Shown: positions 1 through 60,080 of the stretch, in pieces | How positions within the stretch are numbered: the first letter of the stretch is position 1 | Layout of the letters: every line of letters starts with the position of its first letter | IMG/VR virus record: IMGVR_UViG_3300044535_000805 | Location: 1-60,080 of that record | DNA length: 60,080 nucleotides | Direction: 5' to 3' (one strand) | Source: a virus | Position numbers and translations under genes: made by a program | Notes under the pieces: generated by a model | Database searches by the model: none | Seen by the model: the letters and a program-made list of their open reading frames with translations, nothing else | What the model was told of the DNA's origin: nothing

Positions 1-2141
1 CGATCAGGCCAGTGCGCTGGATTGTAGAATGTGTTGGTCGAAATTGACTGGTCAATATAAGCAGCCAACACACATGCGGTTTTCAAATAGCCAATGCAGT
101 CTTTTTGTGCCCACATCAGTTGATATTTGTTTTTCAACTTGTGATATTCGGGCACTACTTGTGTGAGTGATCCTGCTTTGGATTCTTTAACTGATATCAG
201 GCTCATGGGCATTTCAATGCCATTGGTTGAGTTGATCACCACAGAACTTGATTCAACAGGTGCCACTGCCATCAGTGTGGCATTGCGGACTCCGTGTTCT
301 TTCATGAGTTCACGCAAGGGTTCCCAGTCTAGTTCTGGTGCAAAATTCGCAAGTTCGTTAACTCCGTTAGCTCGTCGTTCCCACGGAAACACACCACGAC
401 CATACCAGGTGCGATCCGAATCTTTGCAACGGCCACGCTCCTTTGCAAGCTCAACTGTTGCTTCTGTGAGATAGTAGGCTTGGTGCTCCATCCAAGATTT
501 GACTTCGGCCAAAGCATCTGTATCACCGTACTGGAGGCTGCGCTTGGCATGCCAGTAAGCCAAGTTAGTAATACCGATACCAAGCGGCTGAATTTCGTCA
601 TTTGATAGTTTTGATTGGATCGATAGGAAGTCTTGGTAGTCCAAGATATTGCACAGGCTCCTCTGCAGAATCCTACAAGCACGACGCATATCCTCAGGAT
701 TGCGGAACGCCCCCCAGTTAATGGACCCAAGTGTACATAACGCAATGCGACCTTGATCATCATCCAGCCTTTTAAAAGGTTTTGTAGGAAGGAGAATTTC
801 ACAGCAAAGATTACTCTGGTAAATGGTGTGATACTCAGGATCAAATGGTCCTTGATTCATCACGTTGTCAATGAACACTAGATAGATACGACCAGTGTCT
901 GTTCGTTCCTTAAGTATGCCTGATTTGAACACTTCTTCAGCAGACATAGTTTTTGTCCGGAGGTCAGATCTAGCTTCATATTTGACATAAAGATCTTCAA
1001 AAAGTGCAGTGTTGGAGTAGAATGCCTCGTAAAGTTCCGGTACTTGGTTAGGGTCAAAGAACGTGATGTTTTGTTTGTGTTTAAATCTACGCCAGAAAAA
1101 AGCAGAAAGCACCACCCCATAGTCCATGTGTCGGACACGGGTTTCTTCGGTTCCTTGATTGTTCTTGAGCACAATAAGATCATCGAATTGAAGATGCCAG
1201 ATGGGATAAAAAACAGTGGCACTTGCATTTCGAATACCTCCTTGTGAACATGACCGTAAATCACCAAACCACTTCTTTAAAAATGGTATCATGCCGGTGT
1301 GCATGATTTCACCACCACGAATGGGTGAGCCCAGTGGACGAAGACGCCCTATCTCCAAACCAATGCCTGCACGTTTGCTGGCATACTTGGCCATCATCTC
1401 ACCAGAAGCGAATATACTATCAAGATCGTCGTCACTCCTGATAAGCACACAACTACTAAACTGTTTAGTAGGAGTGCCGAGCCCTGCAAGCACAGGTGTA
1501 GCAAGAGTAAACAAACCATCACTGGCGGCTTGATAATATTCTTTGATATAACGCATTCTAGCTGAGTTAGGCTCTTCTTTGTGAAACACTGTAGCCGCGG
1601 CCACCATGTATCTGACTTGTGGAGTTTCATAAATTTCCTTAGTGCTACGATTACGAACAAGATACTTTTCAATCAGTTGTTCCACTGCCGCGTAACTGTA
1701 TTGCTCATCCTTGACATGATCCAGCATGTCATTCATACGGTTCCAATCAGCCTCATCGTACCATTCCAGGAGTTCGGCAGTGTACAGGCCTGTGGCCACG
1801 TTTTTCTTCACAATCTCATACAAGTGGGGAGGCTGATAGGAACCGTATACGTCTTTGCGTAACATGCTTAGTCGTTGTTTGCCTGCCACGTATTGATAGT
1901 TGGTATGTCCCACGTCAGGGTTTGACTCTACGTCAATTAGATCCACTATGGCTCGTAGTGTAATTCCATCAATCTCAGTTGTTGTTATGCCGTCATAAAA
2001 ATGCAGTTGAGCTTTGATTTCGATCATGCTCTGACTAACATCTGCTATTCCTGAACAGACTTTTGCAATCTGCGCTTGCCATTTTTCCAATGCCAACGGC
2101 TCGCGAGTTCCGTTGCGCTTTAAGACAGTAATTTGCTTCAT
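1..2141 (-). CDS. nrdA: Ribonucleoside-diphosphate reductase large (alpha) subunit, class Ia, 3' end cut by window
   Basis: Reduces NDPs to dNDPs with an NrdB radical partner, supplying dNTPs for phage replication. The reading frame is open from an ATG at 2141 to the window edge (713 codons) and lines up with E. coli NrdA throughout. An N-terminal ATP-cone (KRNGTREPL) covers roughly residues 5-95. The first redox cysteine is in FSSCVLI, the active-site NLCCE motif carries the Asn, Cys and Glu triad, and the second redox cysteine is in ALCTLGSIN. The frame is still open at DQSISTNTFYNP, so only the C-terminal tens of residues (radical-transfer Tyr pair and C-terminal Cys pair) lie outside. A Shine-Dalgarno-like AAGGT precedes the start, and the gene follows its neighbour by 2 bases. 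No frameshift is seen. Confidence 0.96.
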   Translation of the reverse strand, partial: MKQITVLKRNGTREPLALEKWQAQIAKVCSGIADVSQSMIEIKAQLHFYDGITTTEIDGITLRAIVDLIDVESNPDVGHTNYQYVAGKQRLSMLRKDVYGSYQPPHLYEIVKKNVATGLYTAELLEWYDEADWNRMNDMLDHVKDEQYSYAAVEQLIEKYLVRNRSTKEIYETPQVRYMVAAATVFHKEEPNSARMRYIKEYYQAASDGLFTLATPVLAGLGTPTKQFSSCVLIRSDDDLDSIFASGEMMAKYASKRAGIGLEIGRLRPLGSPIRGGEIMHTGMIPFLKKWFGDLRSCSQGGIRNASATVFYPIWHLQFDDLIVLKNNQGTEETRVRHMDYGVVLSAFFWRRFKHKQNITFFDPNQVPELYEAFYSNTALFEDLYVKYEARSDLRTKTMSAEEVFKSGILKERTDTGRIYLVFIDNVMNQGPFDPEYHTIYQSNLCCEILLPTKPFKRLDDDQGRIALCTLGSINWGAFRNPEDMRRACRILQRSLCNILDYQDFLSIQSKLSNDEIQPLGIGITNLAYWHAKRSLQYGDTDALAEVKSWMEHQAYYLTEATVELAKERGRCKDSDRTWYGRGVFPWERRANGVNELANFAPELDWEPLRELMKEHGVRNATLMAVAPVESSSVVINSTNGIEMPMSLISVKESKAGSLTQVVPEYHKLKNKYQLMWAQKDCIGYLKTACVLAAYIDQSISTNTFYNPAHWPD

Positions 2142-2143
2142 TG

Positions 2144-2569
2144 TTACCTTAGTTGTTGTTTTATTTGTGCTAGTGTCATGCTGTGTCGAACCTTTTGAGG
2201 TTCTAGGTTGATATTTACAACAGTATCCGCGTCCCAATTCAGTATATATTTTGATTTGTCTACCAGGACTAAATTGTCGCTATCTAGCTCAACCAACACC
2301 ACATCCTGCAGATCTTCACGATCTACAATAGCTATAGTATACAGGATTCCCAGCCCGCGAGCAAGTGGGCAATAGAGGTTGTCACTCAATAATTGCCAGG
2401 GATCTGGCCAAGTGGGTTGATCGTCCCAGTGCAAATGGTAAGCACGCCATGGCGTACCAAACCACCAGGAATTGATTAGATCCAATGCTTTTTGTTTATC
2501 GGCCTGGGCGGCTTGTTGTCTCAGTTGCGTCCAAGACTCAAGCCTTTCGGCAAAAGTTTGATGCCACAT
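2144..2569 (-). CDS. Hypothetical phage protein, 141 aa, Trp-rich
   Basis: Not recognised as a named family. It is rich in tryptophan and proline in its first half (WWFGTPW, HWDDQPTW) and then has alternating hydrophobic strands (LYTIAIVD, VVLVELD, LVLVDKS), suggesting a small beta domain. It shares one base with the end of the upstream tail protein gene at 2569 and lies 2 bases before nrdA, so it is probably co-transcribed with both. A baseplate or tail accessory role would fit the upstream neighbour, but that is inference only. Confidence 0.75.
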   Translation of the reverse strand: MWHQTFAERLESWTQLRQQAAQADKQKALDLINSWWFGTPWRAYHLHWDDQPTWPDPWQLLSDNLYCPLARGLGILYTIAIVDREDLQDVVLVELDSDNLVLVDKSKYILNWDADTVVNINLEPQKVRHSMTLAQIKQQLR

Positions 2570-4401
2570 TACCCAAGGTTTGTAATAGTGTAGTCAATTA
2601 TTCCGTCAATACCAGCAGTACAGGTGTAGCTGATGGTACAACCAGTAAGGTTGTCGGTCACTGTTAACGTAGTACCGGTACTGCTATTTTCTTGATAGTC
2701 GTCAATGTAGGTAAACCCAGCACCTGAGCCATTGTAGTTTTGCATTACTGTAACTGCTCCACGACGTGTGTTCACATCACGTTTGATAGTATAATCCATT
2801 TTAAACGAACTTAGGCCAGTTGAACCAGCACCAGTCCATCTTGGAATCGTCACAAGGTTAGCTGTGGTTGATTCGTTTACAATGTCTCTCACACTGGCCG
2901 CAACTTGATAATTGCCAAGGTCCAGTGTGTTGGCTGGAGTATAAACTACAGCAGTGTCATAGTAATACTGAACATTATGAGAGTTCATGCTCATAGCAAT
3001 GGTATTGCTGTTGTTCAGTTTGATTCTAGGATAGGTAGTGCTTTGTTGGTTGTTGCGTTGAAACATATCACCAACGCTGACGTTGTTGTCACCGTCAATG
3101 TCAATGATACTGGTGGCCGGGAGAGTCACTCCCAAGAAGCTGTTGCCCACGTCATAGAAGGTGTTGTAGGCCGAGATGTTCCGACCCACATCAGTCATTG
3201 AAATGCCGTCAGCGTAGATGTTGTCAAACACACTGGTTGTGACTCTTACTCCAGTGGGGCCTGTGGTCTGTCCCACTGCCAATGCCAAGTTAACACCACT
3301 GTACAATACATCAAATTCACAGTTGCTGAATGTTACACTTTCGGTGTTGTCTTCATCAAGGTCCACACCATAGCTCATGTTTGAAAACAAGCAGTTGTTG
3401 AATGTTACATGGCGAACCAGCAGTGTGCCTGTTCCGGTGGCTCTAACACCAGCTGTGCCGGCACCTGCGGTATTCAAGTTGGCTTCTGTGCTTGCACCTT
3501 CAAATGCCACAGAGTCAAAAAAGCATTCAGGAGATTTTTCCAATAACACACCGCTGACATCACGATTGGTTCTAAACTTGATACCAGAGATTTCAATGTT
3601 GCCCGGTGGCAATGCATCATTGGTGGCAATGTTTACTCCGGTTTGTTGTAGGCTGTCGGCAGTTTGCAAGATGTAATCTGGCAATCCACTGGCGGCATTG
3701 GTATTGATGTCTCCCCAATAGTAGTCGCCACCTGTGGTGGTGGCATTGATCAAGGTGCCCACAGGCACAGGGAAGTTTGCTCGATAATAACCAGCTGATG
3801 CATAGCCGCCAGTGCCGTCATAGTACACCAAGATGTTGTCAGTATAAGAAACAGTGCTGGTCCAATTCTGCACGTTCAAATAGATAATGGTGCTGTCAGC
3901 ACCTTCGCCATACAATTTACAGTATGGAGGAATATCTAGTGTGTCAGTGATGATGTAAGTGCCTGCTGGAAAAAACACACTACGACGAACCTGTGTGGTT
4001 AGGCCACGGCAAAAGATCTGATTCAGCGCACGATTAATGTCTAGTGTTACGTCAGTGACACCATCGCCTGTGGCACCAAAGTCAGTGATCACAGCATAGC
4101 TGTCTAGTCTGCTTTGAATGCTTTGGCTAACTGGTGTGCTGGTTGTGGGACCAGTCTGCACTGTGTAGCCAGCGGCTTCGCCCTTGTAGGTGTATTCTGT
4201 AGCAAAACTCAGAATATCTGAAAATTCAGTTAGAACTTCTGTGTTGCCAACAACAGGTGCGCCGTCTAATAAATCGCCGTTGCCAATGAATAGCCTGCGT
4301 TGATCTATTGCCCAGCCAAACTCTGCACCTGCTAGAGGTGCTGGCAAATCGCTTTCTAAGCCTTTGCGTTGTGTGATTCGTGATATTTGTACAATTGCCA
4401 C
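2569..4401 (-). CDS. Tail fibre/tailspike-like protein with pectate-lyase-type beta-helix
   Basis: Probable receptor-binding or glycan-contacting virion protein of 610 aa. Residues about 1-60 resemble the short N-terminal domain of phage fibre and tropism proteins (AEFGWAIDQRRLFIGNGD). From about residue 100 the sequence has the entry motif of the pectate lyase 3 fold (DFGATGDGVTD, then FFPAGTYIITDTLDI and YGEGADSTII), followed by beta-helix-like rungs such as HVTFNNCLFSNMSYG and VTFSNCEFDVLYSG. The C-terminal 120 residues look like a separate beta domain. The start is GTG, with AAAGGA about 9 bases upstream and no better ATG. A late box lies at 4426-4432. Whether the helix is enzymatic cannot be told; no catalytic residues were identified. 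Confidence 0.85.
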   Translation of the reverse strand: MAIVQISRITQRKGLESDLPAPLAGAEFGWAIDQRRLFIGNGDLLDGAPVVGNTEVLTEFSDILSFATEYTYKGEAAGYTVQTGPTTSTPVSQSIQSRLDSYAVITDFGATGDGVTDVTLDINRALNQIFCRGLTTQVRRSVFFPAGTYIITDTLDIPPYCKLYGEGADSTIIYLNVQNWTSTVSYTDNILVYYDGTGGYASAGYYRANFPVPVGTLINATTTGGDYYWGDINTNAASGLPDYILQTADSLQQTGVNIATNDALPPGNIEISGIKFRTNRDVSGVLLEKSPECFFDSVAFEGASTEANLNTAGAGTAGVRATGTGTLLVRHVTFNNCLFSNMSYGVDLDEDNTESVTFSNCEFDVLYSGVNLALAVGQTTGPTGVRVTTSVFDNIYADGISMTDVGRNISAYNTFYDVGNSFLGVTLPATSIIDIDGDNNVSVGDMFQRNNQQSTTYPRIKLNNSNTIAMSMNSHNVQYYYDTAVVYTPANTLDLGNYQVAASVRDIVNESTTANLVTIPRWTGAGSTGLSSFKMDYTIKRDVNTRRGAVTVMQNYNGSGAGFTYIDDYQENSSTGTTLTVTDNLTGCTISYTCTAGIDGIIDYTITNLG

Positions 4402-4420
4402 AGTGATGGTCCTTTGGATA

Positions 4421-5137
4421 TCACATATTTAGCATGTAGTACTGTTCAACCTTTTTCCACCACAAGTTGCGGTATTTTTCAAATTCTGCGCCTTCCAGCA
4501 CAAATTCCTGGTATTGAGGTTTTCCTACAATATTGTGTTGCTCATCCAGATCGGGTTTGACGCACATCAAAATTACACCTTTGCGTATTTTTGTACCGTG
4601 CAATTCATTGTGTGCTTCTGCGTAGGCGCACAGTTGCACAAAGTAGTCGTCAATCCACTCGCGCTTTTTGGGTTTGTTGGTCTGCTTGTAGTCTAGTATG
4701 GCTTCTTCATTCAGGTGTATGCCTGCGCCATCTGTTGTGCCTGCGTATACGCTGGGAAAGTATAGTGGAACTTCAATGCCCCAAAATTCATCAACGTTTT
4801 TGAGTCCATCTCTAATCACAGTTTCGGCCATGATATGACTGGGCCAACTAAAAGGGTTGGACCCACGTTCTTTTTGCTCACCTGTTTTGACATAGTGTTC
4901 AAGATAGGTATGCATACGTGTGCCGCGGTTGGCAGCTTCTGTTGTGATTTGTTGTGCTTTTTCTGCACCCACGCGACGACGCCACTGATTCAGTGCTTCA
5001 ACTTTTTCTGGGGGTTTTGTCTTGTCTAAGATTGTGGTTACTGAGGGCAAGTTGTTGCCATCGGGTGTGGCATAGTAACGCCGGCCCTCTATTGTAACTC
5101 TAGGAATGGGCTGGTAGTTAAATTTTGGATTATACAT
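4421..5137 (-). CDS. PD-(D/E)XK superfamily exonuclease
   Basis: Predicted DNA exonuclease of the Cas4/RecB-nuclease-like group often found in T4-like phages. Numbering from the ATG at 5137, the core is IEVPLYF (Glu122), GTTDGAG (Asp136) and ILDYKQTNK (Asp149 and Lys151), the ordered acidic/Lys signature of the fold, followed by an amphipathic helix QLCAYAEAHNEL. A longer frame opens at a TTG at 5149, but that codon lies within or next to the promoter -10, so I chose the ATG. No Shine-Dalgarno is present. A consensus sigma70-type promoter lies immediately upstream, predicting a leader of only about 5 bases. Likely roles are host DNA degradation or recombination. Confidence 0.88.
   Translation of the reverse strand: MYNPKFNYQPIPRVTIEGRRYYATPDGNNLPSVTTILDKTKPPEKVEALNQWRRRVGAEKAQQITTEAANRGTRMHTYLEHYVKTGEQKERGSNPFSWPSHIMAETVIRDGLKNVDEFWGIEVPLYFPSVYAGTTDGAGIHLNEEAILDYKQTNKPKKREWIDDYFVQLCAYAEAHNELHGTKIRKGVILMCVKPDLDEQHNIVGKPQYQEFVLEGAEFEKYRNLWWKKVEQYYMLNM
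4426..4432 (-). promoter_or_regulatory. T4-type late promoter box CTAAATA
   Basis: CTAAATA on the minus strand, about 25 bases before the GTG of the beta-helix protein, with an AAAGGA Shine-Dalgarno between. This is the late-promoter form of aquatic T4-like phages. It lies in the 3' end of the nuclease gene. Confidence 0.6.
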
Positions 5138-5148
5138 AATTATAGTCA

Positions 5149-5177
5149 ATTATAGACAATTATAGTCCAGTTGTCAA
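5149..5177 (-). promoter_or_regulatory. Consensus sigma70-type early promoter with tandem CTATAATT repeats
   Basis: On the minus strand TTGACA (5177-5172), a 17-base spacer and TATAAT (5154-5149) form a perfect consensus. The octamer CTATAATT occurs three times with a 10-base period across the spacer, the -10 and the first codons, giving staggered alternative TATAAT elements. It drives the PD-(D/E)XK nuclease. Confidence 0.85.
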
Positions 5178-5222
5178 CTATATTTGAAAACTTTCTCCGC
5201 AACCGTTGCGGTACGGTTGAAT
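5178..5222 (-). pseudogene. Fragment of an IscA/HesB C-terminus
   Basis: Directly after the SGNH gene stop, a stop-bounded frame reads IQPYRNGCGESFQI. This matches the CGCGESFRV end of the intact iscA at 5915-6238; 16 of 18 bases agree over GGYTGCGGRGAAAGTTTT. The first Cys of CGCG is replaced by Asn. There is no start codon, so it is not translated by itself. It contains a near-perfect palindrome, CCGCAAC-n-GTTGCGG (5197-5211). The layout suggests the SGNH gene entered the 3' end of an ancestral iscA. Confidence 0.55.
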
Positions 5223-5918
5223 TCAGGATTGTACATTGCTTTGTTTGATTATCCAGTCATACAATGTTTGTGCAATTAATTCGTGACCTAGTTCATTTGG
5301 GTGGCTACACTCACGCAAGTATTGATTTGGTGATCTCTTTGAAAAATCTATTGGAGTTTCATACCCAAATAGTTGTAAACAAGATTTGTGATATATTTTA
5401 TCAGTATCAATCCCAGGCAAGTTTAAATTAACATCATTCCATCCAACAATGTAATAATCTTTTATTTTGTATTGTCGGCATATTGCTTGCATGCTCAACA
5501 CATTTTTGTGTAGATTAAAGTTAAGTGTAGAAATTGAAGTAAAATGCTTTACATAATTTTTAGAAACTTCATCAATTTGATTGGCTCCTAAATCAACAAC
5601 TTTAAAACCATCAAGGTCTTCAACACCAAAAATAGTTTTAGTTTCATCTATAGGAGGACGGAGATCATCTAATAGTATGCATTCTCTCGTAGGGGTAGTG
5701 ATTAAAAAAACTGCTATAGAATTTTCTAAAAGTACGTCTGTACGTTTAACATAGTCAAGCAGTTGCAACACTGATCTGCTGTTGCTGGATCCGCTTATCC
5801 CTAAATTAACAAAATTGGTTGCGGATAATTTAGAAGACAGCCGTGCTCCAAATGAATCTGTTTCTAGAACGCCAAGGCCCACAGTCCAACTGCATCCAAA
5901 GACTGCTAATGCAGTCAT
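5223..5918 (-). CDS. SGNH/GDSL-like hydrolase family protein (paralog 1)
   Basis: A 231-aa protein with the N-terminal SGNH block I form FGCSWTVG (Ser10 the expected nucleophile), a block II-like NLGISGSSNSR, and a C-terminal HPNELGHELIAQTL helix carrying the expected His. The residue three before that His is Glu (ECSH) rather than Asp. Family members are esterases, acetyl hydrolases or O-acyltransferase partners acting on glycans or lipids; the substrate here is unknown. Its ATG overlaps the iscA stop (ATGA, 5915-5918), making it the last gene of the Isc operon. It is one of six paralogs in the window. Confidence 0.72.
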   Translation of the reverse strand: MTALAVFGCSWTVGLGVLETDSFGARLSSKLSATNFVNLGISGSSNSRSVLQLLDYVKRTDVLLENSIAVFLITTPTRECILLDDLRPPIDETKTIFGVEDLDGFKVVDLGANQIDEVSKNYVKHFTSISTLNFNLHKNVLSMQAICRQYKIKDYYIVGWNDVNLNLPGIDTDKIYHKSCLQLFGYETPIDFSKRSPNQYLRECSHPNELGHELIAQTLYDWIIKQSNVQS

Positions 5919-6238
5919 ACCCTAAAACTTTCCCCGCAGCCACATCGATCTCTCTCATTGGGATTTGAAAATTCAAAGCCTTCGTTAAGGCCTTGGCGCA
6001 CATAATCTACTGTCATGTTTTGAAGATACACATTGTCTTTTTGATTTACTAGCACAACAAACTCTGGCTGTGCATAATTGATAACATACTGTTCTGATGT
6101 GTATTCCTTGACATACTCTAACACATAAGCAAGTCCGGAGCAACCTGTGGTCTTAACCCCAAGACGAATGCCAGCGTAGTTCTTGGCTGTGACAAGTTTT
6201 TGTATTTTGTTTCGGGCAGTGTCAGTGAACGAGATCAT
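5915..6238 (-). CDS. iscA: A-type iron-sulfur carrier protein, IscA/HesB family
   Basis: Receives Fe-S clusters from the IscU scaffold and passes them to apo-enzymes. It is 107 aa, the same length as E. coli IscA, with the three conserved cysteines in place: Cys33 in TTGCSGLAY, and Cys99 and Cys101 in CGCGESF. Its start overlaps the iscU 3' end by 17 bases, so the two are probably translationally coupled. In this phage the obvious clients are the seven radical SAM enzymes in the window (inference). A second, broken copy of its C-terminus lies at 5178-5222. Confidence 0.95.
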   Translation of the reverse strand: MISFTDTARNKIQKLVTAKNYAGIRLGVKTTGCSGLAYVLEYVKEYTSEQYVINYAQPEFVVLVNQKDNVYLQNMTVDYVRQGLNEGFEFSNPNERDRCGCGESFRV

Positions 6239-6608
6239 GCTTTTTGCGATAGTCTTCTACCGCGGCCTTGATAGCGTCTTCTGCTAGGATTGAGCAATGT
6301 ATCTTAACTGGCGGGAGGGCAAGCTCTTCAGCAATCTCTGAATTCTTAATCGCTCCCGCGGCGTCGAGCGACATTCCTTTAACCATTTCGGTGATGAGCG
6401 AGCTTGAAGCAATTGCTGAGCCGCAACCGTAAGTCTTAAATTTTGCGTCCGTAATAATGCCATTTTCTACTTTGATTTGTAGTTTCATTACGTCGCCGCA
6501 AGCAGGTGCGCCAACCATACCAGTACCAATATCAGTATCACTCTTGTCAAAAGAGCCGACATTCCGGGGATTTTCATAGTGATCAATTACTTTGTCTGAG
6601 TATGCCAT
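6222..6608 (-). CDS. iscU: Iron-sulfur cluster assembly scaffold IscU
   Basis: Scaffold on which [2Fe-2S] clusters are built before transfer to carriers. At 128 aa it has the same length as E. coli IscU and looks very close to it. Ligand residues are Cys37 and Asp39 (GAPACGD), Cys63 (TYGCGSA), and the His-Cys pair of IHCSILAEDA. The LPPVK motif bound by the chaperone HscA is intact. No IscS, HscA, HscB or ferredoxin is encoded nearby, so host partners must be used; the conserved LPPVK suggests a proteobacterial Isc host. The ATG is 1 base after the previous stop and is preceded by AAGGATCT. Confidence 0.97.
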   Translation of the reverse strand: MAYSDKVIDHYENPRNVGSFDKSDTDIGTGMVGAPACGDVMKLQIKVENGIITDAKFKTYGCGSAIASSSLITEMVKGMSLDAAGAIKNSEIAEELALPPVKIHCSILAEDAIKAAVEDYRKKHDLVH

Positions 6609-6609
6609 A

Positions 6610-6924
6610 TTAGATCCTTATCAGCACTTCTTGGTAAGCACCGTTGACCAGGATCCATTGCTTGCGATATGCAAAGCCGTCAATGTAAACTATGTCTGTG
6701 GGAGGTGCAGAGACCATTGGGGGTTGCTGTACAACAACAGGTGGGCGAGTAATTGCATAAACCACTGCACCGCCGATCAAGGCAGGGCCAACCCAGCCCC
6801 AGCCGTTGCCGCCATGGCGGTGATGGTGATGTGGTGTGTGCAATGCGGAGCCGTGATATCCATTGGGTCCAGCAAATGCTGTGGTAGCGAAAAAAACTAG
6901 TACAAAAATTAACAGTTGTTTCAT
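6610..6924 (-). CDS. Secreted small His-rich protein
   Basis: A 104-aa protein with a clear signal peptide (MKQLLIFVLVFFATTAFA, cleavage expected after residue 18). A His cluster follows (HTPHHHHRHGG), then a Gly/Ala-rich hydrophobic stretch (WGWVGPALIGGAVVYAI), a proline/valine linker and a short C-terminal beta segment. It resembles small exported proteins of proteobacteria more than phage proteins, suggesting a host origin. The His cluster could bind metal. Being first in the iscU-iscA operon makes metal handling tempting, but that is inference. It has a strong AGGAGG Shine-Dalgarno and its own promoter. Confidence 0.8.
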   Translation of the reverse strand: MKQLLIFVLVFFATTAFAGPNGYHGSALHTPHHHHRHGGNGWGWVGPALIGGAVVYAITRPPVVVQQPPMVSAPPTDIVYIDGFAYRKQWILVNGAYQEVLIRI

Positions 6925-6944
6925 ATCAGCCTCCTATGTAAAGC

Positions 6945-6973
6945 AGTATACAATATTTAACGTTTTAGGTCAA
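6945..6973 (-). promoter_or_regulatory. Sigma70-type early promoter of the Isc operon
   Basis: Minus strand TTGACC (6973-6968), 17-base spacer, TATACT (6950-6945), then AGGAGG and the ATG at 6924. The -35 is the right arm of an inverted repeat GGTCAA-n7-TTGACC, a possible operator. Confidence 0.8.
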
Positions 6974-6993
6974 TCTTTTGTTGACCCGTTTGA

Positions 6994-7356
6994 TTAGATG
7001 TTGCGATCTTTTTTGGCCGCTGATTTGGCCGCAGCCGCCACAATGTCTTGAGCTTTGTTTACTGGCATTGGGACTGGTCCTTGTCCGGCACCTTTGAATT
7101 GGATCATCCCAGTATTGGGATCCAAGGGTTCTAAAATATTATTGAGTGGAGGTTGATTAATGATATCAGGCAAATTGTCAGCAGTGACGTTTATGTCCAG
7201 ATCCTGTGCCAGTTTGATAAATGCGTCTTGGCTGATTTGTTTCTGTGCGCCGGTATCGGAGGCCCGCCCATCCAAGAAATTTACCAACCCCATCAGTGCA
7301 TCTGGATCTGGAGTTGGCATAGGAGGGCCAATATCGGCTACCTCAAATATTTTCAT
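6994..7356 (-). CDS. Hypothetical virion/internal-head candidate, 120 aa
   Basis: Not a recognised family. The N-terminus MKIFEVA matches the M-[KQ]-[IL]-x-E pattern shared with three nearby genes and fits the [LI]xE cleavage rule of the T4 prohead protease gp21. The middle is acidic (DPDALMGLVNFLDGRASD) and the end is a lysine/alanine helix (DIVAAAAKSAAKKDR). Its ATG shares one base with the stop of the upstream gene at 7356. A role as an internal head protein or core component is inferred only from the motif and location. Confidence 0.72.
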   Translation of the reverse strand: MKIFEVADIGPPMPTPDPDALMGLVNFLDGRASDTGAQKQISQDAFIKLAQDLDINVTADNLPDIINQPPLNNILEPLDPNTGMIQFKGAGQGPVPMPVNKAQDIVAAAAKSAAKKDRNI

Positions 7357-8288
7357 TATCTCTTGGCGCGGCCCAAGGCAGCGGCTGCTGGTTCGGCACC
7401 AGGTTCAATTGGTTCGGCGGCCATTTCGTCACCTGCGGCAGCCATGTCTGCTTCAGCACCACCCATGTCAGCACCGGCAGCGGCCATGTCAGCGCCAGCA
7501 GCCATGTCAGGTGCAACCATGCCAGCATCAGGTGGAGGTGCTGTGCCAGTTACCACGCCCAAGGCCGCGTCAAGCTGTTGCTTGGTACCTTGGAGATTTT
7601 GTAACAATCCTGTTAGTGCCGCAGTAGCGTCAGTGTTGAATTGGGTAGCTTGGTCAATACCAACTTGATTCTTGATTGAGTCAACCAAGGCTGGTAGTTC
7701 TTTAAACTGTAGTTCTGATACGTCTTCCAACATGCCTTGCATTTTATCAACCATGTCTTGAGCAGCCAACACAACTTGAGCCTGTTGAATTTCGCTTTCG
7801 TTTAGTCTGCGCATTGCTCTACGCAAACGGCTTTCGGCCTGCATCATTGCGGCGCCGGCCACTAGCTTTTGTTCTTCAGGATTCAATGTTTGACCAGCTG
7901 AACTCTTTTTAAGTGCGGCAGCTAGTTTAGGATCTTTTGCAACAGCGCCAGCCACAGCAGGCGTACCACCAGCCACAGCAGCCTGTGGAGTTGCAGGAGC
8001 GGCACCAGCAGGAGCAGTACCTGTAGGTGGAATGCCAACTGCTTCTCTGAGCTTGCTGTGCAATGCCTGTTCCATCATGACCAATTGAAGATACTGTGGA
8101 TTACGCTCGCTGGTATGGCGTGCGCTGGTAGCTCTATGCTCACCAAGAATGCCACGCACCTTGACCAACATTGCCTGCGTTTGGCGGGGTGTTAATTGGT
8201 CAAAGCGAATGCGGCCACCAAAGTAACTTTCAAATACTTTGGCAATTTGCTTACTTGGCGTTGGGGCCGATAGTTCTTGCAGTTTCAT
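7356..8288 (-). CDS. Probable internal virion/prohead-core protein, 310 aa, Ala-rich tail
   Basis: Begins MKLQELSAP, with the shared [IL]xE motif. Residues about 20-110 form a conserved-looking helical domain (VFESYFGGRIRFDQLTPRQ, RNPQYLQLVMMEQ), followed by an Ala/Pro linker, a long charged helix (residues about 155-240, probable coiled coil), then a low-complexity tail of repeated ADMAAAG-type units. Scaffold or core proteins of T4-like heads have this helical, acidic, Ala-rich character, so this is my best guess without a direct family match. A late box and AGAGGA Shine-Dalgarno precede it; the start overlaps the upstream gene by 38 bases. Confidence 0.75.
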   Translation of the reverse strand: MKLQELSAPTPSKQIAKVFESYFGGRIRFDQLTPRQTQAMLVKVRGILGEHRATSARHTSERNPQYLQLVMMEQALHSKLREAVGIPPTGTAPAGAAPATPQAAVAGGTPAVAGAVAKDPKLAAALKKSSAGQTLNPEEQKLVAGAAMMQAESRLRRAMRRLNESEIQQAQVVLAAQDMVDKMQGMLEDVSELQFKELPALVDSIKNQVGIDQATQFNTDATAALTGLLQNLQGTKQQLDAALGVVTGTAPPPDAGMVAPDMAAGADMAAAGADMGGAEADMAAAGDEMAAEPIEPGAEPAAAALGRAKR

Positions 8289-8736
8289 TATTGAATCCTC
8301 TAATTTGTATATATTTAGCTTGGTTTACACATTTTTCAAGTTCGGTTGATACACTGTTGTATCGATCAATCTTGGTTTGTATTTTGGTATTTACTATCTC
8401 GTAAAATACCTCGTGTTTGCCACGCTCGCCCATGCTTTTTCTTGTGTAAATGTCTGCCGCTAATGCTTGTTTTTTACGGTCTAAAATCAAGATCAAGTTG
8501 GCCAGGTTGTACTGTTGACAATTGTCGGCACTGCACCAAGCCAAGGCTGCTCGCTTGCTGACAAAATTGTGTATTACTCTATCCCATGTTCTAACCACAT
8601 GATCAGTGGCAGTGCTTTCAATGTAGTATCTGCCAAAGGCAATCAAGTCGCCTTTGTCATCGGTAATGATGAGATTGTCAATATTTTTACGAAGTTCGCG
8701 CTCGGCGAAACGTTCAAATTTTTGATTTTGTGTCAT
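8251..8736 (-). CDS. Hypothetical phage protein, 161 aa
   Basis: No recognised family. It is helical and charged, starting with KFERFAERELRKNIDNL, then a short beta segment (DDKGDLIAFGRYYI) and long helices with conserved-looking Trp/Arg positions (VVRTWDRVIHNFVSKRAALAW). It contains three cysteines. It overlaps the upstream membrane protein gene by 4 bases and its 3' end overlaps the downstream gene by 38 bases. Its place among virion genes suggests a structural or assembly role (inference). Confidence 0.72.
   Translation of the reverse strand: MTQNQKFERFAERELRKNIDNLIITDDKGDLIAFGRYYIESTATDHVVRTWDRVIHNFVSKRAALAWCSADNCQQYNLANLILILDRKKQALAADIYTRKSMGERGKHEVFYEIVNTKIQTKIDRYNSVSTELEKCVNQAKYIQIRGFNNETARTIGPNAK
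8312..8318 (-). promoter_or_regulatory. Late promoter box CTAAATA
   Basis: CTAAATA on the minus strand, about 23 bases before the ATG at 8288, with an AGAGGA Shine-Dalgarno in the leader. It lies in the 3' coding end of the upstream gene. Confidence 0.6.
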
Positions 8737-8996
8737 TTAAATACGTAGTGAGTAAGCAACCAGCCCACTGTTGCTGTCAAAGCACCAATTACGCCAATGC
8801 CCCAGTTGATCAGTTGATTGTTGCGTTGTTCACTCATTCGATGCACCATGCCATGTACTATTTTGACATCTGATTTGATCTCATCAATACACAAAATCAT
8901 GGAGTCTAATTGTAGTTCCAGCGCTCGGTAACGTTCAGCACACAATTCAACGTGTGCTTCCAAACTTTTCTTTTCAATGTCAGTTGTGTCTACCAT
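8733..8996 (-). CDS. Small membrane protein, XhlA-like topology
   Basis: An 87-aa protein with an N-terminal amphipathic coiled-coil-like helix (residues about 15-58) and one C-terminal membrane segment (about 64-84, LINWGIGVIGALTATVGWLL). That architecture is typical of haemolysin XhlA-type phage lysis accessories and of small tail-associated membrane proteins. No endolysin is adjacent, so a lysis role is uncertain. It overlaps the next gene by an ATGA, and the ATG at 8996 is 2 bases after the previous stop. Confidence 0.75.
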   Translation of the reverse strand: MVDTTDIEKKSLEAHVELCAERYRALELQLDSMILCIDEIKSDVKIVHGMVHRMSEQRNNQLINWGIGVIGALTATVGWLLTHYVFK

Positions 8997-8998
8997 GA

Positions 8999-9430
8999 TT
9001 ACTCCAATATATTATTTATTGATTCAAACCAAATATTTTGATCTGCGCCCGACACAACAATGGTTGGGGCAAGGCCAGACTGTTCATTGAGATTAACAAT
9101 CATGGGCACACCATTGCAATCATTTTTGAGCCCAATAAAACTGTCTTTGTGTCCAGACTGCCCGAACACACTTTCACTTTCACTAATAAACTCAAATTGC
9201 CAAATACCGTCCGTGCAGGCTGGCTTTGTGATGTCCATGGGCTGTGTGCGCAGGCCAAAGATCTGCATCAAGGTTTCCCAGTTGCGCTGTTGATTACGAC
9301 TGTGATTCCAGTTTTCCTGGCTGCTCACAGCTTGACCAGCTTGGTCCTGAAACGGAATCTCACTGGGTCTAAAATGACCAGTGACACCAGTATAGGTACA
9401 ATCAAATTTTGTTTTACATAAGATCTTCAT
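8999..9430 (-). CDS. Hypothetical virion-associated protein, 143 aa
   Basis: Unrecognised by name. The first third has the beta-rich segment FDCTYTGVTGHFR, followed by a Gln/Asn-rich stretch (QENWNHSRNQQRNWETLMQIFGLR) and a second beta segment (IWQFEFISES). I recall similar proteins among aquatic T4-like phages without a function. A TAAATA box ends 7 bases before the ATG, so a leaderless late mRNA is predicted. The terminator of the upstream gene lies just before that box. Confidence 0.75.
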   Translation of the reverse strand: MKILCKTKFDCTYTGVTGHFRPSEIPFQDQAGQAVSSQENWNHSRNQQRNWETLMQIFGLRTQPMDITKPACTDGIWQFEFISESESVFGQSGHKDSFIGLKNDCNGVPMIVNLNEQSGLAPTIVVSGADQNIWFESINNILE

Positions 9431-9437
9431 CTATGGA

Positions 9438-9443
9438 TATTTA
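9438..9443 (-). promoter_or_regulatory. Late promoter box TTAAATA with 7-base gap to ATG
   Basis: Minus strand TTAAATA followed by TCCATAG and the ATG at 9430; the expected start site falls at or within two bases of the start codon, and no Shine-Dalgarno fits. Confidence 0.55.
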
Positions 9444-9455
9444 AGGCCAAAGGAA

Positions 9456-9482
9456 AACCCTGGAGTTTTTAATTCCAGGGTT
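9456..9482 (-). terminator. Rho-independent terminator after the 135-aa virion gene
   Basis: A perfect 9-bp stem AACCCTGGA/TCCAGGGTT with a 9-base loop, followed on the minus strand by TTTTCC. It sits about 20 bases after the stop at 9503 and isolates that highly structural-looking gene as a single late unit. Confidence 0.8.
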
Positions 9483-9502
9483 AGCGTGGTTAACTAAACT
9501 GA

Positions 9503-9910
9503 TTACAGGTTAGTGAAGCTGGCTGTAGCAGAAACGTTGGCAGTTGGGATGCCAATGTTCAAACCACCAGTTGCGTTGGCTGTTTGAGCAGCCGCAACTA
9601 GAGTAGTTGTAGTGTACGCACCGCTTGGATAGATAGCCAAGCTGATTGTACCAGCTGTAGCGCCGGCTTGGTAAAGTGCGATTGTGCCAAGTTGTTGAAT
9701 CGAAGTCAACACGTTGTTCAAATAACCGTTTACGTTACCAGCGTTGGTAAGTGCGGCGTTAGCTGTCAAAGTGAAGAAGTCAAGTTTTGGACCTTGAATT
9801 TGAACTGGACCTTGAGCGGCCACGTTGGCTGTGCCAGCGATGGAACCGTTTGCTACGTCGATTGCGAATGACGGTTGTGTAGTACCGTTTACTTTTGTGA
9901 AAATTGCCAT
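9503..9910 (-). CDS. Small virion structural protein, 135 aa (decoration or head-fibre candidate)
   Basis: Almost free of charged residues after the N-terminus and dominated by Ala, Thr, Asn, Gly and Val, a composition typical of abundant capsid-surface or fibre proteins. The start is MAIFTKVNGTTQPSFAID; later segments such as AIYPSGAYTTTTLVAAAQ and ANVSATASFTNL look like beta strands. It has its own late promoter (9951-9957), a strong AAGGAG Shine-Dalgarno and a dedicated terminator (9456-9482), so it is a monocistronic unit suited to high expression. No family assignment can be made. Confidence 0.82.
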   Translation of the reverse strand: MAIFTKVNGTTQPSFAIDVANGSIAGTANVAAQGPVQIQGPKLDFFTLTANAALTNAGNVNGYLNNVLTSIQQLGTIALYQAGATAGTISLAIYPSGAYTTTTLVAAAQTANATGGLNIGIPTANVSATASFTNL

Positions 9911-9950
9911 GTTAAAGCTCCTTAATATATGACCTTATCGGGTCTGCTTT

Positions 9951-9957
9951 TATTTAG
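9951..9957 (-). promoter_or_regulatory. Late promoter box CTAAATA
   Basis: Minus-strand CTAAATA with a leader of about 35 bases containing AAGGAG before the ATG at 9910. Confidence 0.65.
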
Positions 9958-9971
9958 TCAAAACGGAAAAA

Positions 9972-11873
9972 TCACGCCTGTTGAGGATTATTTTGAGCAC
10001 GATTTTGTGCGGCAAATGCATTGGGATCAAAGCGATTTACTGCTTTGGCATAGCCTGCAGGGGTGGCCATGACCCAGCCTTCTTGTCCCGGATGCTCTGT
10101 GTCGGCTTGTTTCAACAGGTACATTTTAACATCGTGCAACAGAATAAACGCGGTAAATGCTGCCGCAAGACCTTGTTGGTTAGATGTGGGACTTTGCAGG
10201 TATTCCACAATGTTGCGGAACTTGCTGGGAGTGACTTTTGTCTGTAGCCAGTCGCCAAACTCAGGCAATAGTGTAGCACCGTTTAGTGGAGTTCCCACTT
10301 TGGTATTGATAAAGTCCACGCACAACTTTGCTAGATCTGTGATCTTGTGTGCTCGTAGTTCAGCAGGATTGAACAAGGTGTTTATATTGTTGCCATCATT
10401 CTTGATAATAGCCTTGAGCTGTTTTTCTGCGTTGGTTTCAGTTTGTAATGCACGTGGGCTAGCTGGCTTTTCCAACATCAGGCCTGGTACTTGGTTAAAG
10501 CCTACTCCACTCAAGGGCTGTCGTGCTTCGCCAACATCTGCGTACATTGAGTGAATAGCAATGCCAATATTACTGTTGCCAATGCGTTGTCCCAACGCAC
10601 TCTTTGCTGGAATCTTGTACTCTATAGTATTGGGCTTGAACACATAGTTGCCAGAAATCACAGGAGGTGTATCCATATACAACAAGTCGCCCTTGACATA
10701 GCCTCTAAAGCCCTGGGGCAAACTGGCTTCCAGCACAGGGAACAGTTGTGAATATAGATTGATCAGTTCAGTTCTGTCACCCGAACGTCGGCTCTGTATG
10801 TTGGCCATCATCTGTGGGCTAGTGGCAAGACCATCATAGCCCTTGGCTTCAAAGCCGGATCCATCTGTGAGCACAAACTCACCTGTGGCGGGCTTGCGTC
10901 CAAATATCACAGCAGGCTTACCGTCCCATTTGGCTGTGACTGTACTGGGTTGTTGTGTGGAATGTTGCACAATTGCCAGCGCATCCTTGATGCCCTGTGT
11001 ACCACGACGGAACACAAGATCTTCCAAGTGTTCAATGCCCTTGGCCCTGCCACCCACTCCTGCTTGTTCAGCTTCAACCAAGGCAACATAGCCGCGGTTT
11101 ACAATACGGTCACGCAGTCGGGCCAGGAAGTTTGCATCACTTTCGGCCATGCCTGTTTGTGGTTCTTGTAGGCCTTCACGTTTGAGATATTCTCTAAAGT
11201 CTGCTAGCTTGGCATCACGGTCGGGGTCATTGGCCAGCGCCGCATAGATGCTTTCAACGTTTTGCAAATTGCTACGATCAGCACGTCCGCCCAGCAACCA
11301 CTTTGCAGTCTGATCAGGATCCACGCTGACAACTTCGTTGGTGGTGCGGCTTATAACGCCATTGGCACCAACTTTGAGTCCTAGTTGTTTGGCAATTGAA
11401 CTCATGAGCACATTGCGGTTCATGCCTTTGTAGACAGAATTAGCGCCACCGCCATAGTAAAAAATACCCCACTCTACATTGGGGAAGAACATGAAATCAG
11501 TTTGTACATAGCCCTGATTGGGATCACCATTAACAGGAGTTCTAAAATGCACTTCGCCAGCTTTCTTGACCCACTCACGTGGATCCAAGCCTTGGCTGGT
11601 CACATACTGTGTGAGCAAATTTGCCAGTTGTTCTTTTGTGACTTCGTTGGAGTCCACAGCAAGATCTAAATCGCCCGACGTGGGCTTTTTGCCTGTGCTA
11701 CCCAACCAGCGGCCCGGAGTGTTGGTTAGTGAATCAATTTCAGCTGAGAAGTTGATACCAGTCAGTGCTTCTAGCCACTGCACAGTTCCTGGGACGTCAG
11801 CCTGATTGATGCGCTGAGTCAGGGGTTGCCCCTGCTTGTCTTTGAATACGTTTCCGCCTTCTAGTAGTTTCAT
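9972..11873 (-). CDS. Pol-beta-like nucleotidyltransferase fused to a ligase-like KxDG domain, virion candidate
   Basis: A 633-aa protein beginning MKLLEGG (shared [IL]xE motif). Residues about 55-130 carry a pol-beta-superfamily nucleotidyltransferase signature: GST (58-60), DLD (68-70) and a third Asp in VQTDFMFF (Asp126). A second domain from about residue 275 contains TAKWDGKPAVIFG, whose KWDG (315-318) matches motif I of covalent nucleotidyltransferases (DNA/RNA ligases), where Lys315 would take AMP. Later strands (EFVLTDGSGFEAKGYDG, GYVKGDLLYMD, IEYKIPAKS) fit that fold. It may repair or seal nucleic acid after injection, but only the motifs support this. Confidence 0.8.
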   Translation of the reverse strand: MKLLEGGNVFKDKQGQPLTQRINQADVPGTVQWLEALTGINFSAEIDSLTNTPGRWLGSTGKKPTSGDLDLAVDSNEVTKEQLANLLTQYVTSQGLDPREWVKKAGEVHFRTPVNGDPNQGYVQTDFMFFPNVEWGIFYYGGGANSVYKGMNRNVLMSSIAKQLGLKVGANGVISRTTNEVVSVDPDQTAKWLLGGRADRSNLQNVESIYAALANDPDRDAKLADFREYLKREGLQEPQTGMAESDANFLARLRDRIVNRGYVALVEAEQAGVGGRAKGIEHLEDLVFRRGTQGIKDALAIVQHSTQQPSTVTAKWDGKPAVIFGRKPATGEFVLTDGSGFEAKGYDGLATSPQMMANIQSRRSGDRTELINLYSQLFPVLEASLPQGFRGYVKGDLLYMDTPPVISGNYVFKPNTIEYKIPAKSALGQRIGNSNIGIAIHSMYADVGEARQPLSGVGFNQVPGLMLEKPASPRALQTETNAEKQLKAIIKNDGNNINTLFNPAELRAHKITDLAKLCVDFINTKVGTPLNGATLLPEFGDWLQTKVTPSKFRNIVEYLQSPTSNQQGLAAAFTAFILLHDVKMYLLKQADTEHPGQEGWVMATPAGYAKAVNRFDPNAFAAQNRAQNNPQQA

Positions 11874-11878
11874 AATAA

Positions 11879-12646
11879 TTACTTGACCTCTACGCCTAGC
11901 ATTTTTGCGGCTTCTTGGTGCTTAGGATTAGTTTTGTCAAATGGAGCATATGAGCCATTACCTAAATCAACTTCAAATGTAGGTGGCATTGAGCCACGTT
12001 TGACTCTAATGTCAATTTCACTTTGTGATCCACGATCATAGGCCAAGGTATTTTGTGCTGGTGCAATGCCATCTTTAACCAATTCCACAAACGCAGAGTT
12101 AACTGCATTGGTGCCTGCACCATCCACAGTAGCTCTATAAATTGCTTCTATGTTTGTGTTTATGGCTGTGGTAATTTCTTGTGCGGCTTGTTTGGCCACA
12201 GGGTCGTCACCTACTGCACGACTTAAACTTTGATAGCTAAAACTGCCACTACTCGGGCTAATCATGCGGTTGATCATTTGCACAAGATCATTTCTAAGAC
12301 TGTCTACACTGGGGGTTGTAACGTCTTTTAGCGATGTTGGGGGATTGCCTGCAGAATCTTTGCTGTTGGCCAAAAAGGTCTGTACTGTCTGTGCCCAGGC
12401 TTTTTGTAGCTGTGGTACCAGGGCATCAACAATGGACTGGCTGACTTTCATGCCGCCAACACGATCTGTTGGACTGCCTGCTCGATCACCCGGTGCCAGT
12501 TGCGGGGCAAACTTCTGTACAAATTGTTTGCCGGCCTGTTTGGCTATGCCGCCAGCCACAGATGCTATACCGCCAGCCACAGCTCCTAGTATTTCATTCA
12601 CTGGCTCTTTGTTTGATGGTTTGCGGGTTATTTCATGTATCTGCAT
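11879..12646 (-). CDS. Hypothetical internal virion protein, 255 aa
   Basis: Starts MQIHEITRK, the fourth gene with the [IL]xE start. A Gly/Ala-rich hydrophobic segment at residues about 18-40 (ILGAVAGGIASVAGGIAKQAG) resembles glycine-zipper membrane-inserting regions. Helical segments follow (VDALVPQLQKAWAQTVQTFL), with a Ser-rich linker and a C-terminal beta part (IDIRVKRGSMPPTFEVDLGNG). Five bases separate it from the nucleotidyltransferase gene. An ejected internal protein that helps DNA cross the host envelope is plausible; this is inference. Confidence 0.75.
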   Translation of the reverse strand: MQIHEITRKPSNKEPVNEILGAVAGGIASVAGGIAKQAGKQFVQKFAPQLAPGDRAGSPTDRVGGMKVSQSIVDALVPQLQKAWAQTVQTFLANSKDSAGNPPTSLKDVTTPSVDSLRNDLVQMINRMISPSSGSFSYQSLSRAVGDDPVAKQAAQEITTAINTNIEAIYRATVDGAGTNAVNSAFVELVKDGIAPAQNTLAYDRGSQSEIDIRVKRGSMPPTFEVDLGNGSYAPFDKTNPKHQEAAKMLGVEVK

Positions 12647-12881
12647 GGGTGCGTCTCACTGATCTGCTGAATTTGCCTGAATCTTTTGTGCGAATTGCAT
12701 TGAGTAATTTGCGTGTTAAATTCTCTGCTTGATCGGCAGGATACTCAGCTTCAATTTGTTCTACCAAACGTATAGCCGTCTCAATAATGTTACTGGCGCG
12801 ATTCTCAATTAGCAAACGGCGATCACGTTCTACGTACAACGTGTCCAGTTCTTCCAGTATGCTCCGTGTCTTTTTTTGCAT
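12633..12881 (-). CDS. Conserved small helical phage protein, 82 aa
   Basis: Highly charged and helical (SILEELDTLYVERDRRLLIENRA split by short turns), with an Arg/Lys-rich C-terminus (KLLNAIRTKDSGKFSRSVRR). Similar short proteins occur beside virion genes in aquatic T4-like phages; I know of no function. Its 3' end overlaps the next gene by 14 bases. A CTAAATA late box lies about 20 bases upstream, and the gene is divergent from the plus-strand fibre gene at 12965. Confidence 0.75.
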   Translation of the reverse strand: MQKKTRSILEELDTLYVERDRRLLIENRASNIIETAIRLVEQIEAEYPADQAENLTRKLLNAIRTKDSGKFSRSVRRTHADT

Positions 12882-12901
12882 CTATTCAGGGGCCTTTGGA
12901 T

Positions 12902-12908
12902 TATTTAG
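12902..12908 (-). promoter_or_regulatory. Late promoter box CTAAATA (minus)
   Basis: CTAAATA about 20 bases before the ATG at 12881. It forms a divergent late-promoter pair with the plus-strand box at 12924-12931. Confidence 0.6.
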
Positions 12909-12923
12909 CAGGTTCAAGGTTCA

Positions 12924-12931
12924 AATAAATA
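12924..12931 (+). promoter_or_regulatory. Late promoter box AATAAATA (plus)
   Basis: AATAAATA about 33 bases before the ATG at 12965, with AAGGAAAA as Shine-Dalgarno; drives the repeat-containing fibre gene. Confidence 0.6.
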
Positions 12932-12964
12932 TCTATAGTATCGCACAGCGACAAGGAAAACCCA

Positions 12965-14281
12965 ATGACCAGTCAGATCAACCCAAACAACATAGATGGC
13001 AGCTACCCAGTTGCTGGCCAGCCCAATAACACACAGGGCTTTAGAGACAATTTTACCAATATTAAACAGAATTTTCAATATGCAGAAACTGAAATTGATG
13101 ATCTGCAAAACAAAGTTGTTCTAAAACAAGCCCTGGCCGGTGGTACTTTGAACAACAACATGAACGACAATCTCATGTATGCTGTAAAGTTCCAAGACGT
13201 TAGTTACACCTATGTGCAAAATGCCACTACTTCGGGCACTGTGCCCTTGGATTTTTCAGCTGGTCAATATCAATTTATTACCACAACAGGTCCTATCACT
13301 CTTTCCTTTGCTAACTGGCCAATTTCAGGATCAGCTGGACTTATTCAAATTGCTGTTAATATTACCAGTACTGCGCACACACTGACTTTGCCGTCAGCAG
13401 TGAGTCTAGGTACTGTGGGAGTACAAGGCTACAGTAGTAATGTAATTACATTTGCTCAAACTGGTACCTATCAGTTTGCGTTTAGTTCTGTCAATGGCGG
13501 AACTACCATAACTGTGTACGATCTCAATAGACCACTCAGCTACTACACCAACCCTGTGACCATTTCCAATACCGCAGACAGCACAGGAACATCGTCTGGT
13601 GCCCTGATTGTCAGTGGCGGCGTTGGTGTAGCCGGTAACTTGTACGTGGGCGGCAACATTGTGGGCAGTATTGTTGCAACCGGCAATACTTTTGCAGGCA
13701 ACACCACTGTGGGCAATTTGCTCACAGCAGGATTTGTCAGTGCCACAGGCAACATCACTGGCGGCAACATCAATACCGCGGGCTTGGTATCAGCTATTGG
13801 TAACATCACTGGCGGCAACTTAAATTCTGTTAGCCTAAGTCTAAGCGGTAACGTGATATCAGCTCTAAACGTAACTGGCAACATAACTGGTGGCAACATC
13901 ATGAGTGTGGCCATTGTCAGTGCGGCTGGTAACGTTACAGGTGGAAACTTGCGCACAGGCGGCTTGATCAGTGCAACTGGTACTGTTACCAGTGCATCAA
14001 ATATCACTGGTGGCAACATCACCACAGCTGGTCAAGTCAGTGCCGCAGGTAATGCAATAATTCTTGCAGGCACAGCACCACCAGCTGGTGGCACTACTGG
14101 TGCTGGCTTGCGTATGTCCAGTACTAGCAATCTTGGTTTATTCTTTGGAGCCGGTACTCCCAGCCTTAGCGCCGCGCAAGGCAGTCTCTATATCAATACT
14201 ACTGGAAGCAGTACATCAACTCGAATTTATATTAACACCAACGGCTCTACTGGCTGGACGGCTGTGACTACTGCGACTTAA
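12965..14281 (+). CDS. Repeat-containing tail fibre/virion protein, 438 aa
   Basis: The N-terminal motif NPNNIDGSYPVAGQPNNTQ, then GFRDNFTNI, is familiar from T4-like cyanophage structural proteins. A beta domain covers about 75-180. Residues about 215-365 are a repeat array built on SATGNITGGNI-like units alternating with TAGLVS segments, as in fibre shafts. The C-terminus (LGLFFGAGTPSLSAAQGSLYINTTGS) resembles the trimerising end of fibre proteins. It is one of the few plus-strand genes, and its 3' end overlaps the convergent gp41 gene by 14 bases. Confidence 0.85.
   Translation: MTSQINPNNIDGSYPVAGQPNNTQGFRDNFTNIKQNFQYAETEIDDLQNKVVLKQALAGGTLNNNMNDNLMYAVKFQDVSYTYVQNATTSGTVPLDFSAGQYQFITTTGPITLSFANWPISGSAGLIQIAVNITSTAHTLTLPSAVSLGTVGVQGYSSNVITFAQTGTYQFAFSSVNGGTTITVYDLNRPLSYYTNPVTISNTADSTGTSSGALIVSGGVGVAGNLYVGGNIVGSIVATGNTFAGNTTVGNLLTAGFVSATGNITGGNINTAGLVSAIGNITGGNLNSVSLSLSGNVISALNVTGNITGGNIMSVAIVSAAGNVTGGNLRTGGLISATGTVTSASNITGGNITTAGQVSAAGNAIILAGTAPPAGGTTGAGLRMSSTSNLGLFFGAGTPSLSAAQGSLYINTTGSSTSTRIYINTNGSTGWTAVTTAT
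13690..14050 (+). repeat. In-gene degenerate repeats encoding GNITGGNI units
   Basis: At least five degenerate copies of a core AACATCACTGGYGGCAAC (for example near 13752, 13802, 13876, 13928 and 14000) spaced about 50-75 bases apart, each coding a GN[IV]TGGN unit. Such arrays expand and contract by recombination and set fibre length. Confidence 0.75.
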
Positions 14282-15746
14282 TTTTACCCAGTAACTGTTT
14301 AAGTTTGGCGCTTTGTACGTCTGCTGTGATTTTTTCTGCAACCTCGGGTTTTAATTCTTTGCCACCTGGTTGATAATCCCAAGCGTGTGTTCCTGTTGGC
14401 TTTTCCCACTTGGTGGATGTACTGTCCGTTGTTTCGGTGTCAGCAGCCTTGACTTGACTCCGGGCCTTGATTGAATCCATAATGGAACTTTGTGGTCGAT
14501 TGTATCCTGTTCCTTCGTCCCCGCCTTCATCAGTAATGCGCATAGTTTCAATGTTGTACTCCAGATCGATTTTTTGACCAACGCCGGTCGAGCTTCGCGA
14601 CTTCATACACTGTATTTGGTATTTGCCACGTTCCTTCATTGCTCGGCTTGTGAAAATGCCGAACACGTTATCTGCTGTGTTGATCTTGGAAATACCACCT
14701 GAAATATGCGAGTGATCAAATTCAATTTCTTCCACAGCGGATCTGTTTAACTGCGATGCAGTTACCATTAGGATTCCTAGCTCTTTGGCTAAATTACGGA
14801 GTTCTTCTGAAACATACTTGTCTTTCACAAACAAGTCGTTGGGACTGACTTTGGCACTTACAGGCATCAGCAAATCCAGGTAGTCAATCATCACAAAGTC
14901 TACCTTCTTGCCTGTTTGAATTTGATACTCTTTCAAATAAGCACGAATGTCATTGATGTTGCTTTGTGCTGGCAAGCCCTTGACTTGATAGTTGCCCGAC
15001 TTCTTGGCCACCAACTTGACCTTGAGCTCTGTGGTGTCTATGTCCTTGCGAATGTCTTTTGTTGACATATTGGTCAACATAGCATCAGTTCGCAATGACG
15101 TAAGCTCTTCTGACAGTTCTAGTGTGATGTAGACACCGCTGAGTCCTGATTGTAGCCAGTTCAAGGCAATGTTCATCATGACCAGTGACTTGCCTGATCC
15201 TGAGCCACCTGCAAAGATGTTGAGTTCACCACGGCTGAATCCGCCATACAACAATCTGTCCAGTTGTGGCCAGCCTGTGCTTACTTGTCCGCCCGAGTTG
15301 AAGTATTTCTCAATGCGAGCCTTGGGATCAGCAAAGTAGTCTGTACCCATGTCTTTAGTAAGAGATATCTGTACTGCATCTTTGATGAGTTTTTCAACAG
15401 GTTCATATTCGCCTTTCTCCAGCAAGTCTGCTGATTTCAAAATAGCACGTTCCAGTTCTTGGCGTCGAGTAAATGCTTCAAACTCGCCCATGAACCAGTC
15501 AAAGTGACCTTCGTTCAAGTCCGGCACCGGTTGCAGTTTAACGCCTGTGGTTGCTGAAATCTGCATCCTATCAGGCATGGTCTTGTGCTTGTCTGAGTGT
15601 TCTTTAATGAACTCAGCCGCAGGTCTCAAACTCCGGTCAAAGTTTTGCGGGTTGTAGATGTTTTGAACACGCACATAACTTGTGGCATCTTCCAGCATCA
15701 TCTCTAAAAATAATCGTTGGACATCAAGTCCGTAGTCTTTAATCAT
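14268..15746 (-). CDS. 41: Replicative DNA helicase, DnaB family (T4 gp41 type)
   Basis: Hexameric 5'-3' helicase that unwinds the phage fork and works with gp61 primase. At 492 aa it has a helical N-terminal domain (about 1-135) and a RecA-type motor: Walker A GGSGSGKS at 180-187, Walker B VDFVMIDYLDLL at about 282-293, a QLNR motif (SQLNRSAVE) and an arginine-rich C-terminal segment. It converges with the plus-strand fibre gene, overlapping by 14 bases. The ATG lies only 5 bases after an extended -10 (TGCTATAAT), so a leaderless early mRNA is predicted. The tail is Glu/Lys-rich. Confidence 0.95.
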   Translation of the reverse strand: MIKDYGLDVQRLFLEMMLEDATSYVRVQNIYNPQNFDRSLRPAAEFIKEHSDKHKTMPDRMQISATTGVKLQPVPDLNEGHFDWFMGEFEAFTRRQELERAILKSADLLEKGEYEPVEKLIKDAVQISLTKDMGTDYFADPKARIEKYFNSGGQVSTGWPQLDRLLYGGFSRGELNIFAGGSGSGKSLVMMNIALNWLQSGLSGVYITLELSEELTSLRTDAMLTNMSTKDIRKDIDTTELKVKLVAKKSGNYQVKGLPAQSNINDIRAYLKEYQIQTGKKVDFVMIDYLDLLMPVSAKVSPNDLFVKDKYVSEELRNLAKELGILMVTASQLNRSAVEEIEFDHSHISGGISKINTADNVFGIFTSRAMKERGKYQIQCMKSRSSTGVGQKIDLEYNIETMRITDEGGDEGTGYNRPQSSIMDSIKARSQVKAADTETTDSTSTKWEKPTGTHAWDYQPGGKELKPEVAEKITADVQSAKLKQLLGKIKSQ

Positions 15747-15751
15747 ATAGT

Positions 15752-15760
15752 ATTATAGCA
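15752..15760 (-). promoter_or_regulatory. Extended -10 promoter abutting the gp41 ATG
   Basis: Minus-strand TGCTATAAT, then ACTAT, then the ATG at 15746. The -35 is weak. The expected start site coincides with the ATG and no Shine-Dalgarno is present. Confidence 0.6.
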
Positions 15761-15772
15761 CATAAAAAGAAG

Positions 15773-16159
15773 TTAGAATTTTATTTTGTTGCCTAATTTT
15801 AACAAATAGGCAAAAGGATCCGGGTCAAACAAATCAAACAACACACACCCATTGTAGTTCCAGGTAGTTGAACGTGTGGATGGGTAGTCAAGATATTCTT
15901 TTATGGAACCGGGTGTTTGGGTTGATACGATGGGTTTGTATTCAATCCTGGTTAGCACTATGTCTTGATTAATTTTTATGCCTGCCAACGAAACATTCAA
16001 AAGTTCTACAGATTTTTGGTCATGACTGTTTTTTCCTGATAGTACAAGCATTACTGTATTTGGCAAATAACTCAAAATTTCAACAGTTTCTATTCCATTG
16101 TTGATTTTTCGTGTAGTTGGCAACATCTCAAAATCAGAACCATATGCATTTATAGTCAT
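15773..16159 (-). CDS. Hypothetical protein following the B12-type radical SAM gene, 128 aa (148 aa with upstream ATG)
   Basis: No recognised family. It is beta-rich with an all-over Asn/Thr bias (MTINAYGSDFEML, ETVEILSYLPNTVMLVLSG, LLNVSLAGIKINQDIVL) and an aromatic C-terminus (TWNYNGCVLFDLFDPDPFAYLL). An in-frame ATG at 16219 would add 20 residues and overlap the radical SAM gene by 31 bases; I prefer the ATG at 16159 because the extra segment is not well folded-looking, but neither start has a clear ribosome site. It may be a partner of the upstream radical SAM enzyme (inference from adjacency). Confidence 0.65.
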   Translation of the reverse strand: MTINAYGSDFEMLPTTRKINNGIETVEILSYLPNTVMLVLSGKNSHDQKSVELLNVSLAGIKINQDIVLTRIEYKPIVSTQTPGSIKEYLDYPSTRSTTWNYNGCVLFDLFDPDPFAYLLKLGNKIKF

Positions 16160-16188
16160 TGCATTATCGCTGTGTTTGAGATTTAAAA

Positions 16189-17553
16189 TTAGAAGAAAGT
16201 TTGTACGTTGAATCCGCATTGTTGTATTACTTTAACAGTATCAATTGCATTGCGATACCTTGACATTTGATTTTGTCGGAAAGAACTATGATCAATTGTT
16301 TTTTCTAACTTTGTACCTGGCAATATACCCGGTAATGTGCATTGAACTTTTAGTACTGTGCCATTGGCAAAATCACTGTGATTTAAAAACCATTGTCTGA
16401 CCTGCTGATAATCTGACTCTGTTTCTGTTGGATATGACAGAATTATTAGCAGATTCATCGGTACCTGATATTTTTTAGCCATCTCCAAATGATGATCAAG
16501 ATCTGCATTGGTAAAATTCTTACCTAGATTGATTCGAACATGCTCAATGATGCTTTCAACGCCAGTTAGTAAAAATCCATTGCTTTTTTTTATTAATTTC
16601 CACATGTCTTCTTTGTGTTGTGTTGCAGATCTAATAATAAAAGATCCTACCCAATGTATCTGGGCCTGAGCGTTTGTTTGGTCATTGTAGGCAGCTATTA
16701 GTTGCAATAGTTTTTTAAACTCTTTTAAATTACCATTGCAAATGCTACTAGCAAATTGAAATCTATACACCTTGTAAGTTTCTATATGTTTTTGTATTTG
16801 TTCAAAAATGTTTTCAGCAGTTAGATACTGAAACTTTTCCCAGAATGCAATTACATCACAAAATTCACAGGCCTGCACACAACCACGGCTATCCACAATT
16901 GGCAATGTTGGATATCCATATCTAAACAACCTGTAGTCAGAGTAATCTGGGATAGGAAGTTTATTAAATTCTGTGTTGGATTGCCAAGCATGGGAGTTAA
17001 TGCCAGGATAAGACATATTTCCACGCACATATTCAACCAAGGACGTTTCGCCATCACCAGTGATATAGTCGTCAATAAATCCTAACTTTTTAACGCGGTC
17101 AGGAAATTTAAACAAAGAATTTTCCAATGTCTGCAATCCAGGTCCGCCAATTACTATTTTGGCGTCAGGCGCTTGCTGTCGTAACATTGCGCACAGCCAA
17201 ACAGTAAAGGTCTGCGTTTGTGAGGAAAACAAACTCAGTCCAATAATAGTAGGGGCATGCGACAATATTTCTCGAGCGTAAAAATCCAGCATTATAACTA
17301 AATCGTCCGCTATTTCTTCATGTATTTTTTGTCGATTAAAAAAATCAAGAAACAGGTTTCGTTTGGGATTGTGTTGTATTTTGTTGTATATTTCAATATT
17401 AAGATCGAGCGCCACGCATGCGATTCCGTTGGCTTGCAATGATGCTTTTAATACTGCTGGGGCTGCCAATGGAGTATCATCGTCAACAAAAGGCATCGAC
17501 GCAACAACAACTTTAACAATATTCTGTTGATTAGTATTGTAGTCGCTTAACAA
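16189..17553 (-). CDS. B12-binding-type radical SAM enzyme
   Basis: A 454-aa protein with a cobalamin-binding-like N-terminal domain (VKVVVASMPFVDDDTPLAAP; strand-rich with IVIGGPGLQTL at about 133-142, though the DxHxxG cobalamin His motif is not evident) followed by a radical SAM barrel with CVQACEFC (Cys225, Cys229, Cys232 binding the 4Fe-4S cluster). GVESI and LIILSYPTET match later conserved strands. Relatives include BchE-like cyclases and methylases. The start is TTG at 17553, overlapping the primase gene by 23 bases with AGGA upstream; the next ATG (residue 20) would cut the first strand. It is distinct from the six-member radical SAM family elsewhere in the window. Confidence 0.85.
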   Translation of the reverse strand: MLSDYNTNQQNIVKVVVASMPFVDDDTPLAAPAVLKASLQANGIACVALDLNIEIYNKIQHNPKRNLFLDFFNRQKIHEEIADDLVIMLDFYAREILSHAPTIIGLSLFSSQTQTFTVWLCAMLRQQAPDAKIVIGGPGLQTLENSLFKFPDRVKKLGFIDDYITGDGETSLVEYVRGNMSYPGINSHAWQSNTEFNKLPIPDYSDYRLFRYGYPTLPIVDSRGCVQACEFCDVIAFWEKFQYLTAENIFEQIQKHIETYKVYRFQFASSICNGNLKEFKKLLQLIAAYNDQTNAQAQIHWVGSFIIRSATQHKEDMWKLIKKSNGFLLTGVESIIEHVRINLGKNFTNADLDHHLEMAKKYQVPMNLLIILSYPTETESDYQQVRQWFLNHSDFANGTVLKVQCTLPGILPGTKLEKTIDHSSFRQNQMSRYRNAIDTVKVIQQCGFNVQTFF

Positions 17554-18520
17554 GTTGCTTTTTCCTTAGTTCTATTTTGATTCGACTGGTTTCTCTAGCT
17601 GACATTATAGTTAGCAATGCTCCGAGCCGCCCCAACACAATTACCGCATCATTAACATCTTTGCAACCTTCTGGCCATTCTGGTATACTTACCGCCCAGC
17701 CAAGTTCTACTGCACGATCTATTAGTTCAAGTCCTGCTTTGTCTTGATCAGGTATTACTGTGATTTGTTTTCCAAGACTTCTAATCAGTCTTGCTTGTGT
17801 ATCACTAATGGTGTTGTGCATTACTGCTAAGCCAGATATGGATAACGCACAAAATACACCTTCCATGACAAACACATGTTCCCATTCAGTCTTTTGTAAA
17901 TCCGTACCAAACACATATCCAGGTTGCATATGATTAATATACTTGGGCACCTTGTTGTCTAAGAATCTAGCAGTCCAGCCAACTACAGTATTGTTCCAAG
18001 TAAACGGCACAACCACATGAGGCCTAATCCAATGAATTCCGTCCGTTTTAATAGCAGTCATGATAGGATAATCTTTGGGTACCTGGCGAGTTTGCAAATA
18101 ATCCCAGTAGTCTGTCATTTCAGGAGTTACAACTTCTGAGTATGGTGGTAAGTCGTCAGACTCTTCAAATGTTATATCTGCTAATGCTTGAAATGTTTTA
18201 TTACGGTCATCTAGAATACCGTGTATGCTACGATGTTTAAGACTTTCTAAGTTTAAGTACTCAACTTCATTTTCAGAAACACCTAACCATCCTAGTAACT
18301 TTTTTGCTTTAAAACTTACTGAACGTCCAAGAACGAAACTTGCTGTGTATGAACAATTAAAACAGTGATAGCTCCAGCCTTGTTCTGCAACTTTGATTCC
18401 GCCACGTTGACGTTTGTCTTGGGAGTTACCGTTATGCGTACAGCAAACCGCATTGAAACTCAGCCAGCCACTGGGACTGCTTTTTCTTTTTGCGGGTAGG
18501 TAACTTAGGATATCCAGCAT
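17531..18520 (-). CDS. 61: DNA primase, T4 gp61 type
   Basis: Makes RNA primers for lagging-strand synthesis with the gp41 helicase. At 329 aa it has an N-terminal zinc finger (Cys26, Cys27 and His29 region; Cys53 and Cys56 in CFNCS) and a Toprim core with Glu220 (VFVMEGVF) and the Asp pair of VIPDQDKAG (258 and 260). This matches the gp61 layout. The ATG is 6 bases after TATACT of a good sigma70-type promoter (TTGATT-N17-TATACT), so a leaderless early transcript is predicted, as for gp41. A radical SAM gene has been placed between primase and helicase. Confidence 0.93.
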   Translation of the reverse strand: MLDILSYLPAKRKSSPSGWLSFNAVCCTHNGNSQDKRQRGGIKVAEQGWSYHCFNCSYTASFVLGRSVSFKAKKLLGWLGVSENEVEYLNLESLKHRSIHGILDDRNKTFQALADITFEESDDLPPYSEVVTPEMTDYWDYLQTRQVPKDYPIMTAIKTDGIHWIRPHVVVPFTWNNTVVGWTARFLDNKVPKYINHMQPGYVFGTDLQKTEWEHVFVMEGVFCALSISGLAVMHNTISDTQARLIRSLGKQITVIPDQDKAGLELIDRAVELGWAVSIPEWPEGCKDVNDAVIVLGRLGALLTIMSARETSRIKIELRKKQLVKRLQY

Positions 18521-18526
18521 CTATAC

Positions 18527-18555
18527 AGTATAACAGATTAGTTACACTAAATCAA
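18527..18555 (-). promoter_or_regulatory. Early promoter of the primase gene
   Basis: Minus strand TTGATT (18555-18550), 17-base spacer, TATACT (18532-18527), 6 bases, ATG. The -35 lies in the 3' end of the upstream virion gene. Confidence 0.75.
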
Positions 18556-19622
18556 CGATACTGGACGTTTTCAACCTCGCCGTTGTCAAAAATTGCCACA
18601 GCAGAAACTGGGCTTTGGAATTGCATGGGCACATAACCTGAGCCACCATTCACAATGGTTACTCCGGCAATTTGATTGTTGAGACCAATTGTACAGGTGG
18701 CTTCAGCACCAGCACCGTCGCCTAGAATTCGAATTCTAGGCGGCGCTGTGTACTGATATCCAGCATTGGTTATGGTTATACCAGTTACTACTCCATTGGC
18801 AACTACTACGTTTCCACTGGCACCATAACCAATTGAGTTGTTTAGAGCCAGGCGCAGGATTGGGTGAAATCCAACTACATTGAAATAGTCTGTGGTAGTT
18901 TGTGACAGGTACTCACGAGATTCAGTTACATCATACCAGGCAGACTCATAGTTTTGAGCGGCTTGCACCTTGGCTGTACCGGTGTAACCCACAAGGTCAA
19001 ATTTCACAGTGGTAAAGCTAGACTCATTTGTGGGCATGAAACTGGAATAGAATTCAGTTTGATAAATTGCCACTTGTGGTTGCGGTGTGTTGGCCCAGTC
19101 CGGCCAGTTGGTAGATGATCCGCTTACAAACTGATTTTTGCCATACAGGTCTGGCACTGTGCAATCTGTACTGGGAATAAATTGCGGCAATATGCTGTCC
19201 ACAATGTTTATGTCTGCTCGTGCTTCGGAGTTTGCATTGACATACACTGCCTGCACATAGTTTCCTGAAGTTCGTTGGATACTGTAGCTGGCTGGCTGTG
19301 ATTCAATATTGACAGTTTCATTTGTTTCAAGCACCACTTTTACTCGGCCTGTTGATGCACTAAGTACTTCCATGCTCTTGGTCAATAATAGTCGATCGCC
19401 AGCTTGGTTTACCAAGCGGAAAACAAAAGAACTACCTGTAATGTTGACAGGTTTTTGGTCTTGGTTAATAAATTCAAATAACAAGACGTTGTCAACGCCT
19501 TTGTTGATGGTTAAAGTTTTAGCATACACTGGGTCATACCTCGCTGTGAAATATCCACCGCTGGTGTCTATCAAAAGTACACGGGCAATTTGCTGATATA
19601 AGTACGCAGTGGTTGAATACAT
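18552..19622 (-). CDS. Virion structural protein, baseplate/fibre-like, 356 aa
   Basis: The N-terminal part (YAKTLTINKGVDN, VLLFEFINQDQKPVNITG, SSFVFRLVNQAGD) resembles the N-terminal domain of upper-baseplate (BppU-type) proteins of other phages. A central part is unknown. The C-terminal 90 residues hold YxxPPRIRI and two GxxxxITITNAGYQYTAPP / VTIVNGGSGYV-type beta repeats seen in phage tail proteins. The frame extends upstream to 19793, but the ATG at 19622 has AAGGA and a late box (CATAAATA) in front, so I chose it. It is divergent from the gene at 19644 with only 21 bases between. Confidence 0.8.
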   Translation of the reverse strand: MYSTTAYLYQQIARVLLIDTSGGYFTARYDPVYAKTLTINKGVDNVLLFEFINQDQKPVNITGSSFVFRLVNQAGDRLLLTKSMEVLSASTGRVKVVLETNETVNIESQPASYSIQRTSGNYVQAVYVNANSEARADINIVDSILPQFIPSTDCTVPDLYGKNQFVSGSSTNWPDWANTPQPQVAIYQTEFYSSFMPTNESSFTTVKFDLVGYTGTAKVQAAQNYESAWYDVTESREYLSQTTTDYFNVVGFHPILRLALNNSIGYGASGNVVVANGVVTGITITNAGYQYTAPPRIRILGDGAGAEATCTIGLNNQIAGVTIVNGGSGYVPMQFQSPVSAVAIFDNGEVENVQYR

Positions 19623-19638
19623 AGGAATCCTTGACAAG

Positions 19639-19644
19639 TATTTA
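19639..19644 (-). promoter_or_regulatory. Late promoter box CATAAATA
   Basis: Minus-strand TAAATA 16 bases before the ATG at 19622, with AAGGA in between; the box overlaps the first codon of the divergent plus-strand gene. Confidence 0.55.
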
Positions 19645-20021
19645 TGGGTAACAATATTTTTGAAAAACTGACGGAAAAGTACCCGTTTATAACCTTGTGC
19701 GTGTACGCTAACGCAGAGTATGTGGGCGTTGTGCAGAATCGTGATGATACTGTGACAACAATCTACGACTTTGGCAGTGTGCAAACACAACAAGAAAAAC
19801 TAGAATTTCTAGAGTTGGCCAGCGTTTGGTGGTGGGAAAGCAACAGATCTATCCCTATCAATATTTTTCTGCGCAAAGAGTGGGACAAGTTTCGCCCAAC
19901 TCTGCGCACCTTTGTAAACAAGGATCTTGAAATCTTGCACGGACCCACTTGCAGTTTGCTGGACATTGCTCGCAAGAAAAGCAAACGAAAGAGCATTACG
20001 CTAGTGCGGCGTCTTGAGTGA
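19644..20021 (+). CDS. Conserved T4-like phage hypothetical protein, 125 aa
   Basis: The sequence is well-ordered and protein-like (FITLCVYANAEYVGVVQN, VTTIYDFGSV, LASVWWWESNRSIPINIFL, then WDKFRPTLRTFVNKD). I recall relatives with the Trp-rich WWWESN segment in aquatic T4-like phages, always of unknown function. It is encoded alone on the plus strand between minus-strand genes and overlaps the convergent DnaE-like gene by 26 bases. No clear promoter of its own is visible; the Shine-Dalgarno is weak. Confidence 0.82.
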   Translation: MGNNIFEKLTEKYPFITLCVYANAEYVGVVQNRDDTVTTIYDFGSVQTQQEKLEFLELASVWWWESNRSIPINIFLRKEWDKFRPTLRTFVNKDLEILHGPTCSLLDIARKKSKRKSITLVRRLE

Positions 20022-20574
20022 GTAGATTCATATGCAGGGCAACAAGGGCCGCGTAGGAAACTGCGTGGCTTTTTTTAAATGAGTAGCCTCTACTGTCGTC
20101 CCCGTTCCACACTTCAGCAAATACTTCTTCCCAAGAGCAAGTTTGCAAGTGTGCTTTGCCTGGACGTATGATTGAAATAAATGCGGCCATCCTGGGAATT
20201 GAGTCTGGCTTCATGACTCGCAGTAGGTCTGTATAGTTTCCCACATGCACCAGCTGAGCGGCCCAGGCGTTGTCAGTCCACAGTCTTGACCATGATGGTT
20301 CTATGCCCAACATCTGTTCATAATGTTCGGGACTTTTTACCAGTCCATAAACGCTCATGTTCAAGAAGTCTAGTTTAAAGTATCCACGCTGTTCCGCAGT
20401 TTCATAATCTAATGCCGCACAACCAATGATGGGATCTGTGGGTATTTCTGTTACATAAATGCCCGAGTTGTGTTTGCGCACACCAGTTGCAGATTCAAGC
20501 CGTGCAGGAACATGCTGAATCAATTTCAGCAATGCGTCCCTGTTGGGCATGTCAATGTCAATGTCTGCGCTCAT
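19996..20574 (-). CDS. Miniature DnaE (PolIII alpha)-like palm-domain protein, 192 aa
   Basis: Resembles the catalytic palm of bacterial DNA polymerase III alpha but at about a sixth of its length. ADIDIDMPNR (Asp4, Asp6, Asp8) corresponds to the PDxDxDF metal-binding motif, KHNSGIYVTE to the KHAGGVVI segment, and AEQRGYFKLDFLNMSVY (Asp69) to the GLVKFDFLGL motif with the third carboxylate. The PHP, fingers, beta-binding and tau-binding parts of DnaE are absent. Activity is therefore doubtful; it could be a decoy or inhibitor, or a nucleotide-binding relic. It overlaps the SGNH gene upstream by an ATGA. Confidence 0.7.
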   Translation of the reverse strand: MSADIDIDMPNRDALLKLIQHVPARLESATGVRKHNSGIYVTEIPTDPIIGCAALDYETAEQRGYFKLDFLNMSVYGLVKSPEHYEQMLGIEPSWSRLWTDNAWAAQLVHVGNYTDLLRVMKPDSIPRMAAFISIIRPGKAHLQTCSWEEVFAEVWNGDDSRGYSFKKSHAVSYAALVALHMNLLTQDAALA

Positions 20575-21278
20575 AGTCTTACTATACCAGTATTGGGCAC
20601 GTGGTTTCGATTGTAGGTTCCATTGCGTATTTTAACATCTTCCTGTTCAATCTGCAACCTTGTGTCTGCGCTGACAGGGTATTGTGGTAAAACTCTTTCC
20701 ACATAGTTCAAATGCTCAATTGGTGTGTGGTGCATGTCATACTCAATCACGATTTGATCGTGTATGACTTCTTTGAAACTGGGCTTGACAGTGTCTAGCA
20801 CATTTTGGTACAGTTTGAGAATATCATAGTTTGGATTGTAATCTTTGTCTTGATACTGATCGGATTGATGCATGGGCACCATGCTTAAAAAGTGCCAGGT
20901 CACACCAGTGTGCTCTAGTAGAGTTTTTACTGCGGATATAAATGCAAAATCACGTACCATGCAACCACGTTCGTCAATCCAACGTTTGACCCAGTCTCGA
21001 GGATAGGTACCTTGTGTGTATACATTGCCCGGTGTGACCCAGTTCCGGTCCACATATCTATCTTCACGTGCTGTGTTGGTCCAACACACAATCACAGTGT
21101 CGCCAGGTTTGAATTGGTTGCGCTGATTGCACTCATACACAGAGTTTAATATGTAATGGTTGCCGGCCCCTACTCTACCCCAGTTGTGAAATTCCTGTGC
21201 TTGGTAGCTCAAGATATCAGCCCAAGTACTCCACACATAGCTGGTATAGCTACACCCAAATGTAAACAATCTATTCAT
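20571..21278 (-). CDS. SGNH/GDSL-like hydrolase family protein (paralog 2)
   Basis: A 235-aa protein with block I TFGCSYTSY (Ser10), a block II-like NWGRVGAGNHYIL, a block III-like strand TVIVCWTNTARED, and a C-terminal DMHHTPIEH supplying the Asp-x-x-His pair. It overlaps the next SGNH gene (21275) and the DnaE-like gene (20571) by 4 bases each, so two SGNH paralogs are translated back to back. Possible action on acyl groups of glycans or lipids is inferred from the family. Confidence 0.72.
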   Translation of the reverse strand: MNRLFTFGCSYTSYVWSTWADILSYQAQEFHNWGRVGAGNHYILNSVYECNQRNQFKPGDTVIVCWTNTAREDRYVDRNWVTPGNVYTQGTYPRDWVKRWIDERGCMVRDFAFISAVKTLLEHTGVTWHFLSMVPMHQSDQYQDKDYNPNYDILKLYQNVLDTVKPSFKEVIHDQIVIEYDMHHTPIEHLNYVERVLPQYPVSADTRLQIEQEDVKIRNGTYNRNHVPNTGIVRL

Positions 21279-21994
21279 AGCAATCTTTCTAGCTCAGGCC
21301 AAAGCCATTCACGCACCAAGACTTCACTGGCTTCAGTACCATAGTGTCCGTCGTGCGTGTATGGCAACTTTCGCTTTTCGCCTTCGTCACGACCCACGCC
21401 ATTGGCCAATTTGAGACTGTTTCTAAACCATTCATAGCCCGGAAGGAACAATGTGTCCCAGTCCACAAACCAACTGAAAAATATCAGCTTCTTGTTGTGT
21501 GCATCACACAAGGCCTTCATGGCCAACATGTTGTGCAAGGTCTGATACTGCCAGAACCGTGCGCCAGCTGACTGGTCAAGCCAAAAACGATCAAACTGCT
21601 CAAGGTCATAGTCAACCATCTTGCCCAGCCAGTACTTGTTCTCATGTACATTGAGTGTGTAACACCCCATGTCTTTGTAGATGTTGTTGTGTGTGGAGTC
21701 TTGATAGTGCTGGGGTGCAGGTATGGGATGTGGCCGTAGATTCTGTTGCACTTCTTCCCAGGCTCGCATGCCGATCACCACACGACTGGGTTCAGTCAGT
21801 TGTACAATCACAAGATCCACCTCGGGATCTTTTACAATGTCATGTAACTTCTCAACATAGAAAGCATTGCCAGCACCTGAACTGCAAGCTCTAACCAGCT
21901 CACTGCTTAGTTTGGCACTGACATGATCAGGCCAACTCTGGCCATAGTCTGCTGTGCTAAAGCTGTCACCAAGGGCGGCTAATTTACGATACAT
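21275..21994 (-). CDS. SGNH/GDSL-like hydrolase family protein (paralog 3)
   Basis: The closest of the six to the classical pattern at block I: LAALGDSFSTAD. Block II is SSGAGNAFYVEKL and a block III-like strand is LVIVQLTEPSRVV. The C-terminal His is in YTHDGHYGTEAS, but no Asp stands three residues before it. The ATG at 21994 is chosen because the longer frame (to 22054) would run 71 bases into the upstream gene; with this start the overlap is 11 bases. It overlaps the next paralog by an ATGA. Confidence 0.72.
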   Translation of the reverse strand: MYRKLAALGDSFSTADYGQSWPDHVSAKLSSELVRACSSGAGNAFYVEKLHDIVKDPEVDLVIVQLTEPSRVVIGMRAWEEVQQNLRPHPIPAPQHYQDSTHNNIYKDMGCYTLNVHENKYWLGKMVDYDLEQFDRFWLDQSAGARFWQYQTLHNMLAMKALCDAHNKKLIFFSWFVDWDTLFLPGYEWFRNSLKLANGVGRDEGEKRKLPYTHDGHYGTEASEVLVREWLWPELERLL

Positions 21995-22331
21995 CACACA
22001 GGGCCACAGCAATCTTAACAGCATCTTCTGCACGATCTCTAGCCAATAATGCATCTGCCACAGTAGGATGTTTTTTTGCCAACTCCAACATTTGTTTTTC
22101 TTGTTCCATTTTGCGACGAACCCACTGAACCGCTTCTTGTGCTACGCCGTCCAGTTCAATCTGTGGAATACTCGAACTGAACTGCACCCAGTCAGTCCCA
22201 TTGTATACTTCAAAATTTGATCCATTGTACCGGACCATGCCTGCACTGTGTCGACTCATGTCAACATAAGGTGTGCTGTAATTGTTGGCCGCAATATAGA
22301 TGCCCGGCCCCGGTGTAATATTTTTAATCAT
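21984..22331 (-). CDS. Small virion-type protein, 115 aa
   Basis: The N-terminal half (PGPGIYIAANNYSTPYVDM, MVRYNGSNFEVYNGTDWVQF) has the NGSxFEVYNGTxW motif common in phage structural and fibre-associated proteins. The C-terminal half is a charged helix (AVQWVRRKMEQEKQMLELAK, DALLARDRAEDAVKIA) likely to form a coiled coil. One base separates it from the zinc-finger gene upstream. Function unknown; similar proteins are common in aquatic T4-like phages. Confidence 0.75.
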   Translation of the reverse strand: MIKNITPGPGIYIAANNYSTPYVDMSRHSAGMVRYNGSNFEVYNGTDWVQFSSSIPQIELDGVAQEAVQWVRRKMEQEKQMLELAKKHPTVADALLARDRAEDAVKIAVALCDVS

Positions 22332-22332
22332 G

Positions 22333-23004
22333 TCACCATCCTGCCTTTGTTAAGATATCCCGTGCATACTCTTGGTCTGCTGGATAGTTGTTAAATTTCT
22401 TTTGCCACTCGTCACTGTCAATGTAGGACCATATCATACCAATTTGATCTGATGCAAGACCGGCTAGAAACTGTTGTCCTGATTCACAGTTGTAGATAAT
22501 CCAAGGACTGATACGACCAGTTGTGACAGCATAGCACATGGCCACACTACTGCCATAACGCAAACAGTCCTGTGGTTGAGCAGAGTTTTTGTCTGCCCAG
22601 TCCATGCCAAACTCCACTGCTCTTGCTAGAGCATCTGAAACGTTTTCCACACGCAAATACCCAATCAAGTATTCAGTGTAGAGCTGGTCGCTGGACCAAT
22701 TGTCAATTTTCTTTTGTTGTTTTAGCAACCACAGCAGATAACGCTCAGGTGCAATTACTTTTGTGTTTACACAGTAACGACCAAACTTTACAAATGCTCG
22801 ATAGTATGCTGAGTCCGCAAAATCATCAAAGGTTTTTAACTTGGCTGATCCCTGTGCTTGTTCATAAAACTTAATGTAAGCTCTGTACCCCAACTGTACA
22901 CCACGTTCGTCTTGTTCGAATCTCCTGCGCTTGGGCTCACACATGTGAACAGCTATGCTAGTTTCTCTAGCAAACTGTTTTTTACAGTACTGGCATTGGA
23001 TCAT
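22333..23004 (-). CDS. Zinc-finger phage protein, 223 aa
   Basis: Begins with a C2H2-like finger: Cys4 and Cys7 (CQYC), then His20 and Cys22 (AVHMC), followed by a basic stretch KRRR. The rest is helical and aromatic (AYIKFYEQAQ, YRAFVKFGRYC, RYLLWLLKQQKKIDNW) without a domain I can name. Proteins with this finger and helical body recur in aquatic T4-like phages. Location beside gp62-like and recombination genes suggests a nucleic-acid role (inference). It overlaps the SGNH gene upstream by an ATGA. Confidence 0.75.
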   Translation of the reverse strand: MIQCQYCKKQFARETSIAVHMCEPKRRRFEQDERGVQLGYRAYIKFYEQAQGSAKLKTFDDFADSAYYRAFVKFGRYCVNTKVIAPERYLLWLLKQQKKIDNWSSDQLYTEYLIGYLRVENVSDALARAVEFGMDWADKNSAQPQDCLRYGSSVAMCYAVTTGRISPWIIYNCESGQQFLAGLASDQIGMIWSYIDSDEWQKKFNNYPADQEYARDILTKAGW

Positions 23005-23708
23005 TGTAGTATTTTATGCTCTTGTATGTAATTTGTCAAGAACTCATTGAGTTTTGCATGATGACCTATTGCCGGATGTGTCATATCTGGAGGAACATGC
23101 GGTGCACCTGGTGGATACTTTTTAGGCTCCACACCTTGTGCGGCTTGCCAGGCTGTTGCTCGCCACTGATATCCATCAACAATTTCTGGGCAACAAAACA
23201 AACTCAATCTAGAATCTTCAAGATATTCCTGATACAAATCATCGGCCTGCTGAAACATCAACACTCGATGCCCTCTAGATTTCAAACTGTCAATTGTGCT
23301 GAGCATACGGTACATGAGATCTTCAGTACGATCCAAAATGCTGTATACTTCAGTTTTGAGTTTGGTTTCCACAAACTGTTCAGACTCTTTTTGGTTCCAG
23401 CCTGTTTGCCATCTGTAAGCAAACTCTTGGTTTTGCGGATTTACCCATCGTCCTTCAAAATCATTTTCAGATTCACAGATGGGTATTTCTAGTCTGCTGA
23501 GAAAGGTCATACCCAACACATACAAGGTCGGTGGTGCTGTGTAACTGTGTTTAAGAGTGGTACGAAGTATTCTGCTGTTGGCGCTGCCACTAACAGCAAT
23601 ACTGTGGGCGTTAGCTATACCTAGACGCTGTGCTAGATCTTGATGGCCGTTGCCCAATGCGTAGGAATGTGTGTAACTGCATCCGTTTACAACCAATTGT
23701 TGTATCAT
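23001..23708 (-). CDS. SGNH/GDSL-like hydrolase family protein (paralog 4)
   Basis: 235 aa. Block I is VNGCSYTHSYALG, block II SIAVSGSANSRIL, and the C-terminal catalytic pair is in DMTHPAIGHHAKLNEFL with both Asp and His in place. The middle is longer and more polar than in the others. ATGA overlaps on both sides place it in a chain with the gp62-like and zinc-finger genes. Substrate unknown. Confidence 0.72.
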   Translation of the reverse strand: MIQQLVVNGCSYTHSYALGNGHQDLAQRLGIANAHSIAVSGSANSRILRTTLKHSYTAPPTLYVLGMTFLSRLEIPICESENDFEGRWVNPQNQEFAYRWQTGWNQKESEQFVETKLKTEVYSILDRTEDLMYRMLSTIDSLKSRGHRVLMFQQADDLYQEYLEDSRLSLFCCPEIVDGYQWRATAWQAAQGVEPKKYPPGAPHVPPDMTHPAIGHHAKLNEFLTNYIQEHKILQ

Positions 23709-24148
23709 TTTTCTTTGCCGGCAGCTTTGTGATAAGCGTCAATTTCTTTCTGTGTGGTTATTGCAGCCAACACATCTATTTCATCATCCTTGTAGGTGGG
23801 ATAAATGGCTATCAAGGCTTTGCGTTTTGCACTTAGGCCTGCTTCTTTTTTCTTGGGAGCAATCCACAGATGTCGCGGGGTTCCCAAGCCTGGACTCACT
23901 GCTGTAGCACACAGCCATTGCAGTTTGGGATGACGACCAATATCAAAGAAGTGTTTGTTGAGATAGTGGTTGCAACTTTGCACATAATATTCTTGTAGTT
24001 CTTGAGCGCCTTCCACAGCCGAGCTCCAACGCAACATCAAGAACAGGCTAAACTTCTTGCGCTCTTCTTCAGTGAGCTCGTTGTAGAAGTTTTTATTTTT
24101 GCGATCCAGCTGTCGCATTTCATTGGCAATGTTTAGTTTATCACTCAT
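23705..24148 (-). CDS. 62: Probable clamp-loader small subunit (T4 gp62-like)
   Basis: A 147-aa protein with the look of the short gp62 of aquatic T4-like phages: an N-terminal LNIANEMRQLDRKNKNFYNE, then LTEEERKKFSLFLMLRWSS, LQEYYVQSCNHYLNKHFFDI, HPKLQWLCATAVSPGLG and RHLWIAPKKK. gp62 pairs with the AAA+ subunit gp44 to load the sliding clamp gp45. No gp44 is adjacent here, and the AAA protein at 29084-30112 does not look like it, so gp44 must lie outside the window. The assignment rests on remembered sequence similarity. Confidence 0.72.
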   Translation of the reverse strand: MSDKLNIANEMRQLDRKNKNFYNELTEEERKKFSLFLMLRWSSAVEGAQELQEYYVQSCNHYLNKHFFDIGRHPKLQWLCATAVSPGLGTPRHLWIAPKKKEAGLSAKRKALIAIYPTYKDDEIDVLAAITTQKEIDAYHKAAGKEK

Positions 24149-24452
24149 TGGTTTTGGTTAGTTTATAGATCATTATAACACGGGCCAGCGCATCTTGTAA
24201 AGTGGGATTGGTTCGAGCGGTGCGCCGAATTTCTCCCCACATCTTGTCTTCCATTATGTGATCGTGTAAAGGTCTGCCGTCTGCGGTTCTCTTATCATAG
24301 TCTATTTTGTGCCCAGATACTGGATCATAATCTGTGCCTGATTCATATCCTACTACCTGACGTGTACTGGGATCAGCGCCCGACTCACGAGCATAGATAA
24401 TACCTTCTGATCGTTCATAGACGTATGTTGCGCCAGGCTTTAATGTACCCAT
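24141..24452 (-). CDS. Conserved small phage protein, 103 aa
   Basis: Starts MGTLKPGATYVYERSEG, followed by IIYARESGADPSTRQVVGY and a polar section ending in a helix (LQDALARVIMIYKLTK). I recall the KPGATYVYER start in many aquatic T4-like phages, with no known function. The ATG at 24452 shares one base with the previous stop; the frame opens two codons earlier. It overlaps the gp62-like gene by 8 bases. Confidence 0.75.
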   Translation of the reverse strand: MGTLKPGATYVYERSEGIIYARESGADPSTRQVVGYESGTDYDPVSGHKIDYDKRTADGRPLHDHIMEDKMWGEIRRTARTNPTLQDALARVIMIYKLTKTNE

Positions 24453-24967
24453 TACCAAGACTTGTTGTAATCTACAATTTCGCAGTTGCGACTGATGTCC
24501 TTGACAAAGTACACACAGTCGGGTTCAGCGTCGTCGTTTAAGGGCACGGCCAGCATCTGCCCATTCTTGAGTTTGGGTGCATACCATGATACTTCATGAT
24601 ACACATCTAGTATTTCAATGTCAGGAAAGCTGGGTCTGTAACTGCTGAGTGGGTTGAATTGAAATACTTTAAACCCACGATCATTAATTGATGTCAAGGG
24701 CAACACTTCTAGGTCACCAATGTCAGGCTCACCTATTAGAATTTGCCAGTCCATGGGCATTTTAATTGTAGCAGATCCAATGCGTAATACCAGTGCAGGT
24801 GCATTAAAACTTTCTAGAAAAATCAGTGGTATAAAGTGATAGTCAGGGTCTGCTGGATTCGAGTTATCAAGTATAGCAAAGCGCATGTCATCAACTTCTT
24901 CGGGAAGATGATCTAGGTCGTAGTAGCTGTTATCAAGTGTTAATATTCTCATGTTGTTAGTATACAT
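24452..24967 (-). CDS. Conserved phage hypothetical protein, 171 aa
   Basis: A beta-rich protein: ILTLDNSYYDLDHLPEEVDD, MRFAILDNSNPADPDYHF, IPLIFLESFNAPALVLRIG, GFKVFQFNPLSSYRP. Relatives exist in aquatic T4-like phages near replication genes; function unknown. The ATG at 24967 overlaps the upstream stop (TAATG), while a second ATG at 24952 gives MRILTLDN, which looks more like the natural N-terminus. I give the longer frame because of the coupling. Confidence 0.75.
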   Translation of the reverse strand: MYTNNMRILTLDNSYYDLDHLPEEVDDMRFAILDNSNPADPDYHFIPLIFLESFNAPALVLRIGSATIKMPMDWQILIGEPDIGDLEVLPLTSINDRGFKVFQFNPLSSYRPSFPDIEILDVYHEVSWYAPKLKNGQMLAVPLNDDAEPDCVYFVKDISRNCEIVDYNKSW

Positions 24968-25551
24968 TATTTTTCGGGGCGTGTCAAGATGACACCATTG
25001 TCTATGGTTTGATAAACTATTTGCCAGCCCCGGGCTAACAAATAAACCACTACTGGTCCAGACTTACCAATCCAACAGTCGTTGTAACAATAGGTATCAT
25101 CTAGCGCCACCACTGCTCTGGGAGCCAACACATTGTACAAGGCCAACAACTGACTCATGTGTGCAATTTGACAGGCCTGATTGGTCATTGGCGTGCCATT
25201 GGAAGCATACTGCCGCATTTGAACTTCAATTGCTGGCGACGTATTGTTGATATCCCAGATGTAATCAAAGTTGTCTAGGTACAAAACAGCAACATCAGTG
25301 TAGCTGGTTGCAAATTCACGGGCCCAGGCAGCTCCGTCAGCCACAACAAATTGGGTATTGGTACAAGTTGATTCTAGCCAACTTTTGGCCTTGCTTAGTA
25401 TGTCTACTGTGATGAGTTTGGTGTTGTGTGTGCTGGCCAAACGGTCTAGATACTGGCTAGATCCTTCGCCTCGGTCTGATCCTATTTCCACAAACACACC
25501 ATGCACAGTATCAGGCAAGTGTTTGCCAATGTGTTGATATACCGTTCCCAT
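24967..25551 (-). CDS. SAM-dependent methyltransferase, class I (Methyltransf_24-like)
   Basis: A 194-aa Rossmann methyltransferase. Motif I is VFVEIGSDRGEGSS (residues 19-32), followed by TKLITVDIL with the acidic residue expected to hold the SAM ribose, FVVADGAAWA, and VAVLYLDNFDYIWD as motif IV. Relatives often act on sugars or small molecules in surface-glycan clusters. Its ATG shares one base with the stop of the SGNH gene upstream (25551), so the two are coupled, matching the methyltransferase-plus-SGNH association in this phage. Confidence 0.8.
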   Translation of the reverse strand: MGTVYQHIGKHLPDTVHGVFVEIGSDRGEGSSQYLDRLASTHNTKLITVDILSKAKSWLESTCTNTQFVVADGAAWAREFATSYTDVAVLYLDNFDYIWDINNTSPAIEVQMRQYASNGTPMTNQACQIAHMSQLLALYNVLAPRAVVALDDTYCYNDCWIGKSGPVVVYLLARGWQIVYQTIDNGVILTRPEK

Positions 25552-26261
25552 TATCGCCAGCCCATGGTCATTGATTTTAGTATTTCAAGAAAGTTGTCAT
25601 GGCATTCTTGATCGTTGTGCGTAACTGACTTTTCATAATCATACGGGCCCTTGGGCATCAAGCAAGGCAGTTGATCTTTGGGCCACACACAGTCTACCCA
25701 ACTCCAGTCCATGTAGGCCATACCATGTGGAATGTACACAAAGGGAATACGAGCTTGTTGTAGTTTGCGCAACCCGTCACTGAGTACATAGAAATTTTCT
25801 TGGCGCTTGAGTCCTGAATTGTGCAAGTCAGCAACGTAATTTTTGATTGCTGTTTTTTGTTCGTCAGTGACCATGCGTTCGTGATTGCTGTGCAACAAAT
25901 TCACAATGGTATCACTGATTACCATGGTCCTGTGCTGACGTACTGTGGCTTCAACTTGACTTTTGTATCCTTTGAGCAAGATGTTTTCCATGGTCAAGTA
26001 ATTGATAATATCACCGTCTTGGCGCACAGGAATGTCCATTCGATCACTGCTGGTGCAACCCACTATCACATAGTCTGCTCCGTTGGCAATGGCATAATCA
26101 ATTTGCAAACGTATTAGAAATATAGTTGCGCCTGCACGACCAAGACTGACGTGATCAAAGCCTTTATACTCAGCAAACATCTGCAAAAAACTAGTGACTT
26201 CTTTTTGCGGATGGTCCAAGGTCATGTAACTGTCGCCGCAAGTGAACAATCGCTTTTTCAT
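25551..26261 (-). CDS. SGNH/GDSL-like hydrolase family protein (paralog 5)
   Basis: 236 aa from the ATG at 26261, which overlaps the UvsW stop as ATGA; the frame opens 5 codons earlier. Block I is TCGDSYMTLD, the GDSY form. Block II is VSLGRAGATIFLI and a block III-like strand is ADYVIVGCTSSDRMD. The C-terminal His is in SVTHNDQECHDNFL without an Asp at the usual place. It is followed by a coupled methyltransferase gene. Confidence 0.72.
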   Translation of the reverse strand: MKKRLFTCGDSYMTLDHPQKEVTSFLQMFAEYKGFDHVSLGRAGATIFLIRLQIDYAIANGADYVIVGCTSSDRMDIPVRQDGDIINYLTMENILLKGYKSQVEATVRQHRTMVISDTIVNLLHSNHERMVTDEQKTAIKNYVADLHNSGLKRQENFYVLSDGLRKLQQARIPFVYIPHGMAYMDWSWVDCVWPKDQLPCLMPKGPYDYEKSVTHNDQECHDNFLEILKSMTMGWR

Positions 26262-27727
26262 TTGATTTTCATCCACTCTAGTTTCTCTGCAGAGAAAGGA
26301 TAGTTGGCTTCTCGATAGAACTGTTTGCGCTTGGTCAAGTGGCGCTTGGCAAACTTGCAGGTTGAGGTGATGTCCCAGATTTGAACATGATCTTTGTCTT
26401 CTGCTTTTCTTATGCCGCGTCCAATGCTTTGGATAACGCGGACAAAACTTTTCCCGGGTTCCACAAGAACCAAATTAAAAATCCTAGGGATATTAATGCC
26501 CACAGCGGCAACACCATAGGTAGCCACAATAATCTTATCAGTGCTGTCTGCAACTTCATCATATTCATCTTGTCTATCTTTTGCTTTGGTTGCACCCGAA
26601 ACAAACACAGCACGATCTCCCAGTCGAGATACCAGTTGGCGGCCGCATTCAGTGCGATCTACCAACACTAGAGTGTTGCCTGTTTCGTTTACGTGTCGTA
26701 TGAGTTCTGCCATGGCATCTAGTCTGCCCGACTCTTCCAACAAATATTTAAGCTCACTTTGATAGTTGGAGTACTCCACATGATCCTGTAACTGCACAAT
26801 GTTCACATGACACTGTGCCAACACACCTTGTTGTTGTAGCTCGTTAGCAGTTAATTTGCCAATTACAGGTCCCAGGCTCACCAACAAGGATTGGCTTTCA
26901 AACTTTTCCTTGGGTATAGTTCCAGTCAATCCCCAGCGAATTGGCACTCTAGCCATTACGCCAGTAAGCAGGGTCTTGAGTGCATCAGCTTTGGCCATGT
27001 GTACTTCATCCACCATTACACATACCACATCCTCAATAAAGTCTTGTATGGTCACATTGCCTACACCTGCTTTGGTATTCTTTAGTAATACGTTCAGGCT
27101 CTGCCAGGTACAGATAGTGTGCTTGTGACCATGTTCTTTTCTGTCACCAAAATAAACGCCCACATCTAGTCCCACATTGCGATAGTCTTTTTCTGTTTGT
27201 GTCACAAGACTTTTGTTGGGCACAATCACAATACTTCGTCCATGTGGCTCCACTGCCGCACTTAGAGTAGCTGTCATAATTGTTTTGCCTGCGCCTGTGG
27301 CCACTTCTTGTATGCATTGTGGGTTGGTCAAAAAGTTGTTCACAATCTCCACTTGGTAGTCACGCAACAGGATAGGCTTACCTTCTGCAGGATGTCCTTT
27401 GGGCCAGGTTTTGTGTGCAAACGTTTGTTCTGTAACTTGATCAAACTCAAATGTAGTTGAGTAGTCGCGCTGATCATCTAGTTCAATGTCCCAGTTGTAC
27501 TTTTCTAATAAGGGCAAGATCTCGGGCAGTAGATTGGTATATGTTGATCCGCCTAGTTGGAAGTAACTGACTTTGCCGTCCCAGCGTCCTAATCTCACTG
27601 CTGGCAAGTATCTGGCGTAGGGAACGTCATACTTGAATGCTGTGACCAGGCGCTTGCGCATGTCAAGGTCCAGACCTTCTATTTTGATGTTTACTTCATC
27701 ACGTATAACGATTGTGGCTTGTTTCAT
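26258..27727 (-). CDS. uvsW: Superfamily 2 helicase UvsW
   Basis: Branched-DNA and RNA:DNA helicase that resolves recombination intermediates and R-loops, promoting the switch to recombination-dependent replication. 489 aa from the ATG at 27727 (overlapping the upstream stop as ATGA). The N-terminal double-stranded-DNA-binding domain covers about 1-110 (RYLPAVRLGRWDGKVSYF). Motor motifs: Walker A ATGAGKT (143-149), DEVH (240-243), GLTGT, and motif VI RVIQSIGRGIRK. Length and motif order match T4 UvsW. Confidence 0.94.
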   Translation of the reverse strand: MKQATIVIRDEVNIKIEGLDLDMRKRLVTAFKYDVPYARYLPAVRLGRWDGKVSYFQLGGSTYTNLLPEILPLLEKYNWDIELDDQRDYSTTFEFDQVTEQTFAHKTWPKGHPAEGKPILLRDYQVEIVNNFLTNPQCIQEVATGAGKTIMTATLSAAVEPHGRSIVIVPNKSLVTQTEKDYRNVGLDVGVYFGDRKEHGHKHTICTWQSLNVLLKNTKAGVGNVTIQDFIEDVVCVMVDEVHMAKADALKTLLTGVMARVPIRWGLTGTIPKEKFESQSLLVSLGPVIGKLTANELQQQGVLAQCHVNIVQLQDHVEYSNYQSELKYLLEESGRLDAMAELIRHVNETGNTLVLVDRTECGRQLVSRLGDRAVFVSGATKAKDRQDEYDEVADSTDKIIVATYGVAAVGINIPRIFNLVLVEPGKSFVRVIQSIGRGIRKAEDKDHVQIWDITSTCKFAKRHLTKRKQFYREANYPFSAEKLEWMKIK

Positions 27728-28578
27728 TCTAAGGTTACTTGCTGTACCCATTGACGTCGGGCAATTTGAAATAGTAATTCTTCTCGACTGCCTGTGTACT
27801 CTAAATCTGCAACAGGAAATCGCAAGGGTTGTGCTTTTATATTATACACACTTGTGATGTTTTGTGCAACAAAAAAGTCTTGATGTTGGTCAATGTAGTG
27901 TTGTACTGACCCATATATTTTGCTCAGATTTCTATCATGAAACTGCACGTTGAAGTCTGCACTGTAGTGACTGAACGGGCAAAATGCATCATCAGCAATG
28001 TACTTATCGTTGTCATGAGCAAGGTCTTCTACAGTTTTGCCAATTTCACAGTAATTTAGATACACGGTGCCAAACTTTATGTTCCAGTCGCCGTATGCAC
28101 TTTGTAATTCAGGTGCAAGTTGATGTATCTTGGGCATGCCAAACCAAGTGCAAACAAATCTTGGTTGAGTACCTGCGGCAACACTTTCACATCTATGTAC
28201 TGCCAAGTTTAATTCAGCCAAGGCTTGACGAACTGACTCGGGCGCACGAAGCCAGTAGTCTGAATCTTGCTGATCCAGTAGCCCGTGGTAGCGTTCAAAG
28301 ATGTTGTGCAAGTAATTGAGACAATCCTGTGTGTACTCAAATGGCCTGTGTATGATTGGATCCCAAAGATTGATTGTGGCAATGCAACGTTGAATGTCGG
28401 CCACAGCACGTTCACGCTCTTGTAGTGGAGTGCCAAATCCGTAAAATCTATTGGGATGGTCCAAGGGCCAAGCCTGACGCTCGTGCATACGTTGAGCCCA
28501 CAAGTCTGCCACAGGTGTTTTACGAACACGAAAATTCAATGTCAGTGGGTCTTGTTGGCCTAGAGTAATCAAAAGCAT
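27724..28578 (-). CDS. Hypothetical phage protein, 284 aa
   Basis: Unrecognised, but clearly coding: long, well-mixed composition with conserved-looking aromatic and His residues (PNRFYGFGTPLQERERAV, CTWFGMPKIHQLAP, KFGTVYLNYCEIGKTVEDLAHDND split by turns, FCPFSHYSADF). It might be a small-molecule or nucleotide enzyme, but no motif identifies it. The ATG is 6 bases after TATACT of a sigma70-type promoter, so it starts the UvsW operon with a predicted leaderless early mRNA. A strong terminator of the upstream unit lies directly before that promoter. Confidence 0.78.
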   Translation of the reverse strand: MLLITLGQQDPLTLNFRVRKTPVADLWAQRMHERQAWPLDHPNRFYGFGTPLQERERAVADIQRCIATINLWDPIIHRPFEYTQDCLNYLHNIFERYHGLLDQQDSDYWLRAPESVRQALAELNLAVHRCESVAAGTQPRFVCTWFGMPKIHQLAPELQSAYGDWNIKFGTVYLNYCEIGKTVEDLAHDNDKYIADDAFCPFSHYSADFNVQFHDRNLSKIYGSVQHYIDQHQDFFVAQNITSVYNIKAQPLRFPVADLEYTGSREELLFQIARRQWVQQVTLE

Positions 28579-28584
28579 TGTAAC

Positions 28585-28613
28585 AGTATATACTCACTGT
28601 AAACAAAAGTCAA
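28585..28613 (-). promoter_or_regulatory. Early promoter overlapping a terminator tail
   Basis: Minus strand TTGACT (28613-28608), 17-base spacer, TATACT (28590-28585), 6 bases, ATG at 28578. The -35 begins inside the T-run of the terminator at 28617-28645. An ACAGT-n8-ACTGT inverted repeat covers the -10 region. Confidence 0.75.
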
Positions 28614-28616
28614 AAA

Positions 28617-28645
28617 AACAGGTACCTTTTTTAAGGGTACCTGTT
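28617..28645 (-). terminator. Strong rho-independent terminator
   Basis: Perfect 10-bp stem AACAGGTACC/GGTACCTGTT with a 9-base loop, followed on the minus strand by seven T. It ends the small early-gene operon (AAA ATPase to the 38-aa gene). Confidence 0.92.
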
Positions 28646-28651
28646 ATAAAA

Positions 28652-28684
28652 CCTGGGCCGGAGCCAACCGTTTGTATGCCCAGG
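28652..28684 (-). terminator. Second hairpin upstream of the strong terminator
   Basis: Stem CCTGGGC/GCCCAGG with a 19-base loop, followed on the minus strand by TTTTAT. It forms a tandem terminator with 28617-28645; a structured 3' end is the alternative. Confidence 0.5.
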
Positions 28685-28698
28685 GAAACTTTTAAAAG

Positions 28699-28815
28699 TC
28701 AAGCGCCATAATATTCCAAACTCTTTACAGTAAAGCCTGCTTCTTGTTGCTCATCTGCTTCGTATTTTGTTTCTACAGAATACAAGTACAAATCACCATC
28801 CCAAATTTCAAACAT
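28699..28815 (-). CDS. Tiny conserved early protein, 38 aa
   Basis: An ATG at 28815, overlapping the upstream stop as TAATG, opens a 38-codon frame: MFEIWDGDLYLYSVETK followed by YEADEQQEAGFTVKSLEYYGA. Very similar mini-proteins (acidic, FEIWxGDLYLxSV-) occur in T4-like phages of aquatic bacteria, so I take it as real. It is the last gene before the terminators. Function unknown; small early acidic proteins often bind host enzymes. Confidence 0.75.
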   Translation of the reverse strand: MFEIWDGDLYLYSVETKYEADEQQEAGFTVKSLEYYGA

Positions 28816-28988
28816 TAATAAGTTTCCTTTACATAGTTGTATTGATCCGCAGGCCATTGTGTTTTAAACTCTTCTGATTTGACATACTCATTGTATGCTT
28901 TGGCATCAAAAAACATTTTGCGGAACACTGACGTAAACTGGCCCTTGAGAGTTACCGTTAGGTAAATGGATTTTGCTTTTCCTGCCAT
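28815..28988 (-). CDS. Small early protein, 57 aa
   Basis: Starts MAGKAKSIYLTVTLKGQF; the ATG at 28988 has GGAG 7-8 bases upstream, while a frame-opening TTG at 29000 is ignored. A beta-like first half is followed by a helix rich in Lys, Phe and Tyr (FRKMFFDAKAYNEYVKSEE). No family recognised. It sits 1 base after the 30-aa membrane peptide and overlaps the 38-aa gene by one base. Confidence 0.7.
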   Translation of the reverse strand: MAGKAKSIYLTVTLKGQFTSVFRKMFFDAKAYNEYVKSEEFKTQWPADQYNYVKETY

Positions 28989-28989
28989 A

Positions 28990-29082
28990 TCAATCTCCAA
29001 ATATTAAAATTATAAAAGCATAAAGTAGTGCCCAGATTGGGTGTCCTAACATTACCAACATTAGAACACCTATCCAGGGCAT
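28990..29082 (-). CDS. Very short predicted membrane peptide, 30 aa
   Basis: A frame from the ATG at 29082, 1 base after the AAA ATPase stop and with AAGG upstream, encodes MPWIGVLMLVMLG then HPIWALLYAFIILIFGD. Nearly all residues are hydrophobic, giving one or two short membrane segments. It ends 1 base before the next ATG. The tight packing between two coding genes supports it; composition alone would be weak evidence. Confidence 0.6.
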   Translation of the reverse strand: MPWIGVLMLVMLGHPIWALLYAFIILIFGD

Positions 29083-29083
29083 G

Positions 29084-30112
29084 TTAGGCTACCTTCATGC
29101 AAGTAGTTTCAGCCAGACGCTTCCAGTTCAATACTGACAGCTTGCGCAAGTCTGCAATCTTCAGCGCCATACGCAAGGATACCTCACGCAAACGATTCTT
29201 GTTGTCGTCCATAAACGTAATGATGTCGTCTTGAACAGCTTCTTCAAAGTCGTAGTCTGCAAACAGCACACCGTCTTTGGCAATCTGTTTGATACGCAAC
29301 AATTTGTCACGCATGGTGTCCAAGGTCAAGTCCAAGTAGTGGCACCGGCTTTGCAGTGCGTCCAAGTGATCCCGCAATTTTTGCGACTTCATCTTGTCAA
29401 ACTTAAGGTTGGTAATAAAAATTACACTACCTTTGAACTCAAAACGGTCTGGGATGCCTTCACGGCGCAGAGCACTAGACTCTGACAACCAGGAGATAAC
29501 ACGTTTTTTGCCGGAGTCCAGGGCACCCTTGAGCAAGTTAAGAGCAACGTCATCCAGCAGGATTGAGTCACAGTCGTCAAACACAATTACACAATTTGAG
29601 TCAGAATACTTGTAGAGTGTTTGGTACAGGCCAATCGGGGTAGCACTACCTTTAACAACCTCGGCACGTAGTCGCTTGCCGGCCAGCTTGTCAAACAAAC
29701 AAGCCTTATCAATTTCTGTCTCAACGCCGTAGCTCTTGCCCACGCCTGGGGGGCCGCTCACAATCATAGCACGGATGTCACCGGTTACAGTGGCCTTTGT
29801 CATCTCATGCAGAATGTCAAAACGCTCACGGATACGATCCATGGCCTGTTCGTCACTTTCAACAACCGAAACTGTCTTTTCAAAATGTACAGTATTATCT
29901 TGCACAGGGTCTACTCCATTAACATATTCAAGATCACGTATGCCGTCAACACGGATACGCACGACATCAAACTCAGGGCCAAAATAGCCATCTGATTGTA
30001 CAGTAACAAAGCCGCCTTTGCTACCAGTTTGGAAACCCTTAACTAGATTAAAGGTAACATTGTTCACGGGCTTGTTGCGATAAACACCGTTAATAACTCG
30101 AATTGCACTCAT
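29084..30112 (-). CDS. AAA+ ATPase, 342 aa
   Basis: Residues about 1-85 form a beta-rich N-terminal domain; the AAA core carries Walker A SGPPGVGKS (119-127), Walker B CVIVFDDCDS (about 174-183), a sensor 1-like FITNLKFDKM and an arginine-rich segment RCHYLDL. It differs from the gp44 clamp loader (no SRC box or zinc module). AAA proteins of this build act as remodelling factors or moxR-like chaperones; partners are unknown. It leads an early operon under a TTGACC-N17-TATAAT promoter with AAGGAGCC upstream. Confidence 0.85.
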   Translation of the reverse strand: MSAIRVINGVYRNKPVNNVTFNLVKGFQTGSKGGFVTVQSDGYFGPEFDVVRIRVDGIRDLEYVNGVDPVQDNTVHFEKTVSVVESDEQAMDRIRERFDILHEMTKATVTGDIRAMIVSGPPGVGKSYGVETEIDKACLFDKLAGKRLRAEVVKGSATPIGLYQTLYKYSDSNCVIVFDDCDSILLDDVALNLLKGALDSGKKRVISWLSESSALRREGIPDRFEFKGSVIFITNLKFDKMKSQKLRDHLDALQSRCHYLDLTLDTMRDKLLRIKQIAKDGVLFADYDFEEAVQDDIITFMDDNKNRLREVSLRMALKIADLRKLSVLNWKRLAETTCMKVA

Positions 30113-30142
30113 AGTTGGCTCCTTTTTGTGCGTTAAAATTGT

Positions 30143-30171
30143 ATTATAGCTGGAATTGATTTATTGGTCAA
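30143..30171 (-). promoter_or_regulatory. Early promoter P1
   Basis: Minus strand GGTTGACCAA with -35 TTGACC (30171-30166), 17-base spacer and TATAAT (30148-30143), in front of the AAA ATPase. Confidence 0.85.
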
Positions 30172-30175
30172 CCGC

Positions 30176-30352
30176 TTAGGCTGGGGCAAACAACTTGCCC
30201 ATCTCGTTAAAAACTACACGGCTTGCACGACGCTGAATGTACGTCAATTCATCTTCGTCGCTGTTCATCTGCATTAGAGTTTCCAGCAGTCCGGGCAAGC
30301 GCCAGTCTTTTTGGTATTGCTGGACCACTTGCATTGCTTGTTCAAAGTTCAT
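30176..30352 (-). CDS. Small early protein, 58 aa
   Basis: From the ATG at 30352, preceded by a strong AAGGAGCC: a helical protein with MNFEQAMQVVQQYQKDW, LPGLLETLMQMNSDEDE and YIQRRASRVVFNEMGKL. The frame extends to 30415 but that part covers the promoter. It has its own near-duplicate early promoter (P2). Function unknown; possible host take-over factor. Confidence 0.78.
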   Translation of the reverse strand: MNFEQAMQVVQQYQKDWRLPGLLETLMQMNSDEDELTYIQRRASRVVFNEMGKLFAPA

Positions 30353-30382
30353 TTTTGGCTCCTTGTTACTTACTATGCCACT

Positions 30383-30411
30383 ATTATAGCAAATTGGGAA
30401 TATTTGGTCAA
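30383..30411 (-). promoter_or_regulatory. Early promoter P2
   Basis: TTGACC (30411-30406), 17-base spacer, TGC-TATAAT (30388-30383), in the same 40-base context as P3 (CCCAATTTGCTATAATAGTG is identical). The -35 lies in a TTTGGT-TG-ACCAAA inverted repeat. Confidence 0.9.
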
Positions 30412-30434
30412 CCAAAGAGTAGTACTAAAAAGTA

Positions 30435-30644
30435 TTACTTTTTGAGAATTTCGTAGAAATGTGAGTTGATTGTGTCCATTTCTTCGCGGGAAACGTAGAA
30501 ATCTGTGGTGGGATCGTAGTAGGCACCTTCTTTGTTGCAATAATACAACACTCTACCCGAGAAGTTGAACGGGCCTTCAAGCCCCGGGCGGGCACCGTAT
30601 TTTTGACGCATGTGGTCTACAGTATCCAAAACACGATATCCCAT
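30435..30644 (-). CDS. Small early protein, 69 aa
   Basis: Starts MGYRVLDTVDHMRQKYG with AAGGAGCC upstream and promoter P3. The middle is a beta hairpin-like segment (FNFSGRVLYYCNKEGAYYD) and the end a helix (SREEMDTINSHFYEILKK). One cysteine. No family recognised. Confidence 0.78.
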   Translation of the reverse strand: MGYRVLDTVDHMRQKYGARPGLEGPFNFSGRVLYYCNKEGAYYDPTTDFYVSREEMDTINSHFYEILKK

Positions 30645-30670
30645 CTGGGCTCCTTGCTGTTTAAGCCACT

Positions 30671-30699
30671 ATTATAGCAAATTGGGATTTTTTGGTCAA
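30671..30699 (-). promoter_or_regulatory. Early promoter P3
   Basis: TTGACC (30699-30694), 17-base spacer, TGC-TATAAT (30676-30671). Nearly identical to P2 from -40 to +6, suggesting a duplicated promoter cassette. Its -35 overlaps the 3' end of the glycosyltransferase gene. Confidence 0.9.
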
Positions 30700-31436
30700 C
30701 CACCCCAGATTGTGCGTAATTCTCCCGGGGGCAACTGATGTGGTTTGGGCTGGCCGTGGAACACTACCACAGCAGTGTTTCCGGCTATACGAGCGCCAGC
30801 GCCGGGCTGACGATGACTGCGGCGTTGGAAGTCGTATCCGCCATCCAATACTTGCCAGCGATAACTTTCAAACAACTGATCTTCAAACAGTCTGCGTTGA
30901 TTGACATTTAGTACATGACCCAAGTAATCTTGATCCCCGGGCCAACGTTTGACAACTTCGTCAATGTTGAGCTTGGCAAAGTCGTCCCAGATCCAACCAA
31001 ATTTGTCTGTGTCCATGTACATCATGCTGGAATTGATGTTGCTGATATTTTTGCGTTGCAAATATCTAAAGTCACGCAAGGCCCAAAAGTAGTCAGTGTG
31101 ACACTGTGTTATCCAACCAAGGTCTCGTACAACAACAACATCAAGATCAAGATACAGTAAAGGGCCATCAAAGTGCTCGCGATTAAACAACTGCATCTTG
31201 TACCACCAACTGCGTTTGGCGCCACCAATACCAGGCCATTCATCCAGGCAATGTTTGATCATGTATGGTGGCACACTGCGATGGTGTTCAGTGTAAACAT
31301 GAAGACGTATACCTTGTGGTATGTTTTTGACCAACATGTTGTACAAACGTTCAACATAGAGCCACTCGTATCCTGTGCCGTGAATCACACAAGCACAGTC
31401 TACAATTTGGTCAGTACGTGGGAACGTTTTGCTCAT
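30696..31436 (-). CDS. Glycosyltransferase-like protein, GT-A fold, 246 aa
   Basis: Predicted nucleotide-sugar transferase. The metal-binding DxD motif is in PLLYLDLDVVVVRDL (about residues 92-106), preceded by WWYKMQLF and followed by an acceptor segment (ISNINSSMMYMDT) and WPGDQDYL. The C-terminal VVVFHGQPKPHQL is a typical closing HG motif of GT8/GT32-like enzymes. It overlaps the GT17 gene upstream by an ATGA, at the end of the minus arm of the glycan island. Confidence 0.8.
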   Translation of the reverse strand: MSKTFPRTDQIVDCACVIHGTGYEWLYVERLYNMLVKNIPQGIRLHVYTEHHRSVPPYMIKHCLDEWPGIGGAKRSWWYKMQLFNREHFDGPLLYLDLDVVVVRDLGWITQCHTDYFWALRDFRYLQRKNISNINSSMMYMDTDKFGWIWDDFAKLNIDEVVKRWPGDQDYLGHVLNVNQRRLFEDQLFESYRWQVLDGGYDFQRRSHRQPGAGARIAGNTAVVVFHGQPKPHQLPPGELRTIWGG

Positions 31437-32215
31437 GACCAGTAAGGATACCGACGTAACACAGCATCAACCGGTGCAGGATACTGTGGATCAACTTGAT
31501 TGGTAGCAGTTTTGTGATTGATTGCAGTGCCGTCAAGTCGTTTGAATGTTTCTAACATTTCGTCTGCATCTCGATGTTGTGTTTCAATGCAACTCCAAGC
31601 CTTGCTTTTGATAATGTCATCATTACCAATCCAGCCCCAGTGCCAGCCAGCAGTTTTGGGAAATTGCACACAGTGGCTACGGTCTTTTTTCTTTTGAGCA
31701 TGTCCCACTCCACTCTGCAACCCCTTGTACAGTTTGCACGGATCTGCAAACATGTGTTTTTTGGCCACAGCATTTCCAGTCCACTTGCGATCTACTTGTT
31801 GATCCCAGCGATAGATATACATGTCCAAGGTGCAAGTCACGGGCTGGTTTGCAGTGTTGACCAGTTGCAATATTTCAGGCCACAGTTCAGGATTAATAAT
31901 TTCATCCAAGTCACTGTGCATCACAATGTCTTCATCACTGCAATCTGCATAGCCTTCTAACAGTGCCGAACGCTGTCCGTTTTCAATGTCCCAGTTGGTC
32001 CAAGTTTCGGGTATATCAAGACGTACTACATGCAGTCGATCTCCCCAGTGGCTGTAGCGATCCATGTTGTCTGACAGATAGAATGGTTTGGGCCTGCCGC
32101 TCATGGTGCGGTTACCTTCACAAATGACCCAACGGTCCACATAGTGTTTGGTAAGTTCCAAACGTATGTCTAGCATATCGAACTCGTTGTTGAAAAGTGT
32201 GGTGTCTACTATCAT
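31433..32215 (-). CDS. Glycosyltransferase family 17-like protein
   Basis: Resembles GT17 (beta-1,4-N-acetylglucosaminyl transfer to a mannosyl core in eukaryotic members): the start TTLFNNEFDMLDIRLELT, then RWVICEGNRTMSGRPKPF, the DxD-type core IVMHSDLDEIINP and the downstream GWHWGWIGNDD. At 260 aa it is complete for the catalytic domain. Phage and bacterial members sit in surface-polysaccharide clusters. One base separates it from the methyltransferase gene upstream. Confidence 0.85.
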   Translation of the reverse strand: MIVDTTLFNNEFDMLDIRLELTKHYVDRWVICEGNRTMSGRPKPFYLSDNMDRYSHWGDRLHVVRLDIPETWTNWDIENGQRSALLEGYADCSDEDIVMHSDLDEIINPELWPEILQLVNTANQPVTCTLDMYIYRWDQQVDRKWTGNAVAKKHMFADPCKLYKGLQSGVGHAQKKKDRSHCVQFPKTAGWHWGWIGNDDIIKSKAWSCIETQHRDADEMLETFKRLDGTAINHKTATNQVDPQYPAPVDAVLRRYPYWS

Positions 32216-32216
32216 G

Positions 32217-32849
32217 TTAAAATTTAAAAATTATTTGGTAAGCGTCGTAAATTGGTTGCTTGCCTTGCTGTGCAAGATACTCAACAATGCGTCGACCTTT
32301 GCCTGTTCTACGATTGTCTTCTAAAAATCTAGCATTGTCATCTATGGTCACAATGGCTCCAGGTTTGATGTGTGGTTCAATAGCTTGAAATTCTTTCAAA
32401 TGATGCTCGGCGCTGTCATGATCGTTTTTCCATTTAACGTCCCAGCTGTCTAGATAAAACAAATCTACTTGACCAAGATCAGGTTGATGTGACAGCCAAG
32501 CCACGCTGTCACTGCAACTGGCGCGAAAACAAGGATTGGGCAACACTGACTGTGCAATGTTTACAGCCGCAGGATCAATGTCTACTGATCTTACTGTGCC
32601 GCTGTGGTGCTCCACAAACTCCACAAACAATTGGGCACTTTGCCCGTCTTTCCAATTGCCTGGATTACGCAGAGTACCAGTTTCCACAATATGATATTCA
32701 GTCTGCTGGAGACTCTCCAAGTAGGCAAATATCAAGTTAAAGCCGTCTGCACGGCAATACAAGCCTTCATGTAGGCCGCGCTTGGCGCCACTGGTGTTTG
32801 AGTTCAAGCGATCAAAGTATTGCTCGCGATAATGTTTAAGCCATGTCAT
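32217..32849 (-). CDS. SAM-dependent methyltransferase-like protein, 210 aa
   Basis: Rossmann-type: HIVETGTLRNPGNW is a motif I variant, followed by TVRSVDIDPAAVNIA with the ribose-binding Asp, the later ASCSDSVAWL, and DLFYLDSWDVKW as motif IV. The C-terminal IKPGAIVTIDDNARF matches the Methyltransf_24-like proteins next door. The ATG at 32849 is 5 bases from a TAAATA box, so a leaderless late mRNA is predicted; a longer frame to 32885 would cover that box. Probable sugar methylation (inference). Confidence 0.75.
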   Translation of the reverse strand: MTWLKHYREQYFDRLNSNTSGAKRGLHEGLYCRADGFNLIFAYLESLQQTEYHIVETGTLRNPGNWKDGQSAQLFVEFVEHHSGTVRSVDIDPAAVNIAQSVLPNPCFRASCSDSVAWLSHQPDLGQVDLFYLDSWDVKWKNDHDSAEHHLKEFQAIEPHIKPGAIVTIDDNARFLEDNRRTGKGRRIVEYLAQQGKQPIYDAYQIIFKF

Positions 32850-32854
32850 GAAGA

Positions 32855-32860
32855 TATTTA
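32855..32860 (-). promoter_or_regulatory. Late box TAAATA, 5 bases before ATG
   Basis: Minus strand CGTAAATA-TCTTC-ATG. Lies near the 5' side of the overlap with the upstream methyltransferase 3' end; no Shine-Dalgarno. Confidence 0.5.
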
Positions 32861-32865
32861 CGTTA

Positions 32866-33465
32866 CTAGATACTGCTGTCCTCAAAATCCGGTTTGTCTA
32901 CCAGCCAGCATCTGCCAGCTCTGCGCACCTTGAGATTGAGATCTCCAAAAAAATCCCACACAGCTTGTTGCACTCCGGGATGGCCTTTGGTGTAGTCATC
33001 ACCACCAAATTGACCGCCTGGGCGTATTTTGGGCCACCAAGCATGCAAGTCTCTTATCACACAATCATAGGTATGACCTGCATCCACATAACAGAAGTCC
33101 ACATCACCTTCATCAAACCAGTCGGCTGCGTCCCAGCTTAGGCTTTTGATGGGTACAATAAGATCCAATACAGGTGCCACATTGCGTTCAAACACCTGTT
33201 CTAAGGTTTGAGATTTTATTATGTCTTGTTCAACTAGTTCTATACCGCCATCCCAGGTGTCCACGCAGTAAAACTCACCAAACTTTTCTCTCTGCAACAA
33301 TTCAACCACACAATAGGCTGTGCTTTTTCCAGTCCAAGCGCCCAGCTCAACCCAACGGCCTCCTGCTGGAAATGAGTCCAACACAATGTCTAACATCACT
33401 GTGTTTTTATGACTCATAAATCCTTCAACGTCTTGATAAAAGTGGTTCATTTTGTATTTACTCAT
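32866..33465 (-). CDS. SAM-dependent methyltransferase, Methyltransf_24 family
   Basis: 199 aa. Motif I GGRWVELGAWTGKST, then FYCVDTWDGG, DVDFCYVDAGHTYD (motif IV with the DAGH signature of this family) and IRPGGQFGGDDYTKGHPGV. These features match the Methyltransf_24 class, common in glycan and macrolide gene clusters. It is divergent from the nucleotidyltransferase gene, with 23 bases between starts. ATG codons at 33465 and 33450 are both possible. Confidence 0.85.
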   Translation of the reverse strand: MSKYKMNHFYQDVEGFMSHKNTVMLDIVLDSFPAGGRWVELGAWTGKSTAYCVVELLQREKFGEFYCVDTWDGGIELVEQDIIKSQTLEQVFERNVAPVLDLIVPIKSLSWDAADWFDEGDVDFCYVDAGHTYDCVIRDLHAWWPKIRPGGQFGGDDYTKGHPGVQQAVWDFFGDLNLKVRRAGRCWLVDKPDFEDSSI

Positions 33466-33475
33466 AATCTTAGCC

Positions 33476-33483
33476 TATAAATA
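33476..33483 (+). promoter_or_regulatory. Perfect T4 late promoter TATAAATA, 5 bases before ATG
   Basis: TATAAATA-TCTGC-ATG on the plus strand. Exact T4 late consensus, placed so that transcription would begin at or next to the ATG at 33489. It heads the plus-strand glycan run to 37429. Confidence 0.75.
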
Positions 33484-33488
33484 TCTGC

Positions 33489-34253
33489 ATGAAAATCGTA
33501 CTTGTAACCGGCGGCTTTGATCCGCTACATTCGGGACACCTTGCCTATTTTGCAGAGGCCAAAAAACTTGGTGACAAACTTATTGTAGGTTTGAATTCAG
33601 ACGCATGGTTGACCCGCAAAAAGGGCAGACCATTCATGCCACTGCAAGAACGAAAAGCAGTGGTTTCCAATCTCAAAGACGTTGACACAGTTGTGACTTA
33701 CAACGATGACGACAACTCTAGCAAGGATGCTATCCTTTGTGTACGTGCGCTGTATCCCATGGCAGAAATTATTTTTGCCAACGGTGGAGATCGCACTGAC
33801 TCTAATATTCCTGAAATGGATGTTGAAGACAACAATCTCCACTTTGTGTTTGGAGTAGGTGGATTTAACAAAGCAAATTCAAGTTCGTGGATCCTGGAAG
33901 ATTGGAAAAAGCCCAAGACACACCGAGCCTGGGGATACTATCGTGTGTTACACGAAGTTGGTGCCAATACCAAACTAAAAGAACTTACTGTTAACCCCAA
34001 AACTTGTCTTAGTATGCAACGTCATGACAGGCGAGCAGAGTTTTGGTTTGTGGCTGAAGGAGAAGCAACAGTTTATACAGTGGATCCTCACAGCACAGAC
34101 CGTGACTTAATGGCCAGTCCTGCCAAGCACCAATCAACTTGGATTAAATTAAACGAGTGGCATCAGCTATGTAATGAAACTGATGAACCGCTAAAACTAA
34201 TTGAGATTCAGTACGGTGAAAACTGTGTTGAGGAAGATATCGAGCGTAGATGA
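33489..34253 (+). CDS. Cytidylyltransferase-like domain fused to a mannose-6-phosphate-isomerase-type cupin
   Basis: A 254-aa two-domain protein. Residues 1-135 are a nucleotidyltransferase of the HxGH class (GGFDPLHSGHLAYF with His14, Gly16 and His17; GLNSDAWLTRKKGRPFMPL), as in the nucleotidyl-transfer half of HldE. Residues about 141-245 match the cupin of type II phosphomannose isomerases (RAWGYYRVL, LKELTVNPKTCLSMQRHDRRA, FWFVAEGEATVYT), though the usual HHH metal segment reads RHDRR. It would activate a sugar phosphate and perhaps isomerise it. It heads a run of overlapping plus-strand genes. Confidence 0.85.
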   Translation: MKIVLVTGGFDPLHSGHLAYFAEAKKLGDKLIVGLNSDAWLTRKKGRPFMPLQERKAVVSNLKDVDTVVTYNDDDNSSKDAILCVRALYPMAEIIFANGGDRTDSNIPEMDVEDNNLHFVFGVGGFNKANSSSWILEDWKKPKTHRAWGYYRVLHEVGANTKLKELTVNPKTCLSMQRHDRRAEFWFVAEGEATVYTVDPHSTDRDLMASPAKHQSTWIKLNEWHQLCNETDEPLKLIEIQYGENCVEEDIERR

Positions 34254-34939
34254 AAGATATCATACCAATCTTCGTTGGCTATGATCCACGTGAAGCCATA
34301 GCATATCATACCTGTGTCAACAGCATTATTAGAAATGCAAGCCGTCCTGTGAGCATTGTGCCTGTAGCACTTAACTTGTTTCGAGACTACGACGAAACAC
34401 ACACCGATGGCAGTAACCACTTTATCTACACACGTTTCTTGGTACCATATCTCATGGGATTCTCAGGATCGGCTATTTTTATTGATGGCGACATGATTGT
34501 GCGAGGAGACATTGCTGAACTTTGGGAGTTACGAAATCCTTACATGGATGTACAAGTAGTCAAGCATGACTACAAGACTCGCATGCCTGTAAAATACCTA
34601 GGAGCAAAAAATGAAGACTATCCTCGAAAAAATTGGAGTAGTGTTATTCTGTGGAATTGTAATAGCTTTCCTAACCGGCGACTTACTCCTGAGTTCATTC
34701 AAAAATCCACAGGCAGTGAGCTCCACCGCTTCTCGTGGATAGATGATGAGCGTGTTGGTGAACTACCAAAGGAATGGAATTGGTTGCCTGATGAATACGG
34801 GCCAAACCCCGACGCCAAGCTCTTGCATTATACCTTGGGCACTCCATGCTTTCACGAGTTTGCTGATACACCACAGGGTAACGAGTGGCACAGAGAACGC
34901 ATACTAACAGAGTACTGCCAACAAAGAGATATCATATGA
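34250..34939 (+). CDS. Glycosyltransferase family 8-like protein
   Basis: 229 aa. FVGYDPREAIAYHTCVNSI is the nucleotide-binding start of a GT8-like fold; FIYTRFLVPYLMG and AIFIDGDMIVRGDI give the DxD (DGD) motif; LLHYTLGTPCFHEF is the C-terminal H-x-x-G-type closing loop. GT8 members include LPS galactosyl- and glucosyltransferases. It overlaps both neighbours as ATGA. Confidence 0.85.
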   Translation: MKDIIPIFVGYDPREAIAYHTCVNSIIRNASRPVSIVPVALNLFRDYDETHTDGSNHFIYTRFLVPYLMGFSGSAIFIDGDMIVRGDIAELWELRNPYMDVQVVKHDYKTRMPVKYLGAKNEDYPRKNWSSVILWNCNSFPNRRLTPEFIQKSTGSELHRFSWIDDERVGELPKEWNWLPDEYGPNPDAKLLHYTLGTPCFHEFADTPQGNEWHRERILTEYCQQRDII

Positions 34940-35748
34940 CCAATTTTATTTTCCTTAGCAAAGGCAACCAAGATGAGTACATCAACATGTTGGCCAAGAG
35001 CGCGGGACAAGAACCCACAGACACAGACTTTTTTGACTACAAGTACGATGTATTGCAAGATGGTATGACTCCTGTATTGCGTGGTATTTTGAAATACAAA
35101 ATCATGCAGAAGTGTCTGGCCGATAACAAAGATTTTTACTACGTGGATTCTGGCTACGTGGGCAACAACATCAGCAGACACAATCGCATGGGCAACAAAC
35201 TGTATCATCGCATTGTTAAAAACGATTTGCAACAGACTGAAATACGTCCGCGCCCCGGTGATCGTTGGAAAGCACTTGACATCAAACTGCAACCAAGAAA
35301 GTTTGGCAGAAAAATTGTTGTGGCTGCACCAGACGAAAAACCCTGCAGGTATTATGGGGTTGATCAAGCAAAGTGGGTAGAACAAACTGTTGAAGAGATT
35401 AAAAAATACACTGACCGTCCAATTGTGGTACGAGAACGAGCACCAAAACGAATTGACCGTGTGGTAACAGCGCCGTTGCATCAAGTGTTGGCGCAAGATG
35501 TTCATGCTCTTGTGACCTTTAACAGTGTTGCGGCAGTGGAATCTATTTTTTCAGGCGTACCAGCTTTTGTACTGGCTCCCAGTCATGTGGCACAACCTGT
35601 GTCTAGCATGTATTTGAGTCAAATTGAAAATCCTTACTGGGCAGATCAAGACAAATTAGATGCATGGTGCCATAGCATGGCCTATGGTCAATATCATGTG
35701 CGTGAACTACGCGATGGAACTGCTTTTAGAATGATGCAAGAACTATGA
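34936..35748 (+). CDS. Glycosyltransferase-like protein, RDGT family member 1
   Basis: 270 aa from the ATG at 34936 (ATGA overlap with the GT8 stop). It shares with the genes at 35745 and 38892 a GT-B/capsule-synthase-like C-terminal half: a strand with VVVAAPDEKPCRYYG, TDRPIVVRERAPKR, then VTFNSVAAVESIFSGVPAFVLA, and a closing WCHSMAYGQYHVRELRDGT. The NS-x-AAVES-x-x-x-GVPAF segment is the donor-binding region typical of polysaccharide synthases such as CDP-glycerol-phosphotransferase-like enzymes. The exact reaction is unknown. Confidence 0.78.
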   Translation: MTNFIFLSKGNQDEYINMLAKSAGQEPTDTDFFDYKYDVLQDGMTPVLRGILKYKIMQKCLADNKDFYYVDSGYVGNNISRHNRMGNKLYHRIVKNDLQQTEIRPRPGDRWKALDIKLQPRKFGRKIVVAAPDEKPCRYYGVDQAKWVEQTVEEIKKYTDRPIVVRERAPKRIDRVVTAPLHQVLAQDVHALVTFNSVAAVESIFSGVPAFVLAPSHVAQPVSSMYLSQIENPYWADQDKLDAWCHSMAYGQYHVRELRDGTAFRMMQEL

Positions 35749-36713
35749 AAGTTGTAAGCTATTTGGCTACGTTGCCAAGAAAAGAACAATACACTTCTGA
35801 GGAAAGTCTAAAGGCTGCCACAGACAAACTCAATACATTGAAGTTTTTTATTCAAGGTGTACAGGCCTGCGGTGACGAAGGAGTCATGGTTGACGACTTT
35901 AACTATCAGCCCAGTGATGTGGCCGTGATACTGGGTTGGGTACACGAGCATGGAAAAACTGCCCCACACCTACAACTGCGTCAGCAGATACTAGATGAAC
36001 AGCGAAACTACAATGGTCGTACTGTGATTGCTGACAGTAATCTTTTCCTTTACAAAAACACTGCCAATCCTGGTTACTGGTTGCGTTACAGTTTTGATGG
36101 TGTGTTTCCCAACACCGGCACGTATTGTGATACTGCACCCGATCCTGCTCGTTGGTTGGCAGTACAACAAAATCTCAACATAAATCTCAAACCATGGCGT
36201 ACACAAGGCAACCATATCCTGTTGTGTTTGCAACGTGACGGTGGCTGGAGCATGGGCGGCTTTGAAGTGCTGGACTGGGCCGTGAAAAACATAATGCATT
36301 TGCGCAGATACACCAAACGTCCCATACGCATACGTGCGCATCCTGGTGACAAACGAGCCAAGAAGTACTGCGATAGATTAATGAAGCTGTGCATTGGCCG
36401 CAGACTACTCAATGTAGAACTCAGCGCACCCAACACATCATTGGAACACGATTTGAAAAATTGTTGGGCAGTGGTCAATCATAACTCCAGTCCCACAGTG
36501 GGTGCGGCCATAGAAGGTATTCCTGTTTTTGTTACTGATCCTGAACGCAGTCAAGTACGAGAAATTGCCGAAACAAGATTGGACAAAATAGAAACTCCCA
36601 TAACACCTGATCGTGATGCATGGATTCAGCGTCTAAGTCAGTTCCACTGGAGCCATCATGAACTCAGAGATGGCACAGCCTGGGCACACATGAGAAAGTT
36701 TGTGGAAAAATGA
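35745..36713 (+). CDS. Glycosyltransferase-like protein, RDGT family member 2
   Basis: 322 aa, the longest of the three paralogs. N-terminal strands (VAVILGWVHEHGKTAPHL) are followed by HILLCLQRDGGWSMGGF, RPIRIRAHPGDKRA, AVVNHNSSPTVGAAIEGIPVF and LSQFHWSHHELRDGTAW. The RxHPGD motif and NHNSS-x-x-VGAAIEGIPVF match the nucleotide-sugar region of capsule-type transferases. ATGA overlaps on both sides. Confidence 0.78.
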   Translation: MKVVSYLATLPRKEQYTSEESLKAATDKLNTLKFFIQGVQACGDEGVMVDDFNYQPSDVAVILGWVHEHGKTAPHLQLRQQILDEQRNYNGRTVIADSNLFLYKNTANPGYWLRYSFDGVFPNTGTYCDTAPDPARWLAVQQNLNINLKPWRTQGNHILLCLQRDGGWSMGGFEVLDWAVKNIMHLRRYTKRPIRIRAHPGDKRAKKYCDRLMKLCIGRRLLNVELSAPNTSLEHDLKNCWAVVNHNSSPTVGAAIEGIPVFVTDPERSQVREIAETRLDKIETPITPDRDAWIQRLSQFHWSHHELRDGTAWAHMRKFVEK

Positions 36714-37429
36714 TAGAAATTATTACCAGCTTTGACCAACGTTACCATGACCTAATAGGCAAGGATTGCGTGAGCAGTTTTTTAGAACACTGGGATTCAC
36801 AATTTCAGTTGACATGCTATGTGGAAGGCTTTGCCTTGCCCGAACATGAAAGAATCAAACAGATTGATTTTAACTCACAAGTGGATCCAGAGTATCATGC
36901 ATTGCAACAAGACACTGAGTATGGTGTACAAGTCAAAAAGTTTAGCAAAAAAGCATTCAGTGTGATACACGCCATGTATCACAGCACCGCAGATTGGATC
37001 TTGTGGCTGGATGCTGACGTTGTTACCATGAAGTCCGTGCCTGCACACTTGATCTTGGACTGTATGCGGTCTGAAGATCTTGCCATGTACATGGGAGTAA
37101 CCTACACTCAAGACAAGTCAGGTAACCCTGGATCATGGCTTGTGCCCGAAACAGGTGTGTTTGCTGTAAACACTCAGCATGAAAAGTTTGAAGAATTTAG
37201 AAACGAGTATCGTAGACGCTATGTTGAACGCGATCATGCTGACCTGCGTAGATTCTACGACAACGATGTGTTTGGTGCCGCAATCAATCTTGCTAGCGCA
37301 CCAGTGTATGATTTGTGTGAGGGATTTGCCAAGCCTTACAAAACACCTTTGCCGCACACAGTACTAGGTGAGTTCCTTATTCACTACAAGGCCAAGCACA
37401 GCAAGGCCGAATATCAAACAGACCAATAA
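36710..37429 (+). CDS. Glycosyltransferase-like protein, GT-A fold, 239 aa
   Basis: IITSFDQRYHDLIGKDCVSS opens a GT-A-type domain; WILWLDADVVTMKSVP supplies the DxD motif (DAD), and WLVPETGVFAVNTQ and YDNDVFGAAINL correspond to acceptor-site strands. The C-terminal FLIHYKAKHSKAEY ends with a catalytic-type HxxxKH segment. It ends the plus-strand run and overlaps the convergent gene at 37414 by 16 bases. Confidence 0.8.
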   Translation: MIEIITSFDQRYHDLIGKDCVSSFLEHWDSQFQLTCYVEGFALPEHERIKQIDFNSQVDPEYHALQQDTEYGVQVKKFSKKAFSVIHAMYHSTADWILWLDADVVTMKSVPAHLILDCMRSEDLAMYMGVTYTQDKSGNPGSWLVPETGVFAVNTQHEKFEEFRNEYRRRYVERDHADLRRFYDNDVFGAAINLASAPVYDLCEGFAKPYKTPLPHTVLGEFLIHYKAKHSKAEYQTDQ

Positions 37430-38229
37430 CTTTCGCTTCGAGGCTGAATAAGATCCTTGGCTAAACTACGCCCAGTTTCTTTTCGTTTGCCCTTAAGGTG
37501 ATCTAAGTATGCACCCCAGGGTGTGTTGATCAAGGGATGTCCTTCTCCTTTGATCAGTCCGTGACTCCAGTTTAGCTGGCGCCATTTGGGATGGGCCGCT
37601 TGTACTTCGTTGCGAGTCTCATCAAAAACCCAGCAGTCGTTCCACTCAGCCATGGTCATCAGTCGACCTGAATCATAGGCCAACTGAAACTCTTTGAGCC
37701 ATGTTAGTGTTACAGGGTCACGTAGGTTCATGCCGTATAAGCCACATTCACTAAACTTGCGTTCGCGTCCTAGATATGCTAGGCCTATCTTGGCGGGCAT
37801 TTGACTGGTAATAAATTCTTCAGTAATAGGTGTGTGGCACACCATGTCTGCGTCCATCCAAAACAACACATCAGCGTCACAGTTTGCCGCACTGTGAAAC
37901 ACCGAATATGCTTTGTGACTGAATCTAATAGCGTCCCAACGAAACCCTATACCAGGTGCTTTGCCTTTGCGATCTACAGGACCTGTTGCAACCAAGCCAC
38001 GTGCTCTAGGATCACCGCCCCAGCGTTGCTTGAAGGTGACAATTTCAGGACTCACAGCATGTAGATCTCTAACATGCAGATTGGGTGCGCTTTGACGTAT
38101 TGCACAGTCTTCAGTGTAAACGTATAGATCAATTTCTTGGGGCCAGTTTTGTAAAAACGTGTCAATCATGCGACTGGCATAGCGTTCGTAGCCGCTGGCA
38201 TTGAATGTTGTAACAACTGCGTATTTCAT
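37414..38229 (-). CDS. Glycosyltransferase-like protein, GT-A fold, 271 aa
   Basis: From the ATG at 38229, which overlaps the FkbM gene stop as ATGA. AVVTTFNASGYERYASRMI begins the fold; VLFWMDADMVCHTPI is the DxD motif, with WGGDPRARG and GLYGMNLRDP as further conserved-looking loops; QLNWSHGLIKGEGHPLINTPW supplies the C-terminal His. It is related in plan to the gene at 36710 but divergent in sequence and on the opposite strand. Confidence 0.78.
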   Translation of the reverse strand: MKYAVVTTFNASGYERYASRMIDTFLQNWPQEIDLYVYTEDCAIRQSAPNLHVRDLHAVSPEIVTFKQRWGGDPRARGLVATGPVDRKGKAPGIGFRWDAIRFSHKAYSVFHSAANCDADVLFWMDADMVCHTPITEEFITSQMPAKIGLAYLGRERKFSECGLYGMNLRDPVTLTWLKEFQLAYDSGRLMTMAEWNDCWVFDETRNEVQAAHPKWRQLNWSHGLIKGEGHPLINTPWGAYLDHLKGKRKETGRSLAKDLIQPRSESYWSV

Positions 38230-38873
38230 TTGGGTATCCATATTGTATTGCTCTTGCTCTTGACCGGCGCCGCTTCATATGGGCCGCACAAATCATTGAG
38301 CCACTGTCTGTGTTGATCTCGTTGACCGTTGTCCTCAATCAACAACCAAGGTCTATTGCGTTGTATAGTATCACGACTTCCGTCTAACACTGCATTTTCA
38401 AAACCTTCAACATCAATCTTGATCCAGTCAACTGATTCAAAATTGAATCGATCCAGTGTAGTTAACTCTCCAGTGTGCTTTTCAAACTCTGGATTGGGCA
38501 CAAACTCTGCTACTTGTTTGGTGTGTCCGCACTTGAGAGTTTGTAATTCAAATGTTGCTGTTTGATCTCGATCGCTGAGACCCAAGTTATGCAATTCTAC
38601 ATTGCTGTAATTTTCTAGATTTTTTTGCAAAACTTCAAAATTTTTAAGTACTGGTTCAAAACATATCACATGTTCAAAACGTTCAGCACTGGGCCTAGCA
38701 AATATGCCAATGTTGGCACCAATATCAATCATGGTACGCTTGCGTGGAATATTGTTGTACACATACCAACGGTAACGATTTTGATAATGCACATCTACCA
38801 CTTCCTGCAATCGTTCACTGAAAAATCCAGTTGGTGGTTCAGGAGAATACCAAAGTGAGTTTATTTTATACAT
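38226..38873 (-). CDS. FkbM family methyltransferase
   Basis: O-methyltransferase of the FkbM class, typically acting on sugar or polyketide hydroxyls. Motif I is MIDIGANIGIFARP, followed by VICFEPVLKNFEVLQKNL, the D-x-x-TLDRF segment, and the family hallmark WIKIDVEGFENAVLDG. 215 aa is the usual length. A TAAATA box ends 7 bases before the ATG. The gene is divergent from the RDGT member at 38892, 18 bases away. Confidence 0.9.
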   Translation of the reverse strand: MYKINSLWYSPEPPTGFFSERLQEVVDVHYQNRYRWYVYNNIPRKRTMIDIGANIGIFARPSAERFEHVICFEPVLKNFEVLQKNLENYSNVELHNLGLSDRDQTATFELQTLKCGHTKQVAEFVPNPEFEKHTGELTTLDRFNFESVDWIKIDVEGFENAVLDGSRDTIQRNRPWLLIEDNGQRDQHRQWLNDLCGPYEAAPVKSKSNTIWIPK

Positions 38874-38880
38874 ATATAAC

Positions 38881-38886
38881 TATTTA
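38881..38886 (-). promoter_or_regulatory. Late box TTAAATA, 7 bases before ATG
   Basis: Minus strand ATTAAATA-GTTATAT-ATG in the 18-base divergent gap between 38873 and 38892; predicts a leaderless late mRNA for the FkbM gene. Confidence 0.5.
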
Positions 38887-38891
38887 ATCAA

Positions 38892-41794
<2,903 letters not shown>

Positions 41795-41801
41795 ATTTTC
41801 C

Positions 41802-42254
41802 TTAAACTTGAATATCTTCCATACCTGCTGTGCGCAAACGAACTACATGTCCCATTTGCCACTGCTTGGAATCCAGGCCTTTCATGATGCCCAACCATCG
41901 GTTACGCAACAAGGCCACTTCGTTGATGATAGTTTCAAAGTCAATCACTTCGTCTTCACCATCAACATATTTTTCAGCATCCCTACTGGTCAGCGCACGA
42001 GCATAGGCTTCCAGATACTTTTGAAAATGCTTGCGTCGAATCTTGCGCAGTTGGATGTTGAGATAGTTTAACACAGCTTCAATTTCTTGCAGTTGGTTAA
42101 ATCTATGTTCAGTAATGCCCGGCAAGGTTGTGATGTTTTTCTCTACCAGGCCCCCAATACGACAATCCTTCTTGGCAGACTCAAGCTCGTGTTCATAGTG
42201 AGCAATAAAGTCTGGTATTGCATCAAGGCCGGCAGTTATACGACTATACCACAT
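41802..42254 (-). CDS. uvsY: Recombination mediator UvsY
   Basis: Loads the UvsX recombinase on gp32-coated ssDNA. 150 aa; GITEHRFNQLQEIEAVLNYL, RKIRRKHFQKYLEAYARAL, SRDAEKYVDGEDEVIDF and LRNRWLGIMKGLDSKQWQ strongly match the UvsY of T4-like cyanophages. It overlaps the radical SAM gene upstream by 11 bases and precedes metK. Confidence 0.92.
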   Translation of the reverse strand: MWYSRITAGLDAIPDFIAHYEHELESAKKDCRIGGLVEKNITTLPGITEHRFNQLQEIEAVLNYLNIQLRKIRRKHFQKYLEAYARALTSRDAEKYVDGEDEVIDFETIINEVALLRNRWLGIMKGLDSKQWQMGHVVRLRTAGMEDIQV

Positions 42255-43491
42255 ATTTTTTATACTTTACTAACCAAGGGAATAGCACAGTCCAGTCGGT
42301 GCCACGGCGACGATCTTTTTCTTCTAAAAATACAAAAAGATCACGGATATCTGTTGGGCTGTGAGTTGGCTGGCATATTTGTTGAAATATGCCTTTCATG
42401 TATTCATACGCTAGAGAATCCTCATCTGTGTCTGTGGGCAATAGACTTAAAATAGTATCCATATCTTTTTCAAATTCATCTCCGGGCAATATACCTGACT
42501 TTAAATAATTTGGTCCCGGTTCTACTCCTGAAAACCAATGTCCTATTTTACGCTCTTTGCGCCATTCTATTAATTTTGTTAAAAGTTCTGGCATAGTCTT
42601 AATTGTTAATACTGAAATAGTTTGATTGATCATAAGATATAACCATTTATACTGCATCAGATAACGAAAATTTTCCTCCCATCTTTTAAGATCGATTCCG
42701 TATCTCACATATTCTTGTTGAGGTCCCCAACAATCAATACTGACACTAATGTCAATTCTGGCAATCTTTCGATCTACTAATAGTTTACGAAATTTAGGTA
42801 TAAATGATGCCAATCGTTCTGGAGATACCATAAGATTGGTTACGATATTTAATTGGCAGTCAGGATTGGGATATTTGTCAACCATTTCTAAGAAATAATC
42901 AAATTCCTGTTGTATCAATGGTTCGCCACCTAAAATTCCCAATCGTTTAAGTTTAGGAAATCCATCAGGAAACCATTCCCAAAATAAAGGAACATAGTCT
43001 TTGTATTTGTTTTTAATAATAGGAAGGTGTACTCCTCCTTGTTTGAATTCTTTAAATTTGTTGTTTTCTGCTGTGTTGGTACTACTAAGACCATTGGGAC
43101 AATATAAACATCCCATGTTACAAGCACTACTAAAATATACTTCTAGTAGAGTAGGGCTAACGTTAACGGCCTGAAGATTATGTTCTAATTCTGGCGGTGA
43201 CATATCAGGTATGCTTAAATGGCGCATGCGATCGCTTGTGCCCCCTACTTCTTCAATTTTACGACAATAAGCACAACTATCTTCTGGCCATAGTCCCTGC
43301 AACATTTGTTGCCGATCCTGTATTTTTAATGGAGTATTATGAAATTGCATAAAGTCTTCTGGAGCAACTGTGCCAATGGCTGTTCGATGACAGCTTCCTG
43401 TTACACCATTATTAAGATATAATGTACTCCATGCCCATTTAAGTTGGCAAGCGGTATTTGTTTTTATTGGAAAATATTTTTTGTCAGGCAT
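42244..43491 (-). CDS. Radical SAM protein with N-terminal four-Cys module (family member A)
   Basis: 415 aa. The catalytic cluster is CNMGCLYC (Cys124, Cys128, Cys131), followed by ILGGEPLIQQEFDYF (the GGEP SAM-binding motif), NIVTNLM and IDISVSIDCWG strands of the partial barrel. The N-terminus carries a SPASM/twitch-like set Cys15, Cys34, Cys73, Cys76 (last pair CAYC) that should bind an auxiliary Fe-S cluster. EYVRYGIDLKRWEENF is the family-specific segment. Probable role: oxidation or modification of a sugar or peptide (family inference). It overlaps both neighbours. Confidence 0.88.
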   Translation of the reverse strand: MPDKKYFPIKTNTACQLKWAWSTLYLNNGVTGSCHRTAIGTVAPEDFMQFHNTPLKIQDRQQMLQGLWPEDSCAYCRKIEEVGGTSDRMRHLSIPDMSPPELEHNLQAVNVSPTLLEVYFSSACNMGCLYCPNGLSSTNTAENNKFKEFKQGGVHLPIIKNKYKDYVPLFWEWFPDGFPKLKRLGILGGEPLIQQEFDYFLEMVDKYPNPDCQLNIVTNLMVSPERLASFIPKFRKLLVDRKIARIDISVSIDCWGPQQEYVRYGIDLKRWEENFRYLMQYKWLYLMINQTISVLTIKTMPELLTKLIEWRKERKIGHWFSGVEPGPNYLKSGILPGDEFEKDMDTILSLLPTDTDEDSLAYEYMKGIFQQICQPTHSPTDIRDLFVFLEEKDRRRGTDWTVLFPWLVKYKKYVV

Positions 43492-44650
43492 TTTGTATCC
43501 AGTTTACAAAACTAGCAGGATAGATACTGAAATCTAAATTGCGGCGCCGGGCAAACTCCTTTAGGTATACAGATAATGTCTGCTGTTGTTGCGCTGTAAC
43601 TGGTGCCATCATGGTTTGTATAATGGTGTCACGAAATTCTATTTCACTGTTGTTTAATAGTTCAGACAAGGCGTGTTTACTATCAGCATCTAATACGTTG
43701 ACATTTAGAAATTCTGGTTCACTACAAAATTCATACTTGATATGTTTTCCTTTGAATTGTTCTACAAATTCAAAGAAACCAAATATTGTTAAATTGCTTA
43801 GTACGCAAGAAAAATACCATTCAAATCCCTGCTGTTCAATTTGTTTTAAATTTATTTCAAAATTTTCCCACGTGTTGCCGAATCGATTAAATTCGTAGAA
43901 TGCCCCACAGTTTTCTGCACTAACAATTAAGGTTATACGATTTCTATTTTTTAATTTTGTTAGTTGTTTTTCAAACCGGATTGGATCTACTCCCAGGCCT
44001 GTATAAATCTTGACTTGATTATGCTCGCTAATTTTGTTTACCAATTCTACTAAATTATTGTAAAGAAATGTTTCGCCGCCAGTGATATAAACACAATCGG
44101 TGGTGCGTAATCGTTCTATCTCATCAGTAAGTGTAATGTATCCTGTGCTTGCTTGATGTTCGGGCTGACTAATTTTTAATAGAAGTTTGTCTATTGGCGA
44201 AATAATAAATCTATCGTGCTCTAAATAAGACCCATGTTCGTTGATATCGCGCAACCATGCTGTACTATAATTTTTACAGCAATACGAGCAAGTCATATTA
44301 CAAGTTGACCCTAACATGATGTGTAAATTTTTTGGAGCATCAACTTGAACAGAATCAAACCGTTCTTTTTGTGTAGGGAATATCATTCTGCGACTAACAG
44401 TTCCAATATTCTCTGGTCTCCAGCAAACATCTTCACAGCTGGACACAGGCTGATTATCCAGCATCTGTTGCCGTTCGTTTTGCAAAGAAGGGGTATTAAA
44501 TAACTGCCCTGGATTTTGTTTGATCCAGTTTATATTGACTTGTTCAGGACGGGCGGCACAACATGAAAACGTCTGCCGCTTCTCTAGATCAACCGAAAGC
44601 CAGGTGAATTTTTCACTGCAATAAAAATCACCAGGCGGTAGTTGATCCAT
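43484..44650 (-). CDS. Radical SAM protein with N-terminal four-Cys module (family member B)
   Basis: 388 aa from the ATG at 44650, which shares one base with the previous stop (TGATG); a TTG one codon earlier is ignored. The catalytic cluster is CNMTCSYC (Cys117, Cys121, Cys124) and the SAM loop is VYITGGETFLYNN, with GGET in place of GGEP. N-terminal cysteines are Cys11, Cys30/31, Cys72 and Cys76, the last pair spaced C-x3-C rather than C-x2-C. It is the most divergent member. ENCGAFYEFNRFGNTWENFEINL holds the position of the family YVRYG segment. Confidence 0.85.
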   Translation of the reverse strand: MDQLPPGDFYCSEKFTWLSVDLEKRQTFSCCAARPEQVNINWIKQNPGQLFNTPSLQNERQQMLDNQPVSSCEDVCWRPENIGTVSRRMIFPTQKERFDSVQVDAPKNLHIMLGSTCNMTCSYCCKNYSTAWLRDINEHGSYLEHDRFIISPIDKLLLKISQPEHQASTGYITLTDEIERLRTTDCVYITGGETFLYNNLVELVNKISEHNQVKIYTGLGVDPIRFEKQLTKLKNRNRITLIVSAENCGAFYEFNRFGNTWENFEINLKQIEQQGFEWYFSCVLSNLTIFGFFEFVEQFKGKHIKYEFCSEPEFLNVNVLDADSKHALSELLNNSEIEFRDTIIQTMMAPVTAQQQQTLSVYLKEFARRRNLDFSIYPASFVNWIQNA

Positions 44651-44910
44651 CAATTTTCCCAGTCTTCTTCGTTGTAGTCTTCTTCTTCAGACTCTTCTTC
44701 ATCTTCTGCGTAGTCTTTGTCGTTGTCAAGATATGATGTAAGTGCTCGTTTGATATCTACATCGCCTTTGAAAGCGTTACGGATATCTTCAACGTCTGAA
44801 TCATTGTCCATTAGAATCTGAACCACAGTTTCTGCCGCTTCGTTGCGATCAACTGTGTTTACATACCTCTTGAGTTCTCCCCAAATTTCTGCGGCTACAT
44901 GTTCACTCAT
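44650..44910 (-). CDS. Small acidic phage protein downstream of uvsX, 86 aa
   Basis: EHVAAEIWGELKRYVNTVDRN is familiar from a conserved small gene next to uvsX in T4-like cyanophages; function unknown. The C-terminal 20 residues are almost all Glu, Asp and Tyr, a DNA-mimic-like acidic tail also typical of gp32 and UvsX partners. It overlaps uvsX by 4 bases and radical SAM gene B by one. Confidence 0.8.
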   Translation of the reverse strand: MSEHVAAEIWGELKRYVNTVDRNEAAETVVQILMDNDSDVEDIRNAFKGDVDIKRALTSYLDNDKDYAEDEEESEEEDYNEEDWEN

Positions 44911-45962
44911 TCTGCTTCCTCCTCGCCGGTACTTACCTCTTCCTTGATATTTCCAAAGTCTTTCATCACAGTATCAAGACAGTTGTCATCGTTGCGTTCC
45001 CATCCTTTGCGGAACTTCTTGATGATTTCACCTTGGCTTGTGGTAAACACCAGGCTGTTGCCTTCTTTCTTGAGTAGGCCTTTTTTCTCAATCAAGTCAG
45101 TTAATCCTGAGTAAGGACTCATGCCTGTTGTGTAGGGAATCTTGACTTGCACGCCTTCAAAAGGTTTGGCATAGCGTGTTTTCATTACTTTACAGCCGGC
45201 ACGGATACCCATGACATCAGTGATCTTGTTGCCGTCCTCGTCCTCTTTCAGTTTCATCTTCTTCATGGCTACCACAATTGAGCTGGCATAGATAAAGCCC
45301 TGACCGCCGGAGATCTTGTCATCGGGATCAAACATGTCTTGGCTTGCGTATGTGTGATTGGTACATACCAATCCAACATTGTAACTACCAAACATGTTCA
45401 CACAGTTACGCACAAGTGCTGTGAGTGCTTTGGGCTTACGACCTAGATCACCCTTCATTTCGCCTGCATCAAACTGGTTCACATCAGTGGGTGTCAACAA
45501 CATGCCTAGACTGTCAATCACAAACATGACCTTGGGACGCTCGCCATCTGGCAAGGCCTTGTAGTCACTCATGAATGTTGAGATAGTTTTGGCCACATCG
45601 TCAATCATGGCCATACTCAGCTTGAGCAATTTGCTGTCACTTGTGTCAACGCCAAGTGCTTTGAGCCAGTCTTCATCCAGTGCATTTTCACTGTCAATCA
45701 ACACCACAAAGATACCTTGCTCTTGTGCGTTCTTCACAATGTTGCCTGAGCAGATATAACTTTTACCTGCACCAGAGTCGCCGGCAAACACAGTGACCTT
45801 GCCCAAGGGAATGCCTCGATTGAAGTCTCCTGAGATCAGGTAGTTCAGTGCATAGTTGCCTGTTGAGATCCAGTCTGTGGGATCGTTAAAGCCGATCGAC
45901 AAGCCGTCAATGCTCTTGGTAATTTCCTTGCGGAACTTGCTTACATCAAATGGTTTTCCCAT
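44907..45962 (-). CDS. uvsX: Recombinase UvsX (RecA family)
   Basis: Strand-exchange protein for recombination-dependent replication. 351 aa with Walker A GDSGAGKS (61-68), Walker B VMFVIDSLGMLL, the L2-like GQGFIYASSIVV region and a QFDAGEMKGDLGRKPKAL loop, as in T4-like UvsX. The Glu-rich C-terminal tail (EEVSTGEEEAE) would contact partners. AAGGAA precedes the ATG. The gene lies between radical SAM members C and B. Confidence 0.96.
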   Translation of the reverse strand: MGKPFDVSKFRKEITKSIDGLSIGFNDPTDWISTGNYALNYLISGDFNRGIPLGKVTVFAGDSGAGKSYICSGNIVKNAQEQGIFVVLIDSENALDEDWLKALGVDTSDSKLLKLSMAMIDDVAKTISTFMSDYKALPDGERPKVMFVIDSLGMLLTPTDVNQFDAGEMKGDLGRKPKALTALVRNCVNMFGSYNVGLVCTNHTYASQDMFDPDDKISGGQGFIYASSIVVAMKKMKLKEDEDGNKITDVMGIRAGCKVMKTRYAKPFEGVQVKIPYTTGMSPYSGLTDLIEKKGLLKKEGNSLVFTTSQGEIIKKFRKGWERNDDNCLDTVMKDFGNIKEEVSTGEEEAE

Positions 45963-45964
45963 GA

Positions 45965-47125
45965 TTAATTTCCTTCTTTAAATTTATATAACTCTTTAAA
46001 AATTTTACTACTGTCAATTTTTCTTCTAATATCAATATTTTTCAGGTTTTCAAATGTTGCGTTGAGATCTTTTTCAACTGGTGTAGATATGTAGTTTAAC
46101 ATTAAACTCAGAGAATTGTAAAGACAATAGGCAGGGTTTGATAGATTTAGTTTGCTCTGAATTTTATTTCTCAATAGTGTTAGCTCAGAATCTGGCAAAT
46201 TTCCCACATGCCAAACTTTGGGATTATCCAACGGGTTTACAATAAACGAATTTTCGTGAAACCCTAAATTTTGCAAAAATTCTATGCAATCTAATACTCC
46301 ATATGCGGTCATAATGCACCATGTGGAGTTGAAATTTATTTTTTCAAAGTCTTGTCTAAGTTGTTGTAAATTGTTAATGAACTGATCCCAGACTCCACCA
46401 TAACGCACATATTCAAATTCTTTGCCGACACCGTCAACACTCACTGTCCAATGTACATTTTTAAACTGTTTGAGCAAGTTATAAATCTCGTTGTTAATTA
46501 TACTTAGATTGGTGTTGATTCGTATTTCTACATTGGGATTAATCTCACGTATTTTTTTTAACAACACTATATTTTCTTTGATCAACAATGGCTCTCCACC
46601 TGCTAGATATATGTGCTCTACTGTGTTTAGATTACTGTAAATGTAATCCAAAGATTGTTGTAATGCATCTTCTTTTATATGTTGTGGTAAATTTAATTCG
46701 CTAGCCCAAGCACTACTTAGATCTGGTCCGCAATAGATACACGCAAAATTGCAAGTGTTTTTCCAACGAAGATCTAACATGTTCAATCTGTAATTACTTG
46801 TATTGTCAAAAAATTCTAAGTCATTATTTTTTAACGTTTTTAGATACCACACTCTGTTGCTAACCGAATTAGGACTAAATTTTTGATTTTTTTCTAATAG
46901 ATGACAGTGACTGCATCTATTGTGCAGGACGTCGTTTAACATGTCTTGTTTGATGAGTTGATTGTTTTCTCCGTGCAAAATATTCTTTAACGGCTGTGAG
47001 TTTATGTTTCCCAAAGTTTCGTTAGTAATAGCACAATTTCTTACATCACCGTCGGGCTGTATGTACACTCCTAACCAAGGCAAGGTACAAAAACTTTTTT
47101 TAGTTAGATATTCTTTTGGGGTCAT
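45965..47125 (-). CDS. Radical SAM protein with N-terminal four-Cys module (family member C)
   Basis: 386 aa. N-terminal auxiliary module: Cys13 in FCTLPWLGVYIQPDGDV, Cys31, Cys71 and Cys74 (CSHC). Catalytic cluster CNFACIYC (Cys125, Cys129, Cys132) with YLAGGEPLLI as SAM-binding loop, NTNLSIIN and WTVSVDGVGKEFEYVRYGG. This is the most typical member and aligns readily with E and F. It is 1-2 bases from uvsX on one side and SDR1 on the other, so it is translated in the gp32-uvsX operon. Confidence 0.9.
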   Translation of the reverse strand: MTPKEYLTKKSFCTLPWLGVYIQPDGDVRNCAITNETLGNINSQPLKNILHGENNQLIKQDMLNDVLHNRCSHCHLLEKNQKFSPNSVSNRVWYLKTLKNNDLEFFDNTSNYRLNMLDLRWKNTCNFACIYCGPDLSSAWASELNLPQHIKEDALQQSLDYIYSNLNTVEHIYLAGGEPLLIKENIVLLKKIREINPNVEIRINTNLSIINNEIYNLLKQFKNVHWTVSVDGVGKEFEYVRYGGVWDQFINNLQQLRQDFEKINFNSTWCIMTAYGVLDCIEFLQNLGFHENSFIVNPLDNPKVWHVGNLPDSELTLLRNKIQSKLNLSNPAYCLYNSLSLMLNYISTPVEKDLNATFENLKNIDIRRKIDSSKIFKELYKFKEGN

Positions 47126-47126
47126 G

Positions 47127-47672
47127 TTAAAAAGTTATTTCTTTAAGATTGAATCCGAGGTTGTTAGTTTCTGACATTATTAACAAGAATGTTTTTACCC
47201 AGTTAGTCAGTTTTGTTTGTTCCTCAACTGTGATTGTATCACTATAAAGATGCACAGGGTTGATCAAAACAATCCTGGGCCAAACAGATTTAAATGACAA
47301 CTGGGCACTGGCCTCATTCAATGAAACTTTGGCTGTACGGTATGCATCCATGCCAGGATCATCAAACAGATTTCTTGGCAAGACTGGAGTATAGGTAATT
47401 GCACTGCTAATATTTATTATGGTTTTTTGTTGGTTTTTCCAACGTTTCCATAGTTCATATAGTACGGTTGTTTGAACAAAATCTGGTTTTGCAACATTGA
47501 TAAACATGTCACACTCAGTAGTTTGATCAAGCATTTTTTGCATGTGATCCCAATTTCTTAGATCGTAGCCGTTGGAGCGACTGAACCCGCTGACTTGATG
47601 TCCTGATTCTTCATACGTTTTTTTAAACTCGGCGCCAAGGCCTCGAGTATGACCAGTGATAGCAATTTTCAT
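47127..47672 (-). CDS. Short-chain dehydrogenase/reductase (SDR 1)
   Basis: 181 aa NAD(P)-dependent oxidoreductase. Cofactor loop GHTRGLG (7-13), FINVAKP in place of NNAG, catalytic Ser in NISSAITY and Tyr111-x3-Lys115 (YRTAK). It is shorter than classical SDRs (about 250 aa), like SDR2 beside it; the substrate loop and C-terminal part are trimmed. It overlaps SDR2 by 4 bases. Linked with radical SAM members C and D, it could reduce a keto group made by them, giving epimerisation (inference). Confidence 0.88.
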   Translation of the reverse strand: MKIAITGHTRGLGAEFKKTYEESGHQVSGFSRSNGYDLRNWDHMQKMLDQTTECDMFINVAKPDFVQTTVLYELWKRWKNQQKTIINISSAITYTPVLPRNLFDDPGMDAYRTAKVSLNEASAQLSFKSVWPRIVLINPVHLYSDTITVEEQTKLTNWVKTFLLIMSETNNLGFNLKEITF

Positions 47673-48211
47673 AATTTTGGACCCAATGATATATCTGAGA
47701 TAGTTAAATTATTGGTCTGTGCTATTTCTAACATAGATACCAACGCTCCGGCCCAGACATTTACATCTGCGGCAGGTGGCACTGTTTTGTCAGCACTGGT
47801 TGCAATGTTGCCCGGTCGAACTAGAGTAATTTTTATACCTGAGCGACTATTTCGTATTTGACTTACCGCTTGTTCTAGTGTGGTTTTTTGTATTCTGTAA
47901 GCCATCATATCCAGTCCAGGCAATACACTCACCGGATCTTGTGTCATCATGGTGCTGATGACCATGATGTGTTTACCACTACCTTTCCAACGCTGAACCA
48001 TCTCAAACAACAATTCGGTCTGCGCATAGCCTGCTTGTGCGTTGTTTATAAACATATCACAGGGTTCTATTGCGTCGGCTATTTTTGGTATCACTCGTAT
48101 GTTATGGCCTGTGCGGCGGCTTAGACTTAGTATCTCGTGACCACGTGCTTGGTATTCGTTACCCAGTGCCTGACCTATTCCAGCTGTGCCGCCTGTAATT
48201 GCTATTTTCAT
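47669..48211 (-). CDS. Short-chain dehydrogenase/reductase (SDR 2)
   Basis: 180 aa from the ATG at 48211 (overlapping the stop of radical SAM member D as ATGA; a frame to 48226 is not used). Cofactor loop GGTAGIG (7-13), FINNAQAG, VISTMMT at the Ser position, and Tyr105-x3-Lys109 (YRIQK). SDR1 is a clear tandem paralog: both share MKIAITG, CDMFIN, the LYELWKRWK/LFEMVQRWK helix and size. Confidence 0.88.
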   Translation of the reverse strand: MKIAITGGTAGIGQALGNEYQARGHEILSLSRRTGHNIRVIPKIADAIEPCDMFINNAQAGYAQTELLFEMVQRWKGSGKHIMVISTMMTQDPVSVLPGLDMMAYRIQKTTLEQAVSQIRNSRSGIKITLVRPGNIATSADKTVPPAADVNVWAGALVSMLEIAQTNNLTISDISLGPKL

Positions 48212-49173
48212 TGATAGTAATCCCAAAGTTTAATACCACGCAACTGATCTTGTGCATGTGTCCATGACTGTAGTTCAATTGTGTTGTCTCGATCCTGGCC
48301 CACTATGGATTTTAATTCATCTGGTACATCAGCAGTTCTTGTAAAATGATTATTGTACTTGACGTTTAGTACCTCTGGCTGTTCCAGCAATGCCCAGGAG
48401 TGATCAAGACCTTGCTGTTTTGTATATGCAAAAATATTCTTCAAGTTGCTGATATTTAACGAACTGACTGTGGTCCAGGTGTTTAGTTCTTGGATTCCCA
48501 TGTTTCTGTATATGTCAAGATTTCGTTCAAAGTTTTCCCACTTGATAGGCCAACGCACATAATCATGAACACGTCCGATACCATCCAGGCTCACTGTGAC
48601 TGTGACGTGTACGCCACGCTTGACCAGTTGCTGTATTTCTGGAATGACCATAGAACAGTTGGTGTTGATTCTAACGCTGACCACTGATGGAGGAATATTT
48701 TTAAGTATGTTGCGATAGTTTTTACTGGCACTGGGTTCACCACCATTAATATCCAAATGAACCACACGCTCTAATGGCAATTGCCAAAATGCCGCTGAGT
48801 TATCTACTATGGGATAGTTACTAGATATTAAACTGCCTATCTTGGTGCTTAGATTTTGATTGCAAGATTGGCAAGCACTATTACAAATGTTGTCTAGTAC
48901 CCCGCCAACAGTAAGATAGTCCAGGCGTGTTTGTTTTTTATCAAATTTGATAGCATTGAGTCTTATGCTGGTGTTGTTGATTTGTTCTGTTTGTTGACAC
49001 CGCACACATTCCTTGGGCCATGTATCTGGATTGCTTTTGATATCACTTAACCAATCACTAGCGTTCATTTTCTCTATGGTATCAAACTCAGGTGGATTGA
49101 CCATATGACCGCATCGACTCATGGTACCATTGGGATTAAATCTCACAAAGTGATCAAGTCTCGGGCAATACAT
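48208..49173 (-). CDS. Radical SAM protein with N-terminal four-Cys module (family member D)
   Basis: 321 aa, the shortest member. Module cysteines Cys3, Cys21, Cys56, Cys59 (CVRC); catalytic cluster CNSACQSC (Cys97, Cys101, Cys104); SAM loop DINGGEPSASKNY; RINTNCSM; TVSLDGIGRVHDYVRWP. The usual aromatic residue before the third Cys is replaced by Ser. It overlaps SDR2 and the sulfotransferase-like gene (20 bases). Confidence 0.87.
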   Translation of the reverse strand: MYCPRLDHFVRFNPNGTMSRCGHMVNPPEFDTIEKMNASDWLSDIKSNPDTWPKECVRCQQTEQINNTSIRLNAIKFDKKQTRLDYLTVGGVLDNICNSACQSCNQNLSTKIGSLISSNYPIVDNSAAFWQLPLERVVHLDINGGEPSASKNYRNILKNIPPSVVSVRINTNCSMVIPEIQQLVKRGVHVTVTVSLDGIGRVHDYVRWPIKWENFERNLDIYRNMGIQELNTWTTVSSLNISNLKNIFAYTKQQGLDHSWALLEQPEVLNVKYNNHFTRTADVPDELKSIVGQDRDNTIELQSWTHAQDQLRGIKLWDYYQ

Positions 49174-49780
49174 GTTCGATGATATTTTTATAATTTTTTT
49201 GATAGTAATCCAAGAGTTCGCTCCAGGTAAATTCTTGACCAGCCAACTCTAAAAGTATTTGATCTAAATACAGCCACAACTCAATACCGTGATTTTCTTT
49301 AAACAATTCAGCAACAAAGTCTTTACTGGGCGGAATAACGTATGCTCTAGATTCAAAATCAGTTATTGCGCCAAAGTCTTTGAAGTTCCTAAAGCGTATT
49401 TTTGTATCGTTACGTAGATAACGAGAAAGATTTGCCAACCAGTGAAACTGGGGCAAGTAGTGTGTGTTTAAAAATTTATATCGCTTGGCAAACCAAAATG
49501 CTGTAGAAGAATCTAACTCAGGATAGTCGCGTTGAAGATGTTGCAGGTATGTGTTAATTCCACTGACATATCTGTCTCGGGGGTTGCGTATGTAGACATC
49601 CACATAGTCCAGCGCCAAAATCTCATGATTACTAAACACCACGAGATTCTCTTTTTTTTGCTGATATCGCAAACTGGTGTTTCCGTTTTTTTGAATTAGA
49701 TAAACCCATTGATTGTGAAGTGGTAGAGATACCACTTCACATAGATTTGGAAACAATTCTGTATCCAAAGACGTTTTCAT
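49154..49780 (-). CDS. Sulfotransferase-like protein, 208 aa
   Basis: Carries the two PAPS-binding signatures of the sulfotransferase fold: LIQKNGNTSLRY (5'-phosphosulfate loop with Lys31, residues 29-39) and VYIRNPRDRYVSGINTYL (3'-phosphate motif, Arg65 and Ser73). The rest is helical and aromatic. It would sulfate a sugar hydroxyl, fitting the glycan genes. It is the first gene after gp32, sharing one base with it (49780). Confidence 0.8.
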   Translation of the reverse strand: MKTSLDTELFPNLCEVVSLPLHNQWVYLIQKNGNTSLRYQQKKENLVVFSNHEILALDYVDVYIRNPRDRYVSGINTYLQHLQRDYPELDSSTAFWFAKRYKFLNTHYLPQFHWLANLSRYLRNDTKIRFRNFKDFGAITDFESRAYVIPPSKDFVAELFKENHGIELWLYLDQILLELAGQEFTWSELLDYYQKNYKNIIEHVLPET

Positions 49781-50769
49781 TACTGCTTTTGACGTGCTCG
49801 GATCATGGCCAAGATATCTTGGGCGTTGCCACCGGCCACCGGCTTGGCTACTGGAGCAGTAGCAGTTGCTGGCTCGTCCTCATCCCAGGCAGGTGTTTCT
49901 GCCGCCGGAGCAGGTGCGGCTTTTGCTACTGGAGCAGGTTTAGCTGGTGTATCCTCGTCGCTTGCGGCTGCACCAGCAGGTGCTTGTACACCAGCAGGAC
50001 GGAAGTACTGACCCCAACGCTCAGTGTCGTATGGCTGTCCATCTACACTTGCTTCAAACATCTCTTTGATGACTCGGAGCTCAACGTCAGTTGGCTTCTT
50101 GGGCAAGAATGTGCTCAAGTCAAACAATCCATGCTTTTCAATCGCAGCCTGTTCAGCCTCTGTCAGTGCTGACTCTTTACGTGCCCACTTGGATCCGTTA
50201 TAGTCAGCAAAACCGCCTTTGCTTCCTTTGGTGATACGGAAGTCCAGGCCACGCAAGTAGTCTGTTGGCAATTCTTCCAGTTCAGGATCCATCAAGGCGC
50301 CCTTGATAGTTGTAAAGATTTGTGGACCAATGATGAATCGACGAATTGGATTCTCTGGAGTTTTGTCGTCACCCAGTGCGTTTTCGCGCACAAAGCCTTG
50401 GAAGATGTAACTGCGTTTCTTCCAGTACTTACGACCCATGTCTTCAAGAGTCTTGTCCTTGAACCATGTGCGTACTTCTGCCAGGATTGGGCAGGCTTCC
50501 TGCCACATTTCCACGCAAGGTACTTGTACCATGACTTGTTTGGATTCCATCTCTCCTTTGACACCGTTGAAGGGCAAACGAATCATTGCTCGTTCTTGCC
50601 AAAAGAAAGTGTTTTTAGAGTTACCGTCTGGGAGGAAGCGTAGTGTAGCAGAGCTGCCTTCTTCCATATTCCAATGCGGATAAATTGAGTTGTCGCCACG
50701 TTCAGTGGATTGACCACCTTTTGATTCTGCTGCCTGCAGTCGTGCGCGGATTTCTGCTAATGATGCCAT
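49780..50769 (-). CDS. 32: Single-stranded DNA-binding protein gp32
   Basis: Coats ssDNA at forks and recombination intermediates and recruits UvsY. 329 aa; the N-terminal basic helix (SLAEIRARLQAAESKGGQS) for cooperativity, an OB-fold core (HWNMEEGSSATLRFLPDG, FWQERAMIRLPFNG, CVEMWQEACPILAEVRTWF, SYIFQGFVRENA) and a long Ala/Pro/Asp/Glu C-terminal tail ending DILAMIRARQ are as in aquatic T4-like gp32. It has a 180-base leader with hairpins, an arrangement expected for translational autoregulation. Confidence 0.94.
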   Translation of the reverse strand: MASLAEIRARLQAAESKGGQSTERGDNSIYPHWNMEEGSSATLRFLPDGNSKNTFFWQERAMIRLPFNGVKGEMESKQVMVQVPCVEMWQEACPILAEVRTWFKDKTLEDMGRKYWKKRSYIFQGFVRENALGDDKTPENPIRRFIIGPQIFTTIKGALMDPELEELPTDYLRGLDFRITKGSKGGFADYNGSKWARKESALTEAEQAAIEKHGLFDLSTFLPKKPTDVELRVIKEMFEASVDGQPYDTERWGQYFRPAGVQAPAGAAASDEDTPAKPAPVAKAAPAPAAETPAWDEDEPATATAPVAKPVAGGNAQDILAMIRARQKQ

Positions 50770-50953
50770 ATTGTGTTGCCTTTCTATGCGTTAATATGAT
50801 TTTAAAATTTAAGACTTGCTTAAATGCTGCCTACAAGGTTATTTTAACACAGCCTGTCTGTGTTTCCTACCTTTACGGTAGAGAATTTTGCCTAACTTGT
50901 TGTTTACGGAAGTGTGCGCTACTACACACACTTCTTTTATGCGTTTATTTATG
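50770..50953 (-). promoter_or_regulatory. Structured leader of the gp32 gene
   Basis: A 184-base gene-free stretch. On the minus strand it holds a late-like box CATAAATA (50953-50946), a 10-bp hairpin with one mismatch (909-934, GAAGTGTG arm), a CTACC/GGTAG stem (867-881) and an AACACAG/CTGTGTT stem with a 5-base loop (846-864), then an A/T-rich unstructured run before GAAAGG and the ATG. T4 gene 32 is regulated through a folded leader and an unstructured operator, which this resembles. No T-run follows the hairpins. Confidence 0.55.
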
Positions 50954-53035
50954 TTATTTTATCAAAGCCAATGATTTTATTCTTGCCAAAAGTGCAGTGC
51001 CGTCTTTTGACTCATAGTAGCTGTCGGTCACAGCGCCACGAGAGTCCATGGGATCTTGCTCGCCCATGATATCTTCAGCCATGCCCATTCCACATTCCAT
51101 TAAGCCATGTTCAGGGCAGTATTGGCCTTCAGCAGTCATGTTGCATGAGCCTTCTGTAACTGGTGGTGTTTGTTTGAGCTTTTGTGCTTTTTTGTACTCT
51201 GCGTCTGGATCTTTGAATCCTTCATCACCTAGTTTATGACCAGCGTATGCGCCAGCGGCTGCTCCGGCCAATGTGCCCAGTGCTGGTACTACACTACCAA
51301 GTGCTCCACCTGCTAGGCCACCTGCAATCGCACCTTTCCATCCTTCTTCTAAGCCGCGGTCTTGTGCAAAACGGTCTGCAACATATTCGTAAGGATCGCC
51401 ATCGCGAGCTTTCTTTGTACCATATGGCATGTCATCAAAGTAGTAATCATACAATGCATGATACAGATCGTCACTCATATCGCCAGATTTTTCAAAATCG
51501 CGCACTTCTTTGCCAAAGCGATTGCAAATGTGGTCCAAGGTGCTTCCCGCTGAGTCTGTCAGCACACTCTCTTTGACCGGTACGCCGGCGTATTTCAAAA
51601 TTGAATTTAGCTCATCACTCTCTGCTATACCATCAAGGCCTTTAACACCCTTCATGATTTCTGGATCTGCGTCAATAGCATTGCTTAGATCAGTTGCCGC
51701 ACCAGCCAGAGTGTCATCACCTTCAGTCACGGGAGGAACTGGGGGTTCTGCGCCAGGTGTGGCCGCAGGCTCAGTGTTTACTGGCTCCATTCCAGCGTCA
51801 GGTTCAGGTGTACTAGGAGTTTGTATGCCTAGCTCTTTGAGTCGTTGCATGACTTCTGTATCATTCCAGGCATTGGCTCGTGGATCACGTGCCGCAAGAT
51901 CACCTAGACGATCAAACAAAATATCATCGCCAACCAAGTCGTACAGTTGTTCTGTGGCATTGGTTGCGTCAGGTCCCACAACTAACTCTTTGCTCATTAG
52001 AGTTTTGAGTTTATCTAGTTGTTCGGGAGTTTCTGGTAAACTCCAAGTGCCTTCGGCTAGATTGTTGATCCAGCTTTCAAAAATATCTGCTTCTTTCATT
52101 TCTTGTCCTCGTTGCTGTATTTTTGCCAATAGTGGCAAGGCAGCCTCAATACGGCTGTCAATGGTTTGCTCAATGAACAAGGTTTTGATTTGATCAACCA
52201 TTCCGTCTTGTTCAGCAATTGTGGCCGGATGCCACGATTCAAAATAATCTGTGTACCCACGACTGGTGCCCATGTGTTTGAGATTCTCTCTCAAGCTGTG
52301 GTAATACGCTTGTGCTTCAGTGATGAGTTCTTGTGTTGCGCCTTCAAGTATGTGGCTACCACTGGCACGATTGAAACGACTCAGTACTGCAATTTCATTC
52401 ACAGTTTCAGTGATGTGGTTGCCACGAATGTCATAGGGTTTGCCGCCTTGACGTACATGTTCCAGCATGGCACGGCCAGCCATCAAACTCTTGAATCCCA
52501 ATCTAAAACGCTCGCCGTCGGCTGTTTCAATAAACAGTTTTTCAACATAGCGATGCCGGGCATCACCTTCGCCCAAGGCACGGTTGTGAACTATTTGCAA
52601 TCTTGCTTCTGTGGGTTGACCACTATAGCTGACTTTGCGTGTGCCATAGTAGCCTTCAAACAGGCCTTCTTTGATTGCGGCCAAGCCTTGCATGGTAAAC
52701 TTGAGTTGACTAATATCTTGTATGGTCTTGGTCCAGCGATTACGCATGGCCACTTGTCCCAGATGGCCAATAAAGTCAAAGAACTCGTTCTTGTCATTGC
52801 CCTCCATGGTCTTGCCCAGGTTATCCCCGTACATGATCTTGCAATCGTTGTCTACATCAAGCACAATGACCATGGTGCCATAGTTTTTGCCTGTGCCACT
52901 TACATAGTCAAACGTGAAGGTTTTAGCGTTTTCAGCGTTAGTGGGCTTGCCCATTTTGTCCAGCATTTCGGGTTGAAAGTCCCGAGTTGCCAGGAAGTCA
53001 AGCAATTGTTGCGATATTGTATTTTCTGTAGCCAT
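50954..53035 (-). CDS. Large virion/internal protein, 693 aa
   Basis: Unnamed, but matches in style a large conserved protein of aquatic T4-like phages. N-terminal half: mixed alpha/beta (KTFTFDYVSGTGKNYGTMVI, FFDFIGHLGQVAMRNRW), then EADIFESWINNLAEGTWSLP. A Pro/Glu-rich linker spans about 405-450. The C-terminal part holds HALYDYYFDDMPYGT, a glycine-zipper (AIAGGLAGGALGSVVPALG, then LAGAAAGAYAGHKLG) that could insert in membranes, and a Cys pair (YCPEHGLMEC). Possibly an ejected protein. A late box ends 7 bases before the ATG. Confidence 0.78.
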   Translation of the reverse strand: MATENTISQQLLDFLATRDFQPEMLDKMGKPTNAENAKTFTFDYVSGTGKNYGTMVIVLDVDNDCKIMYGDNLGKTMEGNDKNEFFDFIGHLGQVAMRNRWTKTIQDISQLKFTMQGLAAIKEGLFEGYYGTRKVSYSGQPTEARLQIVHNRALGEGDARHRYVEKLFIETADGERFRLGFKSLMAGRAMLEHVRQGGKPYDIRGNHITETVNEIAVLSRFNRASGSHILEGATQELITEAQAYYHSLRENLKHMGTSRGYTDYFESWHPATIAEQDGMVDQIKTLFIEQTIDSRIEAALPLLAKIQQRGQEMKEADIFESWINNLAEGTWSLPETPEQLDKLKTLMSKELVVGPDATNATEQLYDLVGDDILFDRLGDLAARDPRANAWNDTEVMQRLKELGIQTPSTPEPDAGMEPVNTEPAATPGAEPPVPPVTEGDDTLAGAATDLSNAIDADPEIMKGVKGLDGIAESDELNSILKYAGVPVKESVLTDSAGSTLDHICNRFGKEVRDFEKSGDMSDDLYHALYDYYFDDMPYGTKKARDGDPYEYVADRFAQDRGLEEGWKGAIAGGLAGGALGSVVPALGTLAGAAAGAYAGHKLGDEGFKDPDAEYKKAQKLKQTPPVTEGSCNMTAEGQYCPEHGLMECGMGMAEDIMGEQDPMDSRGAVTDSYYESKDGTALLARIKSLALIK

Positions 53036-53042
53036 GGTCGTG

Positions 53043-53048
53043 TATTTA
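53043..53048 (-). promoter_or_regulatory. Late box CTAAATA, 7 bases before ATG
   Basis: Minus strand CTAAATA-CACGACC-ATG (53035), overlapping the terminase stop codon; no Shine-Dalgarno. Confidence 0.55.
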
Positions 53049-54635
53049 GCGCATTACTGAAATGAAGGGCATGGGCTCAACCACGTTGTCTGAGTGGTCT
53101 TTAAGGTGTGCGTCCAGGTCTGAGTGAAATGTTTGCAACATCATCAGCATGCGTGTGGCCAACAGACTGGCCATCACAAGATCATCTGTTTCCCCAATCT
53201 TTGCTTGATAACTAGCCCCGTTGGCCACAAAGGTTTTGAGCTCACTTACCAGGGGTTTGGAGTATATCTTCATGCGCCCAGATTCTACCAGGATCTTGAA
53301 CTTGTTGCAGGCCACAATTTTACTTTTGTTTGTGGTTGTAAATCCTTTGCGGATTCTACGTCCTGAACTACCTTGTACTGAGTTGTCACTTAAGAAATAA
53401 CCTGGAATGTTTTCTTCACCGTATTCTGCTATGGATATCAGGGCCGCTTCTCCCAGCGTGTTGTTTTCCACACTGTAGTAGATGCTCTTGTTGTCTTTGA
53501 CCACAGTGTGCAGTTCTTTGATGATGTCGGCCATGATTTTAATCTGCGTTGGGACGTCAGTTTTGTTGTGCCGCCACTCTGCAATTTGTTCAGTGGTATC
53601 TGCTTCAAATACTTGTATAGCTGACGGATCTCCACCAGTACCCAAACTGGGGTCTAGTGCCACAATGTAGATGTGGTCTTTTTTGGGTTTGCGGTACCAG
53701 CGTACTTGACCAGTTTTTTCTACAGGTTCCACACCCTCAAGCTCTAGTAGTTTGATAGGCGATATCAGTGTTTCGTCATTGATCACAAAGTCGCAGTCCA
53801 TCTCTCGACGGAAACGTTCGTCCCCAAGTTGACTACGTTGTTCTTCTGCCCACTTGTCATCTCTATCTGGATGTTCACGCCAGAATGCTCTAAATGCTTT
53901 GAATCCGTTTATGCCCAGGCCATTGGGTCTTGGATTGCCAAACTCATCTTCAACTTTGTTGGCACCTTTCCAGATGTAAGCAAATTGATCCTCATCCGAG
54001 TTGGGGGTGCTTGTGATAATTGCCTTACCACCTGTTGACAGTGTGGGCGTAATAGAAGTCCAAAACTCTTTGGCAATTGTGGGTCGTACAAACGCAAACT
54101 CGTCTAGATACAGTAGCGTAATACTCATACCACGACCGGTATTTTCAGTAGTTGTTTGACTAACAATACGTGATCCATTGTCAAACTCTAGAGAACCTTT
54201 GTTGTAGCTGGTAGCACCTGCTCTAATATGATTGGGGCATAGTTCGTAAGCATACCGAATACGTTGCATGATCTCTTGTGCGCCCAGATATTTGTGTGCG
54301 GCAATAAGAATAGTTGCGTCAGGTACAAACATTGCATACCACAACAAGTAACCAGCGGCACTAGTTGACTTGCCTGTTTGGCGTGGCATTAGTGAGATAC
54401 TAAAACGATTTTGATGATAATTATTGATCAAACGTTTTTGATATTCAAACGGATGATACAACATCTTGCCCCGAACAGGATGCTGAATATAAAAGAAGTT
54501 GTCCATGAAATACATGGCACCGTCAACCGGATCTGCACAACGAGCAAAATCTTCTAGTTCTTGCTCGGTAAATGTTTCTCGTCGATGCGGTGCCTTGACC
54601 AGTACTGTGTCAAGTGTGTTTTTTGCGCCAATCAT
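53046..54635 (-). CDS. 17: Terminase large subunit gp17
   Basis: Packaging motor and headful nuclease. 529 aa; ATPase Walker A MPRQTGKST (83-91), Walker B LLYLDEF (174-180), coupling motif STPNSDED; RNase H-like nuclease with Asp328 (YIVALDPSLGTGGD), Glu in YYSVENNTLGE and Asp in TDDLVMASLLA. This is the gp17 arrangement. It overlaps the SGNH gene upstream by 26 bases. Confidence 0.96.
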   Translation of the reverse strand: MIGAKNTLDTVLVKAPHRRETFTEQELEDFARCADPVDGAMYFMDNFFYIQHPVRGKMLYHPFEYQKRLINNYHQNRFSISLMPRQTGKSTSAAGYLLWYAMFVPDATILIAAHKYLGAQEIMQRIRYAYELCPNHIRAGATSYNKGSLEFDNGSRIVSQTTTENTGRGMSITLLYLDEFAFVRPTIAKEFWTSITPTLSTGGKAIITSTPNSDEDQFAYIWKGANKVEDEFGNPRPNGLGINGFKAFRAFWREHPDRDDKWAEEQRSQLGDERFRREMDCDFVINDETLISPIKLLELEGVEPVEKTGQVRWYRKPKKDHIYIVALDPSLGTGGDPSAIQVFEADTTEQIAEWRHNKTDVPTQIKIMADIIKELHTVVKDNKSIYYSVENNTLGEAALISIAEYGEENIPGYFLSDNSVQGSSGRRIRKGFTTTNKSKIVACNKFKILVESGRMKIYSKPLVSELKTFVANGASYQAKIGETDDLVMASLLATRMLMMLQTFHSDLDAHLKDHSDNVVEPMPFISVMR

Positions 54636-55356
54636 CCATTACTCTTTCTGCAAATATTTTGTGTCCTTCAGGACCAGCATGCATGTAGTCACGGGCATAG
54701 CCAATCTCTTCTCTACTGCGAGCAAAATAATCATGTGCATTGTATGTTTGGCATTTGATGTCAAGCTCTGCACACAGTCCTTGCACTGCCAACTTGTTCT
54801 TTGCATTATTTAAGTCGGCATTGCGATCATTTATCAACCACTGCTGTATGGCTCGGTCTGTGATATCAGTCTGGCCAGGCATATACGTGTTGTGCGGCCA
54901 CTGAGAATCTTCAGTGATTAGATCAAACCTATGTTTGGGTGGGGCACACATTACAACTAACCTGGGCAACAGCCGGGGAACCCAATATTTTGCCAACATA
55001 AAACAAGTGTCAGCACTGGCACCTCCCCACGAAAGATTATACACTGTGAGCTCTAACTCTTGTCCTACTAGTGTGGGCCATATGCTTTCTAAAGGTAATC
55101 CCATGCCAACACTGTAACTGCATCCTAAAGTAACTATGCTGGCCGCACTGGGATCAAACTCTTCAGCTCTAAAACCATTTGAATTGATTTTGTATGTTAT
55201 TGCTCGGGGCCTGTCCCATCCATGCCGGCGGAAATGCTCTTGGTGTTTTGGGTCTTGTAATAATTTCTGATAGTTTTCTTCGGTGTCAGTTGACAACCAC
55301 TCAGTAGTCTGCCCCGCATACTTCATGCCAAAGTGCCAAGGTGCGTTATTTGACAT
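54610..55356 (-). CDS. SGNH/GDSL-like hydrolase family protein (paralog 6)
   Basis: The fullest SGNH of the six, 248 aa. An extra N-terminal segment of about 70 residues (HFGMKYAGQTTEWL, YKINSNGFRAEEF) precedes block I IVTLGCSYSVGMGLPLESIWP; block II is YNLSWGGASADTCF, and block V RDYMHAGPEGHKIFAERV has Asp and His in the right spacing. The N-terminal segment resembles that of bacterial secreted or cytosolic SGNH acetyl-esterases. It overlaps radical SAM member E by 11 bases. Confidence 0.78.
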   Translation of the reverse strand: MSNNAPWHFGMKYAGQTTEWLSTDTEENYQKLLQDPKHQEHFRRHGWDRPRAITYKINSNGFRAEEFDPSAASIVTLGCSYSVGMGLPLESIWPTLVGQELELTVYNLSWGGASADTCFMLAKYWVPRLLPRLVVMCAPPKHRFDLITEDSQWPHNTYMPGQTDITDRAIQQWLINDRNADLNNAKNKLAVQGLCAELDIKCQTYNAHDYFARSREEIGYARDYMHAGPEGHKIFAERVMDDWRKKHT

Positions 55357-56503
55357 CCGGTACCTCTTTTAATGCCACTGCCATGTCCGGCCATAAGTCT
55401 TCAAAGCGAGTTACTTTCTTTAGTTTTTGCTCAATGTCTCTGTGCCAATCAGTTACATACAAATCTCTATCCATTGGGGGCAAGTAACTGTTATCGTTCA
55501 AGGTTAACTTGTATCTTTCCAAGATATCAAGCGATATGTTTTGTTGTCCTTGATACTTGGTTAGAACAAGATCAATTTCATCTATAGCTTGTTGTCGAAC
55601 ATCCATGGGCATGCGTCTAATGTCCAGCTCTTGCGGATGGTTTAACTCGCACCAAAAAATATCCAAGCTCATAGACTGACAAAAATCATAGTACTCTGTC
55701 AAGTCCCAAGCACAATAAATGCTGTAAGCAGGATGTGCTGTGACTCGTTGGTTGTCACGCTTCATTGTTTGAATGTTCTTAACAAATTGATTCCAGTCAG
55801 CACCATTGCGCACATACTCAAATTTTTGTTGATTGGCGTTGTCAAAGCTGATCATCCAGCTGACTCGGGGCCATGTCTTTAGTTCTTGATAGATGGGATT
55901 GTTTTCAAGTTCCACGCTGAGGTTGGTTGTGACCAGTACATTGACTTTGTTGGAATCAAGGTGTTTTAAAAACTCCCCAAGTCCTTTTTGTAACAAGGGT
56001 TCGCCACCGCCCAAAGTCAGCCCTTGTAAACTGTGTCCGTTGGTCTTGGCCAGTTCAATTAAGTCTTGATGTTCGTTGCGATCATGGTTGATAGGGATTT
56101 TCAGAGCACTTTGCCAAGCTGTGCTGGTTTCAGGATTGCAATAGGTGCAACTGAGATTGCAGAGATTGCTCCAGTTTACCACTAGGTGTTCTAGATCAAA
56201 CCAGGATATATCATCATTGATTGCATCTATAGTCTTTTGATCTGCATGGCGCTGAGTGCGTCCACTGTGCCCAGTTGTATCTTCAAGACGTTTACACCAT
56301 GAGCAAGCATCGTGCCATTTGCCGTCAGCCATGTGTTGTTTTATGTCTTTGAGTTCGGGTCCGTGTATTACTTCTTGAATGGTGTTTTTCTTGATATTGC
56401 CCACAGATGACAAACAATGCATGCAAGGAGTAACACGACCATTTTGGTCAATGTTGAGGCTGGTCCAGGGTGCAGGACAAAATGTAGGGCCGTTAGATAT
56501 CAT
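55346..56503 (-). CDS. Radical SAM protein with N-terminal four-Cys module (family member E)
   Basis: 385 aa. Module: Cys9 in FCPAPWTSLNIDQNGRV, Cys27 (and Cys30), Cys67, Cys70 (CSWC). Catalytic CNLSCTYC (Cys115, Cys119, Cys122) followed by NPETSTAW, SAM loop LTLGGGEPLLQ, VTTNLSVE, WMISFDNANQQKFEYVRNG. Closest to member F, with which it brackets the 2OG oxygenase gene; both gene borders overlap. Oxidative tailoring of a shared substrate is inferred from this tight cluster. Confidence 0.9.
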   Translation of the reverse strand: MISNGPTFCPAPWTSLNIDQNGRVTPCMHCLSSVGNIKKNTIQEVIHGPELKDIKQHMADGKWHDACSWCKRLEDTTGHSGRTQRHADQKTIDAINDDISWFDLEHLVVNWSNLCNLSCTYCNPETSTAWQSALKIPINHDRNEHQDLIELAKTNGHSLQGLTLGGGEPLLQKGLGEFLKHLDSNKVNVLVTTNLSVELENNPIYQELKTWPRVSWMISFDNANQQKFEYVRNGADWNQFVKNIQTMKRDNQRVTAHPAYSIYCAWDLTEYYDFCQSMSLDIFWCELNHPQELDIRRMPMDVRQQAIDEIDLVLTKYQGQQNISLDILERYKLTLNDNSYLPPMDRDLYVTDWHRDIEQKLKKVTRFEDLWPDMAVALKEVPDVK

Positions 56504-57057
56504 AGTGTTTTGACCCAGCTGTAGCTGGTGAGTCTAAATGTGTTTTTTGGCACAGGATTTAACATAGCATGCCACAGCAGGTTTCTGTAGCCGTCCGTGT
56601 TGGGTCTGTTGACCATGATGTAACCTGTGTTGGCTCGCATGGGAAACTGATGACGTTTGCTAGCAGGATCTTGGTACCAGTAAAACGAAGTCCCAAGGTC
56701 TTCGTTGGCTCCAATCCAGGTCAATTGCATACTGCCCGGCATTTCGCCATCAGTGTGCATGGAGCAAGTAAAGCCGGGCTCATCAACCCACCATGCAGTG
56801 CCCATGTAGTCTTCTAATTCAAAGCCCACAGCGTTGCCAATGTCGGTCCATATGCGATGACAAGCCAGTTCCCACTCTATGATCCAAGGCAACACGTTGT
56901 CGTCGATTCTTCTGCGGGCCCAGCTTTCCTGCCCTTCTTGTCTGTGCCAAGGCAAGTCTAACCAAGGTGTGGCTAATATTTTGGCCACCAGTTCTGGGGG
57001 CATTGCATTGTCAACTCGATACAAGTTGGGTTCGTTATCAACAGGTGCTATTTGCAT
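56500..57057 (-). CDS. 2OG-Fe(II) oxygenase
   Basis: 185-aa double-stranded beta-helix dioxygenase. Iron ligands His101 and Asp103 (SMHTDGE) and His163 (LWHAMLNPV), with Arg175 (FRLTSYSW) to hold 2-oxoglutarate. Such proteins hydroxylate peptides, nucleic acids or small molecules and are frequent in T4-like phages. Here the gene overlaps a radical SAM gene at each end (4 and 10 bases), so co-translation with both is likely and a joint pathway is plausible. Confidence 0.87.
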   Translation of the reverse strand: MQIAPVDNEPNLYRVDNAMPPELVAKILATPWLDLPWHRQEGQESWARRRIDDNVLPWIIEWELACHRIWTDIGNAVGFELEDYMGTAWWVDEPGFTCSMHTDGEMPGSMQLTWIGANEDLGTSFYWYQDPASKRHQFPMRANTGYIMVNRPNTDGYRNLLWHAMLNPVPKNTFRLTSYSWVKTL

Positions 57058-58199
57058 AGGAACTCCAGTTCAGGCCAAAGTCGCACAAACTCACCTGCTT
57101 TGTCAGGATGGTATTTGTGTTCAATATCATAGATGTGTTTCCAAAACGCAATATCAACATCAGATACTTTGACAATGTCCAGGCGCTCATTGTATGTTTT
57201 GAGTGCTTGATCAAAAAATACTTGTTCAGACTCTGTTACCAAGTTGTTGGCATACAAGTATTGTATTTCATCTGCGGCAAGTTTTGCAACACTGGCACCG
57301 TGAGTAAATGGATCCAAGTACTTGGGCTGGAACAAGTTTTGCCACAAGATGGTTGTGTCTGTTTCCTGGGCAAATTGTTTTAGTTCACGCAGGCGTGTGG
57401 CATTGTAAATATTGTACACAGCATGTATGCCGCCCCAGTGCCCGTTGTTTTTCATCAAGTTTTTGACCACGGCTAGGTTATTCTGCAACATTGACCAAGA
57501 ACCGCCATAACGAACATATTCAAAACGTTCACCTACATTGTCAAAGCTCATGCTCCAGCCGACTCGTTTGCGCTGTGCTAGTTTCCGGAAGATTTTGTTT
57601 TTTTCTAAGTCAACATTCATGTTGGTGATTAGCGTAACAATAGCTGATTCTGGTATGACATCCAGTAATCGTTCATTTTCTGGCAGTAGTAGTGGCTCGC
57701 CACCTACCAAGGCCACTTCATGTATGTGACCATGGTGTTGTTCGATGAAGTCACACACCTGTTCATAGTACGGACGAGAGCCTGACCGGAATGGTACCTG
57801 CTTTAATGCGGCCCACTTTGAGCTGGCACCAGGATCACAATAGTTACAACTCAAATTGCAAGTTGTATTCCAACGCACATCCACAATCACAGGATAGTGA
57901 TACTGGTCCCCGGCTGTGGCATAATCAAAATTGGGGTTTACATTGTTGTGCCATTGGCGTTCTGAGTCTGCACCAAAACGTTCTGCCTGCACACAGTTTG
58001 AGCAGTATTCGTGTGCTTGACCTTGTGCAAGACTAGTTCGCACTTCAGCCATTGTGCTGTTGTTTAAAACTTCCGTGATTGTGTTTGTGTTGAGGTTACC
58101 CAGCATGTTGGGGTTGCCGGCACAACAGGTTTTAACATCGCCACGGGGGTTTATGTGTAGGCCACGCCAGGGTGCGGCGCAGTAGAAATTATCGCTCAT
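57048..58199 (-). CDS. Radical SAM protein with N-terminal four-Cys module (family member F)
   Basis: 383 aa. Module: Cys7 in YCAAPWRGLHINPRGDV, Cys25/26, Cys66, Cys69 (CSNC). Catalytic CNLSCNYC (Cys114, Cys118, Cys121), SAM loop LVGGEPLLLPEN, LITNMNVDL, GWSMSFDNVGERFEYVRYGG. Its N-terminal module is the best preserved of the family (CCxGNxxxLGNLNT). It opens a late-type operon F - oxygenase - E - SGNH - terminase; a TAAATA box lies 4 bases before the ATG. Confidence 0.9.
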   Translation of the reverse strand: MSDNFYCAAPWRGLHINPRGDVKTCCAGNPNMLGNLNTNTITEVLNNSTMAEVRTSLAQGQAHEYCSNCVQAERFGADSERQWHNNVNPNFDYATAGDQYHYPVIVDVRWNTTCNLSCNYCDPGASSKWAALKQVPFRSGSRPYYEQVCDFIEQHHGHIHEVALVGGEPLLLPENERLLDVIPESAIVTLITNMNVDLEKNKIFRKLAQRKRVGWSMSFDNVGERFEYVRYGGSWSMLQNNLAVVKNLMKNNGHWGGIHAVYNIYNATRLRELKQFAQETDTTILWQNLFQPKYLDPFTHGASVAKLAADEIQYLYANNLVTESEQVFFDQALKTYNERLDIVKVSDVDIAFWKHIYDIEHKYHPDKAGEFVRLWPELEFLCK

Positions 58200-58203
58200 G
58201 CCT

Positions 58204-58209
58204 TATTTA
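58204..58209 (-). promoter_or_regulatory. Late box TTTAAATA, 4 bases before ATG
   Basis: Minus strand TTTAAATA-AGGC-ATG (58199); AGG could act as a weak ribosome site only if transcription starts upstream. Confidence 0.45.
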
Positions 58210-58217
58210 AAGGCGGA

Positions 58218-58655
58218 TCAGTTGCACCAAGATGTTTTGGCTTCACCGTAATATTCACGGGCAAACCCGTTGGCAATAAGCATTTGACGCAGACTTTGTC
58301 CGTTTAGCAGGACATCTCCCAGCACACGACCACCATACTTGTCCCAGTCCATGAGCACAACCTGTCGTTGTGAAGCCTGGGCAACGGCTGCTTTGGTAAA
58401 GGCTGATGCCGCTTCGCCACGCTGTGCTTCACTGGGGCAGGCTGCGCGGAATCCTTTTTCTGGAGTATCCACACCGTACACTCTGATACTGAGTTCTTTT
58501 TTGAGTGGTGCAGGCAAAAAGTCTGCTTGAAAAGCCACTGTATCGCCGTCTATGACTCTGGTGATCACAGCGTCATAGGTCACGCCAGGACGTTGTCGGG
58601 GTTGTGCAACAGCCAGCACAGGCATGATCAGCAAGAGTAGTAAGAGTTTTTTCAT
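58218..58655 (-). CDS. Secreted thermonuclease (staphylococcal nuclease family)
   Basis: 145 aa with a signal peptide (MKKLLLLLLIMPVLAVA) and an SNase OB-fold: VIDGDTVAF (metal Asp), IRVYGVDTPEKGF (Arg and Glu of the active site) and WDKYGGRVLGDV (second catalytic Arg). All catalytic positions are present. The ATG at 58655 starts the signal peptide; the frame to 58742 is not used. An exported nuclease in a lytic phage may clear DNA in the periplasm or block competitors (inference). Two Cys could form a disulfide. Confidence 0.9.
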   Translation of the reverse strand: MKKLLLLLLIMPVLAVAQPRQRPGVTYDAVITRVIDGDTVAFQADFLPAPLKKELSIRVYGVDTPEKGFRAACPSEAQRGEAASAFTKAAVAQASQRQVVLMDWDKYGGRVLGDVLLNGQSLRQMLIANGFAREYYGEAKTSWCN

Positions 58656-58662
58656 ATTGATA

Positions 58663-59889
58663 TTAAGTGTAGTAAACAATTTCACCTGTGGTGGGATTGT
58701 ATGCCATTTGGTAGAACCCTGCAGGTAATCCACTGGATCCACCGTTGCGCACAGGTTTCACTGTGAATGTGTTGGCAGTGGTTTGATTTAGTGCCGAGCC
58801 AGTGGCGTTCAGGATGATTGAGTTGTTGGCTTGATTAACGTCACCAGCATTAGATCCAATTGCTATAGCATAGGTTCCTTGACTTGAGTTACCAGCAAAC
58901 TCTCCTATGGCTATTGCACTGTTACCTTGTGAGGTCATACCAGCACTGACTCCAACTGCTACTGTTCGCTCACCCTGTGCTGAATTACCAGCATACGATC
59001 CTATGGCTACTGCTATAGAACTTTGATTGGAAAATCCAGCTCGTTGTCCCACTGCTACTGATTGACTACCTTGTGTGGTTCGTCCGGCGCTGTCTCCGAC
59101 TGCTACAGAATATGCACCTTGTGTGGTTTCCCCAGCTTGCTTACCAACAGCAACTGATTGAATGCCTTGTGTGGTTTGGCCAGCACCAACGCCAACAGCA
59201 ACTGATTGTATGCCTTGTGTAGTTTCGCCAGCATATAGTCCAATAGCAACTGATTGTGTGCCTTGCGTAGTTGCGCCTGCACTGTGGCCAATGGCCACTG
59301 CGTCGTCACCTTGCAAAGCAACACTGCCACCGGCATTTTGTCCAATTGCCACTGCTGTTGATCCTTGGGTGGCGCCAGCATTTTGTCCAATTGCAACACT
59401 TTGATTACCTTGACTGTTCAGTCCAGCACCTTCGCCAATGGCCACAGAACTTATGCCTTGAGCATCATACCCGGCCGATGAACCAATGGCCACAGCATGG
59501 GTGCCTTGAGTGGTGTTGCCACCAGCATTTAGACCAATTGATATGGCGGCGCCGCTTTGACCGCCGGCACCGGCTGCTTGACCCACGGCTATTGCCGCAT
59601 TGGCTTGACCGTCAAATCCGGCATTTTGACCTAACGCTATAATAGTAGGGCCACTCGCACCAGTTTTGTTGCTCAACAGTGCCCAGGTTGTTGCACCACC
59701 AGGTGTGGCCACTGCTGTGAGGTCGCCTAGTGCGTTGCCCACATACACAATGCTTGTGGTCTGATCTACCACAAGTTCGCCAGGTCTAGCATTGCCGTCG
59801 TACTCAGCCAAGGTAACTTGGGCGTTGTCCTTCATTGCGGCACGTGATATGCCAGTAATGTTGTCGTATGGTGGAGGTGGATTGGCCAT
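58663..59889 (-). CDS. Tail fibre/adhesin with YadA-head-like repeats
   Basis: 408 aa. The N-terminal part (TLAEYDGNARPGELVVDQTT, IVYVGNALGDLTAV) is a fibre attachment-like domain. From about residue 75 to 350 the sequence is a run of 14-17-residue units with the consensus SVAIGxxAGxxTQGxQ, as in the left-handed beta-roll of trimeric autotransporter heads (YadA type). The C-terminus (NQANNSIILNATGSALN then QTTANTFTVKPVRNGG) resembles the head-to-neck end and fibre caps. It lies 1 base downstream of another virion gene. Confidence 0.88.
   Translation of the reverse strand: MANPPPPYDNITGISRAAMKDNAQVTLAEYDGNARPGELVVDQTTSIVYVGNALGDLTAVATPGGATTWALLSNKTGASGPTIIALGQNAGFDGQANAAIAVGQAAGAGGQSGAAISIGLNAGGNTTQGTHAVAIGSSAGYDAQGISSVAIGEGAGLNSQGNQSVAIGQNAGATQGSTAVAIGQNAGGSVALQGDDAVAIGHSAGATTQGTQSVAIGLYAGETTQGIQSVAVGVGAGQTTQGIQSVAVGKQAGETTQGAYSVAVGDSAGRTTQGSQSVAVGQRAGFSNQSSIAVAIGSYAGNSAQGERTVAVGVSAGMTSQGNSAIAIGEFAGNSSQGTYAIAIGSNAGDVNQANNSIILNATGSALNQTTANTFTVKPVRNGGSSGLPAGFYQMAYNPTTGEIVYYT
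58830..59640 (-). repeat. In-gene repeats encoding AVAIGxxAG units
   Basis: About sixteen degenerate 42-51-base units; the segment CTTGTGTGGTT recurs with little change between 59070 and 59230, so neighbouring copies are recent duplicates. Confidence 0.8.
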
Positions 59890-59890
59890 G

Positions 59891-60080
59891 TTATGCTATT
59901 TGGTAAGTACCCGAGATATCAAAGTGTGCGCCTGATTGCCAGGCGCCTGTGGCTGGAGTGTTGAATTTCCAAACTAGATCAGAGACACTACCAGAATAAT
60001 ACAGTTTCATTACAGTGGTGCTGTCAACAACGTCTGTGATTCCAGCAATATGGTACAAGGCAGGAGCACCAGAACCGGCT
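59891..60080 (-). CDS. C-terminal part of a virion structural protein, cut by window
   Basis: An open frame enters from the right edge and ends with TAA at 59891. The visible 62 residues (ALYHIAGITDVVDSTTVMKLY, SDLVWKFNTPATGAWQSG, HFDISGTYQIA) are beta-rich and look like the end of a fibre or baseplate protein. It is 1 base upstream of the repeat fibre gene. Confidence 0.7.
   Translation of the reverse strand, partial: AGSGAPALYHIAGITDVVDSTTVMKLYYSGSVSDLVWKFNTPATGAWQSGAHFDISGTYQIA

Follow-up and report, generated by a model that had tools for sequence, protein, structure and literature searches.

Why a single phage fragment should carry six radical SAM (rSAM) genes with a cysteine module ahead of the catalytic motif, and what such enzymes might do, is the question raised by this locus. 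The window, that is the whole stretch of DNA analysed (IMGVR_UViG_3300044535_000805, 60,080 nucleotides), is a 60 kb virus fragment from a large freshwater-type phage, and its terminase large subunit (53046..54635, minus strand) is 51.6% identical to that of PA5oct-group jumbo phages. Since the record is a fragment, six rSAM copies are a minimum.

Features of the six radical SAM genes

All six rSAM ORFs were intact and lay on the minus strand. The rSAM A gene (42244..43491) encodes 415 aa, with the twitch-type cysteines starting at residue 15 and the radical SAM motif at C124-x3-C-x2-C, and its ORF overlaps uvsY and rSAM B. The rSAM B gene (43484..44653, 389 aa) is divergent, with C-x3-C, GGET, and EFNRFG. 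The rSAM C (45965..47125), rSAM E (55346..56503), and rSAM F (57048..58199) genes encode 386, 385, and 383 aa, respectively, while rSAM D (48208..49173, 321 aa) is the most divergent of the six and has a short C-terminus. The motif CX3CX2C, GGE, and an [ED][YF][VN]R segment were present in all six, and a four-cysteine set of spacing C-x17-20-C-x34-40-C-x2/3-C stood upstream of CX3CX2C in each. The six genes described by the sequence-only reading were thus recovered as ORFs at the positions it gave, and the layout of their cysteine sets was reproduced by none of 5000 shuffles per protein for the six proteins. The radical SAM domain PF04055 was matched in the six (A and D slightly under its cut-off), and together with the AlphaFold2 (AF2) models of F and D it places CX3CX2C and GGE in a partial barrel, as in the radical SAM superfamily.

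Two differences between members had also been pointed out. The C-x3-C of rSAM B was found, and so was a changed residue in rSAM D, whose catalytic motif reads CNSACQSC, but all catalytic cysteines are kept. A catalytic defect in rSAM D was rejected on the ground that only the residue preceding the last cysteine differs and all three cysteines are present.

Across 76 aligned rows, comprising the six and phage homologues, the four N-terminal and the three catalytic cysteines were invariant, the catalytic ones partly by construction, as rows were chosen partly by the catalytic motif. The upstream four-cysteine set was present in 181 of the 198 homologues on bacterial or archaeal assembly contigs. 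As estimated by dN/dS over A, B, C, D, and F, with several dS values saturated, purifying selection is shown to act on rSAM A, C, D, and F (0.04-0.10 where dS could be estimated; 0.05-0.08 for D), and rSAM B gave 0.20, a weaker estimate from one partial orthologue.

Family assignment and the N-terminal module

The HMM search returned NF033640 (N_Twi_rSAM, NCBIfam) as the top family for all six, by a wide margin, which bears out their placement in one family and not in unrelated ones. The alignment with the six is near full-length and holds the same N-terminal twitch cysteine set and CX3CX2C barrel. Against its cut-off of 170 bits, A (214.8), C (262), E (218), and F (214) scored above, and B (161.6) and D (122.5) below. 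The family carries no assigned function, and no paper in the literature searched names the accession.

These low scores, the shortness of D, and the few relatives of B would suit a reading in which only four members are enzymes, B and D having decayed or serving a regulatory role. Such decay is very unlikely, given that all seven key cysteines are retained in both, that dN/dS is 0.05-0.08 for D and 0.20 for B, and that D gave a high-confidence AF2 model (pLDDT 93.4).

The twitch-type cysteine set was found ahead of the barrel in all six. Reviews define SPASM/twitch domains as C-terminal extensions (PMC9012708), and in this literature sense, with the auxiliary-cluster domain C-terminal to the barrel, the six do not qualify, as theirs is N-terminal in every case. 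Pfam SPASM (PF13186) matched the N-terminus of rSAM C (residues 13-75), E (residues 9-71), and F. A profile of the N-terminal module searched against the PDB had a sole match, BtrN (E 3e-4), where it fell on the C-terminal domain of the auxiliary cluster and all four cysteines lined up; the whole profile also matched BtrN (7-78 to 183-258, E 7e-7). The AF2 models of F (pLDDT 93.5) and D showed the order Cys, beta-hairpin, Cys, helix, CxxC (mean pLDDT 93, two models), and it is in these two models that the SPASM/twitch topology was seen. This order is the twitch topology of SkfB and BtrN (PMC6231123), and in BtrN one [4Fe-4S] cluster is fully ligated by four cysteines (PMC9012708, PMC6231123). 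Because of the BtrN profile match and the twitch order in the AF2 models, the module of the six is assigned, from profiles and predicted structures, as a twitch domain moved ahead of the barrel, and it would be expected to bind a cluster. The remark that the module precedes the barrel, unlike known SPASM/twitch enzymes, agrees with the published definition and with the BtrN match.

Distribution and phylogeny

Homologues of rSAM A were found in 84 viral stretches, those of rSAM F at 68 loci, those of rSAM D at 29 loci, and those of rSAM B at 3 loci only. For rSAM E, a peptide-pattern search gave no viral relative, yet orthologues were present in the fetched contigs. A tblastn search of rSAM F against named phages gave no match, and a single-protein scan across cellular genomes found nothing. 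Between 2 and 13 members of the N-twitch family were carried by each of 21 related, larger IMG/VR contigs, the copies being conserved in related phages; these contigs were selected for carrying homologues, and several look closely related, so that they represent fewer than 21 independent phages.

Pairwise identity among the six was only about 20%, and they did not form one clade in a 244-row tree. Cellular-assembly contigs supplied 168 of the rows, and some of these contigs may be viral sequence that was binned with cells. The tree was built by a fast method and has long branches, so that nothing beyond the six not being monophyletic was taken from it. Their identity of about 20% and their mixing among cellular-assembly homologues led to the rejection of a single recent tandem amplification. 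The term paralogous, applied earlier to the six, holds as far as membership of the same family, but by identity and tree position they are judged to be old, separate lineages. One multi-step pathway using the six is possible, and the tree agrees just as well with separate enzymes gained at different times.

Four N-twitch rSAM genes, three of them annotated as radical SAM, lie within 7 kb in Vibrio phage K566 (L204:7956-14698). As in the phages, contigs of Bdellovibrionia, Chitinophagales, and an unclassified bacterium (L249, L279, L253, L232) hold 6-9 N-twitch genes in about 20 kb. Large aquatic phages commonly carry the family, as do Bdellovibrionota-assigned MAG contigs, sometimes in arrays.

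Some phage copies bear ill-fitting names that refer to queuosine or heme. Radical SAM genes of Baltic Sea phages were named ahbD heme synthase (PMC9301287), and this naming, with a weak similarity of the barrels to viperin and MoaA, would agree with auxiliary metabolic genes that alter how the host handles small molecules (heme, cofactors, or nucleotides, the latter perhaps related to defence) and do not make a phage product. We regard such a role as improbable, as the equivalog models for AhbD, MoaA, QueE, and viperin scored far under their cut-offs, and six unlike copies per phage, with arrays in relatives, would be odd for one host step.

Gene surroundings and companion genes

The six rSAM genes are dispersed among the T4 core genes uvsY, uvsX, gp32, and terminase, with gaps near zero, and the rSAM region directly follows a sugar/methylation island and MetK. 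By Pfam, the island (31433..40794, no strand assigned) comprises GT17, two Methyltransf_24, a cytidylyltransferase-cupin, GT8, an FkbM methyltransferase, and a GDP-mannose 4,6-dehydratase. MetK, the S-adenosylmethionine synthetase (40694..41794), matched three Pfam domains (E to 1e-58); it and the genes described below as far as the oxygenase-like gene lie on the minus strand. As listed, the dehydratase ORF (39700-40794) overlaps MetK (40694-41794) by 101 bases; its TTG start is probably too early, because the Pfam match begins at residue 45-46.

A UvsY-like recombination mediator (41802..42254; phrog_231, E 2.6e-14) precedes rSAM A. Between rSAM B and the T4 core gene for a UvsX-like recombinase (44907..45962; phrog_97, E 2.8e-67) lies a conserved 86-aa protein with an acidic tail (44650..44910), which clusters with proteins from 97 loci and had no PHROG match. 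Two short SDR/epimerase-like proteins (47127..48226; 47127-47672 and 47669-48226), both in sequence cluster 9, follow rSAM C, and PF01370/PF00106 was matched on the second only. Beyond rSAM D, a sulfotransferase-like protein (49154..49780) was assigned by motif only (K31-N32, R65/R70/S73 invariant, 20 homologues), with no supporting match in the PDB profile search, and a gp32-like ssDNA-binding protein is encoded at 49780..50769 (phrog_1192, E 7e-67). An SGNH/GDSL-like hydrolase (54610..55356; GCS, D223/H226 invariant) had a weak PDB profile match (E 0.002). A 2OG-Fe(II) oxygenase-like protein (56500..57057), between rSAM E and F, was likewise assigned by motif only (H101-x-D103, H163, and R175 invariant, 20 homologues) and had no PDB profile match; a GT-like neighbour was not placed by PDB profile searches either. 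Past rSAM F, a Staphylococcal-nuclease-like protein (58218-58742) has a signal-peptide-like stretch, MKKLLLLLLIMPVLAVA, in its N-terminus after the listed GTG start. The YadA-head-repeat protein at 58663-59889 shares its start, MANPPPPYDNITGIS, with a cluster relative and differs downstream, which is the pattern of host-specific adhesins.

A second array, made up of several N-twitch enzymes and accompanied by a carbamoyltransferase, is present in several related phages. Among the 21 related contigs, a carbamoyltransferase was present in 11, an A-type Fe-S carrier in 11, a PNP/MTAN-like nucleosidase family in 8, and MetK in 5; as only contigs carrying rSAM genes were counted, with no rSAM-free control phages, these are frequencies and not enrichment. 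Some related phages have an amidinotransferase, nearest to AGAT, HsvA, SxtG, and StrB. The carbamoyltransferase and amidinotransferase belong to the related phages and are absent from this window. Related phage and bacterial loci also add glycosyltransferases, and on cellular-assembly contigs the radical SAM family made up 28 of the 145 neighbours, followed by GT2, Asp/Asn hydroxylase, and GDSL hydrolases. In Paenibacillus, a single N-twitch rSAM (L274:7914-16055) was located amid genes predicted, from reading the sequence, to encode ACP, ketosynthase, and adenylation functions.

Proposed chemistry

Guided by the match of the auxiliary domain and by the partner genes, we tentatively favour the six as rSAM enzymes with a BtrN-type twitch that carry out a BtrN-like oxidation or epimerisation of a saccharide or a secondary-metabolite-like compound. 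Each enzyme would hold a SAM-binding [4Fe-4S] cluster and one auxiliary cluster, ligated by the four cysteines. A 5'-deoxyadenosyl radical would abstract a substrate hydrogen, and the auxiliary cluster would accept an electron, giving dehydrogenation; alternatively, the radical would be quenched, giving epimerisation. Each enzyme may act at its own position or on its own intermediate of a compound made or decorated by the phage, most likely a virion or host glycan, with the neighbouring glycosyltransferases, methyltransferases, and SDR-like, sulfotransferase-like, and 2OG-oxygenase-like proteins as putative partners and the phage MetK providing SAM. The sugar island may adjoin by chance, as genes for DNA replication and packaging lie in between the rSAM genes, and substrate is not predicted by SPASM/twitch similarity networks (PMC6231123).

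It counts against this reading that the top PDB matches of the barrel include the peptide and protein modifiers anSME, SkfB, SuiB, and EpeE. The main rival is accordingly protein or peptide modification, in which each enzyme would modify a residue of a virion protein (tail fibre or head) or of a peptide encoded elsewhere. The matches to anSME, SkfB, and SuiB fit it, as do the Pfam SPASM scores on the module of C, E, and F and the position of F and E near the YadA-head adhesin-like and 2OG-oxygenase-like proteins, and a virion protein, or something encoded beyond the 60 kb fragment, may serve as substrate. We consider it somewhat unlikely all the same: no RRE (peptide-binding) domain was among the family matches of the six, a precursor gene is hard to fit in so tightly packed an operon, where little space is left except one 184-bp gap, and most of the partner genes encode transferases of sugar, carbamoyl, amidino, or methyl groups.

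Beyond BtrN-like chemistry in this window, large T4-related aquatic phages may own a biosynthetic pathway with many N-twitch rSAM enzymes (up to 13), glycosyltransferases, a carbamoyl- and an amidinotransferase, and its own sources of SAM and Fe-S. The product would be a sugar, either aminocyclitol-like or extensively modified, meant for the virion or the surface of the host. This wider proposal is unlikely as it stands. In keeping with the sequence-only reading, no described phage pathway using this set was found.

Comparison with known systems

The six share with BtrN (2-deoxy-scyllo-inosamine dehydrogenase, PDB 4M7S/4M7T), by profile, the twitch domain with its four-cysteine auxiliary cluster, which stands after the barrel in BtrN and before it in the six. 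The likeness to a BtrN-type dehydrogenase covers the auxiliary domain only, whose four cysteines are present in the six, and it provides a concrete, testable guess on the auxiliary cluster. With anSME, SkfB, SuiB, BlsE, and viperin, the six have the radical SAM partial barrel in common (Foldseek E to 1e-6). The best PDB structures match at a TM of about 0.4 only, as expected when the common order extends to the barrel alone, and the PDB structure search found no solved chain with the whole domain order of the six. A full-length phage homologue in BFVD matched at TM 0.95 and 58% identity.

The suggestion that this architecture and multi-copy habit were undescribed did not survive: NF033640 is named for its N-terminal twitch, BFVD holds homologues, and a 2017 paper (PMC5332604) had already described a marine T4-like virus carrying 12 radical SAM genes. 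That environmental virus, TARA_ERS488813_N000010, is likened to the present one by gene number and not by sequence. Radical SAM cassettes have also been reported in pelagimyophages (PMC7029224). Three radical SAM genes are annotated in the T4-like genome of the cultured Vibrio phage KVP40. One of them matches rSAM C in sequence, N-terminus included, and a KVP40 protein matches rSAM F by fold; this phage offers a test system for the auxiliary-cluster idea. The observation of six genes is real and conserved, and the N-twitch architecture and the multi-copy habit are already on record, the six being members of a known family.

Follow-up and report, generated by a model that had tools for sequence, protein, structure and literature searches.

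A cassette of oxidative and SGNH-type genes is swapped between two conserved flanking genes, encoding an SNase-like nuclease and the terminase large subunit (TerL), in a clade of large tailed phages. Its first gene, encoding the radical SAM enzyme rSAM_A, is near-constant, and the genes that follow, encoding a 2OG-Fe(II) oxygenase, a second radical SAM enzyme (rSAM_B) and an SGNH-like protein, are optional add-ons in a fixed order. The phages that carry it are widespread, large and uncultured, and cassette members are swapped among genomes that are otherwise near-identical. We favor, with a probability of about one half, the reading that the cassette is modular and performs an oxidative tailoring whose putative substrate is a glycan, made by the phage or belonging to the host.

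Gene content of the cassette

The window analyzed here is a 60,080-nucleotide stretch of the IMG/VR record IMGVR_UViG_3300044535_000805 (Table 1). Its preliminary description reported four overlapping genes that run into the terminase gene, and we recovered the same arrangement, with overlaps of 10, 4, and 11 bases within the block and of 26 bases with the terminase gene. Comparison of rSAM_A with its close relatives revealed purifying selection (dN 0.05, dS 0.79), and homologues of this one gene were found in 309 stretches; with dN far below dS and hundreds of homologues, the four genes are not chance reading frames. The overlaps had also been taken to imply one shared product. This argument is not supported, since 30 of the 48 same-strand neighbors in the whole window overlap, the terminase gene included, which makes overlap the rule in this genome and uninformative about function.

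Table 1. Positions of the cassette, its flanks and related genes in the window
Feature	Coordinates	Strand	Assignment
rSAM_A	57048..58199	minus	383 aa; N-terminal-twitch radical SAM enzyme, near-fixed cassette member
Oxygenase	56500..57057	minus	185 aa; predicted 2OG-Fe(II) oxygenase, distinct unnamed family
rSAM_B	55346..56503	minus	385 aa; second N-terminal-twitch radical SAM enzyme, optional member
SGNH	54610..55356	minus	248 aa; SGNH-like hydrolase or acyltransferase, optional member
TerL	53046..54635	minus	Terminase large subunit; PF03237, PHROG terminase
SNase-like nuclease	58218..58742	minus	PF00565; upstream conserved flank of exchange site
Third N-twitch radical SAM	48208..49173	minus	Second cassette; NF033640 122 bits, below cut-off
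Fourth N-twitch radical SAM	45965..47125	minus	Second cassette; NF033640 262 bits
Fifth N-twitch radical SAM	43484..44653	minus	Between UvsX and UvsY; NF033640 162 bits, just below cut-off
Sixth N-twitch radical SAM	42244..43491	minus	Between UvsX and UvsY; NF033640 215 bits
MetK	40694..41794	minus	SAM synthetase; TIGR01034 484 bits
Glycan island	30696..40794		Pfam scan
IscU-type Fe-S scaffold	6222..6608	minus	PF01592 E 1.5e-52; 7 of 12 records
A-type (IscA-type) Fe-S carrier	5915..6238	minus	In tandem with IscU; PF01521 E 3.3e-18; 7 of 12 records

The two radical SAM proteins around the oxygenase are indeed paralogues (29% identical), and both exceed the curated cut-off of 170 bits for the NCBIfam model NF033640 (N_Twi_rSAM), rSAM_A scoring 214 bits and rSAM_B 218 bits; the name of this family describes a domain order, not a reaction. 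The CX3CX2C motif of rSAM_A (C114, C118, C121) and its twitch cysteines (C7, C25, C26, C66, C69) are invariant in 20 homologues, as are the radical SAM motif and the N-terminal cluster cysteines of rSAM_B in an alignment of nine. The twitch region of rSAM_A matches BtrN, an aminocyclitol dehydrogenase, in the PDB (E 0.0008). The predicted model of rSAM_A is of low confidence (pLDDT 67) and lies closest to anSME and SuiB, and also to EpeE; peptides are often the substrate of twitch/SPASM radical SAM enzymes.

The oxygenase is predicted, from its sequence and its model, to represent a distinct 2OG-Fe(II) oxygenase family that carries no name. Its HxD...H...R site, already described as intact, is strongly conserved, as the putative iron ligands H101, D103, and H163 are invariant in 27 homologues and the 2OG-binding R175 is nearly so. 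The AlphaFold2 model (pLDDT 94.4) adopts a double-stranded beta-helix fold and matches the 2OG oxygenases P4H, SnoN, PolD, PasI, and OkaE in the PDB (E about 5e-6), the best match being the Pseudomonas putida prolyl-4-hydroxylase, the structure of which has also been solved with EF-Tu. No family in Pfam, PHROG, or NCBIfam matched the protein, a PDB sequence search with its profile returned no homologous solved structure, and one close predicted fold, uncharacterized, was present in BFVD (TM 0.94). A profile of the TEKxW protein also gave no match to PDB sequences.

In the SGNH protein, S80, G112, D223, and H226 (the block I Ser and the block V Asp-x-x-His among them) are invariant in 18 homologues, and its PDB profile match, to a lysophospholipase L1-like esterase, is weak (E 0.018). 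Block III has no recognizable Asn, and no GxND motif was seen, the position being occupied by APPxxR; we count this apparent lack of the Asn against our preferred explanation.

Two profile scans revealed no relative of the oxygenase and no close relative of rSAM_A in the GTDB species genomes covered. On these scans a bacterial origin was rejected, and bacterial gene context could offer no help. Among the cultured phages of INPHARED, rSAM_A, the oxygenase, and the SGNH protein had no match, and the radical SAM matches were distant only and nearly all in Vibrio phages.

Conserved order and exchange between the flanks

The preliminary description would have been refuted had the four genes occurred only separately in relatives; instead, three separate scans place the loci directly upstream of TerL. 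This was the case for 73 of the 75 SGNH loci assessed (among 80 listed), for 53 of 56 rSAM_B loci (one further locus was cut) and for 70 of 74 oxygenase loci. The order is fixed across loci with one exception, and in two of them (L013 and L014) rSAM_A and the oxygenase are fused in a single 564-aa reading frame. Thus, the order and the position beside the packaging gene, as proposed in the preliminary description, are kept in metagenomic phages, but the whole set is present in only 18 of 98 dereplicated TerL loci; rSAM_A stands alone in 23, and the rest carry subsets or none. These counts reject an obligate four-gene operon, and the set is better read as a near-fixed enzyme with optional, exchangeable add-ons than as one unit. 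Of the oxidative tailoring system first proposed, the intact oxygenase site and a chemistry absent from the cultured phages searched have stood, whereas the obligate unit and the overlap argument have not.

Within the set, rSAM_B is tied to the SGNH gene: among the dereplicated rSAM_A loci, 15 contain rSAM_B, and all 15 contain SGNH as well. That rSAM_B never occurs without SGNH holds in the main clade and is broken by the distant loci L332 and L333, where rSAM_B lies by itself beside TerL. An association between the oxygenase and SGNH by Fisher's test was lost on independent tree pairs.

TerL, about 51% identical to that of PA5oct-like Pseudomonas jumbo phages, borders the exchange site on its downstream side as a conserved flank and stands outside the pathway. 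At two empty sites (L188 and L207), the SNase gene adjoins TerL without a cassette, across gaps of 31 and 45 bases. Among pairs whose TerL proteins are at least 97% identical (97–100%), cassette content differs in 16 of 32, and in the most discordant pairs the rSAM_A proteins are only 61–76% identical. In one such comparison (L020 and L103), TerL is 100%, p693 98%, and SNase 94% identical, yet rSAM_A is 64% identical and the add-on is an oxygenase in one locus and rSAM_B in the other. Such content differences between near-identical flanks are the pattern expected from recombination in the flanks. On the TerL tree, the minimum numbers of changes were 6 for rSAM_A, 25 for the oxygenase, 21 for rSAM_B, and 22 for SGNH, counts that are approximate because only 32 of the 95 branches are well supported and TerL itself may recombine.

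Additional radical SAM, supply and glycan genes

Four further N-twitch radical SAM genes lie in the window, two of them in a second cassette that sits between gp32 and UvsX. Related records contain tandem N-twitch radical SAM arrays beside a Nol-like carbamoyltransferase, SGNH, AMP ligase, and oxygenase homologues, with up to 13 NF033640 matches in one 364-kb record. IscU probably serves in cluster supply and MetK in co-substrate supply; a SAM synthetase was not found in 16 related records and was rejected as a general partner. By Pfam scan, the same genome carries glycosyltransferases and sugar-nucleotide enzymes, its glycan island comprising GT17, GT8, and GT2-like genes, FkbM and other methyltransferases, a nucleotidyltransferase plus mannose-6-P isomerase domain, and a GDP-mannose 4,6-dehydratase. 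The reading of positions 49154–49780 as a sulfotransferase was a guess from motifs only, Pfam having matched 1 of 15 members (E 0.087), and was dropped.

Discussion

In the mechanism that we propose, all these phages would share a substrate on which rSAM_A carries out a radical C–H modification. The oxygenase would then hydroxylate, oxidize, or epimerize the same substrate, rSAM_B would follow with another radical modification, and an O-acyl group would be added or removed by the SGNH protein. The substrate would most likely be a saccharide, either a nucleotide sugar or a phage-made or host surface glycan. The numerous radical SAM enzymes would probably be supplied by the phage-encoded IscU and IscA-type carrier and, in the present phage, by MetK as well. 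Swapping an add-on would alter the final decoration, as might be expected if adsorption, superinfection, or detection by bacterial defence systems depended on that decoration. More tentatively, the site may be a combinatorial locus in which a fixed radical SAM scaffold step is joined to swappable add-ons that yield different final decorations, so that near-identical phages switch chemical type much as bacteria change their O-antigen serotype.

The saccharide reading draws on the glycosyltransferases, GDP-mannose dehydratase, nucleotidyltransferase, and FkbM genes of the window, on the tandem radical SAM arrays of relatives with their neighboring Nol-like carbamoyltransferase and other homologues, and on the BtrN match of the twitch region. 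Against it, the cassette itself has no glycosyltransferase or sugar-nucleotide gene, being separated from the glycan genes by some 14 kb or more. The closeness of the low-confidence rSAM_A model to anSME and SuiB, given the frequent action of twitch/SPASM enzymes on peptides, also speaks against a sugar and for a SPASM/twitch-type radical SAM enzyme and a prolyl-hydroxylase-like oxygenase modifying a peptide or virion protein, in a RiPP-like manner or otherwise, as would EpeE among the fold neighbors and the EF-Tu-associated P. putida enzyme as best oxygenase match. We hold this to be improbable, since the overlapping genes leave no space for a precursor gene within the cassette, no RiPP equivalog model reaches its cut-off, and the twitch region matches BtrN.

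Hypermodification of DNA bases, in which radical SAM enzymes and the oxygenase would elaborate a modified pyrimidine or purine and variant swapping would evade restriction, would suit the fast exchange of a chemical module in a restriction arms race and the location beside TerL, and a sub-threshold HMUDK_hel match lies at 8251–8736 (E 0.0076). Carbamoyltransferases, too, weigh against a purely saccharide reading, as a metagenomic enzyme modifies 5hmC in DNA (PMC8670742) and members of that family adjoin the radical SAM arrays of relatives here. Unlike the contigs of that study, which are marked by thymidylate synthase, 12 related records of up to 364 kb, possibly incomplete, yielded no thymidylate synthase-type gene in searches whose positive controls worked; the oxygenase fold is closest to P4H, SnoN, and OkaE rather than TET/JBP, and SGNH and sulfotransferase-like partners are uncommon in DNA modification, so we regard base modification as unlikely. 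Independent small-molecule or host-metabolism (AMG) enzymes, gathered at a shared insertion hot spot without a common substrate, would account for the dispensability of any add-on, for the solitary rSAM_B of L332 and L333, and for the overlaps, which are common in the window. The near-fixed order, the rSAM_A–oxygenase fusion, the tie of rSAM_B to SGNH, and the near confinement of these genes to the TerL-side site make this likewise improbable. The swapping of cassette members between near-identical phages suggests that a chemical decoration, for which a sugar chain is the likeliest bearer, can be changed and matters in the contest with bacteria.

Among known systems, radical SAM cassettes of pelagimyophages differ between otherwise similar host-recognition regions (PMC7029224), and the cassette described here resembles them in its presence or absence in otherwise similar, glycosyltransferase-rich marine T4-like phages. 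It differs in lying at the SNase/TerL junction and in its defined rSAM-2OG-rSAM-SGNH order, and the likeness drawn here is one of description. One section of a study of T4-like marine viruses (PMC5332604) reports 12 radical SAM genes and an A-type carrier in TARA_ERS488813_N000010 and IscU in other genomes, whereas the present window has both Fe-S genes and six radical SAM genes; that section describes no oxygenase-linked cassette, exchange, or mechanism. In the polyoxin pathway, the radical SAM enzyme PolH and the 2OG oxygenases PolD and PolK act, or are proposed to act, on a sugar nucleoside (PMC5365060). PolD is a fold neighbor of the phage oxygenase; the polyoxin pathway is a Streptomyces antibiotic pathway, and the parallel is by analogy only.

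These phages are rich in radical SAM enzymes of the N-terminal-twitch type, and we found no reaction for such enzymes. Because natural presence and absence variants occur on near-identical backgrounds, the cassette offers a ready experiment on their function. These phages bring their own Fe-S scaffold and, in this phage, a SAM synthetase, and a switchable decoration, if true, would add a radical-chemistry arm to the contest between phage and host.

Gene organization and active sites of the cassette

Within the 60,080-base virus record, four minus-strand open reading frames were located exactly where the preliminary description had placed them. Inside the cassette they overlap by 10, 4, and 11 bases, and the set extends 26 more bases into the terminase large subunit gene (TerL). 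That description took such overlap as a sign of one shared product; because 30 of the 48 same-strand neighbor pairs in the window overlap, overlap alone is uninformative.

Judged from sequence, the active sites are conserved and the anatomy of the cassette is defined. Both radical SAM proteins, rSAM_A and rSAM_B, passed the curated cut-off of NF033640, a radical SAM subfamily with an N-terminal twitch domain, and in homologue alignments the radical SAM and twitch cysteines were invariant in both. The oxygenase matched no named family in Pfam, PHROG, or NCBIfam; its predicted model (pLDDT 94) displayed a 2OG oxygenase fold with the iron/2OG site intact (H101, D103, H163, and R175). In BFVD, the TM score fell from 0.94 for one uncharacterised phage protein to approximately 0.65 for the following matches, which, at the level of predicted structure, identifies the oxygenase as a distinct family. 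The SGNH protein retains S80, D223, and H226, while the block-III Asn was not seen in the homologue alignment.

Coordinates of the cassette and associated features in the window
Feature	Position	Remark
SNase-like nuclease	58218-58742	Upstream flank; apparent hydrophobic signal-like stretch
rSAM_A	57048-58199	
Oxygenase	56500-57057	
rSAM_B	55346-56503	
SGNH	54610-55356	
TerL	53046-54635	Downstream flank
Radical SAM insertion	45965-49780	Between gp32 and UvsX
Radical SAM insertion	42244-44653	Between UvsX and UvsY
MetK (SAM synthetase)	40694-41794	Matches PHROG 1569 (family of unknown function)
HMUDK_hel (5-hmdU DNA kinase helical domain) match	8251-8736	Sub-threshold, E 0.0076
IscU (PF01592) and A-type (IscA-type) Fe-S carrier (PF01521)	5915-6608	Tandem
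Glycan island		GT17, GT8, FkbM, nucleotidyltransferase/isomerase, GDP-mannose dehydratase

A conserved site with modular content

Viral contigs were scanned separately with the oxygenase, rSAM_A, SGNH, rSAM_B, and TerL; all relatives are metagenomic contigs, many of them partial, and near-identical contigs were dereplicated by rule rather than by curation. The proposed adjacency was borne out, as the genes lay immediately upstream of TerL at 70 of 74 assessed loci for the oxygenase (2 more were cut before TerL), 73 of 75 for SGNH, and 53 of 56 for rSAM_B (1 more was cut). Scan-detectable homologues of these three genes are therefore almost confined to this site. L332 and L333 have a more divergent TerL with rSAM_B as its immediate upstream neighbor; neither rSAM_A nor SGNH accompanies it there.

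The order rSAM_A, oxygenase, rSAM_B, SGNH, TerL, as given in the preliminary description, is conserved with the single exception of contig L020, but the four genes do not form an obligate unit. The 98 TerL loci left after dereplication were pooled from several scans and are thus no census; all four genes occurred in 18 of them, rSAM_A alone in 23, rSAM_A+SGNH in 16, rSAM_A+oxygenase+SGNH in 12, rSAM_A+oxygenase in 7, rSAM_A+rSAM_B+SGNH in 7, no cassette gene in 13, and other states in 2. Wherever rSAM_A directly neighbors TerL, the two genes are separated by -31 to +30 bases, too little to accommodate a hidden gene. SNase lies directly beside TerL in two cassette-free contigs (L188 and L207), and rSAM_A and the oxygenase form one fused protein in L013/L014.

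Exchange between near-identical phages

On the TerL tree, in which several branches are weak, the minimum numbers of changes were 6 for rSAM_A, 25 for the oxygenase, 21 for rSAM_B, and 22 for SGNH; well-supported branches alone gave 12, 10, and 8 independent differing pairs for the oxygenase, rSAM_B, and SGNH, respectively. Comparing pairs directly, without a tree, gives a clearer picture. Between L020 and L103, identity is 100% in TerL, 98% in the neighboring p693, 98% in gp32, and 94% in SNase, but only 64% in rSAM_A, and one carries the oxygenase where the other carries rSAM_B; the pairs L101/L054, L209/L210, and L226/L034 displayed the same pattern. Cassette content was unlike in half of the 32 pairs with TerL identity of at least 97%, so the cassette differs on near-identical phage backgrounds. 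At TerL identities of 95-97%, mean identity was 78% for rSAM_A versus 91% for gp32; since the adjacent, structural-type p693 was likewise variable (74%), the cassette is not the sole fast-changing part. The cassette genes are under purifying selection.

Related genes in the window and in relatives

Four further N-twitch radical SAM genes occupy two insertions between core genes of the window. The insertion between gp32 and UvsX encodes two of these, two short SDR-like proteins, and a sulfotransferase-like protein (K31, S35-S36, R65xPxxRxxS). MetK was not found in 16 related records. IscU and the A-type carrier each occurred in 7 of 12; their tandem is common to the larger relatives.

As many as 13 family-model matches were counted per relative (74-364 kb), several of them arranged as tandem arrays that include a Nol-like carbamoyltransferase, SGNH proteins, and an AMP ligase. 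Oxygenase homologues occur in the L131 array and beside radical SAM arrays in G013 and G002. The tandem N-twitch arrays of the jumbo phage relatives L129 (1-19001), L130, and L131 also hold uncharacterised TEKxW proteins. Three radical SAM genes lie close together in Vibrio phage K566 (L135, 16549-20951); they are the nearest annotated relatives (~21-24% identity), and this phage is a possible laboratory model.

Proposed chemistry

rSAM_A would modify, by hydrogen abstraction, a substrate shared by these phages, and the oxygenase, rSAM_B, and SGNH may then act on it in further steps that are optional. A saccharide is the probable substrate, given the saccharide enzymes of the genome, the carbamoyltransferase-linked arrays, the match of the rSAM_A twitch part to BtrN (PDB search, E 0.0008), and the analogy to PolH of the polyoxin pathway, a radical SAM enzyme placed with the 2OG oxygenases PolD/PolK in one sugar-nucleoside pathway (PMC5365060). 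The carbamoyltransferases also bear on the main rival, modification of DNA by the cassette, as such enzymes are able to act on 5hmC (PMC8670742); against it, a thymidylate synthase-type gene was not found in 12 related records. Peptide modification is possible, as the low-confidence rSAM_A model was closest to anSME and SuiB.

Radical SAM cassettes that vary between similar phages are known from pelagimyophages (PMC7029224), and T4-like viruses rich in radical SAM genes, some of them with Fe-S assembly genes, have been described (PMC5332604). The open-access literature searched contained no account of the rSAM-oxygenase-rSAM-SGNH set, of where it is inserted, of the rules by which its modules combine, or of its exchange. 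That the cassette is exchanged so fast suggests that hosts or rival phages exert selection on it.
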